A stretch of 64,000 nt of DNA from Bryopsis sp. KO-2023 (lineage: Eukaryota > Chlorophyta > Ulvophyceae > Bryopsidales > Bryopsidaceae), in contig BSYQ01000001.1 in the NCBI GenBank assembly GCA_030272585.1, positions 10,183,001 through 10,247,000 on the forward strand, written 5' to 3'. A program made the translations under genes and the position numbers. The notes under the pieces were generated by a model. It did no database searches and was not told the DNA's origin. It worked only from the letters and a program-made list of their open reading frames with translations. How positions within the stretch are numbered: position 1 is the first letter of the stretch; each line of letters starts with the position of its first letter. Positions 1 to 64,000 of the stretch are shown one piece after another.

Positions 1-2249
1 GTGGGGTCGCATTTGAGAGCTGCGTTTCTGCCAAATGCGAGTTCTGTGAGCAATGATTATTGGGAATTTATCAAATGGAGAAATTGCCAGGTGAGAAAAT
101 TTTGATGGACCAACATGTCAGGTTCCAATAATGAGAATGAGAATGGGAGTGAAAGGTGGTGGGAAGCTTGTTTGGCAATGTATTGGAACGAGGCAGTGAT
201 TTTTTTTTGAGTCAAAAGTTGTGGGGACATGTGCAGAGAGCAGCCTGGCGATATGCTGACTTCAATTGTGGTTTGTATTCGTTCTAACAGCAGCTCTCTG
301 CTATGCCTTTTAACAGAGGTTTTGGGGAACTTCTCTCAAACTGCTCGGCACTCAGGTCAGTCCAGGAGCCCCTCCGAATCCACGCGCTCCGCCTTGTTTT
401 TTGGGTTGGGCTTATCATGGAGTGGTTGTAACACTACTCCACTCACAATGCAGCAGGGTTTTCTTTTTCAACAAGAAAACAGTATCGTAATAAAGCTCCC
501 CTATCCATGAGGTTTTGCACTTGAACGAAATAGAATGTATGATTGGGGGGTGGGTACTGTGATATGTCTTTTCCAGTCGTTGCTGATGGCGCTAGGCATC
601 GGAGCAAAGAAATCCTTGACAGCCTCGGCCGCGATCAACTGGATGCTGAGAGATGGCTTGGGGCGGGTGGTTAGAATGGTGGTGGCTGCAAAATATGGGC
701 AATCCTTCGACTCTGATCTCAAGGTCAGTCTCCATGCATCCCAGTCAGTAACCCACATCCAGCACCTGCAAGGAATTATTGTACATTTCCTACATTGCAT
801 GCATGTGAAAAACAGTTTTTGCTACTGTGAACGCAAGCTGCCTGCTGTTGGCAGTGCGTGTGATTAATTTTTGATGGGTCGTGATTCCAGTTTTCTTTTC
901 GGCGCTCTTGGATAGAGAGCTCGGCTCAAGGCCACCGTGCTGTTCACCGCCACAACGGCCTTTGAAATCATCGCCCCAAGTTTCCCAAAGTACTTCCTGC
1001 TGCTCGCATCCATTTCAAATGTGGGGCAGGCTGTCACCCTGACGACCTACGTATCCACTTCGCCAGCTCTGGCGTCGAATTTCTCCAGAAAAGGAAACAT
1101 TGCGGATCTCACTGCAAAATCACAGGTGGGTGATATTCCAAACAGAGCTGCGGAGTCTCATGGGTGTTTTTTTAATTTTTGGGGCGATTTTGGTTTTTTT
1201 CACTTTCAGTGGAGGTAAGCTTCGAGAAGCTCGGTTGATCGACAGTTGAAAATTATTATGTTGTTCTGCAGGCACAACACATGCTGGTGGATAGCATCGC
1301 CCTCGGGATTGTTGCTAGTCTGACCCACGTATTTCGACATACACCACGAGTGTTTCCATTGGTGAGTGATTTCGAATTTCAGGTTGTGATATTCCATCCA
1401 AAAACTCTGCAGTTTTTCCATCAACATAAAGTGTCAATATCCTGAGAAAAGATGGCATTATCCCCAATTTCTATGCTTCTCCTTGTCGGCTAGAAATCTA
1501 TCATGATTTGATGGAAGCTCTGTTTGGCAGTGTGCAGTTGGATTAAGTATAAAGTTCTCTGGTTGATTTTCAGGCTGCCTATCCAGTCTGTGCTGCAATG
1601 AGTGTGCTTTGTGTCCGTCGGGAGCTGAGGTCGATTGAATTGCGGACTTTGAATTCCGAGCGCCTGGGTGTTTTAGCCGAACAATGGGTCGGTGGGGAGA
1701 AAATTATGGTTCCAAAAGAAATGAGCAAAATAGAGAAGCTATGGGGAGAGCCTCTGTCTCAATGGAGTGGAGTTCGGATGGAAATTGGCCCTCTAGAAAA
1801 CGTCGTTTCGACTCCAGTGGAAATGGAGGAGCTTTTGCTGCGACATCAAGGGGATAACTATGTTGTGGGATTTCGAGATGGGGAAAAACCCACCGCAGTC
1901 GTGAGTTTAAGGTAAACGGTTCAAAACCACACCCTGATCATTGCTTCAAAGATAGTTGATGGGTTTTGCCAGGAATGATAACAAAAATATACTGCTGCTT
2001 GAGTTTTGATTGTGTTGGGGTGGCAGTCAAAAAGCCGAGCTGGAGGACATGGCGACTGTGCTGTTGCATGTGGCTCGATTGAATCAGATGCTGGCAAGTT
2101 ACAGCAACAAAAATGAGGGTCTCAGGGACAGCCACGTATTCGCCAAAAAGAATTACAAGAAGTTCATTCGAGCCCTGAACGAACATGGCTGGGTGACCAA
2201 CCCCTTCCCATTTTCATCCACTGAGCGGCAGGGCTACCTGCTGGACTAG
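1..2249 (+). CDS. ROOT UVB SENSITIVE (RUS, DUF647) family protein, 5'-truncated by the window
   Basis: Exons read by splice sites and homology: 1-90, a tentative short exon 241-270, 577-723, 916-1125, 1272-1361, 1574-1911 and 2027-2249 (stop TAG). Donors are GTGAGA, GTTTGT (tentative exon), GTCAGT, GTGGGT, GTGAGT and GTAAAC, and phases agree. Family signatures seen are AAFLPNASSVSNDYWEF at the start of the domain, then AAINWMLRDGLGR with KYGQSFDSDLK, then FEIIAPSFPKYFLLLASISN and a C-terminal NEHGWVTNPFPFSS. The AAINW-x-L-x-DG spelling is nearest to RUS1-type members. RUS proteins are plastid or membrane-associated plant proteins; RUS1 and RUS2 act in early-seedling UV-B responses, but their biochemical role is unsettled. 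The N-terminus and any transit peptide lie left of the window. The first complete exon and the last exon are secure; the 241-270 exon is the weakest call. Confidence 0.88.
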
Positions 2250-3191
2250 CCATCAAGTTAATTTTGCAATAAGTAGAATTCGCATCCGGTTCACGGATTT
2301 CCTGAGTTGAGGTGGAAATACCTTTTCGCCAGCATCCGATCGGAAGGGCTTCCTGATAATCTAAACGAATTGAGCGACAGTTTTGGAAGAGCTATTTGGG
2401 GGGAAATGGAACCCTTCGCAACATGTCCCTATTGGGTTTCTGAGGATTTGATCCAGGTTGGTTTTCGTTTTGAGAAAATTAGGGTTGGCTGAAACCCCTT
2501 TTTCTCAACGGAATTTTGTTAGGGAGTGCAAAGAGGTATTTTTGTTGAGTGAAACGCATACGTGCGTCCATTGGAAATTGAAGTCCCCAGCCTTCCAAAT
2601 TTGAGGGTTGAAAATGCTGTTTTTGAGGGATTCTGCCCCTCCACTGGGGAGAATAGAGGGATTCATTGTTTGGGATATAGCAAGCACAGTGACCTAGAAG
2701 GGGTCGACTATTATCACGAATTGTTTCTATTGAAGCTGAGCTTCGGAATATCTTAGTGGAGTTGTTTTTCGAAGACATTATTTCTGCAATGTAATGACAC
2801 GTTCATTTTTTCATTGCATTGGAATACGACTCAATCTGGGATATGACCCTAGCAGACTTGAAAAGTTTGAGCAAATCCATGGCTTGGTAAAATTAATGGG
2901 AATTGCAAAAAACACTTTTGCGAAATATATTTGTGAATATGATCATAGAGATAATTGTTGTTGTTACGCCAATTCGCTCCAGCTTTGTGTCATCTTTTCT
3001 GAAGTTTCTCCTTATCCAATGGTCTTTTGGCCAGGGTTCCTGTCAATCAATCACATCAACTTTGAAATGTCTATAAAGTTCTTATGGTTTGTTCATACCA
3101 CCACATATTCATCATTTAATGTGGATCCTTTGGAAGTGATAGAATCAATGCTCCATTATCACACATGATGCAAAAACGCTGTAATCTGTGG
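2250..3191. other. 3' flank of the RUS gene; no gene seen
   Basis: AT-rich sequence between the RUS stop codon and the outer LTR element. Several short ORFs occur but none resembles a protein I know or shows consistent splice sites. It ends in CTGTGG at 3186-3191, which matches the six bases right after position 22854 and is the probable target-site duplication of the transposon complex. Confidence 0.5.
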
Positions 3192-3657
3192 TGTTGTGAA
3201 AAGGGCAATTAACAGGAAAAGGGATATTACTGTTGTGAATATGAGTAGTGGCAGTGGGAACGGTTATTAGGGGGAATGGGAGGGATTCGAACAGAGAGAG
3301 TGAACGAAATATGAACGGTCAGTCATAGGCGCAATGTAACGGCGCGGCAGTTATAACTGTAAGCTGCGCCGTTTCATTTGCCGTTTCAGCGAAAGAGTTT
3401 TGGCGGGGACGACGATTCGTCGACGAACGGTCGCGCGCCAGAAACTCGCAAACAGTGAAAAGAACAGAGTTGTATCCTTGTAAACGAACACATTTACAGC
3501 GAGTCGCTAGAACAAAAGCTTGTACTCGAGAGGTGTTCCAACCGTTAAGAGTGAAACGACGTCGAGTGGACGTCCGTAACGGAAAGCAATCCCAGAGTGT
3601 GTCGACTGACGAGAGACGTCAGCGAAAGATGTTCGGAGTTATGAGAGCAACACAACA
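3192..3657 (+). repeat. 5' LTR of element B
   Basis: 466 bp starting TGTTGTG and ending CACAACA, a perfect 7-bp terminal inverted repeat with the TG...CA ends of LTRs. The same sequence recurs at 21239-21693, 12 bp shorter (one deletion next to a CGACGA repeat near 3415) and otherwise matching by eye. The last 28 bp contain the ATG codons where gag could begin. Confidence 0.93.
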
Positions 3658-5010
3658 TGGTTTCGGAGCCGGAAAGATAGGGAGAGTGGTAGGCCTGCTG
3701 TTGGCAGCCTTGATTTTAGTAGACGCGCAGAATGTGTTTACGCAAGGATATGTCGACGAAGTAAGGGAACTACAAGGTTTGCGCGAAGAGATCGACCGTC
3801 TGAGAGAATGGCGGGGTGAGGAGCGCGTGGCCTGGACGTCCGAGGTAGCAGAAGCGCGGGGGTCAGGAGTGAAAACTGGCAGTTCGCACTTCGTGAGCGA
3901 TGCTGCCGAAGCGAAAGCGAAGGAACGCGGAAAGAAAGGAGAGAGCGTTCTCGCGGGAATAGAGAAAAACGAGCCAGAGAAGAGCTCGAGTGCGTGGGCG
4001 TGGCTCTTCGGAGAAAAGCGTCAGAAGGTAGTGGTGGTGAACGGGTGCGTTTCTGTCACGTGCTGCTCGCGCATGATTATGGAATTTGCGCAGTCAGTCA
4101 TGACATTGGTGTTGGAGCATCTGGGTGCTTTTTTTGGGGATCCACTGAGATATATTAAGGAAGGATATGATTTAATAATGCCTGAACTGAGGGACAATTT
4201 GGGGATGCTATCCAAGGTGCTGGGATGGGTTTTTTTGATGATGGCCTTGAATGTGGTAGCTTACTTATATCTGTACCTTGCTAATCTGAAGAGGGTGGCT
4301 GCTGACTGTGCTGGGTGGGGTCTAAAACTACCATTGATGTTGGTAGTTTTTAAGGTTATCACTAAGCTGTGGGGTCTGATGATTAAGACGCTTAGGGTGC
4401 CAAAAATAGGGCATGGTAGTGCTGACAAGACGGCTGAGGAGATCCGGAATTTGAAAGTAGAATTGCAGGCACAAAGCAAGATGTTCAAAGAGATGATGGA
4501 AAATAATGGGGGCAGTCGGGCTGAGCGACAGTACCGTCCGACATGCGGTAACTGTGGGAGTAAGGCACATAGGACTGCCGACTGCACTGAACCACGGAGG
4601 TGCTTATGGTGCGGGAGTAAGGATCATGGGATTCAACGCTGCCCTAAGAAGGCACAAGGTGTGCCCAAGTCTTTCTTCCCTAAGGTGCATTTTGCGGGAA
4701 ATGCGGATCGAACCGGGGACCCCTCTGAGGCAAGGATGGAGAATGACACCACGCTGATGTACACACCCATTGTGCTTGGTGGGAGGGCAGTAAAGTCTTG
4801 TTTGATAGACACTGGAGCGGAGGTCAACATCTTATCGTCTGCGGAATGTGTGAGACACGGGATCCCATACGAGTCTGTTTCAGGCGAGCATATTATCGGA
4901 GTGAGTGGGGAGCAGAGCCCTATCCTGGGTCGCACGGTTCTAGAGGCAGTGGTAGGCCCTGCTGAACCAACCCCTCTCGAGTTCTTTGTGGTGAAAAATG
5001 TGACGAATAC
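3630..5010 (+). CDS. Gag-protease ORF of B, left part (interrupted by C)
   Basis: The frame is open from 3455; the first plausible ATG is 3630, inside the LTR, so the primer-binding site is translated. Visible segments: an early hydrophobic stretch (GLLLAALILVDAQ) like a signal anchor, a charged helical stretch (EVRELQGLREEIDRLREW), a second hydrophobic region near 4060-4130, and a long one at about 4220-4370 (VFLMMALNVVAYLYLYL). Two zinc knuckles follow at about 4540-4640 (CGNCGSKAHRTADC and CLWCGSKDHGIQRC), then a retropepsin with the catalytic triplet in CLIDTGAEVNIL near 4800. Zinc knuckles and protease are ordinary for gag-pro; several membrane segments before the knuckles are not. C interrupts the protease after VTNT; the continuation with LLGLPGL lies after 16550. 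Confidence 0.85.
3658..3670 (+). other. Primer-binding site of B
   Basis: TGGTTTCGGAGCC begins with TGG immediately after the LTR. The same core (TGGTTTCGGAGC) follows the 5' LTR of C, D and S. It would pair with a tRNA 3' end reading GCTCCGAAACCA; which tRNA that is cannot be told from the window. Confidence 0.8.
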
Positions 5011-5383
5011 TGTAAAGAGCCGTGGGGGTATAAGACAAAAGGAACTGTTACAAGCACGAACAACACGGTCTAAGGCGAGAAGCCTTAAGACTCGTCAACC
5101 GTTGACCCGGGTTCGAATCCCGTCAACGGTCCCAACCGTAACTGTCCCTAACTCTCTCACTCGTGACCCCGGACTACACCGTCCGGATACAGTCACACAT
5201 ACAGTCACCGTACCATCACACTATCACATCAGGTCACGTCACTGGTCGGACGGCTACATAACCGACCCAACCTCCGTAACCACCGTCGCCCACTGGATCA
5301 CTAGTACGACTGTCACTGTTCTCGCCACTGAGAGGTCTGGGGATCGAATCCCACCTCTCTCTCTATATATAAAAACTGTCACA
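5011..5383 (-). repeat. 3' LTR of C, containing tRNA-like sequence
   Basis: 373 bp with ends TGTAAAG...TGTCACA on the plus strand. On the strand opposite to the element's sense it carries GGTCTAAGGCGAGAAGCC followed by GGGTTCGAATCCC, a perfect B-box core in a hairpin with GTTGA/TCAAC arms. A second hairpin, GAGAGGT...ACCTCTC, encloses GGATCGAATCC near 5335. CTATATATA at about 5362-5370 is a candidate TATA region on either strand. Confidence 0.88.
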
Positions 5384-5704
5384 AGACTCCCCCTGACCTT
5401 AGAAATCTGGACCCCAGACCTAAGGTCACCAACTAAGCACATACAGACTCCAGCAAGAAAAGAATAGAGCACTCCCCCAAAAGCAAGAAGGAAAAATCCC
5501 AAAGACCTCCCAAAAAGCAAAAAGGAAAAGCCCCATCTGAAAGACCATCCCAAAGACAGTAGAAAAGAAAACAGCTGATCTGGTCTCAGCACTAACACCA
5601 TCTCCCCTGAACCCCCAACAATCATAGACTGAAATTCTTCTCTCATTCCCATGTCTCTTCAGAGATATCTCTCATTTACTCACTCATCAGCTCTTGAAGT
5701 CCTC

Positions 5705-8700
5705 TTATCTCCACTTCCAAACCTTCTTCTCCTGCTCTGTTGCTTCCAAGTGTTTTTGCTGAAAGTATGCTGCTGCAACATCTGGACAGTTTTCCAGGTT
5801 CCTGATAGGCTCCCAGCTATCATGGCCCCTGTCATATCCTTGCCATCTGATCAAGAATTCTCTTGAAATTCTCCCCCTGCCTCTGCCTCTCTTGACCTCT
5901 CTGTGATCCAAAAAGCTCTCCACATGGAACTCTGTGTTTCCATCTATGATTTCAGGTGGAACTGGATTGGGTTCCCTTTCTCCATACTGTTCATCCTGAT
6001 GGTATCTCCTGAGCTTTGAAATGTGGAACACTGGATGTAAACTCCACTGCTGAGGAACTTCCAATTCATAGGCCACTTGGCCCACTCTCTTCACAATCTT
6101 GAATGGTCCCACATATTTAGGTCCAAGCTTCTTGCATCTGTTCCCAGCCAGCTTCAAATCTTTAGTACTGAGGAGGACCATGTCATCCACCTTGAACTCA
6201 TCTACTCTTCTGTGCTTGTCTGCACTTTGCTTCTGTCTGTTTTGAGCTCTGGCAATGCATGTCTTGGCCACCTCTACATCCATCTTCAGATCATTCAAAA
6301 TTTCATCTACACCTCTGATGGGTGTCTCAATCTTCTTCCTCCCCAACAAGGCTGCAGGCACCAAGGGTTCTTCTCCAGAATTGAGATAGAATGGGCTATA
6401 CCCAGTGCTTGATTGCTTCCCTTGGTTATAAACAAATTCAGCTGCACTTAACTTCAGATCCCAGTCTGTTTGGGAATGGCTCACATATGCTCTTAGGCTC
6501 TCCTCCAGAATCCTGTTGAGCCTCTCTGTCTGGCCATCTGACTGTGGATGCCTGGCAGATGACATCTTCAAAGTAGTCCCCACCAGCTTCATTAATTCCT
6601 TCCACAGTTCTGATGTAAACCTGGCATCTCTGTCAGATACCAGGTCTTCAGGCATTCCATGATGCCTCCAGACTTCATCAAATAGCATCCTAGACATCCC
6701 AACAGCTCCAATGGTTCCTTCAGTTGCACAGAAATGGGACATCTTTGACATCCTGTCCACAAACACCACTATTGCATCCTTCCCCCTTGATGTCCTTGGT
6801 AATCCTGTGATGAGGTCCAAACTCACAGAGCTCCATCTTCTTGTGGGGATTTGCAATGGTTGTAAATCTCCAGCAATCTTCTGAGTAGATGATTTAGTCT
6901 TCTGGCACACAGGACAGCTCCTACAATACTGAGCCACCTCTTGAGACATCTTCTTCCACCAGAAGTTCTGCTGTAGTGTAGACAATGTTCTTTCCTTCCC
7001 TTTGTGTCCTCCAAGCAAACTGTCATGCCCTTCCTTCATCACCATTGCTTTCAGACTCTGTGGCACTACAATCTTCCCTTCCACAGTCTGTAGAACTCCA
7101 TCAGCAGACATCTTGAACACCCTTTGGGTCTGGATGTCAGAATCCAATCTCTTCAGGATTTCCTTGCAATGTACATCATTCTTCTGGGCATCAGCAACCT
7201 CTTGTGGACTCCCTTGAGCCACAGGTTCCATGGATGTTTTCTCCAGTGCATTGATTTGTTCATCAGATCTTGGCAATCCATTTACAGTACCCCATTTGGT
7301 ACCTCCTCTTGCATCACTTGGCATCACATCTGTTTTCAGTCTCTCAGGCAGCTTTCCAGTTTGGCATCCAGTAACCTTCACCAATCTGGAACCCAATGGC
7401 TCTCCTGGTTGTTCATCAAACACAAGATCCTGTGGATGATTCTCTCCCCAGGCCCCCAAGCCTTGGTACCTCTGAACTTTGCCATCATGCTTCACAAGAG
7501 TGTTGGTTGTGCCATTTGGTGCAGATGCCCTCAAATCTCCCCCTCCACTTCCAGAATCCCTTGGATCCACTGGATGTGGACATCTGGATAGGGCATCAGC
7601 CACCACATTATCTTTCCCAGGGATATGAACAGTTTGGAACCTGAATGGAGCTAGAAACTCCACCCATCTAGCTTGCCTCCTGCTCAAGTGTTGTTGAGAA
7701 TCCAGCCAAATTAATGACTGATTGTCTGTTCTGAGGACAAACTCTCTTCCTTCCAAATATGCTCTCCACTTCTTTAGGCAGTGGACAATCCCCAACAGCT
7801 CAATCTCATGGATGGGGTACCTTGTTTCAGCATCAGTCAGCTTATGGGATTCAAAAGCTACTGGATGCAAGCCATCTGGCCCCTCTTGCATCAATACTCC
7901 CCCCACTCCTGATTGACTGCCATCAGTGGCCACAATCCAGGGCCAATCTTCCCTGGGATGTATCAAAACAGGTGCTGAGCATAATGCATCCTTGAGATCT
8001 TCAAATGCCTGTTGTTCTTCTTTTCCCCATATGAACTGCTGATTCCCTTTGGTCAGGTTGGTCAATGCTGCAGCTTTCCCACTGAAATTGGCCACAAATC
8101 TCCTGTAGAAGCAGCACAATCCCAGGAAGCTCCTGACATCATGGACATTAGAGGGTGTAGGCCACTTCTTGATGGCATCCAGCTTATCAGCCATAGGCTG
8201 AACTCCTTGGTGAGTGACCCATGTTCCCAGAAAGTCCACTTCCTTTTTCCCTACTGCAGACTTGACCAGCTTTGCATACAGTTGATGTTTCCTGAGGGCC
8301 TCCAGCACCATCTTCATGTGTTTTGCATGCTCTTCAGGGGTGGATGAATAGATTAAGATGTCATCCAGGAAGACTTGAACAAACTTATCAATGTAGGGAG
8401 CCAGGATTTCATTCATCATGGACATGAAATGCCCAGGTGATCCACTCAGTCCCATTGGCATGACCAGAAATTCATACTGGCCATACTTTGTCCTGAAAGC
8501 TGTTTTTCCTTCCTCCCCTGGTGCCATCCTCAGTTGCCAAAATCCTGCCCTTAAGTCCACTTTGCTGAAGTACCTTGCATGGCTCAGCCTGTCCAGCATC
8601 TCATCCATTCTAGGAATGGGAAACTGAGTGACCTTTGTGGCTCTGTTCAGAGCTCTGTAGTCCACACAAAATCTCAATGCCCCTCCAGGTTTGGGGACAA

Positions 8701-9835
8701 AGAGTACAGGTGCTCCAAAATTGCTGTGGCTGGGTCTGATCATTCCTTTCTGTAGCAAATAGTCCAATTGCTCCTTCAGAGCATCTAATTCCTTTGGGGA
8801 CTGCTTATATAGTGGTCCAAAAACTGGTTTAGCATCATCTTTCAATGGGATCTTCATGTCCCATGGTCTGTGAGGTGGTAGATGATCAGGTAGGTCCATT
8901 GGGAAGACATCCTTGTATTCATTAAGGACATCCTTCAGCTCATGTAGTTCATCATCCAATCCATCGACCATGCCTTTGAAATTGGCATCTGTACCATCCT
9001 CTGTACCCTTGACTGCCTTTGCTTCACCAGGATTCCTGATTTGCTTGGCTGCATTGATTTCCCCTGATTCCTGGGGATCCTGAACTTTCCTGACCAGCAC
9101 CAAGTAAGCCTCTCCATCTCTGTTCTTCAAACATTTCTTAGCCTCACTGGCTGAGAGGAGGTTGATCTCTTGGGGATCCTGAACTGCTGCCACCTTTGGA
9201 TGGAAACCTTGTAGCTTGATTGGGACTTTGTTAGGCTTGCAGATGGTGATCACATGACTCCTCCAGTCAATGTGTGGATTGTGGTCCACCAGCCAGGCTT
9301 TTCCCAATATGATCTTATGTTTCAGGTTTGGCACCATCCAGAAGGTCCTCTTTATCACCCATGGACCCAATCTGAGTCTGATCAAGGCTTTCTCCTTTAG
9401 CAGGATTCTGGATCCATCAGCTAACTCCACTGATAGATGTTCATTTTTGATGATTTTCAATGCATTCTCTTGGGCAGTGATGACATCCATAAAATCTCCA
9501 GTTGCTCCACTGTCAATAAGACATTTGACTGTCTGTGTTTTCAATTTTCCAGGCACATATAGCAGGGTGGATCCCAGGTCTCCTTGACCCACTGATCCCA
9601 ATTTCCCTGTCACCATTTTCTCCTCTGTATCCTGGTTTGGTGTTGGACAATGTGTCTCAGTTGATGATGAGAATCTGACTTGCTTGTGAATCCCATGATT
9701 CCCTTTTGATTCCTCTTTTGCATGTATGGATTTCCATACTCCTGAGGCTGTGAGAACCTCTTTGGGCTTAGAGATGGATTCCTTGATTGTCTGTAGCTGT
9801 TTCTGCATCACCACTGATCCTTTTGGAGGGGAGGA
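5705..9835 (-). CDS. Pol polyprotein of chromovirus C (protease, RT, RNase H, integrase, chromodomain)
   Basis: About 1370 codons read leftward. In order: aspartic protease (CLIDSGATGDFMD, about residue 112); reverse transcriptase with FCVDYRALN, MPMGLSGSPG and the catalytic FLDDILIY (about residue 505); RNase H (ATDGSQSGVGGVL, then RTDNQSL); integrase with an H-x6-H and C-x2-C zinc site (CRSCPVCQK) and a D,D,35,E core (LDLITGLP, SDRDARFTS, SDGQTERLN); and a C-terminal chromodomain (FLIRWQGYDRGHDSWEP). The chromodomain defines chromoviruses and is known to direct integration to particular chromatin. The protein is the usual length and has no internal stop. Its N-terminal linker continues in frame beyond insertion E1a at 10309-10653. 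Translation depends on a -1 frameshift from gag. Confidence 0.95.
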   Translation of the reverse strand, partial: SSPPKGSVVMQKQLQTIKESISKPKEVLTASGVWKSIHAKEESKGNHGIHKQVRFSSSTETHCPTPNQDTEEKMVTGKLGSVGQGDLGSTLLYVPGKLKTQTVKCLIDSGATGDFMDVITAQENALKIIKNEHLSVELADGSRILLKEKALIRLRLGPWVIKRTFWMVPNLKHKIILGKAWLVDHNPHIDWRSHVITICKPNKVPIKLQGFHPKVAAVQDPQEINLLSASEAKKCLKNRDGEAYLVLVRKVQDPQESGEINAAKQIRNPGEAKAVKGTEDGTDANFKGMVDGLDDELHELKDVLNEYKDVFPMDLPDHLPPHRPWDMKIPLKDDAKPVFGPLYKQSPKELDALKEQLDYLLQKGMIRPSHSNFGAPVLFVPKPGGALRFCVDYRALNRATKVTQFPIPRMDEMLDRLSHARYFSKVDLRAGFWQLRMAPGEEGKTAFRTKYGQYEFLVMPMGLSGSPGHFMSMMNEILAPYIDKFVQVFLDDILIYSSTPEEHAKHMKMVLEALRKHQLYAKLVKSAVGKKEVDFLGTWVTHQGVQPMADKLDAIKKWPTPSNVHDVRSFLGLCCFYRRFVANFSGKAAALTNLTKGNQQFIWGKEEQQAFEDLKDALCSAPVLIHPREDWPWIVATDGSQSGVGGVLMQEGPDGLHPVAFESHKLTDAETRYPIHEIELLGIVHCLKKWRAYLEGREFVLRTDNQSLIWLDSQQHLSRRQARWVEFLAPFRFQTVHIPGKDNVVADALSRCPHPVDPRDSGSGGGDLRASAPNGTTNTLVKHDGKVQRYQGLGAWGENHPQDLVFDEQPGEPLGSRLVKVTGCQTGKLPERLKTDVMPSDARGGTKWGTVNGLPRSDEQINALEKTSMEPVAQGSPQEVADAQKNDVHCKEILKRLDSDIQTQRVFKMSADGVLQTVEGKIVVPQSLKAMVMKEGHDSLLGGHKGKERTLSTLQQNFWWKKMSQEVAQYCRSCPVCQKTKSSTQKIAGDLQPLQIPTRRWSSVSLDLITGLPRTSRGKDAIVVFVDRMSKMSHFCATEGTIGAVGMSRMLFDEVWRHHGMPEDLVSDRDARFTSELWKELMKLVGTTLKMSSARHPQSDGQTERLNRILEESLRAYVSHSQTDWDLKLSAAEFVYNQGKQSSTGYSPFYLNSGEEPLVPAALLGRKKIETPIRGVDEILNDLKMDVEVAKTCIARAQNRQKQSADKHRRVDEFKVDDMVLLSTKDLKLAGNRCKKLGPKYVGPFKIVKRVGQVAYELEVPQQWSLHPVFHISKLRRYHQDEQYGEREPNPVPPEIIDGNTEFHVESFLDHREVKRGRGRGRISREFLIRWQGYDRGHDSWEPIRNLENCPDVAAAYFQQKHLEATEQEKKVWKWR

Positions 9836-10300
9836 CAGAGATAGGACTTGGGCCAAATTTTTGGTCCGACTCCGGTCCGGTCCGGTTACGGTCGGGTTAC
9901 GGTCACCGTACTACGGCCGTAACTCCGTACCGTAACCGGAGTAATATGTTGTTTTTACGGTACGGAACAGGTACGGTATAACTACGGTAGGCCCTAAATC
10001 ACCGTGAAGTAGCGTGGTTCAGTGCTAAAGCGTTAGGCTGCAGTCAGTAGGGTCGCGGGTTCGAATCCCCCTGGGTTCCTTTGGAATCGCGGGACCCTGC
10101 GGGGGTCACTTTCTACGGTTTACGGTTGTTACGGCCGTTACGGTCGTTACGGTCCGGTACGGAGCGGTACGGAGTGGTACGGTGCTACGGTTACGGCCGT
10201 AAAAGTACGATTTTCTGACGAAAATTGTACTCCGGTTACGGTCCGGTTACGGTGGTTACGGTCCGGTTACGGTGACCGTAACCGTAAAGTCCTATCTCTG
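9836..10300 (+). mobile_element. E1 copy a: hAT-like MITE with a tRNA-like core
   Basis: 465 bp with 14-bp terminal inverted repeats CAGAGATAGGACTT, flanked by a perfect 8-bp TSD GGGGAGGA (9828-9835 and 10301-10308). The arms are arrays of CGGTTACGG, CGGTCCGG and GTACGG variants in inverted arrangement. The core at about 10010-10080 reads like a tRNA gene: GTAGCGTGGTTCAGTG as a D-arm or A-box region and GGGTTCGAATCCCC as a perfect B box. It is followed by a GACCC-TGCG-GGGGTC hairpin. I could not fold an anticodon stem, so it is tRNA-like, not a tRNA gene. There is no coding capacity; an 8-bp TSD with CAG ends suggests mobilisation by a hAT transposase (inference). Confidence 0.9.
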
Positions 10301-10308
10301 GGGGAGGA

Positions 10309-10653
10309 CTGTAGACTGTCCTTTGTTATCCCTTCCATCTCAGGGGTTTTCTGTATGGATTGTCCCAACACTGTGGGGATGGATCCCTTAGCTTTGTTGC
10401 TGACCGGATCCCCTTTGCCAGCCCTCGAATCTGAGGTACTGGATCTGGCAAGCTTCCCTCCCCCAAACCTTCCCAAATAAGATGAAGATGTCTTACATCT
10501 GGATCCTGCCTTTGCCTGAGCACCATTCTCAGGAGATCCTTTAGATGTTCCCCCTTCAACCTTATCGACCACTAACACCTTCCCATCACTGACATTCCTC
10601 TGATTTCCTTGTAATCCTTCCTTGTCTTGAGAACCATACTGACGACTTTCCGA
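10309..10653 (-). CDS. Linker between gag and protease of C (pol frame)
   Basis: This segment of the C pol frame lies between insertions E1a and E2. It encodes a hydrophilic, Ser/Gly/Lys-rich linker (for example KVEGGTSKGSPENGAQAK). Disregarding E1a and one TSD it runs in frame into the main pol ORF at SSPPKG; on the other side of E2 it is continuous with the pol-frame sequence that overlaps the end of gag. Confidence 0.8.
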
Positions 10654-11616
10654 CAGAGCTGGGCAGTAACCCGTTTGTAACGCACCGTACCGTAACGCAC
10701 AGGGTCGGTACAGTAACGTGTCCGATCGGTGCACGCACCGACCGGACGTTACAACACGTTGCACACGTTACAACAACGACCCAGTCGGTACAACAACGTC
10801 CAAGTACGGTACAACAACGATCCGACGTTACTGTAACGCCAAAGCGTTGTTGTAACGCAGTACGTTATCAGTAACGTCTACACCGGCTGCTATAACGTCC
10901 GCACCGAGGCAAGACGTTACAACAACGATCGGTTGCGTTACGTGTAACGATAACACGTTACAACAACGGCCAGGTCGGTACAACAACGTAATGACGTTGC
11001 AGTAACGTCATGCGGATGACGTACAAAGTGACCCCCGCAGGGTCCCCAGAACCCAAGGGAACCGAGTGGGATTCGAACACCGTACCGCACGATGCCGAAT
11101 CATCTACACTGAGCGCTAAGCCAAGTGGACCACGATGATTTTGTGGCTGTTGCGATCATATACCTTAATCTGTTTGTAATTCTGTGAAATTAGGGTATAT
11201 TATTGCAACAACCACAAAATCATCGTGGTCCACTTGGCTTAGCGCTCAGTGTAGATGATTCGGCACCGTGCGGTACGGTGTTCGAATCCCACTCGGTTCC
11301 CTTGGGTTCTGGGGACCCTGCGGGGGTCACTTTGTACGTCATCCGCATGACGTTACTGCAACGTCATTACGTTGTTGTACCGAACGTCGTACTGTCTGTG
11401 TCGGTACAACAACGTCAGTGACACGTTGCAACAACGACCCGATGTTGGGTGCCGGTCGTTGGCGATAACGTATCGTACCGACCCAGTACCGATGTTGTAC
11501 CGTACCGTAAAAAACATTCGCACCGTACCGTACCGTACCGACCCCTTACGGTACGGTACGGTACGTAACGTGTCGTACCGTACCGTAGGGGGTCGTTACG
11601 GTACTGCCCAGCTCTG
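10654..11616 (-). mobile_element. E2: foldback MITE with two inverted tRNA-like cores
   Basis: 963 bp with 15-bp terminal inverted repeats CAGAGCTGGGCAGTA and a perfect 8-bp TSD CTTTCCGA (10646-10653 and 11617-11624). The arms are rich in GTTACAACAACG and TACCGTACCG words. Two almost identical tRNA-like cores face apart around an AT-rich centre (about 11150-11210): the plus-strand copy has TGGCTTAGCGCTCAGTG and GTGTTCGAATCCC, and its mirror lies at about 11060-11140. Each core is followed outward by GACCCTGCGGGGGTC, the same hairpin as in E1. The inner inverted repeats would let one strand fold into a hairpin several hundred bases long. No ORF. Confidence 0.9.
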
Positions 11617-11624
11617 CTTTCCGA

Positions 11625-12436
11625 CGACATTTCCGACATCACATTTGCATGTCCAGGTTTCTTTGACGCCCCTCCTGGCCTGGTCCAGGGAGGCCTTACT
11701 CGTTTCCCGATGACTTGTTTTGGCCACCCTTCTTCTTCGATCGACATTCTCTCGCGAAATGCCCGAACTTTCCGCAGTTATGACATTTCCCTTTCTTGGG
11801 TGACGACTGGTTCCACTTCTCTCCTGACACTGCGCCAATCTCCATCTTATCGTCATACTGCCGGTTTTGTTTTGGGTACCAAGGAGTCTGCTCGTTTCCT
11901 GCTCGGCCTGCAGCCCGGTCTGCTTGCAGTGCCAACTGAACAGCCTCGTCGAATGTCTGAGGACGGTTTAAGAAGACGTGAGATTTTATCTTCGCCTGTA
12001 GGCTGTGCGTGAAGAGATGTATTTTGTCTTCCGTTGCCATAGTTGGAGTCTTGATCAAGAGTTTGGAAAACAGAGAGATGTGCTCCCTGAGCGTGCCCTT
12101 CTTGTGCGTTAGCCTGAATAGCTGGTCTCTGGCCGTCTCTGCCTTGTCAAAGGGGTCGAAGTATTCGATAAGCTCCTGCCCCAGCACATCCCAGCTCGCC
12201 ATCACCATCGGGTTTGACGCTTTCTTCACCGTGTACCACTCTTGTGCAGCTCCTCTCAACACCGTTGACGCCAGCAGTGCCCGTTTTCCAACCGGACACC
12301 CGGACGCCACAAAATAGGTTTCCATGCTCTCCACCCAGTCTGAAGCTCCTTCTCCGGTTTTTCCGAAGAACTGAGGAGGATTCCCCAGCCGTATAGGCGC
12401 GAAGTTCCACGCATCAGGTATCGACGGCCCTGCAGC
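11625..12436 (-). CDS. Gag of chromovirus C, C-terminal part
   Basis: Frame with stop TAA at 11696-11698. It holds the Ty3/gypsy gag (retrotrans_gag) core around ASDWVESMETYF, RGAAQEWY and LTHKKGTLREH, then one CCHC zinc knuckle, CHNCGKFGHFAREC. The apparent ATG at 12439 is an artefact: its CAT comes from the terminal repeat of E3. The true frame continues upstream across E3 into 13470-14297, joining at SAAG/PSIPDAW. Pol overlaps this end in the -1 frame. Confidence 0.9.
11671..11708 (-). promoter_or_regulatory. Candidate -1 frameshift site between gag and pol of C
   Basis: On the minus strand the heptamer G GGA AAC (complement of 11702-11708) lies in gag frame two codons before the TAA stop. 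Eight bases further on is a hairpin with arms complementary to 11671-11678 and 11685-11693, one bulge and a 6-base loop. Shifting back one base enters exactly the frame that runs into protease and RT. GGGAAAC is a known simian retrovirus frameshift heptamer. Function is inferred from sequence only. Confidence 0.75.
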
Positions 12437-13461
12437 CATACTATGGATCTGATCGATCTTCCAAAACTAAGGTAATATTAGGTCACAGCAGTAATCCGAC
12501 ATCATAACTGCGTCCTAGAACCGATTTTAGCAATGATCGGTTTTTTTTTTTTTTTTTTTCATTTTTGGCTGATCGGTGATCGTGATCGTGATCGGCCGAT
12601 CAAATGTTGATCGTGCTCTTGATCGTCCGATCACATGTTGATCGTGATCGTGATCGGTTCGCCGATCACCGATCTGATCGGTTGTTCCGATCACGATCCC
12701 GATCACGATCAAGCGCCGCGACCTGTCGGCACTTCATCGGCTGACCTTGATCGGTGTGATCGTGATCGGCCGATCGTGATCGGACCTGCATCCGATCATG
12801 ATCGGTATTGATCATTTGATCGATGAATTGATCGGTCTCGCGAAAATGCCGACAAGTCACCACCCGCAGGTGTTTCTGAGGTGGAAGGATTCGAACCGGG
12901 TACCTAACGGATTAGAAGCATACTCACTAACGCTTGGACCACTCGGAGCCACGGTTTGTTGGTCATCCGTGTCATTATATACGTGATCTGTCAGTCCGAC
13001 AAACTGAGGTATATATAGCCACGGATGACCTAGTAACCGTGGCTCCGAGTGGTCCAAGCGTTAATGCGTTTGTCTCTAGTCTGTTAGGTCTCAGGTTCGA
13101 ATCCCTGCACCCCAGAAACACCTGCGGGTGGTGATTTCTCGGCATTTGTGATGGACCGATCAATTGACCGATCATGATCCGATCTAATCGGCATCACCGA
13201 TCCCGATCCCGACCCCGATCAAGCGCTGCGATCTGTCGGCACTTGATCGGCTGACGTTGATCGGTCTGATCGTGATCGGCCGATCAAAGTTGGCCGATTA
13301 AATCGGTCATCCGATCAGATTGGTGATCGGCCGATCTCCATCGATGATCGGCCAAACCGATTTGATCGGCGATCGATCTGATCGGAAAAACCCGATCACG
13401 ATTTAATCGGTCGGACCGATCAATCCACGACCGATTAGATCGTGATCGGATCCATAGTATG
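12437..13461 (-). mobile_element. E3: foldback MITE of GATCGG arrays with two inverted tRNA-like cores
   Basis: 1025 bp with 13-bp terminal inverted repeats CATACTATGGATC and a perfect 8-bp TSD CCTGCAGC (12429-12436 and 13462-13469). Both arms are dense arrays of GATCGG and GATCGTGATCGG, a mostly self-complementary word. The middle (12868-13130) has two inverted tRNA-like cores around an AT-rich loop. The plus copy reads GTGGCTCCGAGTGGTCCAAG, close to the D-arm of class II (Leu/Ser) tRNAs, then CAGGTTCGAATCCC. Each ends in a CACC-TGCG-GGTG hairpin. It interrupts the gag of C. Confidence 0.9.
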
Positions 13462-13469
13462 CCTGCAGC

Positions 13470-14297
13470 GGAGCCTCCACTCGTTGCTCCCGCCGTTGTT
13501 CTTGCTTGCCGTATCCTTTCTTCCATTTCGTGTTTTGCTGCCAGTAACGATGCCTGCAGTTCGAGCTTCTGGTTCGCCATTTGTTCCTGCAGGTCCAATA
13601 GTTTCTTGTGCAGGCCTGAGCCTGCTTCCAGTGTATGATCTGCAGCAGACTGCGCCGTCGACTGCTGTTCCGTAAGTTCCGTCATCGTTGCCAGCACCGT
13701 GGTAAACTTCGTATCCGTCTCCGTCCGAAACTCCATCGCCTGGGTTTCTCGTAGGGTTTGGCTCAGCGTCAGTTCGTCCAACTTCTGCATAAGCTTCTGG
13801 TGGTTCGCTTGGCTTTCGAGGCTCACTTTTGACACCTTCTGTTCCAGTTTCGTGCCTCCCTGTCGAACTTTCAGCATGTCCGCGCGGATCTCGCCCGCCG
13901 ATTTTTCCAACAACTCCAGTTTTCCGGTAGTCTCGACATGTCTGGTTTCGTTCGTGGTTCCAAGCTCGGCTACTTTCTCCTTTACAGCTTTGACTTTGTC
14001 CTGCAACCCGGCTCCAGCTTCATCAAGCTTGCCGACCGCTTTCGACAGTTTCTGTAAGGACTCCCCATGCTTATTTGCCAGTTTTTCGACAGCCAAGCCT
14101 GCCTTGTGAACCTTTGCGAACTCGTCGCCATGCTTATTCACCAGCTTTTCCACGTTCTGTCCAGCTTTGTGGATGTTCGCGATTTCTGTCTTTATCTCCA
14201 ACCCTTCAAGTTCCCCTAGACGGTCTTCCAGTGCTTTACACCCCGTCTTCAGTGCTGCTACTGACTCCAGCACGTTGTTCAAGTCTTCAGCCGACAT
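13470..14297 (-). CDS. Gag of chromovirus C, N-terminal coiled-coil part
   Basis: ATG at 14297 followed by some 275 codons of heptad-like, Lys/Glu/Leu-rich sequence (VAALKTGCKALEDRLGELEG, LEQKVSKVSLESQANHQKL) predicted to form a long coiled coil. It ends in AGATSGGSAAG at the E3 insertion and continues in frame in the gag core at 12436. Similar coiled-coil N-termini occur in gypsy gag proteins, where they support particle assembly. The stop at 13284 lies inside E3 and is not native. Confidence 0.85.
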
Positions 14298-14343
14298 TTC
14301 CGGTTCTCCCCCCGGTCTTCACGATGAACCCAATATCACACAG

Positions 14344-14808
14344 CAGAGATAGGACTTGGGCCAAATTTTTGGTCCGACTCCGGTCCGGTCCGGTTACGGT
14401 CGGGTTACGGTCACCGTACTACGGCCGTAACTCCGTACCGTAACCGGAGTAATATGTTGTTTTTACGGTACGGAACAGGTACGGTATAACTACGGTAGGC
14501 CCTAAATCACCGTGAAGTAGCGTGGTTCAGTGCTAAAGCGTTAGGCTGCAGTCAGTAGGGTCGCGGGTTCGAATCCCCCTGGGTTCCTTTGGAATCGCGG
14601 GACCCTGCGGGGGTCACTTTCTACGGTTTACGGTTGTTACGGCCGTTACGGTCGTTACGGTCCGGTACGGAGCGGTACGGAGTGGTACGGTGCTACGGTT
14701 ACGGCCGTAAAAGTACGATTTTCTGACGAAAATTGTACTCCGGTTACGGTCCGGTTACGGTGGTTACGGTCCGGTTACGGTGACCGTAACCGTAAAGTCC
14801 TATCTCTG
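14344..14808 (+). mobile_element. E1 copy b
   Basis: 465 bp, identical by eye to E1 copy a, with a perfect 8-bp TSD TCACACAG (14336-14343 and 14809-14816). It sits in the leader of C between the primer-binding site and the gag ATG. The two copies fix the ends of the element independently. Confidence 0.93.
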
Positions 14809-14850
14809 TCACACAGGCCGCCCGATCGTTTGGGTGTAGCCAGTACACTT

Positions 14851-14863
14851 CGCTCCGAAACCA
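14851..14863 (-). other. Primer-binding site of C
   Basis: On the minus strand it reads TGGTTTCGGAGCG, two bases after the CA end of the C 5' LTR. It has the same core as in B, D and S. Confidence 0.8.
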
Positions 14864-14865
14864 CT

Positions 14866-15238
14866 TGTAAAGAGCCGTGGGGGTATAAGACAAAAGGAAC
14901 TTTTACAAGCACGAACAACACGGTCTAAGGCGAGAAGCCTTAAGACTCGTCAACCGTTGACCCGGGTTCGAATCCCGTCAACGGTCCCAACCGTAACTGT
15001 CCCTAACTCTCTCACTCGTGACCCCGGACTACACCGTCCGGATACAGTCACACATACAGTCACCGTACCATCACACTATCACATCAGGTCACGTCACTGG
15101 TCGGACGGCTACATAACCGACCCAACCTCCGTAACCACCGTCGCCCACTGGATCACTAGTACGACTGTCACTGTTCTCGCCACTGAGAGGTCTGGGGATC
15201 GAATCCCACCTCTCTCTCTATATATAAAAACTGTCACA
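14866..15238 (-). repeat. 5' LTR of C
   Basis: Second 373-bp LTR, including the tRNA-like hairpin at about 14930-14990. It differs from the 3' copy by one base by eye. E4 lies two bases beyond its outer end. Confidence 0.88.
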
Positions 15239-15240
15239 AA

Positions 15241-16542
15241 CAGACGTGGGCGCCGGCAAGTTTTAAAGGACCGGACCGGACCGGAAAACCTGTCTTGGAC
15301 CGGATTTGACCTTTCTTAGACAGGTCAAACCGGTCTGGAAAGGTCAAATCCGGTCTAAGAAAGGTCAAATCCGGTCTAGTAAAGAACACCTTTCTTAGAC
15401 CGGATTTGACCTTTCCAGACCGGTCTGACCTGTCCAGACAGGTTGTCGCCTGTCTGGACAGGTCATACTCGTGTGACCTGTTTTAGACCGGTGTGACCCT
15501 GTTTTAGACCGGTGTGAGGCCTAGTGTGACCTGTTTTAGACCGGCTCCAGGTCGGTCTGGACAGGTGGGCTGCCTGTCCAGACCGACCTGGAGCCTGTCT
15601 AGAACAGGTCGCACAATTAAGCACATAACTGAGAATCAATCAGTTGGGAAGTGATTGAATTAATTAAAGCACCAAGTAATACTATTATATATATTTTTAG
15701 TGGATGAATAACGTGAGCCAAGCTCACCAGCCACCGACTGGAGGGAGTCGGTCGACTCTGGGAGGACTCGAACTCGGGTTGGCTAAGTCCGAGTCGAGAG
15801 CACTACAAGGTAGCGGACCCCACCATAGGGACGCTCAAATTGGGTCCGCTACCTTTAAGTACCCGTTATTTTCCATTACAAAAAGTAGGTACTTAAAGGT
15901 AGCGGACCCCTTATGAGCGTCCCTATGGTGGGGTCCGCTACCTTGTAGTGCTCTCGACTCGGACTTAGCCAACCCGAGTTCGAGTCCTCCCAGAGTCGAC
16001 CGACTCCCTCCAGTCGGTGGCTGGTGAGCTTGGCTCACGTCATTCATGCAATGAAAATACATGTAACAATATTATTTGTTGTTTAATTAATTAACTCAGT
16101 TCCCAGTCAATTGATACACAATTGGCACGCTAAAAGTGCTTAATTGTGTGACCTGTTCTAGACAGGCGCCAGGTCGGTCTGGACAGGCAGCCCACCTGTC
16201 CAGACCGACCTGGAGCCGGTCTAAAACAGGAGAACAACCCTGTCAAGACAGGGTCGTTCCGGTTTTAGACAGGTCACATCGCCGGTCTAATAAAGGCGAA
16301 ATGTGGGTGTGACCTGTCTAAAAACGGAAAATCTGTCAGAAAACCGGTCCAGATTTCTGCAGATTTCCGAGGTTGACTGGACCGGAGTGGACAGGACCGG
16401 ACAGGTCACAACCTGTCCGGTCTTGCAAGGACCGGCGTTTTTTCGTTGGACCGGACAGGACCGGACAGGTCAGCCGGTCCATGGACAGGTTGGACCGGAC
16501 CGGACCGGTTTTTCGCTGCCGGTCCGGTCGGGCCCAGGTCTG
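15241..16542 (+). mobile_element. E4: foldback MITE of ACCGGTC/CAGGTC arrays with two inverted tRNA-like cores
   Basis: 1302 bp with 11-bp, one-mismatch terminal repeats CAGACgTGGGC and a perfect 8-bp TSD GTCACAAA (15233-15240 and 16543-16550). The arms are arrays of GGACCGG, AGACCGGTCTGG and CCTGTCCAGAC words. The inner inverted repeat (about 15705-16050) has two tRNA-like cores with CCGAGTTCGAGTCC, followed outward by ACCGACT-loop-AGTCGGT and GAGC-ttg-GCTC hairpins, around an AT-rich loop at about 15860-15890. The TSD straddles the end of the C LTR and its flank, so E4 arrived after C. Confidence 0.9.
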
Positions 16543-16548
16543 GTCACA

Positions 16549-16677
16549 AATACACTGCTGGGGCTGCCTGGCCTTCGCGCCTGCAAGCTAACTGTGGACT
16601 GCGAGCGTGGAGAGTTGAAGTGTGATGCTACTGGGAGGCGTGTGAAAGTAATGGTCACCCAGAAGCAAAAAAACTGA
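16549..16677 (+). CDS. Gag-protease of B, last part
   Basis: Continues the protease of B after the C/E4 insertion. The frame reads VTNTLLGLPGLRACK..., where LLGLPGL corresponds to the conserved ILGxDFL-like segment that closes the retropepsin fold. It ends with VTQKQKN and TGA at 16675-16677. The VTNT of the left part recurs here partly through the TSD AATAC. Confidence 0.85.
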   Translation, partial: NTLLGLPGLRACKLTVDCERGELKCDATGRRVKVMVTQKQKN

Positions 16678-16700
16678 GTGGCCCCCCTTTCGACAGAAAG
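16668..16700 (+). promoter_or_regulatory. -1 ribosomal frameshift site of B (slippery heptamer plus hairpin)
   Basis: A AAA AAC at 16668-16674 is in gag-pro frame (caA AAA AAC TGA) and is followed at once by the stop. After a 7-base spacer comes a perfect 10-bp hairpin (16682-16691 with 16696-16705) with loop GACA and mostly C/G pairs. A shift of -1 reads AAA AAA CTG AGT and enters the pol ORF without interruption. Heptamer, spacer and stem all fit the classical retroviral design. Confidence 0.88.
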
Positions 16701-19372
16701 GGGGGGTCAGTGGAGCTGATCGTCAACTGGGAACCTGAGAAAGGAAGTGGGTTTTCGAAGAAAGAGGATTGCGTACAGGTGCTGAGTGGAAAGGCGCGAT
16801 TTATTCCGCCCCACACTTGGACTAAATTGTATTTACCTTTTTCGATAACTGTGCTGGGTACTGTGACTTTAGTCAGTGCGATACACCGAGCTTGTGTTGT
16901 TTCTGGTGTGTCGTCGACGCCTGGGGGGCAAGTGCGTGTCGATGTTTACAATGCATCTGATGAGGTTCTAACCTTCACACCCACTACGCCAGTGATTAAC
17001 ATTTTCGGAGTAAGTGAGTTACGGATCACCGGAGCGAAAGAGACTGTGAGGAGAGCAAATCAGTGCTCAGTGGAAATCACTGGGGAATCATTGAAGAAAG
17101 AAATCTGTGAGACATTCCCAATTGTCTTTGATCACACAACACATGAGATTACTGAGAAAATGGCTGAGATGGCAGTGAGAAGAAATGAAGTGCCTTTCCC
17201 TGAGCCACCTGAGTTAGGGGTTCGTACTCAATACTGCCTATCGAGCGCAGCTGGAAGGAGCACAGTTCAGTCAGTGCTAGAGGATTACGAAAAAAAGGGA
17301 TATCTGAGATCAGCCTCAAAGTCAGAATCCGTTTACCTGTCACCACTACTACCCGTGCTGAAGCCTAACGGAAAAGTCAGACTCACCAACGACTACAGAA
17401 AATTAAACGGATATTTTCGAACTGGTGGGACACCCGTCACATCTCACTCTGATTCATGGACCAAATTATGGGAGATCGATCCGGAGTGGCGTTACTTTGC
17501 GAAAGTGGATCTTAAGGATGCTTTTTTTAGTATCCCACTATCCGAGGAGATACACAGATATTTCGGGTTCACGTTCGGAGAGCGTACTTTCGTGTGGAAA
17601 AGACTTCCCCAGGGCTTTTTGTGGGCCTCAACTCTATTTTCGGAGAGGGCGGCTGAGGTGGTGGCTGGCCTGGCGGTACAGTTTGCCGATGATTTACTGG
17701 TGGGCGCCAGGTCACTTCAAGAACTAAGGGAAAAGCTGCTGCTACTATTTAAGCGGCTGGCTATTTTTGGAATGAAAGCAAATGAAGCGAAAATTGAGTG
17801 GCTGACCCAGAGTGTGACCTTCCTTGGATACGAGATCACACCTGGCGGCTGGTCTCTAAAAAACTACCTCGATGAAAGGGAGAGTGATATCGGGGAGATC
17901 TCCTCGTCAAAAGATCTACAGAGGATTATCGGGATTTTGTCATACTGCCGGAGGGCAATACCCGATATGGAACGTAGGGTGTCACCTCTACGTGCCCATG
18001 TTGCACAAAATAAGATCAAACGTTACACTAAGGAGGAGTGGAAAAAGGCGGAAACTGATGCGAAACTGATTTTCCGTGAGGCGTTACGCGATCAGCTGCG
18101 ATTGGCGGTGCCTGGGACGCAGGTCAACCGTTTTGTGTTGGAGACGGACTGGTCCAGTGGGTTCGCAGGGTACCTCCTTTTCGCGCAGGTGTCAGGGGTG
18201 GACGGTCGAAAGGAGGTGCTCGTAGACGTCGGCAGCTGCGTGCTGCGAGAGAAGACGTCATCCTTTCTCGGCGAGTTTCGCGCAGTGGTCTGGGCCTGCA
18301 AGCGCACCAAACGCTATCGAGGCGACGTAGAGATGACCATTCGCACAGATAACTTGGCCCTGTGTGAGAAGCTGAAGGTCGGCGGGCTGGGTGCGACGGA
18401 CGTCAGGGAGATGCGATTGTGGGGGTGGATGATGGCTAATGAGAGCAGTTTCGCGACAGAATTTGTGCCAGGATCGGAGAACGTCGGAGCGGATCTTTTG
18501 TCGAGACCAGTGCGTGCGAATGTGCTGCGTAAGGAGAACTCTCTGTCAGAGGCGGAGTGGAAATTAATTCATGAGGGACATCCCTCAGTGAGGGGTACGA
18601 TGATGCGGGCGACTGCTTATGGATTGGGCGTCAGAAAGAGTGAGATCGAAAGTCGCGTGGCCAAATGCAGGTCCTGCCAAGCTTTCGCTCCTCTGCATTC
18701 AAGGTCTCCGCTGAAATCGGTATTAGATGCAACGTTCCCTGGCGAGTTTGTATCAATCGATTTTATTGGAGCTCTACCAAAATCAGGGAGCTTTCAATTT
18801 GTTTTTGTCATTAGTGACAGTCTGAGCAGGCTGATGCAAGCTACAGCAGTGACTGCTGCTACATCTGCCCATGCTATCAAAGAGCTGAAGTTGTGGATTG
18901 CTCAACATGGGAGTTTTCAGGGCATTATGTGTGACAACGCAACTGCGTTCACTAGTCGCACTTTTCGTGAATGGACTCGTTCCCTAAATGTCAAGCTGGT
19001 ATACGCCCCAGCGTACCATCACTGGTGCAATGGTGCTGTGGAACGAGCAAACCGAAAGCTGATCGAGAGGATGAGGCGTCTATTAATAGAAGAAGGGCAC
19101 TGGAGGTGGCCTACAGTGGTAAAGCGAGCTCAGTCTGCATGCAATTCGATGATATGCTCAGTCACCGGTTTCACACCTCACGAGATATGGTTTAAAACTC
19201 GTCGTGAGTGGGAGGCAGCTCGAGGTGAAATGGCCAACCGTCGTGAGCAAGCGAACAAAAAGATGAAGGGGCAGCTGAGCATGTGGAAGTTGGGAGACCA
19301 AGTATGGGTTTTCGACATCGTGACGAACCCCTGTCTGCGCGGGAAGTTTCAGCCGCTTTGGGAAGGGCCTGG
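16678..19372 (+). CDS. Pol of B: retrovirus-like RT, RNase H, integrase
   Basis: Reached by frameshift; numbering here starts at the GTG at 16710. Reverse transcriptase: DLKDAFFSI, KRLPQGFLWAS and the catalytic FADDLL (about residue 325), then VTFLGYEI. RNase H: ETDWSSGFAGYL (about 476), FLGEFRAVVW and IRTDNLAL. Integrase: H-x2-H and C-x2-C zinc site (IHEGH, CRSCQ), then D,D,35,E (SIDFIGALP, CDNATAF, NGAVERANR). LPQGF with an Ala-Asp-Asp active site is closer to retroviral RTs than to the YxDD of Ty3 chromoviruses such as C. The apparent end at 19400 is inside insertion D; the native frame resumes at 21058. Confidence 0.92.
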
Positions 19373-21052
19373 TGTCACGCGACGGAAAAGTTGCCCATGA
19401 GAGAAAGTTACAATAGTCCCAATACAAGCCCTTTAAGTACTCGAATCCAATAGGAACTATGCGCCAGCTAGATGAAGTTCCACTGTGAACTGCACCTAGA
19501 AGGAAACTGACACACTGTGAACTCTTTCTACACGTGTTGGAACTCCTACTGGCGCCCTGGAGCTACCCAGAAGCCAACCACGTATCCCCATAACGTCCCT
19601 AATCAAGCCTATAAGAGTGACACGTAACAATTCCCTTCTCTTATAGAAATTTGTCCTCAAATTTCTAAGGCTTCCTGCCAATCCTTTCACCAAAATAAAA
19701 TAAAACCACCACTTTTCTTTCACAACCACTATACTCTCTCTCTTTCATAGTTCAAACCAAATCAAGGAAACAATCGAACAAGAGAAATATTACCAGTTAG
19801 AAAGAACCATAGAAAACCATGAAAAACCACTCAGTTACAGGCCTTCTTTTTGATCAGGTCCCGCCGTAGGACCTACCAAGTCGGTTCTCATCATCCTCCA
19901 CTCAATTCACATAGTAACAAGGATCCGTGGTTCCGACTATGCACCGTAGCATGTCACCAAACCTTCCATCCCTTGGTAGCACTGTATAACAACCAACCCA
20001 CTCAATCTCTCCTTGGGATTCCGTTGCACTTGTAGTGCTCACCACTTCTCTCTTTATGTTCATTCCTTGCACGCATCTCTCACAGAACTCTTAAAACAAT
20101 CAAAATTTCGCATGTTCGTCCCGGCTTATTTATCCATCGTCGCCCCAGGTCCACGACTACAACAATATCAAACAACCACTCGTCTTACTGCGCCTCTCGC
20201 GTCTTACTGCGTCAAATACAACCAACCGTCTCTGCACATACGGCTTCTTCCCGATTTCTTTAATGTCGCTCTAGGCCCACGACCACAATAACATCAAACA
20301 TTCCAAACAACCAAACAACCAAAACAACCAAAACAACCAATAACGTTTCGCCTCACTGCACTACACAGCATGCGCACACACTGTACCATACACTGCTCTT
20401 TTCCCAATTTCTTTTCTTCTGTCGTCCAAGGCACACGACACAAACGTTGCTTAGGTGCCCCATAACACCTCTGACTCATCCTCATACACACAACACGAGC
20501 GCAACGCCGAACTTTCTCGAGCTTCCGTCACGGAGTATCACTTCCAGAAAAATAGCTGCACCTTCAAACAGCTGTAACTTTCCGCCTACTTCTCCGATGA
20601 ACTCCAAACACGATGCGTTGAACGCGGAATTTTCTCCTCTTGCCGTTAGCCACCTCAAATGTTTCATTCCGTGACGTATTAACGACGTTATCGCACTTTT
20701 CCTCCCAGCGCTCATCTCCCATCTCCTTCCACCATCTCTTTAAGGAAGGGTCCGCCGAGGACGTCGTCCAAAGGATCGACCGCTCCGAAACCAATTGTCA
20801 CGCGACGGAAAAGTTGCCCATGAGAGAAAGTTACAATAGTCCCAATACAAGCCCTTTAAGTACTCGAATCCAATAGGAACTATGCGCCAGCTAGATGAAG
20901 TTCCACTGTGAACTGCACCTAGAAGGAAACTGACACACTGTGAACTCTTTCTACACGTGTTGGAACTCCTACTGGCGCCCTGGAGCTACCCAGAAGCCAA
21001 CCACGTATCCCCATAACGTCCCTAATCAAGCCTATAAGAGTGACACGTAACA
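19373..21052 (-). mobile_element. Non-autonomous small LTR element D (TRIM-like) in pol of B
   Basis: 1680 bp with 257-bp LTRs at 19373-19629 and 20796-21052, identical by eye, with TGT...ACA ends. TSD CCTGG (19368-19372 and 21053-21057). The complement of 20781-20793 is TGGTTTCGGAGCG, a primer-binding site two bases from the right LTR, so the element points left; CTATAAGAGAAGGG next to the left LTR is a good polypurine tract. The 1166-bp interior has no gag or pol. It must borrow enzymes from elements using the same primer, with C a natural candidate by spacing (inference). Confidence 0.9.
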
Positions 21053-21057
21053 CCTGG

Positions 21058-21159
21058 GGTAATTGCTGAGGAGATTTCACAGAGCCTGTGGGCAGTCAAT
21101 ATGCCAAATGGTACGAGGGTAGTAATACATTCTGATTTCATGAAAAAATATCTATAGGT
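21058..21159 (+). CDS. C-terminus of B pol
   Basis: In frame with the pol ORF when D and one TSD are disregarded. It adds the end of the post-integrase domain (for example VIAEEISQSLWAVN, then HSDFMKKYL and TAG at 21157-21159). This shows that D cut off only the last 34 or so codons. Confidence 0.8.
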
Positions 21160-21211
21160 TTTGCTTTTCGGTGGATTTCCCTTTTCATTGTTTTCGGAGT
21201 TTTTGTGCACA

Positions 21212-21238
21212 GTGAAAATTGGGGCGGGGATGGGCACA
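21212..21238 (+). other. Polypurine tract of B
   Basis: GTGAAAATTGGGGCGGGGAT and a few more bases, purine-rich, lie immediately before the 3' LTR, as expected for the plus-strand primer. Confidence 0.75.
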
Positions 21239-21693
21239 TGTTGTGAAAAGGGCAATTAACAGGAAAAGGGATATTACTGTTGTGAATATGAGTAGTGGCA
21301 GTGGGAACGGTTATTAGGGGGAATGGGAGGGATTCGAACAGAGAGAGTGAACGAAATATGAACGGTCAGTCATAGGCGCAATGTAACGGCGCGGCAGTTA
21401 TAACTGTAAGCTGCGCCGTTTCATTTGCCGTTTCAGCGAAAGAGTTTTGGCGGGGACGACGAACGGTCGCGCGCCAGAAACTCGCAAACAGTGAAAAGAA
21501 CAGAGTTGTATCCTTGTAAACGAACACATTTACAGCGAGTCGCTAGAACAAAAGCTTGTACTCGAGAGGTGTTCCAACCGTTAAGAGTGAAACGACGTCG
21601 AGTGGACGTCCGTAACGGAAAGCAATCCCAGAGTGTGTCGACTGACGAGAGACGTCAGCGAAAGATGTTCGGAGTTATGAGAGCAACACAACA
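21239..21693 (+). repeat. 3' LTR of element B
   Basis: 455 bp, TGTTGTG...CACAACA. It matches the 5' LTR except for a 12-bp gap beside the CGACGA repeat. It is followed not by the host flank but by TGGTT (21694-21698) and then element S. Confidence 0.9.
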
Positions 21694-21698
21694 TGGTT

Positions 21699-22854
21699 TG
21701 TTGAGTAATTGATCGATTTGGTTGAAATCGTGTGGCGTTTCGCGTGTGGCGTTTCGCATGCTTGACAGAAACTGGGGAAAGCATATAACGAAACTTTGTG
21801 GAACTTTGGAAAACTCTTCGTGTAAAAGCGTTTAGTTCACAACATGGTTTCGGAGCCGAAGTTCTGATTCTGGGGTATCGTCCCTGTGACGAGCGTGAGC
21901 ACTCTGTCGAAAACAATCCCAGGAGCGAGTCCAAGTCGAGCCTTTGCGCTTGAAGTTCGACCTCACCCCCGACGTTTCCTATTTCTGGAAGGACGTCCAC
22001 AGTGGCGCTTTCACACTTTTCCTCGCCAGAGAGCGAGTGACAGGAACGTACCGCAACGCTTGGTGGGCGTTGCGAGCGAGGAGATCGGTGCGCTATGCGA
22101 GTGTTACGTCGTTTGCTTTTGAACGGTACTTGATGGGACGTATGGGAGTCCCTCGTTCAATTTGACGAGACGAGAGTCGCTCGGCTGAGGACGGAAGCAG
22201 TAAGACCTGGAGTAACAATGGACGTGAGCGCGCGCGCGTCACATCGGCAGTTTCCTACCACTGAAACGACAACTGACACCAAGAGTCGACCAGATATCAC
22301 AGTCCCCGCCAGAGAAGAGCTTGGGACGTCAAGAGTGATGCGACTGGGCGGGTGGGCGTTGGGAGTTTGAAAACTGACCGACAGAGACGTTTTTTGACGA
22401 CCTGGAATCGACGTATCAACGTAGTCGTGGCCTGAGCGACGCAGGACAAAGAAGTCAGGTTTGGGGTCGAGAGTGGAGTGGAATTATGATGCGGTACAAT
22501 GTGGGCTTATTTTTTCCATGCATGGATTTATGGGGTCTTTGTTTTTGGAATGGTCCATCATTGTGTTTTGCGACCTTTTTGGTTTTTCTGAAGTTATCAC
22601 AAAGAGGAACTGTGAACCTTGGGAGTTTTTTTGAATTTCGGTTATTTTTTCTTTCGGGGTTTTTCGTTCTTTTTTTCGGAGCTCTACAGTTCCAGGTGGG
22701 TGGGCCCATGTTGAGTAATTGATCGATTTGGTTGAAATCGTGTGGCGTTTCGCGTGTGGCGTTTCGCATGCTTGACAGAAACTGGGGAAAGCATATAACG
22801 AAACTTTGTGGAACTTTGGAAAACTCTTCGTGTAAAAGCGTTTAGTTCACAACA
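21699..22854 (+). mobile_element. Short LTR element S (TRIM-like) fused to the 3' end of B
   Basis: 1156 bp with identical 146-bp LTRs at 21699-21844 and 22709-22854 (TGTTGAG...CACAACA). A primer-binding site TGGTTTCGGAGCCG follows the first, and a G-rich GGTGGGTGGGCCCA precedes the second. The interior has no gag or pol. S does not have its own TSD: TGGTT stands on its left and CTGTGG on its right, and CTGTGG matches the left flank of B instead. It may be a separate element joined by recombination, or the 3' part of a long LTR of B whose 5' copy lost it. Confidence 0.8.
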
Positions 22855-24265
22855 CTGTGGTGAAAAAAGAGAGAGTCGGGAATAGATGGGGAAGTTTGAA
22901 TAGAGAAAATGAGATTGATTGGGACGCGAGGGTGTTTGCGGCTGAATGGCCGAGTTGTGATGACGGGAGCAACTTGTGGTGGATATGTGTTGAGGAATTG
23001 TGGCTGGGAATTCGAGAGGGAACGATACTTAGAGGGACTGTTGTTGTAAGGATGCCTTATTTGTTCTGAGTTTACAGAGTGACTCGTTTGCAGTCTTGTT
23101 ATCTTATCGACGACCGTCTCAAGAAAACTTTATTCAACAAATCGCAGCCAAGTTGTGCAAAAACAGGTTGGAGTCTTTTTGTTTCATCTCTCTCTTGTTT
23201 TCTGCGTGTGAAATTCATCAGGAATCACTTCGAAGAAATCATATTACAAGTTCACTGTTTTCCCTGCGACGAGAAAACCAACCAACCAACCGATCAACCA
23301 ACCAACCAAACAACATGAAACTGTCAGTGTGTGGTCTGCGTCAGTGTCGCACTGCGATTTTTTGAAGGTCGAAGGTTCCGTCATCTGTTCAAAACTGTTT
23401 GTCGGCCGACCAATCAATCCTCGTGGCATGCCCCTGTCCTGTCAGAGGTGTCGACCAACCATCCTGATGTCGCTTTGTTGCTCGCTTCTCGTTGCTGCGA
23501 TTCTGGAACTCGAAGCGTTTGATTCCGCCTTCGTCAGTCGTGGGGGGGGGGGAGCGGTTTGGATTTCCACTGACTCATCCCACGTGATCGAGTTTGTGGA
23601 GAGAAATTAGGGCTTCGACTACACAACTTGCATCGTAGACCCGCAGCGCGTAGGGTTACCTTCGGCCCCGGGACATCCAAGGGACTGCCTTTCACACAAC
23701 TTGACTTCGTGGCTTGGGGGAACGTTGAGCGAGGTAAGAATACTGAAACAGACGGCGTGGAATTGAGGCACGTTCAAGGATGCAGTTTGCAGGGTTTCTG
23801 TGATTCTTTATTTAGTTCCCATCGTCACAAGGGCTTCGTGTTTGGAGTCTCGTCGCGTTGCAACAACAGGATTTAGTTTCTGGCACTCTTGAGTGGAGTA
23901 ACTTTGGCTGATTGGGGGTGCACGTCGGGTAGCTGTAGGGAGAGAGGAAATAGGGCTGAGGAAATGTGTCGAGTTTTCTATAACCGTCTTCCGCGTTCGT
24001 CGGAGGTTTGCCTTCAACCAGTTTCGCGACATGTCGGTTCTGGAAGGAAATAGAAAAGGTTGTAATTGTCGCAACGTGTTGCGACGAATCTAGGCACTCG
24101 GTTGGCATTCCCCAAGGAAGCGTGATGGTCGGTTGTTCGGTTGTCAACTCTCGTCTTTTGACTGTTTGACCCTTCGGCACTCGATTCGATAACGTGACGC
24201 TGCAAAGCGAAAGACCAGCATCTCAACAGTTCGTCCCTGAACGATGGCTGCTTCAGGAATACGCA
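22855..24265. other. Region upstream of the AP2/ERF gene; no gene seen
   Basis: Right flank of the transposon complex, beginning with the CTGTGG duplication. It contains a short ORF at 22857-23069 without recognisable similarity, CAAC-type repeats near 23276-23316, and presumably the promoter and 5' leader of the AP2/ERF gene. Confidence 0.45.
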
Positions 24266-26638
24266 ATGGCTAAGGAGTCGGTGGAGAGTCGCACCAGCGA
24301 TAGTGTGGGGGAGAACCAGAAAAGCGAAAGCTCGACGAGCACGGGATTCGCTGAGGATGGGTCGAACTCCAAGGGAACGATTGTGTTGTCGAGCAGCGGC
24401 AACAGCCCTCGCGTGTGTCAGAGCGCCCTGACTTCAGCGGTTCGGTCATCGAGTCAGGAAGTCGATACTCTCATGCGCGCCGAACAGGTCGTGACGACTC
24501 CCCGCATTTCGACCAAACCAAAGAGACGCACGGGTGCCAAGGTAAGAGTGAACGTTTTCGTAACCGATACTCCGAATTCTTCGCTCACCACGTGACAAAC
24601 AACCCCACTGCAGTCGTCGTCGTCACTGGCTATATCATTTCCCGTCGAAGTTCCAAGTGCTCTTCTCTTTTACCAATCGCTGAGGTGATTGTATTGCCGG
24701 GTCAGGGCAAAACGGCCAACGGTCAACCGACGGGAGGAAGCGGCCTGATTGTTCCGAAGAAGGGAAAAAACTTTCGAGGCGTTCGTCAGAGGCCCTGGGG
24801 AAAGTGGGCGGCCGAGATCAGGGACCCAACAGTTGGGGCAAGGAGGTACTCATCCCAATACACCCACCCACACATCAACATGCACACATGTATCTGAGCG
24901 GATGCATGCATCACCACAGCATGATGACATGCATCCACATCCCGAGGTCGACATGATGCACATCTCGATCCGAATTCACTTGCCTGGGCCGTTGCTTATT
25001 TTTGTTTGAAAAAAAAAATACCCATATCCATATCCTTGACCTTGGTTTCCTCCTCAAAAAATCAAATTCTGAGGTCGAACCTGATTTGATGAGAACCCTA
25101 GCAGTACATGTACATCTTCAATCCTCGGAAATGGCTGACTGGGTGTGTTGCTCTTGGGGTGATGAAGATGGCTAGGGACGTTCGATACGGCCGAGCAGGC
25201 TGCCTGTGCATATGATGCCGCTGCTAGGGCAATCAGGGGCCCAGCAGCAAGGTGCAACTTCTCATTGCCAGAAGAGGAGGAACAGAAATTCATCGAGGAG
25301 TACGAGCGGAGGATGGCTGAGGGTGGCCCATGCTCTGAGTTGGAGAGTGCAATCAAAGTCCACGATGCCGTTGCACGAGCCACAAACAGAGTCAACAAGA
25401 GGGCACTCGGAGCAACAGGAAAGAACAAGGATGCAGGTATGAAACAGGTGCATAGATCGATGCTTAGAGTTCTGTCGATGTCAGGATAATCAAGAGTCAG
25501 AGGCAGCTGTGACTTGTTTTCCTGTTAGACATTCCAAGTGAGGTCGGTGTGTTATGTGTCACGGTGTTAGGTCGAGCCAGAGGCAGGGCTCGTGCTCGCC
25601 GGGCAACGAAAAAGATTCTGGATGATTGTACTGACGATGACGGCGCAGACATTACGACAGCTTCACATAGTCCTGTGGAAAGCACAATGGACAGGGATTG
25701 CGATGGTGAGTAAAATGACAGGTCCTGGGGTAGACTATGGACACACAAACACATTGCAATGCTGTTATTGTGATAGATATCGATTTGTCTGTTTCCCTAT
25801 GGTGTGCCCACTTGTCTGTTGAATGGTTGTCGATGCAGTTGACAGTGGTGGAGATCCTTTGATTCCGTCTGAACTCATTCGACTCCAATCTTCGGAGCTC
25901 ACTGGAACTCTAGCAATGACCTCCACCGTCCCCATCATGTTGCGAGACTCCGAGGTGCTCAAGTCAGGGTTGACTCCCCCGGGGGGCTGGAGAGTCCCCA
26001 AAGGGAACAGTTACACTTTCTCCCCCAAAATGAGTGAGATCCCTCCGATGGGCAGATCGATAGACATGGTGGATGCATGCACACAACTGATGGAAGGAGA
26101 TTCAGATGTGTTTTCTCTGGGCAGTCTTGGGATGGAACTCCCTGACGCGTTTGCTCTGAATGTGGAGGAGGATTGTCACCAAGATGCACCTCTGATCTCT
26201 ATGGATGGTGACGAACTGGATGAGTCGGTAATGTACGGTGTGAGTGAGGATGCCAGTATGGACTGTCCGAGCGATGACAATCGCCCCAAGCCATGGATGA
26301 AGTCTGCAGCGATTCAATCCAGCACAGCGGGATACGTTTTGAACGCCCGTGGGCTGTTTGGAAATTTCAACATGGGATTGGGGATGGGCGGGGGTGAGAA
26401 GGAGGGGGGGAAAGGTTTGACTAAAGCGCTTTCCGGGACTCTTTCGGGGTCCGGAGATAGTGTGGTGAGCAAGGGGGACAGTTCGTCGACGGTGGATGGT
26501 GTTCCTGTTACGCCTGACATGGGGTCTTGGATGATGGTGCATGAAATGACACCTGCAGGATTTGGTGGGTTTCCGATGTGGCCAGTGATTGGACAAGCTG
26601 CCATCGGAACCCCCGTGGATGCTTCAAAGCATTTGTGA
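24266..26638 (+). CDS. AP2/ERF-domain transcription factor
   Basis: Five exons: 24266-24541, 24706-24845, 25168-25436, 25529-25705 and 25839-26638. All have GT-AG introns and consistent phases, giving about 553 residues. A single AP2 domain is split between exons 2 and 3: [20 protein letters not shown], then [20 protein letters not shown] and [14 protein letters not shown]. This is the ERF-type spelling, with the WAAEIRDP beta-sheet that contacts GCC or DRE elements and the [12 protein letters not shown] helix. An acidic-basic stretch ([20 protein letters not shown]) follows, and a long C-terminal region of low complexity, rich in Ser, Gly, Asp and Met, may be an activation domain. The ATG at 24266 is chosen as the first in-frame ATG. 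Targets cannot be inferred. Confidence 0.9.
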
Positions 26639-29098
26639 GTTCGAATCAATATTTGTGGTTTTTTAGCAGGGAAGGAACTCGAACGAAGTGGAGGTTGGGA
26701 TAACCTCCGGTTGGATTGACAAAAGGAACAAAAAAAGAAAAAAATTCAGAGTGTTTGGAGTTGTAGTTTTCTTGAGAGAGAGAGATTGAGATTTATAAGA
26801 AAAAAAAAAGAAAAAAAGAAAAAAGAGCAGATAATCAGAAGAAGAAGAAGAAGAAATGATTTATGCCGATATGTTTTTGAGTTTTGTAGAGATTGTGTTC
26901 TGGTGGAACATGGGGGGATCTTTATTCATCTGTAGAAGTACGGTTTTTGGTGCAGTGTGGAATTTAGCATAGTCGATGAATATGCTATGCGATTTCTCTT
27001 TACGTCTTGTCGTGGAAAAGGGACCAGGTAGCTTTGGGGGTTCCTGTTTTTTTTTCTTAAAAAAGAAATCAAACATGATTTCTTTTTCTTCCGTAAACGA
27101 AAAAAAAACAAAACAGGACCACTGGAATTCATTTCTAGGGGGAGAATGATATCTCTAGATATTTCCTGGAGCGCTTTGTCTTTTTCTTTCGTCTTTTTTT
27201 TTTTTTTTTTTTCCTTACGTTTTTTTTTTTAACTCTCTTTTTTGGGGGTCCGCTATGTTGCCGGCCTTCTTTTTTTTTAATTTGGGGATTTGTTTGGGGA
27301 AAGTCGGCATTGGCATGGGGCTGTCCAGTGACCGACGAACTGGAATATATTAACGGAATATCATTACATTACATTGGCATAAGCAGGACGAAGGAAGAAA
27401 AAAAACAAACACAAAAAGAACAAAAAAAAAAGTTGTCCATCGTGGCATCAGTTTGACCTATTGTCCATCTTTTGGAGATTGGCAGGTGGGGGGAGGGGGG
27501 ATTCTGTCAAAAAGCACAGAGAATCTTTTTTTTTTTCTTTTTTTTGGGGTGGGTAGGGGGGATATCTGGGTGGAGGTTTACACATATTGGAATCGATCCA
27601 ATTATGCTTAGGAGGTCCAGAGTCTATGAATTTTTCGGGGGAATTTGAACATATTTTTCGCCTAAAATATCACGAAGTGACTTTTGGGCCTTTTGCTTTG
27701 GGGTGCAGAGGGATTACAGTTAAGTGGGGTGCGATGGTCGGCTGGGGACGCGTCTAAAAGTTAGTCTTTCAGCGATCATGCACCCCTCCTTTTTTTCTGC
27801 TTGTATTTTTGGACGGAGAATCCTCTGAAAAAAAAAAAAGACTGGCTAGGTAGCCAGTCTTTGGAGTGACTTTGGCAGGTTTTTTTTAATTTTAATATTA
27901 ATTTTTTTCCTGATAGCTACCAGTGCTGGTGGGTTTTTTTCTAGCACGCGCGTGTCTTTTCTTCTTTTTTACGGATACAATTTTTTCATAGGTGTTGGTG
28001 TTTTTCTTCCCCAATATGGGAAGGTTTTTGAAATGGATGAAAATTGTGGCATTATTGCAGTTTTGGGTTAAAATTGTAGATTGTGCCGCTTTGAGAAAGG
28101 TGGGATTGAGGGAAGAGAAGGGAAAGAGGGGTTGAAAAAAAAAGGAAGTGGAAAAAAAAAACAAAAAAAAATATGACATCGATGATGACCAATGGGGGCG
28201 ATGCAAAATGAATGCTGGAAAAAGTAGTTTAAAAAAACAAGGAAAAAGAATATATATCTGACAAAACAAAAGGGTTTCTCAAAAAAAAAGAGCTCTTTTA
28301 GCTTTTTGCTCAGCTCTTGATCGTCGAATGTGGGATTTGAGGGGATATACATATAAAAATAGGATCGTGGAAGGGGGGTATGAATACTCTTGTAATGGAG
28401 GCCAACATATATTTGTCAAGTTTGTTTTGTCTCTGAACTAGCAAACACCAGATTCGATCGATTCGATTTTGGGACGTAGCTATCATGTTTCTTTTTAAGA
28501 AAAAAGGTAAATTCAAAAAAAAAAAGTTATGTATTTTTTACGGTCAGGGAAACCAGATTGAGAGAGAGAGTAGCAGAATTCGAACAGAAGCTAAAAAGTT
28601 GGGATGGGGCGGAAGTTTTATTTGCTGGTTGGTGGGGTGGATGGATATGGTTCGGACCGGAGTTTTAGTTAGACCCTTTTACGGAATTCACTTGTTGGTA
28701 TGACCAAAAAAAAAAGGATAATGATTATCCAGATTGCATGCTCATTCGCTTCGGTGATGGGAGTCTCTGGTAAAAAATGGTGCCAAATTGCCCATAAGTT
28801 TTTTTCATTGACATGTTTCACGTGATCTATCCCATGGTGGAAATCCTCACTCTTTGTCTGGCAAACAATCCTATGGATTTACAAGATGCTCATCAATTAT
28901 GAGCAATGGAATCTTCATCCTTTTTATTTGTCAGTCTCATCCATAGACACAACCGCTACCATACTATACACACAACCCAGAATATCAATTCCTCCAAACA
29001 ACAGACCACTCATCCAAAAATGCGGCCTTGTTCCTTCCACTGGATACCCTCTCCCCCCAAACTCCTCCGCAAAAATAATACAACCAAAACCCACCCCT
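26639..29098. other. Long intergenic stretch with A/T homopolymers; no gene seen
   Basis: 3' flank of the AP2/ERF gene. It has many A or T runs (for example 27190-27230 and 28150-28170), a GACTGGCTA/TAGCCAGTC hairpin near 27840-27860, and no ORF with coding character. Confidence 0.5.
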
Positions 29099-30512
29099 CT
29101 ATTTCTGATTTTCGATCAGAGTGTACTCGACGTCGGCAGAAGTGACTTGGATAATCGCCGGCTCTTTAGCCATGCCTTCTGGAGCAAGAACAGTCAAAAG
29201 GGGCACCTTTTCCGATGTGAAAGTGGCTTTTTTGTTCGCATGCTTAATGGCAGCCTTCCTCATGTCACAAGCATGTTTGATGCAAGCAAGAAAGGCGCAT
29301 GCGCAAGCCACCATAAGCGAAACGATCACCACCCGCCAAATGCATGCACCAAAGACGGAATCTGACTGTTCATCGAGATCCTCGTAGTCATCATAGTTCA
29401 AGCCCTGCGAGGTCAACAAGCACTTGTTTGTTTTGGATAGCCAATGGCAGAAAAATTACAGGAGGGTGGATGAAAAGTTAAAAAACCCAGCCACACACAT
29501 ATGATAAAAAAGCAACGTACTGAAAATTTTCACTCTCGACGTAGCGAAATTGGAAGGTTCTCTGTTGGGAGTCAGCAACAATTGAAGCGTTATACACAGG
29601 GGGGACAAAGAAATAGCTGATGCTTTCTGTTTGTTTTTTATCACTTCATTTGATCGTCTGTCCAGAGACACCCTACCTGATCGTCTGACAGTTCCACCTT
29701 TTGTCCAGTGTACGGCATCGCAACATCTTGATAGTTTTCCATTTGGGAATTTCCACTGTGCACAACGACATGCATAGGAACCCCGTTCACAAGCACGACC
29801 GCATGATGGTTGGACATCCCTTCGTTTTGCATCCGGGAGAGCATCTCGAACTGCCTGTTTGCCCTGTGTTGAAAGTCGATTCTCACAGTCAGTTCCACAG
29901 GAAACGAGCAATGAAATGCAATGAGGACTTCTGTATGGATCATTTCTCACCAGGCAAAGAAGTTGCCTGCATTCACGCTGGCCATGCTTTCCCTGGTTTG
30001 AGGTTCAGCCTCAACCATGGTGGGATCGCCCAAATTGTCTTGCACGATGAGAACTGAGTGGCCTGTGACCCCAGGGACACCAGTATCCCATTCCTTCCAG
30101 AAAAACAACACAAAAAAGTCATTCATAGGGAGTTATGCATCCATTGCTGGTAAATTGTGTGCTTTGGTCTTTTTGGTGGTTTGGGCAGTCACATTTCCAA
30201 AAAACTTTGACTTGTGGAGTGGTTGTCAGTGAACGATTCTGAAGAGAGGCAGGGGCTGTGAATCTGAGTGAGACTTTTTTCGAAGTAAAAGATAAGAGGT
30301 GTTTGTGGGGGAACCAAAATCGGTCCGGTTTTTTTTTGGGGGAAAAGTGACAAAGAACACTTTTTTTCGTCGACAGTTTGTTGGGTTCCACTCTCCACCT
30401 CAGCCAGCTGGGCGAAAGAACCAACCTGTTCATAGACGCGACTTCTCGCATGGATGGTCGACACAGTAGCGGCGAGCAAGCCGAGCAGCAAAAAAGTAGA
30501 CATTCGGGACAT
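29099..30512 (-). CDS. Unknown small secreted or single-pass membrane protein
   Basis: Read leftward. Exon 1 starts at ATG 30512 (or 30503) with a clear signal peptide, STFLLLGLLAATVSTIHA; its 3' end is unsettled (30361, or about 30400 to keep phase). Exon 2 is about 29951-30097 (EWDTGVPGVTGHSVLIVQDN), exon 3 is 29677-29863 (ANRQFEMLSRMQNEGMSNHH) and exon 4 is 29099-29404. Exon 4 holds acidic YDDYEDLDEQSD, then a transmembrane segment (VVIVSLMVACACAFLACI) and a short basic tail. The predicted product is a type I membrane protein of about 200 residues. I recognise no family. An in-frame TGA at 29947-29949 falls inside the intron between exons 2 and 3 (GTGAGA...ACACAG, 29864-29950). Confidence 0.6.
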
Positions 30513-31310
30513 CGTTGCTTTCCTTTTCTCTCAAATACCCCAGGAGCGGTGGATCGTTTTGTTTTGTCGTCGAGTACGGATTCGATCGCTCGTACCAAAC
30601 TGGGATGATCGACGAATGTGTGGCGGTTGTGAGGGAGTTTTGAGCAAGAGAGGGGCCTCGTTGAAGTCGACCAATCCAAGCAAATGTCCCAATTTGGCCA
30701 ATACAGTCAAATCAATTTGTTGGGAAAGTGGCCACCACCACCTTCACCTTTTTTCTAGCACAGCAAAATGATCATGTGTGATAATTGGAATCCACTGAAG
30801 GAGATGGATGGCCCCTGAAGCCAGATGACCAGTTTGAAGGGCAGAAAGACAATTTGATTTGCGCTGGAAAAAATAAAATCGGTTTTGTTGCAAACCTGCA
30901 AATTTGCCACCTTAAGGGGGGTTTCTTGTATTGTCAAGAAAAAGAAAAGATTTTTAAGAAAGCTGAATCCAACATTTGTTCTTTTTCTACTTAAAAAAAG
31001 ACTTTCACAGTTGGGATTGGGAGGGCCTCAACAAAGAAGTGCCACCCCAGCTGATTAAAATTACAAGGCTGCTGCCCCAAACATCGACCGAAAAAAACAT
31101 AAGACAGAAAGGGAAAAAAAAGATAGAACTCCCATTCCTCAGATACACGAAAAGAAAAGCAGAAATGCTACGAGAAAATACAAAAAAAAATAGCCACCAA
31201 ACCAGTAAGGCTTGAGGCAAAACTGAGAATATTAACAGCGACCCCATCGGCCATTTCCTGTCCCCCTTTAGTGTCAAGTCAAGATTTTCTCCTCAAAACA
31301 GCCCCCGGAA
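30513..31310. other. Gap between two minus-strand genes; nothing seen
   Basis: Probable promoter of the membrane-protein gene and 3' region of FKBP18. No ORF with coding character. Confidence 0.45.
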
Positions 31311-33578
31311 TCAAGCGTCCACATTGCGTCGAACTCTTTTGCCAAAGGGGTTCGATTTGATGGACAGAAGTTCAACATCGATGTCCAGAGTGGCACCTGG
31401 AGGGATCTCACCAACCTGCCTGTCTCCGTAGGCCTGTTTACACCACAATTCAATTTTAAACGAACACACAACAAGTGATTGAAAAGAAACAAAAATAAGA
31501 AAAGATCTCATCTTTTGCAGAAACAGGGAAATCAAAAACCAATTTTCCCCATCCCAAAGAAATGTGCGGTGGGCCATGTCAAAATGATAACGACGCCATT
31601 TAGATTGAACACACAACGCTTTGAACACAAAAAATGATGGAAAGAGATCTTGGATTAGTTAGTATTGCTCCTGCTGCATATTTGCTGTTCAATACAGAAG
31701 CATAAACACCCACCAGTTCAGGGGGTACCCTGAGCCGGCGCTGCCCTCCTACTCGCATTCCACGGACACCCTGAACAAACAGAAGCATTTTTTTCAATCC
31801 TTTTCTTATGCTGAAAGCCAACAATAACAATTCGCAAGAACTAAACAAATATCCCCCAGAAAACCCAAGAATCAATCCTACTCTGGAGCCCTAAACAAAA
31901 AATGTCGACATCCAAGACTTCTTAAACAGCACAAGTGAATGCTTCTCAGTTCCATATATATATATTTCCTCCAGAGGAACATATTGCGTTTTCGGTTCGT
32001 TTTTGGACTTCCACCATAGGTGCTATCATATTCACAGCTTTTTGCTGTTGTGGCATTTTCCTCACCAGATCAAGTCCTTTCAAAGTTCCCCCTGCAGTCC
32101 CACTTTCTGTCCCCAGGTCAAATCCAAATGGATTGCCGCCAGTCACTCCCATCCCCTGACTGTTAAAAACCAGACAACAATAAAAATAACGTCAGGACCC
32201 GACATGACAACAATCAATGAAACATAGAATAAACAAAGGTATCCATTTATCATTTCAATTATGATGTCTGCTTTCGTAAGCCTACAGTCGAATGACAAAT
32301 GCCATGTCAGAATTCACAGGGGCGTGTTGGATTATTCTGTTACAAAATCAATCATAAACAAAAAATAATCCAAGAAATTTGATTGCGAGTGTAACATTAA
32401 ATAAAAAAAAGAAAGAAAGAGTGACATACCGAGAGGTCATGAATGTGATTCCCCTCCACTTGCAGTCATAATGAATAGCAACCCTGGCGCCAATATTGGC
32501 CTCCGGCCCAGTGCCAGGCTTCAAGTCTGCGTACCTAATTATCAAAAATTCTGTTTTCGAAGCGACCTCCTCCTCACGCAAACCAGAAGTAACAAAACCT
32601 GACATTTGATTGTCCCCCCTCTACATGGCTCAAGGGTTGACCCAGCAACTTGAAAACGTGCGATTAAAACTGACATTACAGTTTTTTTCACCCCTGGTGA
32701 ACACTTTCATGGGGCGTGAAAACCATTTGTTGTGAAAACATAAATCTACCTGAGTCCTTCGGGGCCATCTTTGAACTGATCCTCTGGGATCACCAGCCGC
32801 CGCTTTTTCGACAAGTCCTGCAAAAGCATTGAAAAAGTGAAAAACTCTGAATGTAGGTGCACAGGGGTGGACAGCACCTTTCCTATGAAGAAAAACACAC
32901 AATGCAGCCGAACAATAAATCATGCTTTTGAAGCCTTGTGCAGATCACTACCTTCTGAAATCCCAAGGCCTCGGCCGGTTCGATGTCAGTCAAGAATGCA
33001 GCTCCTGCCAAATAAAAGAATGTATAATGTGAGATGACTGCTCACAAGCCAGTGCATATGTACTGTAGGGATATTGATATCACCTAACTGGTCCAGGAAT
33101 TTTCCTGGTTCAGAGCAAGCCAGATTCAAGGATTCATTTCATCGATGTACAAAACCGCACATCTTACCGGCAAGGACACCAGCCGTAAATTTTGCACCCA
33201 GATCTCTGCGGGTAATCTGTGGAGAACCTGATGAAGGATTGAAAAACAGGGATTAATTCCTTAATGCCATTAGAATTAGACTGGGCCATGAGTCCCAACC
33301 TTGGATCGACCATCAGCAAGATCAGCAAGGTTGCCACGCTCGAAGGCACCCCAATCAAAATTCAGTTCTCAAACGGAGTTTGCAGGGGCGTGCCCGAACG
33401 AAGAGGATTCGGCCGAGGTACTCCAGAAGAGGAACAGCGGTCCCCCACAGAACAGCGGTCTTGACGCTTTTTTCAACCCACCTGGCTCTCTCGTGGCTTT
33501 GGTTACTATGCGTGAGCAACGCGAGGACAATGGCTTCGCGCATGCTTCCGGAGCGCCAACGGGAACGGAGAACGCCAT
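31311..33578 (-). CDS. FKBP18: Thylakoid-lumen FKBP-type peptidyl-prolyl isomerase, FKBP18-like
   Basis: Eight exons, read leftward: 33375-33578, 33168-33216, 32952-33004, 32750-32817, 32430-32534, 32066-32159, 31714-31770 and 31311-31433; about 250 residues with consistent phases. The N-terminus is Ser/Arg-rich (MAFSVPVGAPEACAKPLSSR), as in plastid transit peptides. Then come a twin-arginine lumen signal (ITRRDLGAKFTAGVLAGAAF) and AEA, a likely processing site. The FKBP domain shows KWRGITFMTSRQGMGVTGG, PFGFDLG, LKGLDLGVRGMRVGGQRR and AYGDRQVGEIPPGATLDI, and ends with LLSIKSNPFG, matching plant FKBP18 closely. FKBPs interconvert prolyl cis/trans bonds; lumen members assist thylakoid protein folding. 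The first intron has a GTTTGA donor. It stands head-to-head with the fibrillin gene. Confidence 0.9.
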
Positions 33579-34041
33579 TTCGTCGAGTGGAGGGGTCCAC
33601 GGGTAAAAGATCGTATCTCAACCGAACAGCTGAGAACGTATCCTCCATCGTGTAAAAAGTTCAAAATAAAGTGACGGAAACTCTGCTGATATGTACACGC
33701 AATCTACAGCAACTCGTACGTTCGGAATCTCGTACACAGGGAAAGCCCATGTCGGACGGCATGTCTTGAATTAATTTCTTTCCAAGCCAAGGGTAACTTT
33801 CCCTTCCTTGCTCTTTGGAAGAAACATTTTCAAATATGTGGTGCACATGCATTCCTTTGACTGCAAAGATGAATCCAACGAAGCTGTTGGATCCATCCTT
33901 GGCAGTCAGTGCTTTCGAAAGAACATCTGGCTTGCAGGACTGGACGGAAATGACAAAATTACGAATCGAATCGCGCCAAAATCCTTTTTGTTTGCGATGA
34001 CAGAATCAAGACCGTGGGCTCGTTCGCTCCAGTAAATTCTC
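33579..34041. promoter_or_regulatory. Probable shared promoter of FKBP18 and fibrillin
   Basis: 463 bp between the start codons of two divergent genes for plastid proteins. Co-regulation is inference from layout; no specific motif was identified. Confidence 0.45.
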
Positions 34042-35386
34042 ATGGCTGAAAAAGTAGTTCACAGTGGCCTGAAAATGGCGCTGCTTTCGCCGCGTGTCGC
34101 TCGCTTGACGCCGTGCCGGGCCACTGCTAATTTTAGAAGGGCGGTCGCTCCTCGCGTCGTCGATCTTCACGCGACCCCAAAAGAAGAGCTGTTGGATCTC
34201 TGCGGCCACGTGCCAAACAATGGCGTCACTGCACCAGATGAACTCAGAAGGAGGATAAGAGAAACCGTTGAGGCTCTGGAACGGTTGAACACCGTGGAAA
34301 AACCTGCGGGGGAAGATGCAGTCAGGGGAGTCTTGGACGGCACGTGGGCGTTGGAGTACACCACGACGAAGGCGGCCAGCTCTGGAAAACTTGGTCCTTT
34401 CGTTGGCGAAGTCACGCAGGCGAGTGTTGGGTTTTTTTTGGTTGTTTTTTCCCTTTTCATCTTTGGAATGTTGAATCCACTTCGATCCTTCATAATGGAA
34501 TTCTCGTTACAAAAAAAGGGGGCACTTTTTAATCATACGATCCTGTTTTACACATTGGAATCATAATTACTTGCATCTTCAACTCCAATTTCTTAGTTTT
34601 GCACCTCGTGGTCGAATGGAGAGTGAAAATGAGTGTGGTTGGTCTAAAAGGTGGTGGATGTTGGGAATGAGTACTACGTCAACAATGTTACTTTTGGCCC
34701 ACTCAAGATTTCGCTGACAGCCGATTGGAGTGTACTGAGCGATGTCAAATGGAGGGTAAGCCCTTGTTTTCCTATCTTTTTTCAACAATTGCTGTGGAGT
34801 GAACGTTGACCAGGCACTTAAATATGAGTAGTAGGTATTTGAATCACCCAGCTCCACATTCAATCCATTTCTAATTTGAAATATATATTACATCGAGGCT
34901 GACAGCATCATGTAGCCTGTCCACTTTGTAATTAGGTGGTACCTGCTCCACCACCACCAATTTTAAAAAATAAATTCAAATTTAAACACAAGCACACCCA
35001 TTTTGTGAGGAGATTGCACTTCACTGGATCGACCTCATGCACATGCATCCAAACTTTTTCTCCGCTCAAGAATATATATTTGTATTTATCTACTTTGCTC
35101 CGAATTGTAAGCGATGTCTGATTTTTTTTTTCTCTTTTTTTTTTTGCTGAAGGTATCCTTCAAAGAGATGTACGTGACTCTTTTCGGGACCGAGCTCTAC
35201 AGAAAGCCATTTCCTCCAGAAGTTGGTGGATATTGGAAAATGACCTACGTCGATGAGAATTTGCGACTGGTGAGGACCATCACCGACAGGAGGGAGGCAT
35301 CCAATGCCCCCATTGGTTCAGAAATCCAAGATGTGCTGGAGCATATCGAGGAAAATTTGTTTGTGTTGACTAGGATACCTGGCTGA
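34042..35386 (+). CDS. Plastid lipid-associated protein / fibrillin (PAP_fibrillin)
   Basis: Three exons: 34042-34419, 34651-34755 and 35153-35386; 238 residues, or 227 if the ATG at 34075 (MALLSPRVARLTP, a good transit-peptide start) is used. PAP signatures are VRGVLDGTWALEYTTTKAAS, GPFVGEVTQ joined to VVDVGNEYYVNNV, then FGPLKISLTADW, and the C-terminal WKMTYVDENLRLVR with NLFVLTRI. Fibrillins are lipocalin-like proteins of plastoglobules and thylakoids that bind lipids and affect plastoglobule structure and stress responses. Intron 1 appears to start with GC (CAG/GCGAGT), a rare GC-AG intron; using GC keeps phase and the conserved junction. Confidence 0.87.
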
Positions 35387-35930
35387 GTGCATGTCTTCGT
35401 ACATGTGAGTGATTTTTTTTGCGGGGTCTGATTGGATCTCTGTTGATTTATTGCTATTGTTATTGAAATATGAATCTTTTGGTCAGGATCTTGGGTGGCT
35501 AAATGCTGTATTAATCATCGGTACTAGTTCTGTCTGTGTTTCGTGGAGAGGAAAAAAAAAGATTTGTTGGGCTTCTATTTGGGTTTTTGGTTGGGTTTTG
35601 ATTGTGTTTTTGATTGAGTGTGTTGTTGACATTGAATTCGATTGTAATTATTGAAACTTGGGTGGATTTCATATTGATAAACCATTTTTTTTCTGGGGAT
35701 CTGGTTACATTTTCATGCACATGTATATTACACATCATTTTATAATCTGCTACGCAACACCCACGGTTTATCTGCAGGGAAAAAGGAAAACACACCTCCA
35801 AAAACAAAAAGAACATAACAGATTTTCTCTGTCTAAATCGTTTTGCAAGGCACTCTATCTATGGACCCCTCTGCTCAAATCCCATCAACCTCATCTTTTT
35901 CCAAGAAAAGATAATCGCTCTGCATGCTCA
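35387..35930. other. Convergent 3' ends of fibrillin and the At1g75140-like gene; nothing seen
   Basis: AT-rich region with no coding signal, between two genes that end towards each other. Confidence 0.4.
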
Positions 35931-38900
35931 TCAATACCGTCCATCATGTCTTTCTCGGCCATATTGGCGATTGTAGCTCGAAATTGGTGGAGTCGGCGGA
36001 GTCCTGTGTTTCATAAACTGCCAAAACCCAACCAGAATCATAGCACCTGGAAGAGAAGACATGAAAATAAGCATCACCTCCAGTCCGAATCCAAATATCA
36101 TTGCCAATCTTTGTTTCCATATGGTTATCAATCGAAAAAATGATGCATGCATGCATGCAATACATGTGCCAGAGTAACGGATTTGATGGTGATATTATCT
36201 TGGTCGATAAAACATTTCGAGCAGTGGGTTTAATCAAACGAAAAGTTAAATCATATTTATAGATTGGGTCCATATCACATCCATCAGCACAAAAACTGGA
36301 CTACGCATTGCAGTTTGCAATGACGATGGAAATAAACCCACAAGAATATGAGAGAACATGCCATTGTCTACAGGGACATGCATGCTCAGCCTTGTGGCCT
36401 ACCGATGAAAATGGGTTGCGTCCAAAGTTTTGTGTTGAACTCTGCTGGCTTGTAGTGAGGTAAATGCGATTCGAACATCCCAACCAGGCCTCCATCGAGG
36501 CTCAAAACAAGTAGATTCTCACCACCTGTTTGAACATGTGGGATGGAAACGCTCTGAACCTGCATCCATTCCACACCGAGAATTTTTGGGCCAATGTTGA
36601 TCAATTCTCGGAGGAAATACAAAGGCATAAGTGGGGGAGCATGCATGAGCGGTGGCTTCTTTGGATGTTGGTCAACCACACCTCTTGTCCAAAACCAGCG
36701 GCTATGTTTGAATGCGGCTCCAGGATGGCTTCCCGAGGCCCGGTCCGTGAGCTCAATGTGGTGTTGTACACTGCCACGCCCAAATTCGATGATAAAACGA
36801 TGTAGCCCTTTAAAGCTCCCACGTTCACTGGCCCAGGTGGTAATCGAATGGGATGCCTGTGTCGTACCTGAACAAACCTTTTCTTTTTCAGATAATTTTC
36901 TAGACCAAGAGCATAACAGGAGAGGTAGCCCCATTATGGAGCCAAATCCCCCCCTCCCCTCTTACAAAAACGTGTAAACATAAAAATATACATCAAAAAT
37001 TGAGTGGGAGGCCTGCTGAGGTAATTCTAAGTGAGGATGCATGCCATGTATAAACTCCTGGTGCTTGTGTTGTTATTGAATGCTTCTTGTTTTGTTTCTT
37101 TGCAGGAGGCCACCTTGCATGACATGAAGTTCTTTTCGATAAGCAACGTGAGAAGGTCGCCTCCTTTGGTGGCTGCATAAGCTCTGGTTGGCAATTTCTG
37201 GTCGAAAGCTGCGCTCTGAATGGTCGAATCATTCAGGCCGGCACACTCCAAACGCCGGAGAGAATGTCCAGTGAGGCTACTCAAAACAAACAGGCCGTTT
37301 TCATGCAGCGCCACCACGTGCGATCGATCTACCCAAGCAGAACGCCAAATCAATAGTATCAGCCAAGAAAATGACTGAGAGTAATCAAATGAACCCAAAC
37401 ACAGTTTGCAGCACAGATTCCAGACATGATCAAATAGGCTTCACGACGATTGCAGTTATCGCATGTGGTTCGTTGTACTAATTCATACATCCAAAGAGAG
37501 GATAGTAGGGGGTGTTCGGTTTTCATAATTTCAAAGGCAGGAATTGTGTCAAATTTTATTGAGATTTGCTGAAAACTCTCTTCTCGTTACTCCTTTACAT
37601 TCATCAGAGGGACAAAAAGAGAAAAGGGCATTCACCACGAAATACAGACATCTGGTGTAATGGAATGTACAGAGAAGGAAATCACCATGTCATACTCACC
37701 AGCCCGGAGGGATTGAACTGGATGATCCAATTTCTCTGAAGCTTTTACAGTTCCGTTGTCCCACATGACGCTCACGAAACCTTCCGCATCAGTCAAGAAA
37801 ACTAACCGTTTCCCATCAGCCCTTCGACACAAGACATCATAAATCTAGTCAGCCTGCTGCCATGTAGAAGTTTCTCGGTTTTTTCGCTCCATGGTTGTTA
37901 CATTTTTTTCTACATGATAAAACTAGCCCCATGTTGCAATGTTGGGTTTTTTTTTTACCCTTGCACTGGAAGCATGTCGAAAAAACGCACAAAAACATTT
38001 TAGCCAAAAAGGTTCTATTTTGAAAGAAATGGCCGCACAAATAGGTTTTGAATTTAGTGCATAGACCTACCTGCTCGACTGGAGGTTAGTAATGGCTGAG
38101 GGAGCAATGTCCAGCTGGCTCGATTCTGATCGCAGTCACAAAACAGTGATTATTTTTTGTTTCCAAACTGGAAAAACAATAAATCCAAAATCTCTGAAAA
38201 ACGATCTGTACCAGAATCATCGCCACCGCTCCGTGGCAGCAGCTGCAATAGGTAGGTTATTTCCTCAATCACAGGGTCCAGCGATGCCCCAGGATAATCT
38301 CTGGAAAGGCAACGCAAACTCAATCGATGCAAAATATGATGTGCAGTTGTTTTTTTCCTACTAAATTGGAGACACCCATCAGGAGATTTCCCCTCGCCAA
38401 AAGAAAAAGAAGACATAGTTCAAGCTCCATGGTAATATTCACCTGGTCACCTTGTCTAGGATGATGTGTTTTCGCAGGGAGCCGTCGGCATGGCCTGTCA
38501 GCAATGCGGTGTGATTTCTGTCGATGAAATAAGAGGTCATGGCAGTGACGGCGGAGGCTAACCCTGTCAGATCACCAAAAGAAACCACATCGACTCGAAA
38601 ATAACCAGTTTGCTGCTTTTCTTCAACTGATGTTTTAAATTTTTGGGCATAGGAGTATAATGATGGTGCTGCAACTGCGAGGGTCATGCCCCTATTACTG
38701 TTTATTCTTTTTCTCATCTTACCATTTCAGTCATTTTCTGTCAACTGAAATAATAATCAGTATCGTATCCATTAGTCATCACACATGAGTAACAAATCCA
38801 TCAAAAAAAACACGCTGGCACAGGAGGAGTCACCCTAAAAAAATAAAACGAAATAATAATAATAATAATAATAATGTGGTAATTGATTGATTTTGACCAG

Positions 38901-39812
38901 AGAGAGTCGACACAATGCTGTCGATTATTTGATAGAAATCGATGCGATTATCGTAGCTACCTGTTGAGTGTTCAGTGACTAAGTCCCCTTTCATCGAGAA
39001 GAACGATAGGGACCCCATGGCATCCCCCAAAACGACATATCGACTCAATCCATCCACAGAATTATGCATGGTGTGGATGCATGTCACATCAGCATCGGCT
39101 TTCATCGCCGCCAGCATAGTGAAATGATCGTAAAAGGCTTCCCTGTATCTCGCAACTGTTTTTCCATAGGTGGCTCCATACTGTTGAAGGGCGTTTTGAC
39201 CTGCGAACAACCGTCACGGTAACTGTTGTTTTGCATTTGAGACGTCTCCATTGTGCATTGTTCTGAATGTCAATGCCCAGATCTATTTAAAAGAGTTAAT
39301 GACATGTTATGCAATGCTACGTTTTGAAAGCATGAAATGAGGAGATTCAATAGATCGGCAGTTAAGCCATCGACCATCATACCAACTCAAGAATTAGACA
39401 AAACAATGGGACTATCAAATCGATCTTGCAAACTTATTATCATGTCACCAAACCAACCTGGCTCTGGAGTTTTTTCAGGGGTGGCTTTTGGACTCTCAAC
39501 TTTCTGGTTTTCTACAACACCGCCATCGAACTTCTCCCTCAGTTGCTTGACTTTCTCTTCCTGTCTGTCGATCAAAACAGACAGCTTCGAAAGGGCATCT
39601 TTCGTGGCCGCCAGCTGCCGTTCTATCTCCTGAAACCCCTCCTGAAGCGGCAGCTCTTGTTCAGAGACGTCGGCCGAACATCCCGCCTCATCGAACGTGT
39701 CGCCAGTTTGAAAACTGCACGTTTCCTGCTGAGCGCTGGCTAATAGAACGATACCAACGCACAAGAGGAACAGACTCCACAAGGGATAGGGGGTGTTAAA
39801 GAGTGGCATCAT
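35931..39812 (-). CDS. Uncharacterised membrane protein, At1g75140-like
   Basis: Ten exons read leftward: 39458-39812, 38961-39200, 38443-38563, 38212-38300, 38071-38125, 37700-37821, 37114-37328, 36682-36867, 36403-36559 and 35931-36046; about 551 residues with agreeing phases. The N-terminal signal segment is LWSLFLLCVGIVLLASAQQ; a coiled coil follows (QEIERQLAATKDALSKLSVL). Then comes a repetitive beta-rich luminal region with blade-like motifs: VVLGDAMGSLSFFSMKGDLV, LLTGHADGSLRKHI, LVFLTDAEGFVSVMWDNGTV, VVALHENGLFVLSSL and LLVLSLDGGLVGMF. It ends with FNTKLWTQPIFIG and a membrane anchor, AMILVGFWQF. Order and motifs match the plant At1g75140/At1g19370 family, of unknown function. The repeats suggest a beta-propeller (inference). 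Confidence 0.85.
38851..38875. repeat. (AAT)n microsatellite
   Basis: Eight or so AAT units in an intron of the At1g75140-like gene. Confidence 0.85.
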
Positions 39813-40085
39813 CTTCAGACTGACGGGGTAGGTAGGGCCAGTGGGCTGTTTTGTTGGTGAAAATGACGTCCAAAAACGATCAAGAATGACGTCTTGACGA
39901 CTTCTCGTGATGTACATTTGTTGATTTGTTGGTACGATGTGCTGGGTGGGTAGACGTGGGAGAGTCAAAGTATGGACTGTTTGGTCGCAAAATTGCAGGG
40001 CTAGTGACGCGCGGTTTGGTCCCATGCAACGAGGTTTTTCTGGACAGGGCGATTGGGTAAGGTTGTGAGTAAATCACAAGCGATT
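39813..40085. promoter_or_regulatory. Probable divergent promoter
   Basis: 273 bp between the start codons of the At1g75140-like gene (-) and the quinolinate phosphoribosyltransferase gene (+). Inferred from layout only. Confidence 0.4.
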
Positions 40086-41952
40086 ATGTCATCCCATCAT
40101 GATATTGCAGCCCACACCTCCCCCACTCCAAGATTCCGAACTGTTTCGACCGGTCTGACGTTGTGGTGGCTCGATCATGTCTACCCAAGAAGGGTGCGAT
40201 GCAGCACGTTGAATGAGCCTCCGTTCACATTAGACTTGCCGCCCTTGCACGAACGTGGGCTTCTTATTGTGTTTTTGTCACTTAAGTGGTTGTGGCATCA
40301 GGTCGCCCACACCTATCCCGCCGCCTCCACATCCAACATACGACCTCGACAAGGTGACCAATAGTTCCCAACCAAAAATTTGGTGCTGAAAAATTTCCAT
40401 CTACTGATCTGCTCATCAGAAGCTGAAGCCCAATCGAGGACATGTCATACAGTTCAACGGATAGCATTGTTGGGTGCTGCACAATAGGTTGCAAATGTAG
40501 CAGTCAAAAATCTGAAGAGTGGCAATTCAAGATGATTAGTGATGCATCTGTGTGTGATCACACTGGATCTGTGAGGGCAATTTTTTTTTCTCATAGGTAA
40601 TTCGTGGTGCATTGGAGGAAGACTCTGGGGGTCTTGGCGATGTGACTAGTCTGGCAACGTGAGGTTAGGCTGGAACCAAGAAGTAAATAAAAACAAAATG
40701 GCCGAAGAAAAAATGGCCATGAATGTACAAATCTTGCTTCGTGCTTTGATATTTATGTACATCATCTTTTCTTTTTTCAAAACTGTGAATTGCAGTTACC
40801 GTCCATAGCTATGATATTGCAGAGTCTGCCGAGATCAAAAAGTATTAGAAACGAAAAAAATATTTGAAAGAATATTTGTACATATGTATATTTTGTCTCA
40901 TTTAAGAAATATATAAGTAGGACACGTTGCTTTTCCTGAAATGAAAGAAGTATTTTTGGAGAGTGGGGTCTGTGGGATTTGTCATCAGCATTCCCGAAGG
41001 AACACAGGCGGAGGCTTGGTTCTTGGCAAAAGCTGATGGGGTGCTAGCTGGGGTGGGAGTAGCCATACGCGTTTTTGAGATCGTGGATGCCAATTTATTG
41101 GTGAAATGGGTGGCGAAAGATGGTGATAGAGTTCAACCAGGCATGAAGATTGGTCAGGTATTGGAGAGCATCCCCAAATCATGGCATTGGCTCAAGGAAA
41201 AAGGTTTCGCTGCATGTCTGTCGCTTGATTTCAGCCGTGCATTTCTCACTATCTCTACACTAATACATCTGAGGGCTCTACTTTGGGGTTTGGCTTGGCA
41301 GGTGACTGGCTCTGCGCAGTCGATCTTAGTTGCTGAAAGGATAGCATTAAATTTCATGCAAAGGATGTCCGGAATCGCAACAGCCACACATCAGATGGTC
41401 GAGAAAACAAAAGGCACTTCAGCAAAGATTCTGGAAACGAGGAAAACCACCCCCGGGTTGAGAATGCTGGACAAATGGGCCGTGCTGATCGGTGGAGGCC
41501 AAAACCATCGCATGGGGCTGTATGACATGATGATGATCAAAGATAATCACATTGCGGCGGCTGGGGGGATTCGTTCAGCTGTCGAAAGAGCTCACTCTTT
41601 CATAGCCGAACGTCAACTGGAGGATATGCACATCGAGGTTGAAACCCGGACTATGGCAGAGGTGACAGAGATCATCGAAATCCTGGAAGGCTGGGGTGAA
41701 GGCTGTCGAGTTTCCCGAGTCATGTTGGATAACATGGCCAAGAGAGTGGAAAATGGGGTTGATGTTTCCATGTTGAAAGCTGCGGTCGATCTGGTGGGGA
41801 AGAGGGTCGAGACGGAGGCTTCAGGGAATGTCACAATTGAAACGATCAAGGAGATTGCTTCCACTGGTGTGGATTATGTGTCCTGTGGTGCTTTGACACA
41901 TTCTGTTATTGCTCTAGACATTTCATTGAAAATTGAAACTAAGCCACAGTGA
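40086..41952 (+). CDS. QPT: Quinolinate phosphoribosyltransferase (nicotinate-nucleotide pyrophosphorylase, decarboxylating)
   Basis: Exon 1 from ATG 40086 to about 40250 ends near FTLDLPPLHE (its donor does not match the next phase, so this boundary is uncertain). Later exons are 40597-40658, 40989-41157 and 41302-41952 (stop TGA). The enzyme turns quinolinate and PRPP into nicotinate mononucleotide, CO2 and PPi in de novo NAD synthesis. Signatures: ALEEDSGGLGDVTSLAT, AWFLAKADGVLAG, NFMQRMSGIAT, ILETRKTTPGLR, GGGQNHRMGLYDMMMIKDNH, VEVETRTMAEV, RVMLDNM, and EASGNV with SCGALTHSV. Arg, Lys and His residues of the active site (ETRKT, NHRMG, KDNH) are present. Exon 1 is short and could carry a plastid transit peptide, as in plants. 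Confidence 0.92.
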
Positions 41953-42393
41953 AGGGAGGATATTGATGTTGAAGCATGGTGCTTCGTCAGGGAAGAATAT
42001 GGCTTTTTTTGCAAATTTTTTTGGTCAGTGATTTCTGTGGTATGAACATCTATCACTCATGGAATTAAGGCTGGTTCAGACGAAAGTGTGTCTTTCGCAT
42101 CTTTTGACGGGAGCTTTCTGTTTCAATTAATCAATGTCGAATTAATATAAGGCGGATAATGCCAGGACCTGGAAAGCATCATTTCCCTTTAAAATTAGCT
42201 ATATTTGAATTTTAGTTTTGTACGCGTTTAGCAAGTAAATAAACAAAACCTTTTCCCCTCCTTCTGTACATGTATGCTACCCAAGCATATCTGGCAACAA
42301 ATGCTTCAATGGAAGAAAGAAAACCAGTACTAATTAAAAAAGAAAAGTGAATTGGTGACCTGAAAGTTAGAATAGCCATCGTGGTGTTTAGCC

Positions 42394-43998
42394 TCACTTT
42401 GGTGCTCGACCAAGAAGCTTTAAAAAATCCCCAACCAAGTAGAGGGAGCCCGTCACTAACACCCTGACATCATGCTTCGCATTTACATCCGCAAAATTTC
42501 TTACTGCTAGAAGGGCTGCATCCAAGGATGGCAACACAGATTCTGTATTGCTCAAAGTGGATGGACCCCTGTCGGTCACACTCATATCGCTCAATTGTTC
42601 ACATTTTAGAGTTGTTTGGACCTTGGCCCAGGCATCCCTCTGGATCCGCTGCTCCATCAAATCCTCCACCGACTTGCTCCCGTTTTGTGACCACAGTAAA
42701 CTCGTTTTGCTTGAATTTATGGGGGCAAAAATTGCACTGTGGACGTCTACCTGGTGTGTTCTCAGTGCCTTTCCCAGGGAAAACAGCAAGTCATGGGGAT
42801 CCCTTGCTTTCATGCAATAGAACAACAAGATATTCTTGGAAACCCCAGATCTATGAGCGTGGGTTGCAAACCAGCTCCCACAAGCCTCCATCGATTCGAT
42901 CGTATGCGCTCCATCCAGGCAAAATGTCAAGTTTCTGTGCACCCTTCCAGAATCTTGGACAATCTGGGCTCGACCCGGCCAGTCGAAATCTCTCAAGCCA
43001 TTGACATAATCCCCAGGTATTCTACCTGCAGCTAAAGAATCTAAGCGATGTTTTCGGGATGCATTTTCCCCAGCCACAAGGCTCCTCGTTTCCCATTCTC
43101 GAGCCAATGCTATTGCCAGCGATGCATTGTTTTGCTGAAATCCCCCCAAATTGTGGAAATCCTTCACATCTTTGTGGTTTAGGTAGGATTCCAAAGGATC
43201 CACCACGACCAGCTCATTATCGATTTCCTGGGACCTTGATGTCAGACTTTCCATGGCTTCTGGCAATTGGGGGACAGTCAAGGCTCGAGCACCCACTTTG
43301 AATATGCCAGCCTTTTCGGCTGCGATTTCCCTCAATGTCGAGCCCAGGACGTCCATGTGATCGTACCCCAACGGAGTAACCCCACATACGACAGGTTTGG
43401 GAATAATGTTGGTCGCATCCAGCCTGCCCCCCAATCCCACCTCCAACACCACAGCCTCCACCCCGACGATTTCAAACACCTTGAACGCCACGAGCGTCAT
43501 GAACCTGAAAAACGGCAACCCGCCCGCGACCAAGCCGCAACGGTCCAAGCACCACTCCGCCGCCTCCACGAATACCGCCTTTTCCACCATCTTTCCGTCG
43601 ACCCGGATCCTCTCGCGCACGTCACAAAGGTGAGGTGAAGTGAACAAACCAGTGGAATAACCGGACGAGCGCAAAATGCTTTCCGTCATCGCGCAAGTGG
43701 AGCCTTTCCCCTTGGTTCCGGCGACGTGGACGACACTGAGCCTCGACAGGACGTCGGTGAGTTCCACGGCTTCGACGAATTTCGGCATGATAGACCACAG
43801 GTCCGCCCGTCTCGCGGGATGCTTTTCAGCAAGCAGCGCACTCGTTCGCGACAGGACGTTTTGATAGCGGACCTCCATGGTGCCCGCCAGCAAGTCGTCA
43901 CCGCCACCCGCAGATTGCGCAGAGATCGTCTCCGCTCTTTCTTCGAAATGCCCAGACGAGAACATTGTGAACATGCAACGCATCCAAATGGGTCCCAA
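42394..43998 (-). CDS. Folylpolyglutamate synthase (Mur ligase family)
   Basis: A single uninterrupted ORF of 534 codons. It adds glutamates to tetrahydrofolate using ATP. Visible: P-loop HVAGTKGKGSTCAM, folate/omega-loop region GLFTSPHLCDVRERI, FFRFMTLVAFKVF, the Mg-binding EVGLGGRLDATN, AEKAGIFK, and the C-terminal-domain signature FCLDGAHTIESM. The first ATG (43998) gives a short N-terminal extension that could target an organelle; a later ATG at 43878 (MEVRYQNVL) starts where the conserved region begins. No introns, unlike its neighbours. It is convergent with the QPT gene and head-to-head with the gene at 44129. Confidence 0.92.
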   Translation of the reverse strand: MGPIWMRCMFTMFSSGHFEERAETISAQSAGGGDDLLAGTMEVRYQNVLSRTSALLAEKHPARRADLWSIMPKFVEAVELTDVLSRLSVVHVAGTKGKGSTCAMTESILRSSGYSTGLFTSPHLCDVRERIRVDGKMVEKAVFVEAAEWCLDRCGLVAGGLPFFRFMTLVAFKVFEIVGVEAVVLEVGLGGRLDATNIIPKPVVCGVTPLGYDHMDVLGSTLREIAAEKAGIFKVGARALTVPQLPEAMESLTSRSQEIDNELVVVDPLESYLNHKDVKDFHNLGGFQQNNASLAIALAREWETRSLVAGENASRKHRLDSLAAGRIPGDYVNGLRDFDWPGRAQIVQDSGRVHRNLTFCLDGAHTIESMEACGSWFATHAHRSGVSKNILLFYCMKARDPHDLLFSLGKALRTHQVDVHSAIFAPINSSKTSLLWSQNGSKSVEDLMEQRIQRDAWAKVQTTLKCEQLSDMSVTDRGPSTLSNTESVLPSLDAALLAVRNFADVNAKHDVRVLVTGSLYLVGDFLKLLGRAPK

Positions 43999-44128
43999 AG
44001 GTACTGGCCCCAGCTTGAAAAAGTGTGAGATGCCAGCAATGAGTAATGACGAGCTGTGTGACCCTTACCATTGACCCTTACTCACCTCAAGAGAACAGGC
44101 ACCCTCTGGGAAGTTTTTTTTCAGAACC
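43999..44128. promoter_or_regulatory. Probable bidirectional promoter, 130 bp
   Basis: The shortest of three divergent gaps in the window. A TTTTTTTTCAG run just before the plus-strand ATG could instead be a splice acceptor of an upstream non-coding exon. Confidence 0.4.
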
Positions 44129-45590
44129 ATGCACCCTTTCCTGCTGACTTTCAGCAGCGATAAGCTGGAAAGGCATTTCGACAGATACCGTGCGAACAAG
44201 TCTTTTGATTTCGAAAGGAAATGCTTCTTGTGGTTGCTCGTCGTGGAGGTGGTTTTTCTATGCGGGGTCGTCGAAAAGAAGATGGGCCTCTGGTGCGGGG
44301 GCTCGCTGTGCCAGATTGTCGCAATGATATTGCCGAACGCAGTGTGCTTTTCGCTGTATTCTTGGGTTGGAAGGAAACGTCTGGATGAGCTGAGACCGGC
44401 GCTACTGATTCTGATTAAGTGAGTTTCTGTTTTGGTGTGTTCGCCACTCGCTGAAGCGTGAAAGTGGCATTTTGGGGAAAACGTCACTTTCAGACGTCAA
44501 ATGAGTCGCAGGAAAGATTTAGATAAAGCACTTCGCCAGACTGTGTAGTTGACAGAAAATTATTTGCAGGGTACTGGTTTCCTTATGTTTCAGAATTTTT
44601 CAAAATGGCCCTTTTCTAAAAATTTTCCCCTCAGCCACCAACATAGCCTGACCTTTAATTTCTGCGGAATCGGTGATCCTACTATCTTTCAGATTTTCAT
44701 CGACTGCACCGTTTTTTTTCTCGAAAATGAATAAAATGAAAGGAAGCACCACAATAATGGTGTCATTTTGTTTTTCTCTTTCTTTTTTTTTCTTATGTAG
44801 AATGGTGTATCTTCCGATCTGTATCGCAACCGCTCGCTACCGAAACCCCCAACCGGAGGACCATCCATGGGAAGTATTAGACAACAAGAATCCTATTGTT
44901 AAAATCCTGGTTGCATATGTATACGTGCCATTTGGGGCCCTTTTCGCACCTGGCATCCTCGGCCATCTAGTGGTGACGCTGGGAATGCCACTCAAATTCA
45001 GCAAGCAGATTTTCCTGCAAATCATCGGGGTTGCCATGGCGCTGTACATTTACACAGATTACGTGCCACAGATGTTGATGACTCATCCATTGAGCACCGC
45101 ATGGATGGTCACAATGGCCGAGACGCTGAATTCTTTTTCAGAAGCCATATTAGCTTGTCAAAATCTCGAAGCGGATTTTGCGGTCCCCATTCTCTACCCC
45201 TGTCAGTTGTGGTGGGCGTTTCTTTCAACGTTTTTCATAGGGTTTTTTTGTGGGCTTTTGCTGTGGGTGACCGAGGTTCGCTCCCGGGAAAAGTTTTTGT
45301 TGGCGGTGATGGCCCAAGGGGGGGGCGTGTATGAAAACGAAGCAATTGTGAAGGAGAGTTTTTTTCTTGAGATGCGGCTATTTCTTGGGAAGTGGGATTG
45401 GGTCTGGGTGGTGGTGCAGTTTTGGTGGGCGTTGGCTTTTGCATTGGCTTTGAGCTGGAAATTTTGGGCAGCGTTGTTTTGGTGGTTGACGGAGAGGGGC
45501 TGGGATGGGTTTCTGAAAACCAACGAATCTTGGGAGATGATCGTACCCGATTGGAGGGAATCTGGCGTTTTGGGAAAAACTTTGATTTGA
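44129..45590 (+). CDS. Unknown polytopic membrane protein
   Basis: Two exons, 44129-44418 and 44801-45590, joined in phase (AA/GTGAGT ... TAG/A); about 359 residues. Hydrophobic segments include CFLWLLVVEVVFLCGVV, LCQIVAMILPNAVCFSL, ILVAYVYVPFGALFAPG, FLQIIGVAMALYIY, WWAFLSTFFIGFFCGLLL, and a very Trp-rich stretch (WDWVWVVVQFWWALAFALAL, then WKFWAALFWWLTERGW). I count six to eight probable membrane spans. No family is recognised and no catalytic motif is visible; it could be a transporter-like or scaffold protein. The splice junction and open length support it being real. Confidence 0.65.
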
Positions 45591-46748
45591 TAGATTTTGG
45601 TTGTGAGGGGCAATGAAAGGGGCAATGATGGGGACAGTTTGTTGGGTTTTCTGTTGCTTCTGATTGTCAAAGTCAATCCAAGCCCTTGTATAGAAACATA
45701 TCGATGTCAGTCAATTGAAGATTTGGAATTTTTTTCTGGTGAGGATTTTGAGGGTTTTCCTTTTTTGGTATCTTGGTTTCCTTGCACTTGTTTTCTTTTC
45801 TTTTTTTTGGGGGGGGAGGGACTGTTTCAAAACAGAGCGAGGGGAGGTACGTCCCAAAACAGATCAGGGAGGTTGTTGAATAATATCGGATTGCGAGGGA
45901 TGCGCAGTGTCCTGGTGGGGCTGTGGGAGAGTGTGCAGCGAATGGGGTGAAATGTGATTGTGAGACAAACGATTATCCATATGGAGATGAGCATGTGAAT
46001 GGAAGTATGAGAGCTTTTTGTTTGAAATATCAGGGGTCTGCAGAAGGTAAAGCCATCAATTTGAATGAACCACAGTTCAGACAGAACTGCTGTGCATTGT
46101 TACTTATATGGGGGCAAAACAATAAAAGCGATTTGATCTTTGATCCCCCATCCACAGATGGTGTTGATAGAAACAGGCCAGAGAGATGGGTTTTCTTTTC
46201 CCTGGAGAAGGACTGTTGTTGTGAAGTCACGAATCCCTTGGGATGTTTGGGTTGTGTGTGGATGACAAGGTTCCTTTAAAACTCTGGTGATATTCACACT
46301 GTGTTGGGTTTTACATATGCCGTTTGATGGTGAGTTTTATTCTTGGCTCGTTATCATACCCCACAGCACTGTTGACCATTCCACAGTCGTATTAGATTCC
46401 TCCCTTACTTCTCGTAAGGAAATGAAGTGCAACAAAGAAATCAAAAATTGTATAGTTGTATGTTGTGTACGTATCTACAGGCCAACACCAATGCATGTGG
46501 GGTGACTCTGAATGTGAATTCAAAATCGAAACAGTGCCAGTAGGATGATACCTCCGTCATTTACTTTTTCAAGGGGATCCCTTGCGACCAAAAATTCAAA
46601 ATCCAGAAAGAAACCGACAATGGAGCACCACTCAAACAACCAAATGCCCAATGTCAACGAAACTGACGGTGACACAACAGTCACCCATATCATCCCCCCG
46701 TCTAAACTTTACCGATATATATTTTCTGGCAGAATGTCAGATGTGGAT
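45591..46748. other. Convergent 3' regions; no gene seen
   Basis: G/T-rich region between the membrane-protein gene and the enoyl-CoA isomerase gene. Short ORFs lack coding character. Confidence 0.45.
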
Positions 46749-47973
46749 TCACATCTTCGACTTCCCCGACAGCTTTTGCATCACCCCTCCAAGAAATTTG
46801 ACAGTCTTGGGGTCACTCAGAAATCCCCATGCATGTTTCGCCTCTTCACCAGCAAACCCAGCCCACTCCCTGGCAAATTCCCCTCTCAACCGATTTTTGG
46901 TTTCCTGCCTGCCATTGTCTGGAAACTTCAGCATTCCTTTAACCGCTTTCTCCGAGGAGTCCATCAAAATTCTCTTCGGGACGGTTTCGTCAACCAGCCC
47001 AATTTTCAAAGCTTCTTGTGGGGAAAGCAATTTTGCAGTCAACAGTAGCTTCTCAGCCACAGAATGGCCAACCTTGGTGCCCATGAGGCGACCCCAGTAA
47101 ACAGGCACTGGGATGCCTAATGCTACCTGTTGGCGATGAAATTCAGGAATCTTCAAGAAACAGTAAGAAGTAGTGTAATAATGAATGAAAGAAAAAATTG
47201 CGGGTGTTACAAAACGGTCAGGAGTGCAATGATATTGGATATGTAGTGATATAATAATACCCCCCAAACACCCCATCTCCCCCCAAAACAGCACCAAACT
47301 CTTGAGCGCAATTACAAAAAATTGATAAAAAGTTGGATCAGAAGTTGCGGATTGAAAGGGTGAGGGCATGGTTGTCCACCATGGGTCGATCAGCCATGCG
47401 TCAATTTCCTTTAAGAAATCTCAATCAAACCTATCGCTCAACAGAACAGATGTACATTGACATTGCTTGAATGCACCCCACACCTCATTGAGCCCGATGC
47501 TTCCAGTTTCTGTCATCACTGTATAATCACAGCACATGGAGAGGATGCATCCCCCAGCTGGACATTGCCCCCTGATGGCTGCAACAGTCACCAGGGGAGA
47601 CTTGTACAAGTCTGACAGGAAATAGTTCTGCCTGGTCCAGAATTCATAATACCTCTCTTCCGAGCTCTGCGGCGCGTACAGTTCCCCAAGGTCGTTCCCA
47701 GCAGAAAATATGTCACGTGTCAGACCGGAGCAGAAAATCGCCCCCCTCACCCTACAAACTGTAGGAGGCTGGTTGCAGCTCTAGAATAGGGGTTCTGGAG
47801 CGAATAGCAATAGCAAGAGCCAGGGGAGCGCAACCCCACCTCTTGTCGTTTTCCAGGTCTTTCAGAGCGTCGTGGAGCTCCTGCCACACCGACAAGTTAA
47901 GAGCATTCACGGGTTCCCTTCGCAGCGTAACGATTGCGAAATTGCCTGGCCTGATCTCCACAGAAACCACCAT
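46749..47973 (-). CDS. ECI: Peroxisomal delta3,delta2-enoyl-CoA isomerase (crotonase family)
   Basis: Three exons read leftward: 47840-47973, 47484-47751 and 46749-47126; about 259 residues. It moves the double bond of 3-enoyl-CoA to position 2 so that unsaturated fatty acids can enter beta-oxidation. Crotonase signatures: VTLRREPVNALNLSVWQEL, the oxyanion-hole pieces FSAGNDLGELY and RGQCPAGGCILSMCCD, then SIGLNEVALGIPVPVYW, which carries the Glu used by isomerases. No N-terminal presequence is seen, and the protein ends in SKM, a known plant variant of the PTS1 peroxisome signal, so a peroxisomal site is likely. A hydratase role is less likely, given the single Glu. Confidence 0.88.
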
Positions 47974-48540
47974 TCTCAGTGAGCGATTCGACGGGTGCTA
48001 ACACTGGCAGGCTTAAATACTTTCAAGGCAGGAATGACGGCTGACTAATCTTCTACTGTTTAGCACAAAAAAAGCTTGAAACCAAACATGAATGTGTTTT
48101 CTCTTTCGAGACAGTGGGAAAACAGTTGAGTGAATAATGTTCTGAGTTGCTTTGTCCACGTTCAGCTGTAATAGACGAAGGAAAGAGCAAAGCTGGAAAG
48201 AATTATTAGCAAACTGTAATCATTCAGTACATGCAGGGGGGGGGTGACTTAATCACTTAAGTTTTTCGGCTAGCATTTGTATGTTTTCGGAAGAGTTTTG
48301 TACTTTGTTTCCACAGTTGTCTATCCAGCAAACCTTACCATTAGAAGACCACAAGTAGATTGGAGTTTAACAAAATGATCAAAGAAAAAGGCATCATGTG
48401 ATCATTCCCCAAGCCCATGCCTGGGCGAACATCACAAACCTCTTCCTATTTCTACCAGGTATCAATATTCAGCGCACATCAGCCCTTTTCAAAATAACCA
48501 GACCTCAGTACTTGCCGCACATCTTAAGGGAGAAACGCAT
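47974..48540. other. Promoter side of the ECI gene; nothing else seen
   Basis: No ORF of note. It ends with CGCAT, a possible target-site duplication of the next element. Confidence 0.4.
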
Positions 48541-49149
48541 AACCAGTTGTACAACTCTCGTGACCAAAAAGTGGCCAATAAGAGAGTATTTTTTTATCCC
48601 AAATTTTTAGGCAACCACTTTCTGAAACGCCTCGAACTTTTAACTGTAGTATGGTAAATACATTGCACAGCCACCATCAAAGTTTCGTTTCGATTGCCTG
48701 CGTATATTGTGAGTAATCGACGAATCGTGACTTAATTCAGGCGAAAAATCGTCTGAATCGTCGATTTTTCGCCTGTAATTCGTGTCTCTTGCCGCCGTGC
48801 TGGGTATTATTTTTGGTATTTTTGAAGTGCGCTAATGTATTTGAGAGAACCACGACCCCGTGGGCATGTTTTTGAGTGCAATTTAATTTAGGAAGTGGAT
48901 GAAAGATGAGGCTAGATGTGTCACACCCACAGCAAAGAGTTGACAGATCTAGGCCCCTAACAAACACACACAAAATAACCCAAAAATCACAAAACTTTGA
49001 AGAAGTATTGGAAAACACTTGAAAAAATTGCTGCCAAATTTTCAAATCGAAAGACATCAATTCAAGGCCTCTTTTGATGCAATGACTGGAACAATGATTT
49101 TGTGTGTCCGAAATCAGGCGATTTTGGTCACGAGAGTTGTACAACTGGT
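48541..49149. mobile_element. MITE-like element with 28-bp terminal inverted repeats
   Basis: A 28-bp repeat starting ACCAGTTGTACAACTC at 48542-48569 is found in inverted orientation at 49122-49149. CGCAT stands just before 48541 and just after 49149 and could be a TSD, allowing one stray base at the left end. About 609 bp with no coding capacity. The transposon superfamily is not clear from these ends. Confidence 0.7.
48738..48775. repeat. Strong hairpin inside the MITE
   Basis: CAGGCGAAAAATCG and its exact reverse complement are separated by 10 bases. A shorter version of the same word (AATCAGGCGATTTT) occurs next to the right terminal repeat. Confidence 0.75.
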
Positions 49150-49557
49150 CGCATGTATGAACAAGAAAGAACACACGCTCACATTTTGAGTGGCAGATGT
49201 CAATTGCATCTTTTTGCTGTGAAAGTAAGGCTTGTTGGTGGTGTTGATGGAAACAACATTTGCCCCGTGCTTGGTCTTTTCTTTAAAAAAATCACCTCTT
49301 GGGTTGGTTTGATTTATATCCCCAAAAGACCCCTTGTCACACCATTCCTTTTCTATAGTTTCGAAAACAATCCTCCTCCACCACTCCCTTCTTCCATCCC
49401 GTTCATAAGTTCAATAATATGGGTTCAAGAAAATACTATGCATGACTACCAACTTGATCCCTACCCTTGACACTACCCCACACTTTTCTAAAAATAACCA
49501 CAAAATGACTTACTCTTGCAGAACAAAACCGATCACCTATTCTTTAACACCCAGGCC

Positions 49558-51469
49558 TTAATTAGGATGCAACACAATTACTTTACCCTTATGTACAGCA
49601 GTGGATTTACTCTTCTCAGGAGCCCCGAATGCGGAGCTTTGCTGCTGTGCATTCAGGCGCCAAGGAAACATCAACCTCTGCTCTAAAACCTTCCCCTTGA
49701 TCACTCCTTTCCCCACGGAAGCTTTCATCCGCCCCAGTGGCGCTGGGACAGCAAGTGTTTTCTCATGAGAGTGGTTCGATGAAATGCTGCTGGAGAAGCC
49801 CATTGACTTCTTCCGTGGGTCTCTATCTGCCCTCGCTGCTCCAGGTTGGGTCACCGGCAACCCACCACTTGATTGTAAGATATCCTGGGCTGAGAGTCGG
49901 TAGTCCTGGCTTTCAAAACAATTAAGTTGTGGCACTGGTATGGGGTCTTCTGGTTCGATCATTGTCCTCCCCACGATTGTTCTGGCTTGAATCCTCGATG
50001 CTTCTTCAACAAGCGACTCTGCTTTTCTGAAGAACAGATGATCCCCCAGTGACCTCTCATCTTCCTGCTGTCCAGCTCGCAGATTGCTGAACAACGATGG
50101 GGACATTAATGTCTGGTTATATCTACCAACCCCACCCCTCGCAATGTATGGTCCACCGCCATGACTCTTTGACCAGAGGGTTTCACACTCAGCTCTGGAT
50201 GTGACCCGTTCCTGATGGCCAGGGTTTCTGCCCCCTGTGGATAAAATCAGAATCAGAATCTTCCCCTCACCACAAAACCAAGAGGCCAGATGCACCCTTG
50301 ATTCTGGACAAGCCCTCTGCTGATTCTTCCAAGAGTTAAAAGAAGCTTGTCGATGTGACAGGTTACCTTGAGAGTGTCGCTTGTTGCTTAACATCAACTG
50401 GATCCAGTTTCATTGGGGGGGGGGGGGGCAAAAAAGATGCCGATTTCTCTAAAATATTACAAATGGTCTAGAAGTTCACCTTCTCGCTTGACAACATGGC
50501 CAATGGTAGCAGCTTTGTGCTCCTGAGGCCCTCTCTCTGAGCAGTCCTTATGAACTTTAGGAATTGCCCGAATTCCTTCCAGAGCGTTCAGTGCTGTAGC
50601 AATGTTGACCAAATTCCCATCATCATCCACAGCCAGGAATATGGGGGACCCCCCAGAATCGATCCCAGGATTTGCCTCGATTTCTATCAGTTTCACACTC
50701 TGAGCTTCGGCTGCATGCTTCTGTTCTCCATGGTAGGATGTTCTCTGTCTGACATGGGCCGGAGTAGCACTGCTGTCGACGCTGTTCTCAGGAAAAGCCA
50801 TAGCTCGTTTCCTAGGTAAATTTGCTGGCTTCTGTATGTGCTGTGCTGTTTGTTGCAAAGAGGGTTCTGGATCAACACTGGAAAGCTTCCTCGACAGATT
50901 TACTGGATCATGCCTGTGGCATTGTGTTTGTTCCACAGAGGTCTCTGGATGGACAAGCGTCTGCTTTCTTGACAATTCTGGTGGCTGCCCAGTTTTCAAT
51001 TCCGTTTCCTCCACCAAGGTCTCTGCCAGCTTGCTTCCCTGAGTGATCAGCAAGTCTTGAGCGCTGGCAAGTGGTACAATAAGGGGAATGTAAAACCTCC
51101 CTTCTTCTGTTGGCTCCTTGGAAGCATCACCCAACATGCGGGGCCAAATCTCTGTATTTTCACAATGGTGAGGCTGCAGATGTATTTGCAATTTGTCCCC
51201 CAGTCTTGGAGAGTCCAAACCATCCCTCAGCAGAACCTGGGGGCCCCCTGCATCCACCACATCTCGTTTCAACAATGGAGAGCACGAAAATCGGCGGAAC
51301 GGGGACGAAATTGTGTTGGTTGATTGATCCCAAGTGGTGTTTCAAAGAACGTCAGGGAGTGCTGCAAGACATCACAACAGCGCGCTTCGAGAAATCGAGG
51401 TACGTCACCTAGATCCAATGAAGTGCAGCTGCCGCCAACTGTCTGGTCTTTGGTGGAGGACTTCGCCAT
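49558..51469 (-). CDS. Unknown protein with tandem LxRK...PE repeats
   Basis: Two exons are well supported: 50480-51275 (reading further right is uncertain) and 49558-50234, joined across a GTGAAC...CCACAG intron in phase 1. A possible first exon begins at ATG 51469 (MAKSSTKDQTVGG), but the junction was not resolved. Exon A has three tandem units of about 31 residues: PELSRKQTLVHPETSVEQTQ, PVNLSRKLSSVDPEPSLQQT and PANLPRKRAMAFPENSVDSS. They are followed by PIFLAVDDDGNLVNIATALN, the most folded-looking part. Exon B is polar and probably disordered. No known domain is recognised. Confidence 0.55.
50413..50428. repeat. Poly-G/poly-C tract
   Basis: A run of about 14 G within the intron of the preceding gene. 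Confidence 0.8.
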
Positions 51470-54400
51470 CCCACGGCTTGAGTTATGATCAATTCAGCAC
51501 ACATGCACGTTGATGGGATGCCCTGCTGTCTGTTCGCATGCGGCAGCCCAGCGTTTCTCAGTGTCGCGACCGAAGAACAGAAATCATGCTACCGTATGCA
51601 AAAGAAGCTCATTCTAATAGCCCCTAGATCTTTCATGTCCCTGACTTCAGAAGCAACATCCCTGCGAGCTTCTGACCTTCATTCCCAAATATAGAAACTT
51701 CCACCCCCAAAACAAACTGGCAACGTGCGTCTGCCGCCAATATGCCAATATGCAGCATCCCGACCCGGTGAATATCAGCCGTCAACATTTGATAGGGATG
51801 CACAGCCGCCACCAATCGAAACCTCACCTAACCTGATGGATTTTCCTACACGACGACTTCCCGTTCCCTGGCGATCAGGTTCGCGCTTAGGCTTTTTGAG
51901 GGGCGGTCAGAATTGCTGTCGCTCTTGCTCAGGTGGAGTGTGGCCACTATAAAAACCTGGACGCGTTCCACCAGCACAGATTCACACCTTGTCACAGAGC
52001 CACACGAAGGCCATCATCCAACCAGGCGTAGACCTGTAAGTGTTCAAGTCACTGTCATGCTCTCAAATGGTCATATCCTTTCAGATCAGTCCGCATCAGG
52101 TCGCATCAGGTCGCATCAGGTGTATCATCACTTCATGTGACGGAGCTAGAAAGAACATGGCAGATGTACTGCCACCAGATGTAATGATTATTCCGATGAT
52201 AATTCGGAAGAATGGAATTGCCAACTCACACTGATAAACAGTCGTATTTTACGCTGCTCTATGTGAGACCTGGTGGTTCGTACGTCGGGTTCAATTCCTG
52301 ACGAGGTCGATGACGTAAGAAAAGTTGTATATTGATACGCTGGAAGATATCGAATAGCTGGCACGCCAACCCATGGCTAGCGCAGAGTACTAGGAGTCTT
52401 ACTGCCGGCACTGTCGTTTTATGACATCCGAGGTATGACTTCTACGAAACGTGCGGCTGGGAACACAAGGAGCCAGCGAAAACACTATGGATTCCAGCGA
52501 AACGGATACAACTCCCTACGAAAAGCGATCTTTTAGGCGATACGCACGACTGGCAGTCGGGTCGCTAGTCGACCCCTGTCGTGACGCCGAACTCGCGGCC
52601 AGCACACATGCGCTAGCGCTAGAACCGGCCGCGAGTATAAATATCCCACAGAATTCTGATAGAGAACAGACAGAACTCGGTGAATACCTCGTTTACTTCT
52701 TACTTCGGACATCTATCTATAGGAGGACTCTCTTATCGTGACGGACTTAAGGAAAGCTTCGCGACTTACCTTAAACGGGAATCCCGACCGGACGAGGTAC
52801 TTCTGGCCAAAGATAGCATCATCCAAGGTTTTCTGAAGTACACTTTTGAAATGGGATACACCATCCCTTCTCTTTCTGTAAAAATATTCTCTTGCTATTA
52901 TTCTTGTGTCTCTGAAGTGTCTTTATTCAAAATAAGATTGTTTCTGATCAAACTTTGATTCTAGAGGAAATAGGAGTGGAGTCAGAATAGTAAGAGAAGG
53001 TGCTGACCTTCTCTTAGGAGGTTTTTCTCCACTCAGAGGAGCCGACCTCTCCTCTGAGTGTCTCCTTTCGTTTTTGGTGTTTGCTTTTTGTGTTTCTCTC
53101 TTTCTCCAGCTCAGTTTCCAGAGTCCCCTTAGGCCATGGTCTCTTAGCGACCATCCTCCAGGGGACTCCACTTTCTGTCTCACTCTCGGGAGCAAGACCC
53201 TCTTAGCGGGTGTCTCCGTCGACTTTGACTCGTGTTGCGTTCAGATGCCTGGTCTTAGGCTTTTCGTTGTTATGGGGAATCGAGACTGTGACTCTCGGAT
53301 GGTGATGATTGTTAGCGCGACTGGTCTTAGCCGACTTCTTAGGTGACGATAGTTTCAGTGCGTCGCAGTTTAGATACCAAGTTTTTGGATAAGACATTCA
53401 ACGTCGGCGTAGTCCGACTCCGTTGCCGTAGACAGACTCTGCGGTAGTTCAGTACGACTCTACCTTCAGTCGCGGCGCGAATGAAGAATTAGTAGTTGTG
53501 CCGAATGCGTTTTCGGAGCGTCACACTTCACGCCCGTTGTTTGGCTCGTTTTCGAGCGTAATGCCTCAGATCCACTTCAGCCAAGCTTCAGCTCCGCACG
53601 TCGCTTCCGTTGATGGATTTGCTCTACCCCCACTTCCTAGAATCTTTCAGCGAACGGTGGAGAACGAAAAAGGCGTGGTAGAGACATCCTACGTGGGGCC
53701 GCCATTCAGATTGCTTTTCTGTTCCTGTGTTTTGGGTGTCACCTTTCCAAGAAGGAAAATGTTACTTACTTTCAGGACAAAGACAAGGGATCCGGTGAGT
53801 TTGGTTGTACGGGCTCTCTTTTAGCTTAATATTTTTTTTCTTTGGAACGGTGGGATTTTCTTTGTCCAGGGAGCTTTCTTTTGGGTGGTTTTTTTTGTTG
53901 ATCTTACCTTGTATTACTCTGGCATTATGGGGAGTGATGGCCTCTTTTTGCTGTAATTGATTGATTGATTGCTCTTGTAAATTAATTGCGGGCAATATAC
54001 TTTTTGGTTTTTCTTTTTTCCTTGGAGGAGCGTTTCCCCCCTATGCTACGGAATCTTTTTGTACTTGAGAAAGAGTTTCAATACTGATGTACAAACGGCA
54101 TCAAGCCATTTTTTGTGCTCAACATATCTTTTCGTGTTTCAACAGATGAGTCTTAATTGAAAATTATGGTGGGCTGTTCAATGACTTCTATTTCAACTCC
54201 AACTGATATCCCTTTGGCTGATTAGCACATAGAAAGTGCAAGTGGGGATTGGATTGTGATTCCCAATTTGTGAAATGTTAACTCAGGAACACGAGTGGAA
54301 CGGTTATAGTTGGTTGTGAAAGTTGAGGGGCGTTAGTGTGCCCATTGTTATATTTATGGTTGACTGGATGTTAGTCTGGCGTGAGGTCACGATCCACTTG

Positions 54401-55750
54401 TCAAGAAGCAACTCTGTGAAACGTTCCACTTTAGAAGGGGCCAATAACCAACAAAAGAAAAATAGGCTAGTTCCTAGATTGATGAGCAAGACTGGTGGAC
54501 TGGGTAGAAATATTGCCATAGGTACAGATAACAGTTTTCGTTCTCCTGCCCCAGTGTTTCCCTAACGAGCTAGTTAACTCGAGTTGGAAAGAAAACTAGA
54601 ACTGGTGTGAAGCGAAAATAAGCTGCCACTCCAAAACAAAGAAACGATGGATTGTGTCCAAACGCAACGCGTTGGCAGTAAGGGCCAATCCATTATTGTG
54701 GCATGCCGTCGAGAAACCAATCAGATTGCTTTCATCGAGGAGCAGGTCCAAACGTTTGGGTTGGTGGGACCCAACCGGAACGAAGCCGAGTTACGTATTA
54801 TTCACGAGGGGCTGCGGTGGTCCCTCCAAATCATCTTAAATCGTGACACACCGTCAGGTTGGCGGTGGTCAACCCACCACCAAACAATCAAAACAGACAT
54901 GATCACAGGAGATGATGCCGCCCGCCGGAAGCAATACAACATGCACAGGAAAGAAAAAAAACACAACGAATCGACAACAACAGGCCCCCACCACTACCAA
55001 GAAACAAGATGTCCCTATCGCAAAGGAAAATTTCAAACATGTCACCAAACTATGACAAATGCTAGTCACGTCCAGCAGGCCGTCCAATAACCAATGACCG
55101 TCCAGGGCTGGGCGCCACCACAAATGGTGGATGATATTTGCTCTCAAACACGATGTATCTTTTTACGTGGGGCTGGCGACCACCTCGTCGTCTACCGTCG
55201 GAAAGCTTTCGATATGATATGTTGAAGGGTTGATATGTTGTACGAGCCATTCGCCGTGCCGAAGTCTTCTCCCTGTGGTTCCAATGATAAATCATGTGAT
55301 ATGACGTTGTCTAAGATCAAATGCTTACTCCAGAATCAATGTTCCGCTATCTTGGAGGTGCTGGGGTTGTCGGCAACCATTCTCGTTGAGCAATCCGTGG
55401 CTGGACAGAATAACGGCATAGAGAGAGTGGCCAGCGGTTGTGCTCGAGACGGAACGAATCAAAATGAAAGGTGCGTGGCGGGCTGGGACATGTCGAATAG
55501 AGAGGCTTCAGTTTCATGGCGGAGCCAGGATCATTGGTGGAATCGTTGCCGAGGTCGCAGGGATGGTGTCGTTGGTGTTTTCCCGCCATTACACGCCTGC
55601 ATGTTCGCCCTTGGCAAGCATCTGTGCTGTTGGGGTTCGATTGGTGATCTATCCGCGGCGATTGGATCCATGCTTTCGTCATGCCGTCATGCTCTGCAGC
55701 AGTAGCTGCCCACGAATTGATCCGTAGTTGTCGCTCGCCCCGCTTGTGAA
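51470..55750. other. Long region without a confident gene
   Basis: Short ORFs only; the longest (54647-55090, +) has no recognisable similarity. Notable pieces are a three-copy tandem of TCGCATCAGG at 52090-52120, a TATA-like GAGTATAAATAT at about 52633, a B-box-like GGGTTCAATTCC near 52289, and alternating CTCTTAGG/CTCTTAGCG words at 53010-53340. The TATA box followed by a long non-coding leader could be a retroelement remnant, but no paired LTR was found. Confidence 0.4.
52090..52120. repeat. Short tandem repeat, three 10-bp units
   Basis: Three consecutive copies of (T/C)CGCATCAGG. Confidence 0.85.
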
Positions 55751-56167
55751 TTAGTCGTTGCGCGAGCTGTATTTGTAAGGAATCGCTTCTTCGGTGTCAA
55801 TGGGCGCTACGATTTCGGAAATTGATCGCGCGACATCATGCAGCTTCCGCGCGATTCGAATTCTCACTTGATTCAGCGCTCGCGCAGTCTCCCCAAAACG
55901 GCGAACGATGCAGTTATCCGCGCGCTGCACGCTGGGGCGCAGTGTCGGAAAAACGATATTTGTGCTGTGCCGCATCAGAAATGCGCTCCGGATCCCCTGC
56001 CCATCACAGTGACATTGGTGATAAGCAAAGGCGCCACGTTGCCCGCGAGCTGCGCCATACACTACCACGAGTTGCATCCAGTGGCACATGTTGATTGGGC
56101 ATCTGTGAAAACAAGAATTCAAGTGTGACGGGGCGGTTTTTTTATTCTTTTGCGTGGATTGGTGCAT
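55751..56167 (-). CDS. Hypothetical protein, possible single exon or last exon
   Basis: A minus-strand frame with coding-like composition in its C-terminal half: RPSVQRADNCIVRRFGETA, ALNQVRIRIARKLHDVARSI and SEIVAPIDTEEAIPYKYSS, then stop at 55751. The upstream half (from the ATG at 56167) looks less protein-like and may be intron. No family recognised. It diverges from the gene starting at 56218. Confidence 0.35.
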   Translation of the reverse strand: MHQSTQKNKKTAPSHLNSCFHRCPINMCHWMQLVVVYGAARGQRGAFAYHQCHCDGQGIRSAFLMRHSTNIVFPTLRPSVQRADNCIVRRFGETARALNQVRIRIARKLHDVARSISEIVAPIDTEEAIPYKYSSRND

Positions 56168-56217
56168 TAGGCGAACTGAAGCAAAGGCGGCTATTGAAGG
56201 TCAGTAAGGAAGGCGAC

Positions 56218-59039
56218 ATGCGCCTGGTCCCGTCCCCCGTCGTTCAGAAAGAAAACCAGATTTCGAAGACTGCACCATACAGACAAATTTTTGTGAGAAA
56301 ACGAGGTGAGAGTGTGTTTTATTGCGTATTAACCGTTCCCCCCCGCGCTTCTGAGAGTCGAAAAAAGGAAAGAAAAAAGAAAGATAGAAAACACACATAC
56401 ACACATAAACGTCCTCATGGCCACATGGCGTTGTACTTTTCGTTCGCGTCACGTGGAAGTCGACGGGATGAATTCTTTTCGAATCTCCTTTTCCTTTTTT
56501 TTTTCACCATCTCATTGTTTTGCTTGTGGCTTTGTCTCACGCGCGCGTGTATCCCGTATCCTTAGTCTATTATTTGTGCATTGCTCCTGTTTTCAGCAGA
56601 TCGGGATCAAATGAAGGTCCAAGTTTGCAATGGGAGCGTGAGAGTGACCCTGGAAAATGAAGGTTTCAGTTCTGCGCAAAGACGTAGGGTTCGTACCGAG
56701 GTGGATGAGGCAAAAGAAAAGGATAGATTTCAAAAGCCGCCAGGGCCTGCTCTCGTGTCGGACAACGACGAATCAAGCGTCCCTGAGGGCCATCCACTTA
56801 AACCTGCCGTCGCGTTACGGTCTCGTTGTGGAACCCGCGTCCGACATCCGCCCACGGCATCTTGGCTGCGGAAACGTCGCTTGCAACCGCACTCCGTTTT
56901 TCCGTTCGGCAAGGAATCCGTAAAATCGCCTGAAGGAGCCACGGCCATGCAAGGAAATTTGATAGAGCCTATGCCGAAACGGCGTCCGAGGAAAGCAACG
57001 AAGCCGCGTGGTGGGGTGAAAGTGGTGGAAGGGTTGGATGTGGGCTCAGCCATTTCAGGGTCGAACCACATTGATGTGACCAGTCTTTATGGTAGTGAGG
57101 GGTCCCATTCGGAAAGATCTTTTGCACCTCAAAGGAGCAGCGAAGACATGGAATCCATGCCCGACTCCAGCGATGGCTATGGACACTCGGTATCTGAAGC
57201 TGAAAAGAATGACACCGATTGCTGGGAGCCCAGCGAAACTGGCCACAATCGTGTGATAAAGAGAAGGAAGCTCTCCGAGCGAGAGTTGCACATGGCTTGC
57301 ATGAAGCGGAATACGATGTCCAGGTCCAGAAGGTATTTGGAGAAGAGCAGCTACAAGGATCAGATGAATCGGGGTGTGGTCAGATGCAGACTTCCACGTG
57401 ACAGCAGTCCAAAGCAGCAAACCCCCACTGGTTACCTCGAGAGGCACACCACCAGTGAAGATATTGTGCAGGAGGGTTTGATGGGGACAGCCCATGGAAG
57501 CGAGGATGGATGTGATGCTCCAAACGGTGTGACTAGACCGTGTGAGGATGTGGCTAGGCATCGCAGGTGGGAGAATGAAGAGGGTATGGAATCAGAACAA
57601 TTTGACACGATGGATGGGGGTGGCACGAGGGATCGCTGTGCGGTTAAGGAAGATCGGAATTCTGAAGAGTTGGATGCAGCTGAGACCTTTAAGGTCAACA
57701 CCGATGGGATGAGATGGTCCCCAGGCGGCTACAGAAATGAAGAAGGTGGGGACATTTGTGTGACACCCAAGCATTGCACCTTATTTCTATGCATGGATAG
57801 CAGATCAGTTCCATCACCAAGCAAGCTCCATCCTCTGGATACTCTGTGTGCATTACTCATTTCCTTGGGTAAATAGTCAAGCATTTATAACCCGGGAGTA
57901 AATTTTCTGGCCTGTTTACTCATTTCTCATTCTGGAGTTGGGTCATTGACCATTGTTTCAAGTCTTGAAGTGCTGCAATGTCTTGTCGCACAATGATAGG
58001 TCGAGTGGCGACCTTCTCGAAACTCAGTGATATCGTGGATCAAGTGATCCGAACATCGCAGAAGACATATCACAGTCGGCCACCCCCCCGCCTCGTTGTT
58101 CGAAGACTGCCTAGGGAGGAGAAGAATCTGAGTCCGACGCTCTACACTTCCCCAGTCCAATCCACACGGTCCAGCAAGGACACGTGCACCCCCATTGATT
58201 TATCACCGAGCATGTCAAACTCGAGACCTCGCTATGCCCACGCAAGAGTGCTGAATGTTGAAAGGGATGTCCCGCCGGTGATAACCACCAGTGCTTATCA
58301 GGACATAAGAGATTCTGGTGGGTCTGCATGGAGGAGCAATTATAATGTTGCTCGTCCAGTCGAGGTTATCAGGGGCCATGGGGATGTCCACCTTCCTGAA
58401 TGGAGTGACGCCAGGGGGGTTGCTAGAACCATTGTTCAAAATCCTATCAACTCCAGCCAGCATCGCCATGGGGTGTCCTGGTCTGACTACAGGCATCAAG
58501 ATTTGGGGCAACCCAGAGAGGAGGTCCAGATTTTGATCCCCAGCGATCGGGTGCGACGAATGAACATCGTCAAACCTGAAGAGGGCCCCTTGGTGCGCGA
58601 TAGCCAGGCGAAACTGAAAAAACAGCTGGTTGATTTGCTCAATCGACATGGGCTTTCGATGCCGGTGGGAGGAATTGGGGTGGGTTCCAATAGCAACCCC
58701 CCTCCGCCACCCCGGCCTTTGCCTAGTCTACCCACGAATCCAAACAATTCCTGGGGCCGTATCGGGGTGAATGTGGTGGGGGACAGTGAAATTCTTGTTC
58801 AGCATCAAGCAAGGGCTTTACCAGCACAGAAAGCTAGATATGCGTCTGCGAGGCCGTTGTCGAGGTTTTTGGGTGGTGGGGGGGATGGGGGCTCCGTCAA
58901 ATCTGCTGGTGCTCAGTCTTTTTATGTTAGGCTGGCTAATCAAGGGGATTTGGGGGGCTCCAATGGGGTGATGACTGATGGGGGTTCCATACCAGTAATG
59001 TTTCTTAAGAAACAGGGTTTGATGAGACTACGCAAGTAA
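56218..59039 (+). CDS. Unknown, largely disordered basic protein
   Basis: Exon 1 is 56218-56305 (MRLVPSPVVQKENQIS), joined in phase 1 to exon 2 at 56597 (ADRDQMKVQVCNG). Exon 2 is open to about 57850; its donor is uncertain (GTGTGC near 57846 keeps phase). Exon 3 is about 57965-59039, or the ATG at 57978 could start a separate gene. The protein is rich in Ser, Arg and Glu, with nuclear-signal-like clusters (PKRRPRKATKPRGG, VIKRRKLSERE) and a proline run (NPPPPPRPLPSLP) near the C-terminus. The piece AKLKKQLVDLLNRHGLSMP is a probable helix. No known domain. Nuclear location is inference. Confidence 0.5.
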
Positions 59040-59903
59040 CAAGAGTTAGTGCAAGTGACAAGGGGTTTGACGATCAAGGGCATGTGATATAGTTTTGGGC
59101 ATTCCTTTCTGTGCAAGAGGAAAAGAAAAATAAAAAGAAAAAAAAAGGATAGTCGATTATTTAATGAGGAGATATTTGATGGGGTGAATTGTTCTCTTTT
59201 TTTAATTTGCGTTTTTCTTAGTTTTCTTTTTTATACTTTTTTCTTCATCATGCAGGGGGCTTTTGTTCGGGGGCGGCGTTTCTCATAGCAGAAACAACAC
59301 CAGTTGTATTACTTTTTTTTATGGGTTTCTGGGGGGAGCTGATGGAATTTTTGTTAGGAGGGGGTGGGGTTGTTTGAAAAACTCTTGTGTAACATAGCAT
59401 GCCTGTCAGGCATTCCTAAGCTCCTAACATTCGTTGATGAAGTTTTCTGTCATATTGGTGAATAAATTGTGGTGGGTCCGAAGTCTTGAAAGGTGCTCCC
59501 TTTTTTGTTCATTTCCTTTAAATCATAAACAATCCAAATGGAGAGAGGGAGTATTGCGAATGGGGCTATTGGGAAATTCTGCAGCTGTTTGCAGGCGGTG
59601 CTCATCTTTGCACCCATTTGCACATTACAAGAAGATATATGTATGTATTTGTATGATATAGATATATTTATATTTATTTATATATTTATAGGGTATCATC
59701 AGTTGCGTAATAAATCTTGAGTATCCGACGACGACTTGGATGACAAAGACGTCACCTGTTTCGTCTTACAATGTTCAGGAGTGGAAGCTTCCACTACACT
59801 TCCACACTTCGATTTCTTGGGAGTTATCTACAGGCTCCAGTTGACGACATTGTAAAAACAACCCACAAAAGAAATCAATCCTGCCAAGTGAACGAAACCG
59901 ATC
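59040..59903. other. 3' flank and promoter region; no gene seen
   Basis: T-rich and A-rich stretches and a TATATTTATATTTATTTATATATTT-like tract near 59660-59690. Nothing coding. Confidence 0.45.
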
Positions 59904-60642
59904 ATGGCTGCCCAACAACCTCCTCTCCAATACGACCTCGAAACAGACGAAGAGCTCGAAACTAAGCTGTGTGAGAAGGGGCTCAAAGGTGAGGGTTCGG
60001 TGATGACGTCCTGACAAGAAATATCATCACATAATCGTCAATATATTGCGGGGGCGTCATTCCGACACAATTGTTGAGGGCGGGATGCAGAAGATAAAAT
60101 AAAAATTCCAACCTCGGCTTGAACATGCAGTGGTGGAGCTCTATTCTGAGTGGTGTGGGCCTTGCAAAAGCGTCATCCCCACTTTCAAAAAGATTCGATT
60201 AGATCAAGAAGATGAGTCAACTCTACAGTTCCTGACGGTGAGTGAGAAGAGCGTTGATTTTGCAATCGAAATTTCTGTTGATTTCCTTTCTTCTGGATGC
60301 AAAACATCTCTTCCCCCCCTGTGGCTGCGACCAGTAAAGCGGGCTTTTGGACGTTGTCTGTGAAATTGCTGAATAGAGATGTATCTGCAGGTTTGTGGCG
60401 ATAAATGTCAGTTCTTGGAGGCAGCTGCAGATCGCGGAGGGAATTCTGAACCACTGTTTCTGTTGTATCGAAATGGTGCATTGAAGCAAAAGGTGGAGGG
60501 AGCCAACACTCCATCCTTGAAGAATTTTATCATGGAGCTGACCCCCATGACTGCAGATGCAGATGAACTCGAGGTACACACCATTGAATCCCCTTCGCCC
60601 ATCAAGATGACCAGAACACAGTGTGAAGCTTTTGCTTCTTAA
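59904..60642 (+). CDS. Single-domain thioredoxin, flagellar dynein light-chain (LC3/LC5) type
   Basis: Three exons: 59904-59988, 60131-60237 and 60391-60642, with GTGAGG/CAG and GTGAGT/CAG introns in phase; 147 residues. The active site is WCGPCKSVIPTFKK with VVELYSEW before it, then CGDKCQFLEAAADRG, and the later strand PLFLLYRNGALKQKVEGA with its EGAN substrate loop. The N-terminus (AAQQPPLQYDLETDEELETK) and a C-terminal tail after the fold distinguish it from cytosolic thioredoxins. Similar proteins are the redox light chains of algal outer-arm dynein and NME9/TXNDC3 thioredoxin domains. The axonemal role is inferred, supported by the neighbouring SHIPPO gene. Confidence 0.8.
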
Positions 60643-61900
60643 GTTCAGAGATATGAGCAAAGCAAAGGAAGATCCGCTTATTGTGTTTGTGTCCCTGGAT
60701 GGGTTGGGTCGTGGTGCACCTGGTGAATAACCAAATTTGCATTTAAACTTGGTTGGATCAATTTGGTATGAAATCCAACCAAGCAAATTTTGCAATTCAA
60801 AAAAGGCCTTCTTGTGTGCCTTTTGCACAATGCATTGGGAAATGTGCGGTATCTTCTCCAGATTCATTTTTTTCCTAACGAGCAGGTAAAAACAGATATG
60901 TATCGTGGTTCCTGATTCTTCAATCTGGTGTGGTCAGGAAAACCCCTTGTATCTAGCAAGACGGGAGAGAGAGAAGGCAAAATAAGCTTGAACCATTATT
61001 TTCCTAGTGGGTGATTTATAGTAGGGATTCGATGGGGTGATGCTTGGAAAATGAAATAGAGCTGATTGAAAACGAAGCGATACAAATGAATCTTGGGAGT
61101 TGATCAATAGAAGTCAGGCACCACTATCGCATGTAATTCATCACAGAACACAACAAACCAAGGCTTTTCCACAGAAGAGTTGCATCCACCAAAACTCTTG
61201 GTTCGATGGTCCTTCCTTTGTTTTTCCGAAAAATGAATATCAAGAATGGTTCCTTTCTTGTTTTGTTCGTTTCAAAACAATTTCATTGATGTGCACTACA
61301 TCGTATATGATTTTATTCCCAGGCTCTGTCATGCCGTCATTGGTGTAAAATTCTCATTGTGAAGATGCACATGCATGTAATCATGAGATGACTAATCCAT
61401 GATGGATATGATGGATGTAGATTCATCACATCTCCAAAAAGTAGCAGAAAACGATGAAAATGCCAGACAGGCTCGGCGAGGACCCAACTCCCTCGGGAGT
61501 TTGGCACAGGATATTTATTCGTTGACCTTTTGACTCGCTTGGTTCGCCAGATTCGATAGGAAGAAAACTGTTTTGTTTTAGATTACCAACCCCTTCGCCC
61601 AGCGGCGCCGCCACAATTGATCTCATCGGGCAGGGGGGTTCTCGTGATGGCATTTTGCGCGAGGGCACGCAGGGACACATTCAGCATTGCACATCGAACT
61701 CCCAAGACGGTGGGGATCATGCATCTTTTCCGGAACATGAAATGGGCGAGAATAGACATGCAAAGCATGATGCACACGCACATCCAAATCGAATTGAATC
61801 GATTGCATAAAACGAAGATCATGCACGATTGTTGGTTGGACCTTGCTGTGAATGCAAAACGCACCGACAAAATGTGATCTCCAAGAACAAACGTGTCCTT
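60643..61900. other. Gap before the SHIPPO gene; no gene seen
   Basis: Short ORFs on both strands between 61583 and 61948 overlap each other and lack splice support. The first exon of the SHIPPO gene may begin in the right part. Confidence 0.35.
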
Positions 61901-61904
61901 CGTT

Positions 61905-64000
61905 AGATCAGATTTTGGAGGGTTTCGATAGCATGCATCTGGGTGCAAACAGGTGGGACCTGGAAGCTACATTGGACATCAATCGAGCAAGGCTAACAAT
62001 GGATTTGCACCATTCAATACATCATCTAACAGAGCACCCATCGAAGACACAAGGGTAAGGAGAAGAATTTTGAATTGACCCCAGATCCAGATTGATTGAT
62101 TGCTGAACTCTGTCCTGTCGGTGTATTGGTTTTCCCCTCGATTTTCTTCCTCTTTCTGAAACGGGGATGGCGAATCCCCATTAGAATTTGCTGAACCCTT
62201 TTGCTGTGCCTAGGAGAAACGAAACATTTTGAAGGAAAAGAAAAATCAGGAAATGAGGCTGTGTATCCTTATGACAAAACCAACGTCTAAGTGATTCATG
62301 GTACAAATTGACATTAAAATTGCATGGAATTTCTGTTTTAGTTTCTCCCTGGACCAGGATACTATGGCGATGAATCAAAGCCTCCGATTAGTTCCCCCTT
62401 TTTTCCACAACCCCGGGAAACTGGGGCCTTTGTGAGCACATCGTCCAGATTCCATGAAGACAAATCAACACAACTTCTCTCACCAGGGTGAGCCCCCCTC
62501 CCCTGTCCCCCAATTTGGCAAAAGTATATATATTCTTTCGATTTGATTTGCTGTACGCTGTCGTCCAAAATAGCCCAGCACATCTATGTGCAAATATATT
62601 GTTTGAATTCCAACAGCGCTTGTGGGAATAAGGCCAGGAACCTATAAGAATGGCAACAAGTGGATAAAGGACAAGCATCGGTACAAGATCGAGCCCCCAA
62701 AGCGAAGGGTGGATTTCCACAGGGTTGGTACAGTTCCCTCTGTGCCAGCAAGAAATCAGAGCTACGGGTAAACATGCATTGACTTTTTGCAACGACAATT
62801 CCCTGCAATGTTGCCATGACTATCATAGATACGTTGCTGAGTTTGTCTTTTGGATTTGTGCTGCTAGGTATGAGGAAGATGACTGCGGTTCCCTGATTAT
62901 GCAGCCCCCTCCCAGTGTCGGCCATACTGGTGTCAGGCAAGATGCAGTGGGTCCAGGGGACTACAAACCCAACATCAGTGCTGTCAAAACCACCAAAGTG
63001 GTGGATTTCGGTACCAGCAAGTCGAGAAGAACTGAGTTCAAAACACTGGACACCCCAGGGCCGGGAATGTACAATTTGAACGATACAGAACGGAAAGAAA
63101 ACCTGTTGGCGGCGATTGTTGAAGAAAACGCTACGTCCTGTTTTGTTTCGAGAACTAAAATGGGGCATCAAAAGGTGATCCATATAGATAATCGAAACAG
63201 CAATCAGGAATTTTTTCATTTCTAGATCTTGGACCGCCATGTCACCTCAACAGAAAGATGGAGGGATGCTAAAAACTGGTTGCATGAAAAAAATATCTTT
63301 TTTGTCTTTTTTCTAGACCTTGAAGGAGCACAATTACACCCCCGGTCCCGGCAGCTATAACCCGGAGAAAAGCACCACCAAGCATTCAAGGAGCATACCA
63401 ACCAACATGCAATTCTTTAATTCGACACAACACAGAAGTTTCCAGCAAGACCCCACAAAAATGCATGCCGTCCCTATGATATACAAAACGCCTGGACCGG
63501 GCACCTACGATCAAGTGGTTAAGAAACCATCAGCGACCAATGCAACTCCCAATCAACCGCAGCCCAAGGCTGGATTTAGTCAAACGGCTTCAAGATTTGA
63601 TGGCTCCGAAACTGCTGTTCCAGGACCAGGTGTGTGGCCAGATGCGACTCCAATCTTGGTTGAAAAATGAAATTCAAAAGAACATGTTTAAATCGCTTGG
63701 TCGATTATTGATTCAACAGGGAACTACGAAGTCAACACTCAAGTCGGCCTTGCAGCCAAACTGAAGAAGCAAGTGGTGAGCCGGGGAGGCGTGTTTGGAA
63801 GCTCTGGGACAAGGATCGAAGGAAATGTCTCGAAGGACGCCTTCTGCACACCGGGACCTGGCAACTATTCACCAGCAGGTGCTCTGAAGGGCATGGCTGA
63901 TGATCGGAAAACGACTCATTCCAGTTCAGTGTTTGTTTCTGCATCTGGCAGATTCAGGCCCCCAAAGGGGCCCACCCAAGTCGATTACTCTGATGTTGAA
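61905..64000 (+). CDS. Sperm-tail PG-rich repeat (SHIPPO/STPG) protein, 3' end outside window
   Basis: Exons: uncertain first exon(s) near 61905-62054; 62342-62487 (FLPGPGYYGDE); about 62617-62767 (GIRPGTYKNGNKW); 62868-63174 (VGPGDYKPN, DTPGPGMYNLND); 63317-63629 (YTPGPGSYNPEK, KTPGPGTYDQVV, AVPGPG); and 63720 to the window end (CTPGPGNYSPAG). At least six PGPG-x-Y motifs at irregular spacing define the family. Such proteins are found in or near axonemal microtubules, where many are microtubule inner proteins. The junction between the exons at 62487 and 62617 does not keep phase with the obvious GT-AG sites, so one boundary there is wrong or unusual. All later junctions agree. Confidence 0.82.

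Follow-up and report, generated by a model that had tools for sequence, protein, structure and literature searches.

Three hAT-type MITE families of Bryopsis sp. KO-2023 probably share a tRNA-derived Pol III promoter-like unit

Results

At least three hAT MITE families in the genome of Bryopsis sp. KO-2023 probably carry one tRNA-derived Pol III promoter unit, which has been spread by DNA transposition. The analysed stretch of contig BSYQ01000001.1, 64,000 nucleotides long and called the window below, harbors two copies of E1 and one copy each of E2, E3 and E4. Observed here are the MITE structure of these elements, their autonomous partners, a core common to E1, E2 and E3, a regular layout of promoter boxes within this core and the fact that the partners do not contain the unit. 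The structure and origin proposed for E1–E4 can be put forward with high confidence: they would be non-autonomous elements that have kept nothing but the ends from an autonomous hAT parent of their own, whose transposase moves them in trans.

Elements in the window and their autonomous partners

All five elements lie on the forward strand and are flanked by perfect 8-bp TSDs. The two copies of E1 (9836–10300, TSD GGGGAGGA; 14344–14808, TSD TCACACAG) are identical over 465 bp and contain a single core, which reads to the right. E2 (10654–11616, 963 bp, TSD CTTTCCGA) and E3 (12437–13461, 1025 bp, TSD CCTGCAGC) hold two cores each, and E4 (15241–16542, 1302 bp, TSD GTCACAAA) is a foldback element with an inverted core pair. 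The TIRs read from the sequence comprise 14 bp in E1, 15 bp in E2 and 13 bp in E3, while that of E4 is imperfect (about 11/13). As predicted, the arms of E1–E4 are built of repeated short words. With a size of 465–1302 bp, high copy number, TIRs and no hAT gene inside, the four families conform to the definition of MITEs.

Each family could be paired with its own autonomous hAT element of 5.2–7.0 kb, which spans a match to PF05699 and displays matching ends and an 8-bp TSD of its own. The part of the transposase matched is the C-terminal dimerisation domain. The partner of E1 is element B2 (5240 bp, contig C12, TSD ATGGTGGC), with end identities of 86.6% over 142 bp and 89.6% over 48 bp; the homology ends at E1 position 142. 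E2 is matched by element D (5257 bp, TSD CCCATATG; 298 bp at 95.3% and 278 bp at 83.5%), E3 by element A (6215 bp, TSD CCTGTACT; 286 bp at 79.4% and 268 bp at 79.5%) and E4 by element F (6990 bp, TSD TTGGAGAG; 195 bp at 77.4% and 267 bp at 82.0%). The search for a hAT transposase with matching ends, which the original prediction had called for, was thus successful for all four families, and together with the 8-bp TSDs these partners bear out the assignment of E1–E4 to the hAT-type MITEs. In a second autonomous relative of E1, element B on contig C4, the left end was not reached, and B2 was used as partner. Element C, a hAT copy of 406 aa, was rejected due to its differing ends (CAGTGTTGTG).

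Copies elsewhere in the genome

An exact 32-mer of the E1 left end was found at 245 places, with none for the backwards control. A first look gave 517 candidate copies of E2, 336 of E3 and 298 of E4, of which 40 were scored per family; the scored E3 copies are 98–100% identical. Perfect 8-bp TSDs flank E1 at all 30 genomic loci and E2 at 23 of 30. At the remaining seven E2 loci (L033, L037, L038, L045, L053, L057 and L059) no perfect repeat adjoins the ends, rather than a clear TSD of some other length; among the E1 loci, no other length was seen. Two of the loci in this set, L009 and L010, represent one insertion which was duplicated along with its surroundings. For E3 and E4, of which genomic copies were also located, the TSD evidence comes from the window copies.

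Copies without a core had been named as evidence against the prediction. None was present among 29 aligned E2 copies, or among the seven fetched of 31 discordant E1 places (contigs C1–C3). These seven, considered as candidates for solo cores, each proved to be a TIR element that contains a B box, their TSDs being read by eye. Their position within TIR elements and the fixed 8-bp TSD adjoining the TIRs also led to rejection of E1 and E2 as SINEs.

Box layout of the E1, E2 and E3 cores

In all five cores of E1–E3 a TATA motif is followed after 38–40 nt by an A box and after a further 43–44 nt by a B box. The E1 core (approximately 9978–10125, forward strand) displays TATA at 9977–9980, the A box at 10015–10025, the B box at 10058–10068 and, following it, the hairpin GGGACCCTGCGGGGGTCAC. 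E2 and E3 contain divergent pairs, which read outward. The left core arm of E2 (10975–11169, reverse strand) reads left, with the B box at 11069–11079, the A box at 11113–11123 and TATA at 11159–11162, and its right core arm (11189–11383, forward strand) reads right, with TATA at 11196–11199, the A box at 11235–11245 and the B box at 11279–11289. Correspondingly, the left arm of E3 (12817–12982, reverse strand) reads left from TATA at 12978–12981 over the A box at 12931–12941 to the B box at 12887–12897, and the right arm (13009–13174, forward strand) reads right from TATA at 13010–13013 over the A box at 13050–13060 to the B box at 13094–13104. Among the first 100 E3 core matches listed, 44 such pairs are spaced exactly 108 bp. 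For 46 of the first 100 E2 core matches listed, part of which were examined, there is no partner at 113 bp.

Judged by its sequence, this layout is that of a type-2 Pol III promoter, in line with the predicted Pol III-type core. It agrees with the description of type-2 promoters, including a plant TATA at -30/-24, in PMC10137851. The triple of TATA, A box and B box did not occur in the four partners (23.7 kb), in the rest of the window (60 kb) or in 4,000 shuffles (1,000 each of E1, E2, E3 and E4); A and B boxes alone arose in 2, 0, 4 and 1 per 1,000 shuffles of E1, E2, E3 and E4, respectively.

A core with a tRNA-type B box had been claimed for every family. This applies to E1–E3, where the A box and a previously unmentioned TATA are present as well, but not to E4. 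The inverted core pair of E4 (15667–16084) contains the B-like motif GAGTTCGAGTCC at about 15977–15987 on the forward and about 15764–15774 on the reverse strand, whereas an A box and TATA were not found in register. Its best alignment to tRNA genes reaches z 2.0, with 11 of 200 shuffles as good, and the core is unlike those of E1–E3. A fifth hAT MITE, E5, has no B box. E4 and E5 have spread without a recognisable promoter unit.

Common origin of the cores and relation to tRNA

The original prediction assumed that each family carries its own tRNA-like core. Contrary to this view, the cores of E1, E2 and E3 are homologous, with z values of 17.8 and 19.6 between E1 and E2, 13.4 and 10.0 between E1 and E3, and 3.3 to 10.6 between E2 and E3. 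Beyond the boxes, the homology covers a hairpin (CCTGCGGG) that follows the B box; between E1 and E2 it includes 59 nt at 86%. A diverged relative of the core is situated in another repeat outside the MITEs; it misses the strict box test with a B box score below 10/11.

The E1–E3 cores can be aligned to tRNA genes of the same genome with best z values of 7.1 to 9.2, the E2 and E3 cores matching tRNA-Leu best and the E1 versions tRNA-Gly or tRNA-Lys. The cores are not tRNA genes: ARAGORN predicted none in the window, Rfam gave no tRNA match for the region, the E1 core or the right E3 core, and the T stem retains 2–4 of 5 pairs, versus 5 of 5 in the seven tRNA genes of L009. The proposed check for a tRNA-like fold was therefore negative, the cores having kept the promoter boxes without the tRNA fold.

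Discussion

Possible role of the unit

In E1–E3, a tRNA-derived type-2 Pol III unit consisting of TATA, A box, B box and small hairpin would replace the transposase gene, with homologous versions placed singly in E1 and as divergent outward pairs in E2 and E3. The unit could stem from a dispersed tRNA-like repeat or have passed from MITE to MITE by template switching, and would now be copied via DNA transposition and not by retroposition. It might recruit TFIIIC and Pol III, transcripts might run outward into the arms, and transcription or occupancy might keep a copy open to the transposase. Some Pol III or TFIIIC occupancy at the E1–E3 cores is slightly favored, while a benefit of the unit for transposition is doubtful. 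Similarly speculative is the wider notion of an exchangeable Pol III promoter module, taken up by distinct hAT MITE families whose success depends on Pol III, with Pol III/TFIIIC occupancy keeping copies open or feeding outward transcription of transposase-binding arms.

Alternatively, the core could be a mere passenger, a defunct fragment of a tRNA-like or SINE-like repeat that came to lie in deletion derivatives and was carried along, with inherited and non-functional boxes. Such a reading, although rather unlikely, fits the diversity among 29 E2 copies: the cores (0.042) are less variable than the right arm (0.085) but no better conserved than the left (0.015), and the evidence for selection on them is weak or contrary. 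Moreover, the TATA 12-mers of the E2 cores (52% and 38% intact) rank with the most poorly conserved windows of the core, and the A and B boxes reach the 74th–89th percentile of conservation only. The success of E4 and E5 without the unit points in the same direction, and a precedent exists in MER6/MER6A, a mariner MITE whose body derives from a V-SINE (PMC6887750). Passenger status is, however, opposed by a TATA-A-B spacing kept within 2 nt in three hAT families while T stem and remainder diverged, and by the E1 subfamilies, which hold the core at 88–92% identity while the right arm drops to 65–68%.

Very unlikely is a function of the long inverted cores as DNA or RNA hairpins, in excision, replication or as small-RNA precursors, to which the boxes would be incidental. 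Core arms of 195–197 nt with a complementarity of 97% in E2 and 93% in E4 would suit this function. An identity as miRNA precursors was rejected, all Rfam matches to such families scoring far below the gathering thresholds; matches of this kind are to be expected from long hairpins and fit the foldback reading. However, E1, for which the highest number of exact end copies was counted, contains a single core and no long internal foldback, and the spacing of A box, B box and TATA is unexpected for a hairpin-only function. That each hAT family took its own tRNA is extremely unlikely, since the homology of E1–E3 past the boxes outweighs the differing best tRNA matches and the deviating E4.

Several observations tell against the favored reading of a shared promoter unit, among them the E2 diversity, the spread of E4 and E5, the box test missed by the relative outside the MITEs and the E2 core matches that lack a partner at 113 bp. 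In addition, a clear Pol III terminator is absent downstream of most cores. TTTT is missing from 48 of 56 E2 arms; selection for readthrough was rejected as an explanation, since this lies within shuffle expectation (P of none 0.63 and 0.10).

Relation to known systems

Like E1–E3, MER6/MER6A represents a retroposon-like piece spread by DNA transposition, but section 2.4 of PMC6887750 describes MER6 without a tRNA-related head, whereas E1–E3 took the tRNA-related promoter itself, in three hAT families and as pairs in two of them. With tRNA-derived SINEs, E1–E3 share tRNA-derived A and B boxes and a degraded tRNA fold; they differ in their TIRs, fixed 8-bp TSDs and lack of a visible tail, and move as DNA transposons. 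Two worlds of small repeats are thereby linked, a SINE-type promoter being spread by cut-and-paste transposition. A search of open-licence PMC articles brought up no description of a Pol III unit within hAT MITEs.

Three families of one genome, each with an identified parent, nearly identical young copies and a common insert, allow a direct test of whether a Pol III promoter alters the mobility of MITEs. They bear on the open question why certain deletion derivatives give rise to large MITE families while others fail to do so.

In their 8-bp TSDs, short TIRs, subterminal repeats and dependence on end-matched autonomous hAT elements, E1–E3 correspond to other MITEs of the hAT superfamily (Ac-like). 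They differ in an interior formed by a Pol III-type unit, which is not found in the partner and is common to three families. Ac-like hATs prefer nTnnnnAn as TSD. A similar bias is seen for E1 and E2, with a pyrimidine at TSD position 2 in 23/30 and 21/23 and a purine at position 7 in 26/30 and 20/23 loci, respectively.

Autonomous hAT partners of the MITE families

The search for a hAT dimerisation domain yielded 150 matches above the cut-off among the 150 scored of 185 candidates. By reading outward from such matches, four autonomous elements were defined, each flanked by an 8-bp target site duplication (TSD) of its own: A (reverse complement of C1:1601700-1610600, 6215 bp), B2 (C12:510500-519000, 5240 bp), D (C11:4383800-4392000, 5257 bp) and F (C7:1229500-1239500, 6990 bp). 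Their ends match those of the MITE families E3, E1, E2 and E4, respectively, so that the proposed search for a hAT element with matching ends was successful for each family and every one of E1-E4 is paired with its own autonomous hAT. In blastn comparisons with A-D, E1, E2 and E3 were each linked to one partner only; extension of D brought an additional match for E1, to a separate E1-type copy lying next to D. In all four families the homology to the partner ends short of the core, the tRNA-like internal unit, covering positions 1-142 of E1, 1-298 and 693-963 of E2, 87-370 and 761-1025 of E3, and 1-191 and 1042-1302 of E4.

The GTTACAACAACG words of the ends of D recur in its transposase gene region (L074, about 2330-2510 and 4075-4240), where they are apparently located in introns. 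Element A (L061/L069) seems to contain another gene, located 3' of its transposase and in the opposite orientation. For the 788-aa transposase itself, the scored candidates include just two relatives at E <= 0.001. A fifth hAT MITE, E5 (L055 2742-3123 and L057 743-1164), displays 8-bp TSDs and CTGTGCAG-type arms and lacks a B box. Its ends also recur at the edge of another hAT copy that is defined at one end.

Copies and retention of the core

Perfect 8-bp TSDs, as originally claimed, flank 30 of 30 fetched E1 loci and 23 of 30 E2 loci genome-wide; for E3 and E4 they are known from the window copies. The E1 loci were taken from the best matches and are therefore young, the best 40 scored places being 100% identical as printed. 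Among the scored matches listed, copies are 89-100% (E2, over the main match), 98-100% (E3) and 87-100% (E4) identical.

The whole genome holds 245 exact E1 left ends and 219 exact E1 core 32-mers. On contigs C1-C3, the exact core lies at +222 in 53 of 73 left ends, leaving 31 unmatched places (20 left ends and 11 cores); all seven of those fetched proved to be elements of the E1 type, each with a B box. Among the 29 aligned E2 copies, every one retains at least one B box, and 54 of 58 boxes are kept overall. Copies devoid of the core, named beforehand as evidence against the original prediction, were thus not encountered among the seven fetched E1 places and the 29 aligned E2 copies. Within the first 100 of 214 E3-core matches, 44 divergent pairs with a spacing of 108 bp account for 88, one wide pair accounts for two, and 10 are single. 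The first 100 of 144 E2-core matches comprise 25 pairs at 113 bp (50 matches), two wide pairs (four) and 46 single matches, some of which sit in full-length E2 copies.

A promoter-like core common to E1-E3

Alignment indicates that one core is common to several families, with z of 17.8 and 19.6 for E1-E2, 13.4 and 10.0 for E1-E3, and 3.3 to 10.6 for E2-E3, and not a separate core per family as initially supposed. The E4 core reaches z of -0.6 to 3.6 against any other core. In all five cores of E1-E3 (one in E1, two each in E2 and E3), TATA is followed after 38 to 40 nt by an A box and after a further 43 to 44 nt by a B box. As described in PMC10137851, 11 bp separate the start from box A in the type-2 layout, box B follows 30-40 nt downstream, and plant tRNA genes carry TATA at -30/-24; the E1-E3 cores fit both this spacing and this TATA position. 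In E1-E3 the predicted tRNA-type B box is thus accompanied by an A box and TATA; E4 fails the box test even when the TATA requirement is dropped. The full test for TATA, A and B boxes found no match in the partners A, B2, D and F (23.7 kb), in the other 60,030 bases of the window or in 1,000 dinucleotide shuffles each of E1, E2, E3 and E4; without TATA, 2 (E1), 0 (E2), 4 (E3) and 1 (E4) per 1,000 shuffles passed. In a looser test for the B box alone, all four families were positive in 0 of 500 shuffles and three families in 1 of 500.

Inside a repeat of about 910 bp (L015 1-910, L059 3092-3956), found at 15 long genomic places (at least 840 bp aligned), one unit is related to the E2 core (82% over 149 nt) and is accompanied by three further, different tRNA-like units. 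The unit therefore exists outside E1-E4, and the repeat is a possible source of it. The relative fails the strict box test, its B box being too diverged. After this dispersed repeat comes a stretch of 190 nt that shows 99% identity in most copies among the matches listed.

Relation to tRNA genes

Identity of the core with a tRNA gene is ruled out: ARAGORN and Rfam at gathering scores returned nothing in the whole window, permissive Rfam scans gave no tRNA match, and the T stem is degraded, with 2 to 4 of 5 pairs kept in the cores, compared with all five in the seven tRNA genes examined from the cluster L009. Derivation from a tRNA is a different matter. Aligned to the tRNA genes of this genome, the E1-E3 cores reach best z of 7.1 to 9.2 and, judged by sequence, are tRNA-derived though not tRNAs, whereas the E4 core, with a best z of only 2.0, drops out of this part of the prediction.

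In L009, the A+B test is positive at five places, one of which is an E1 core; TATA accompanies this core only and thus belongs to the cores, not to the tRNA genes of the cluster. At L009 and L010 (C5:5729968 and C5:5733255), an E1 insertion interrupts a tRNA-Leu(AAG) gene of the cluster, and the cluster unit has been duplicated as a whole with its insertion. Since tRNA matches on C5 have a period of about 3.2 kb, these genes are tandemly arrayed.

Possible role of the core

Because E2 and E3 have cores directed away from the middle of the element, and E1 has one directed toward the right end, Pol III transcripts from them would run across the arms. The favoured, putative role is that occupancy by TFIIIC or Pol III would keep E1-E3 copies accessible. 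In favour of selection on the core, E1 subfamilies are 88-92% identical in the core versus 65-68% in the right arm in six of nine compared copies. Against it count the diversity of the E2 core (0.042, exceeding 0.015 in the left arm), the poor conservation of TATA among E2 copies and A and B boxes of E2 only moderately above median conservation. Most E2 arms lack TTTT, though not significantly so. MER6, according to PMC6887750, is a known example of a MITE containing part of a SINE; no report of hAT MITEs with a common tRNA-derived promoter unit turned up in the open-licence literature searched.

Genomic setting

The window (G000:C1:10183001-10247000) belongs to an assembly of 91.09 Mb in 28 contigs, and CCCTAAA repeats are found at the start of contig C1. 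At 42394-43998 it encodes a folylpolyglutamate synthase, whose best named relatives are from Ostreobium (47%) and Bryopsis (46%), followed by other green algae and plants. These features point to a chlorophyte, perhaps an ulvophyte, as the source. A minus-strand Ty3-type retrotransposon (about 5011-15239), with two nearly identical repeats of 374 nt (5011-5384 and 14866-15239), is nested in a plus-strand one (3192-21699; repeats at 3192-3663 and 21239-21699). The gag region of the inner element holds E1, E2, E3 and the second E1, and E4 is situated at the edge of its LTR, which itself contains two B-box-like units and one TATA.
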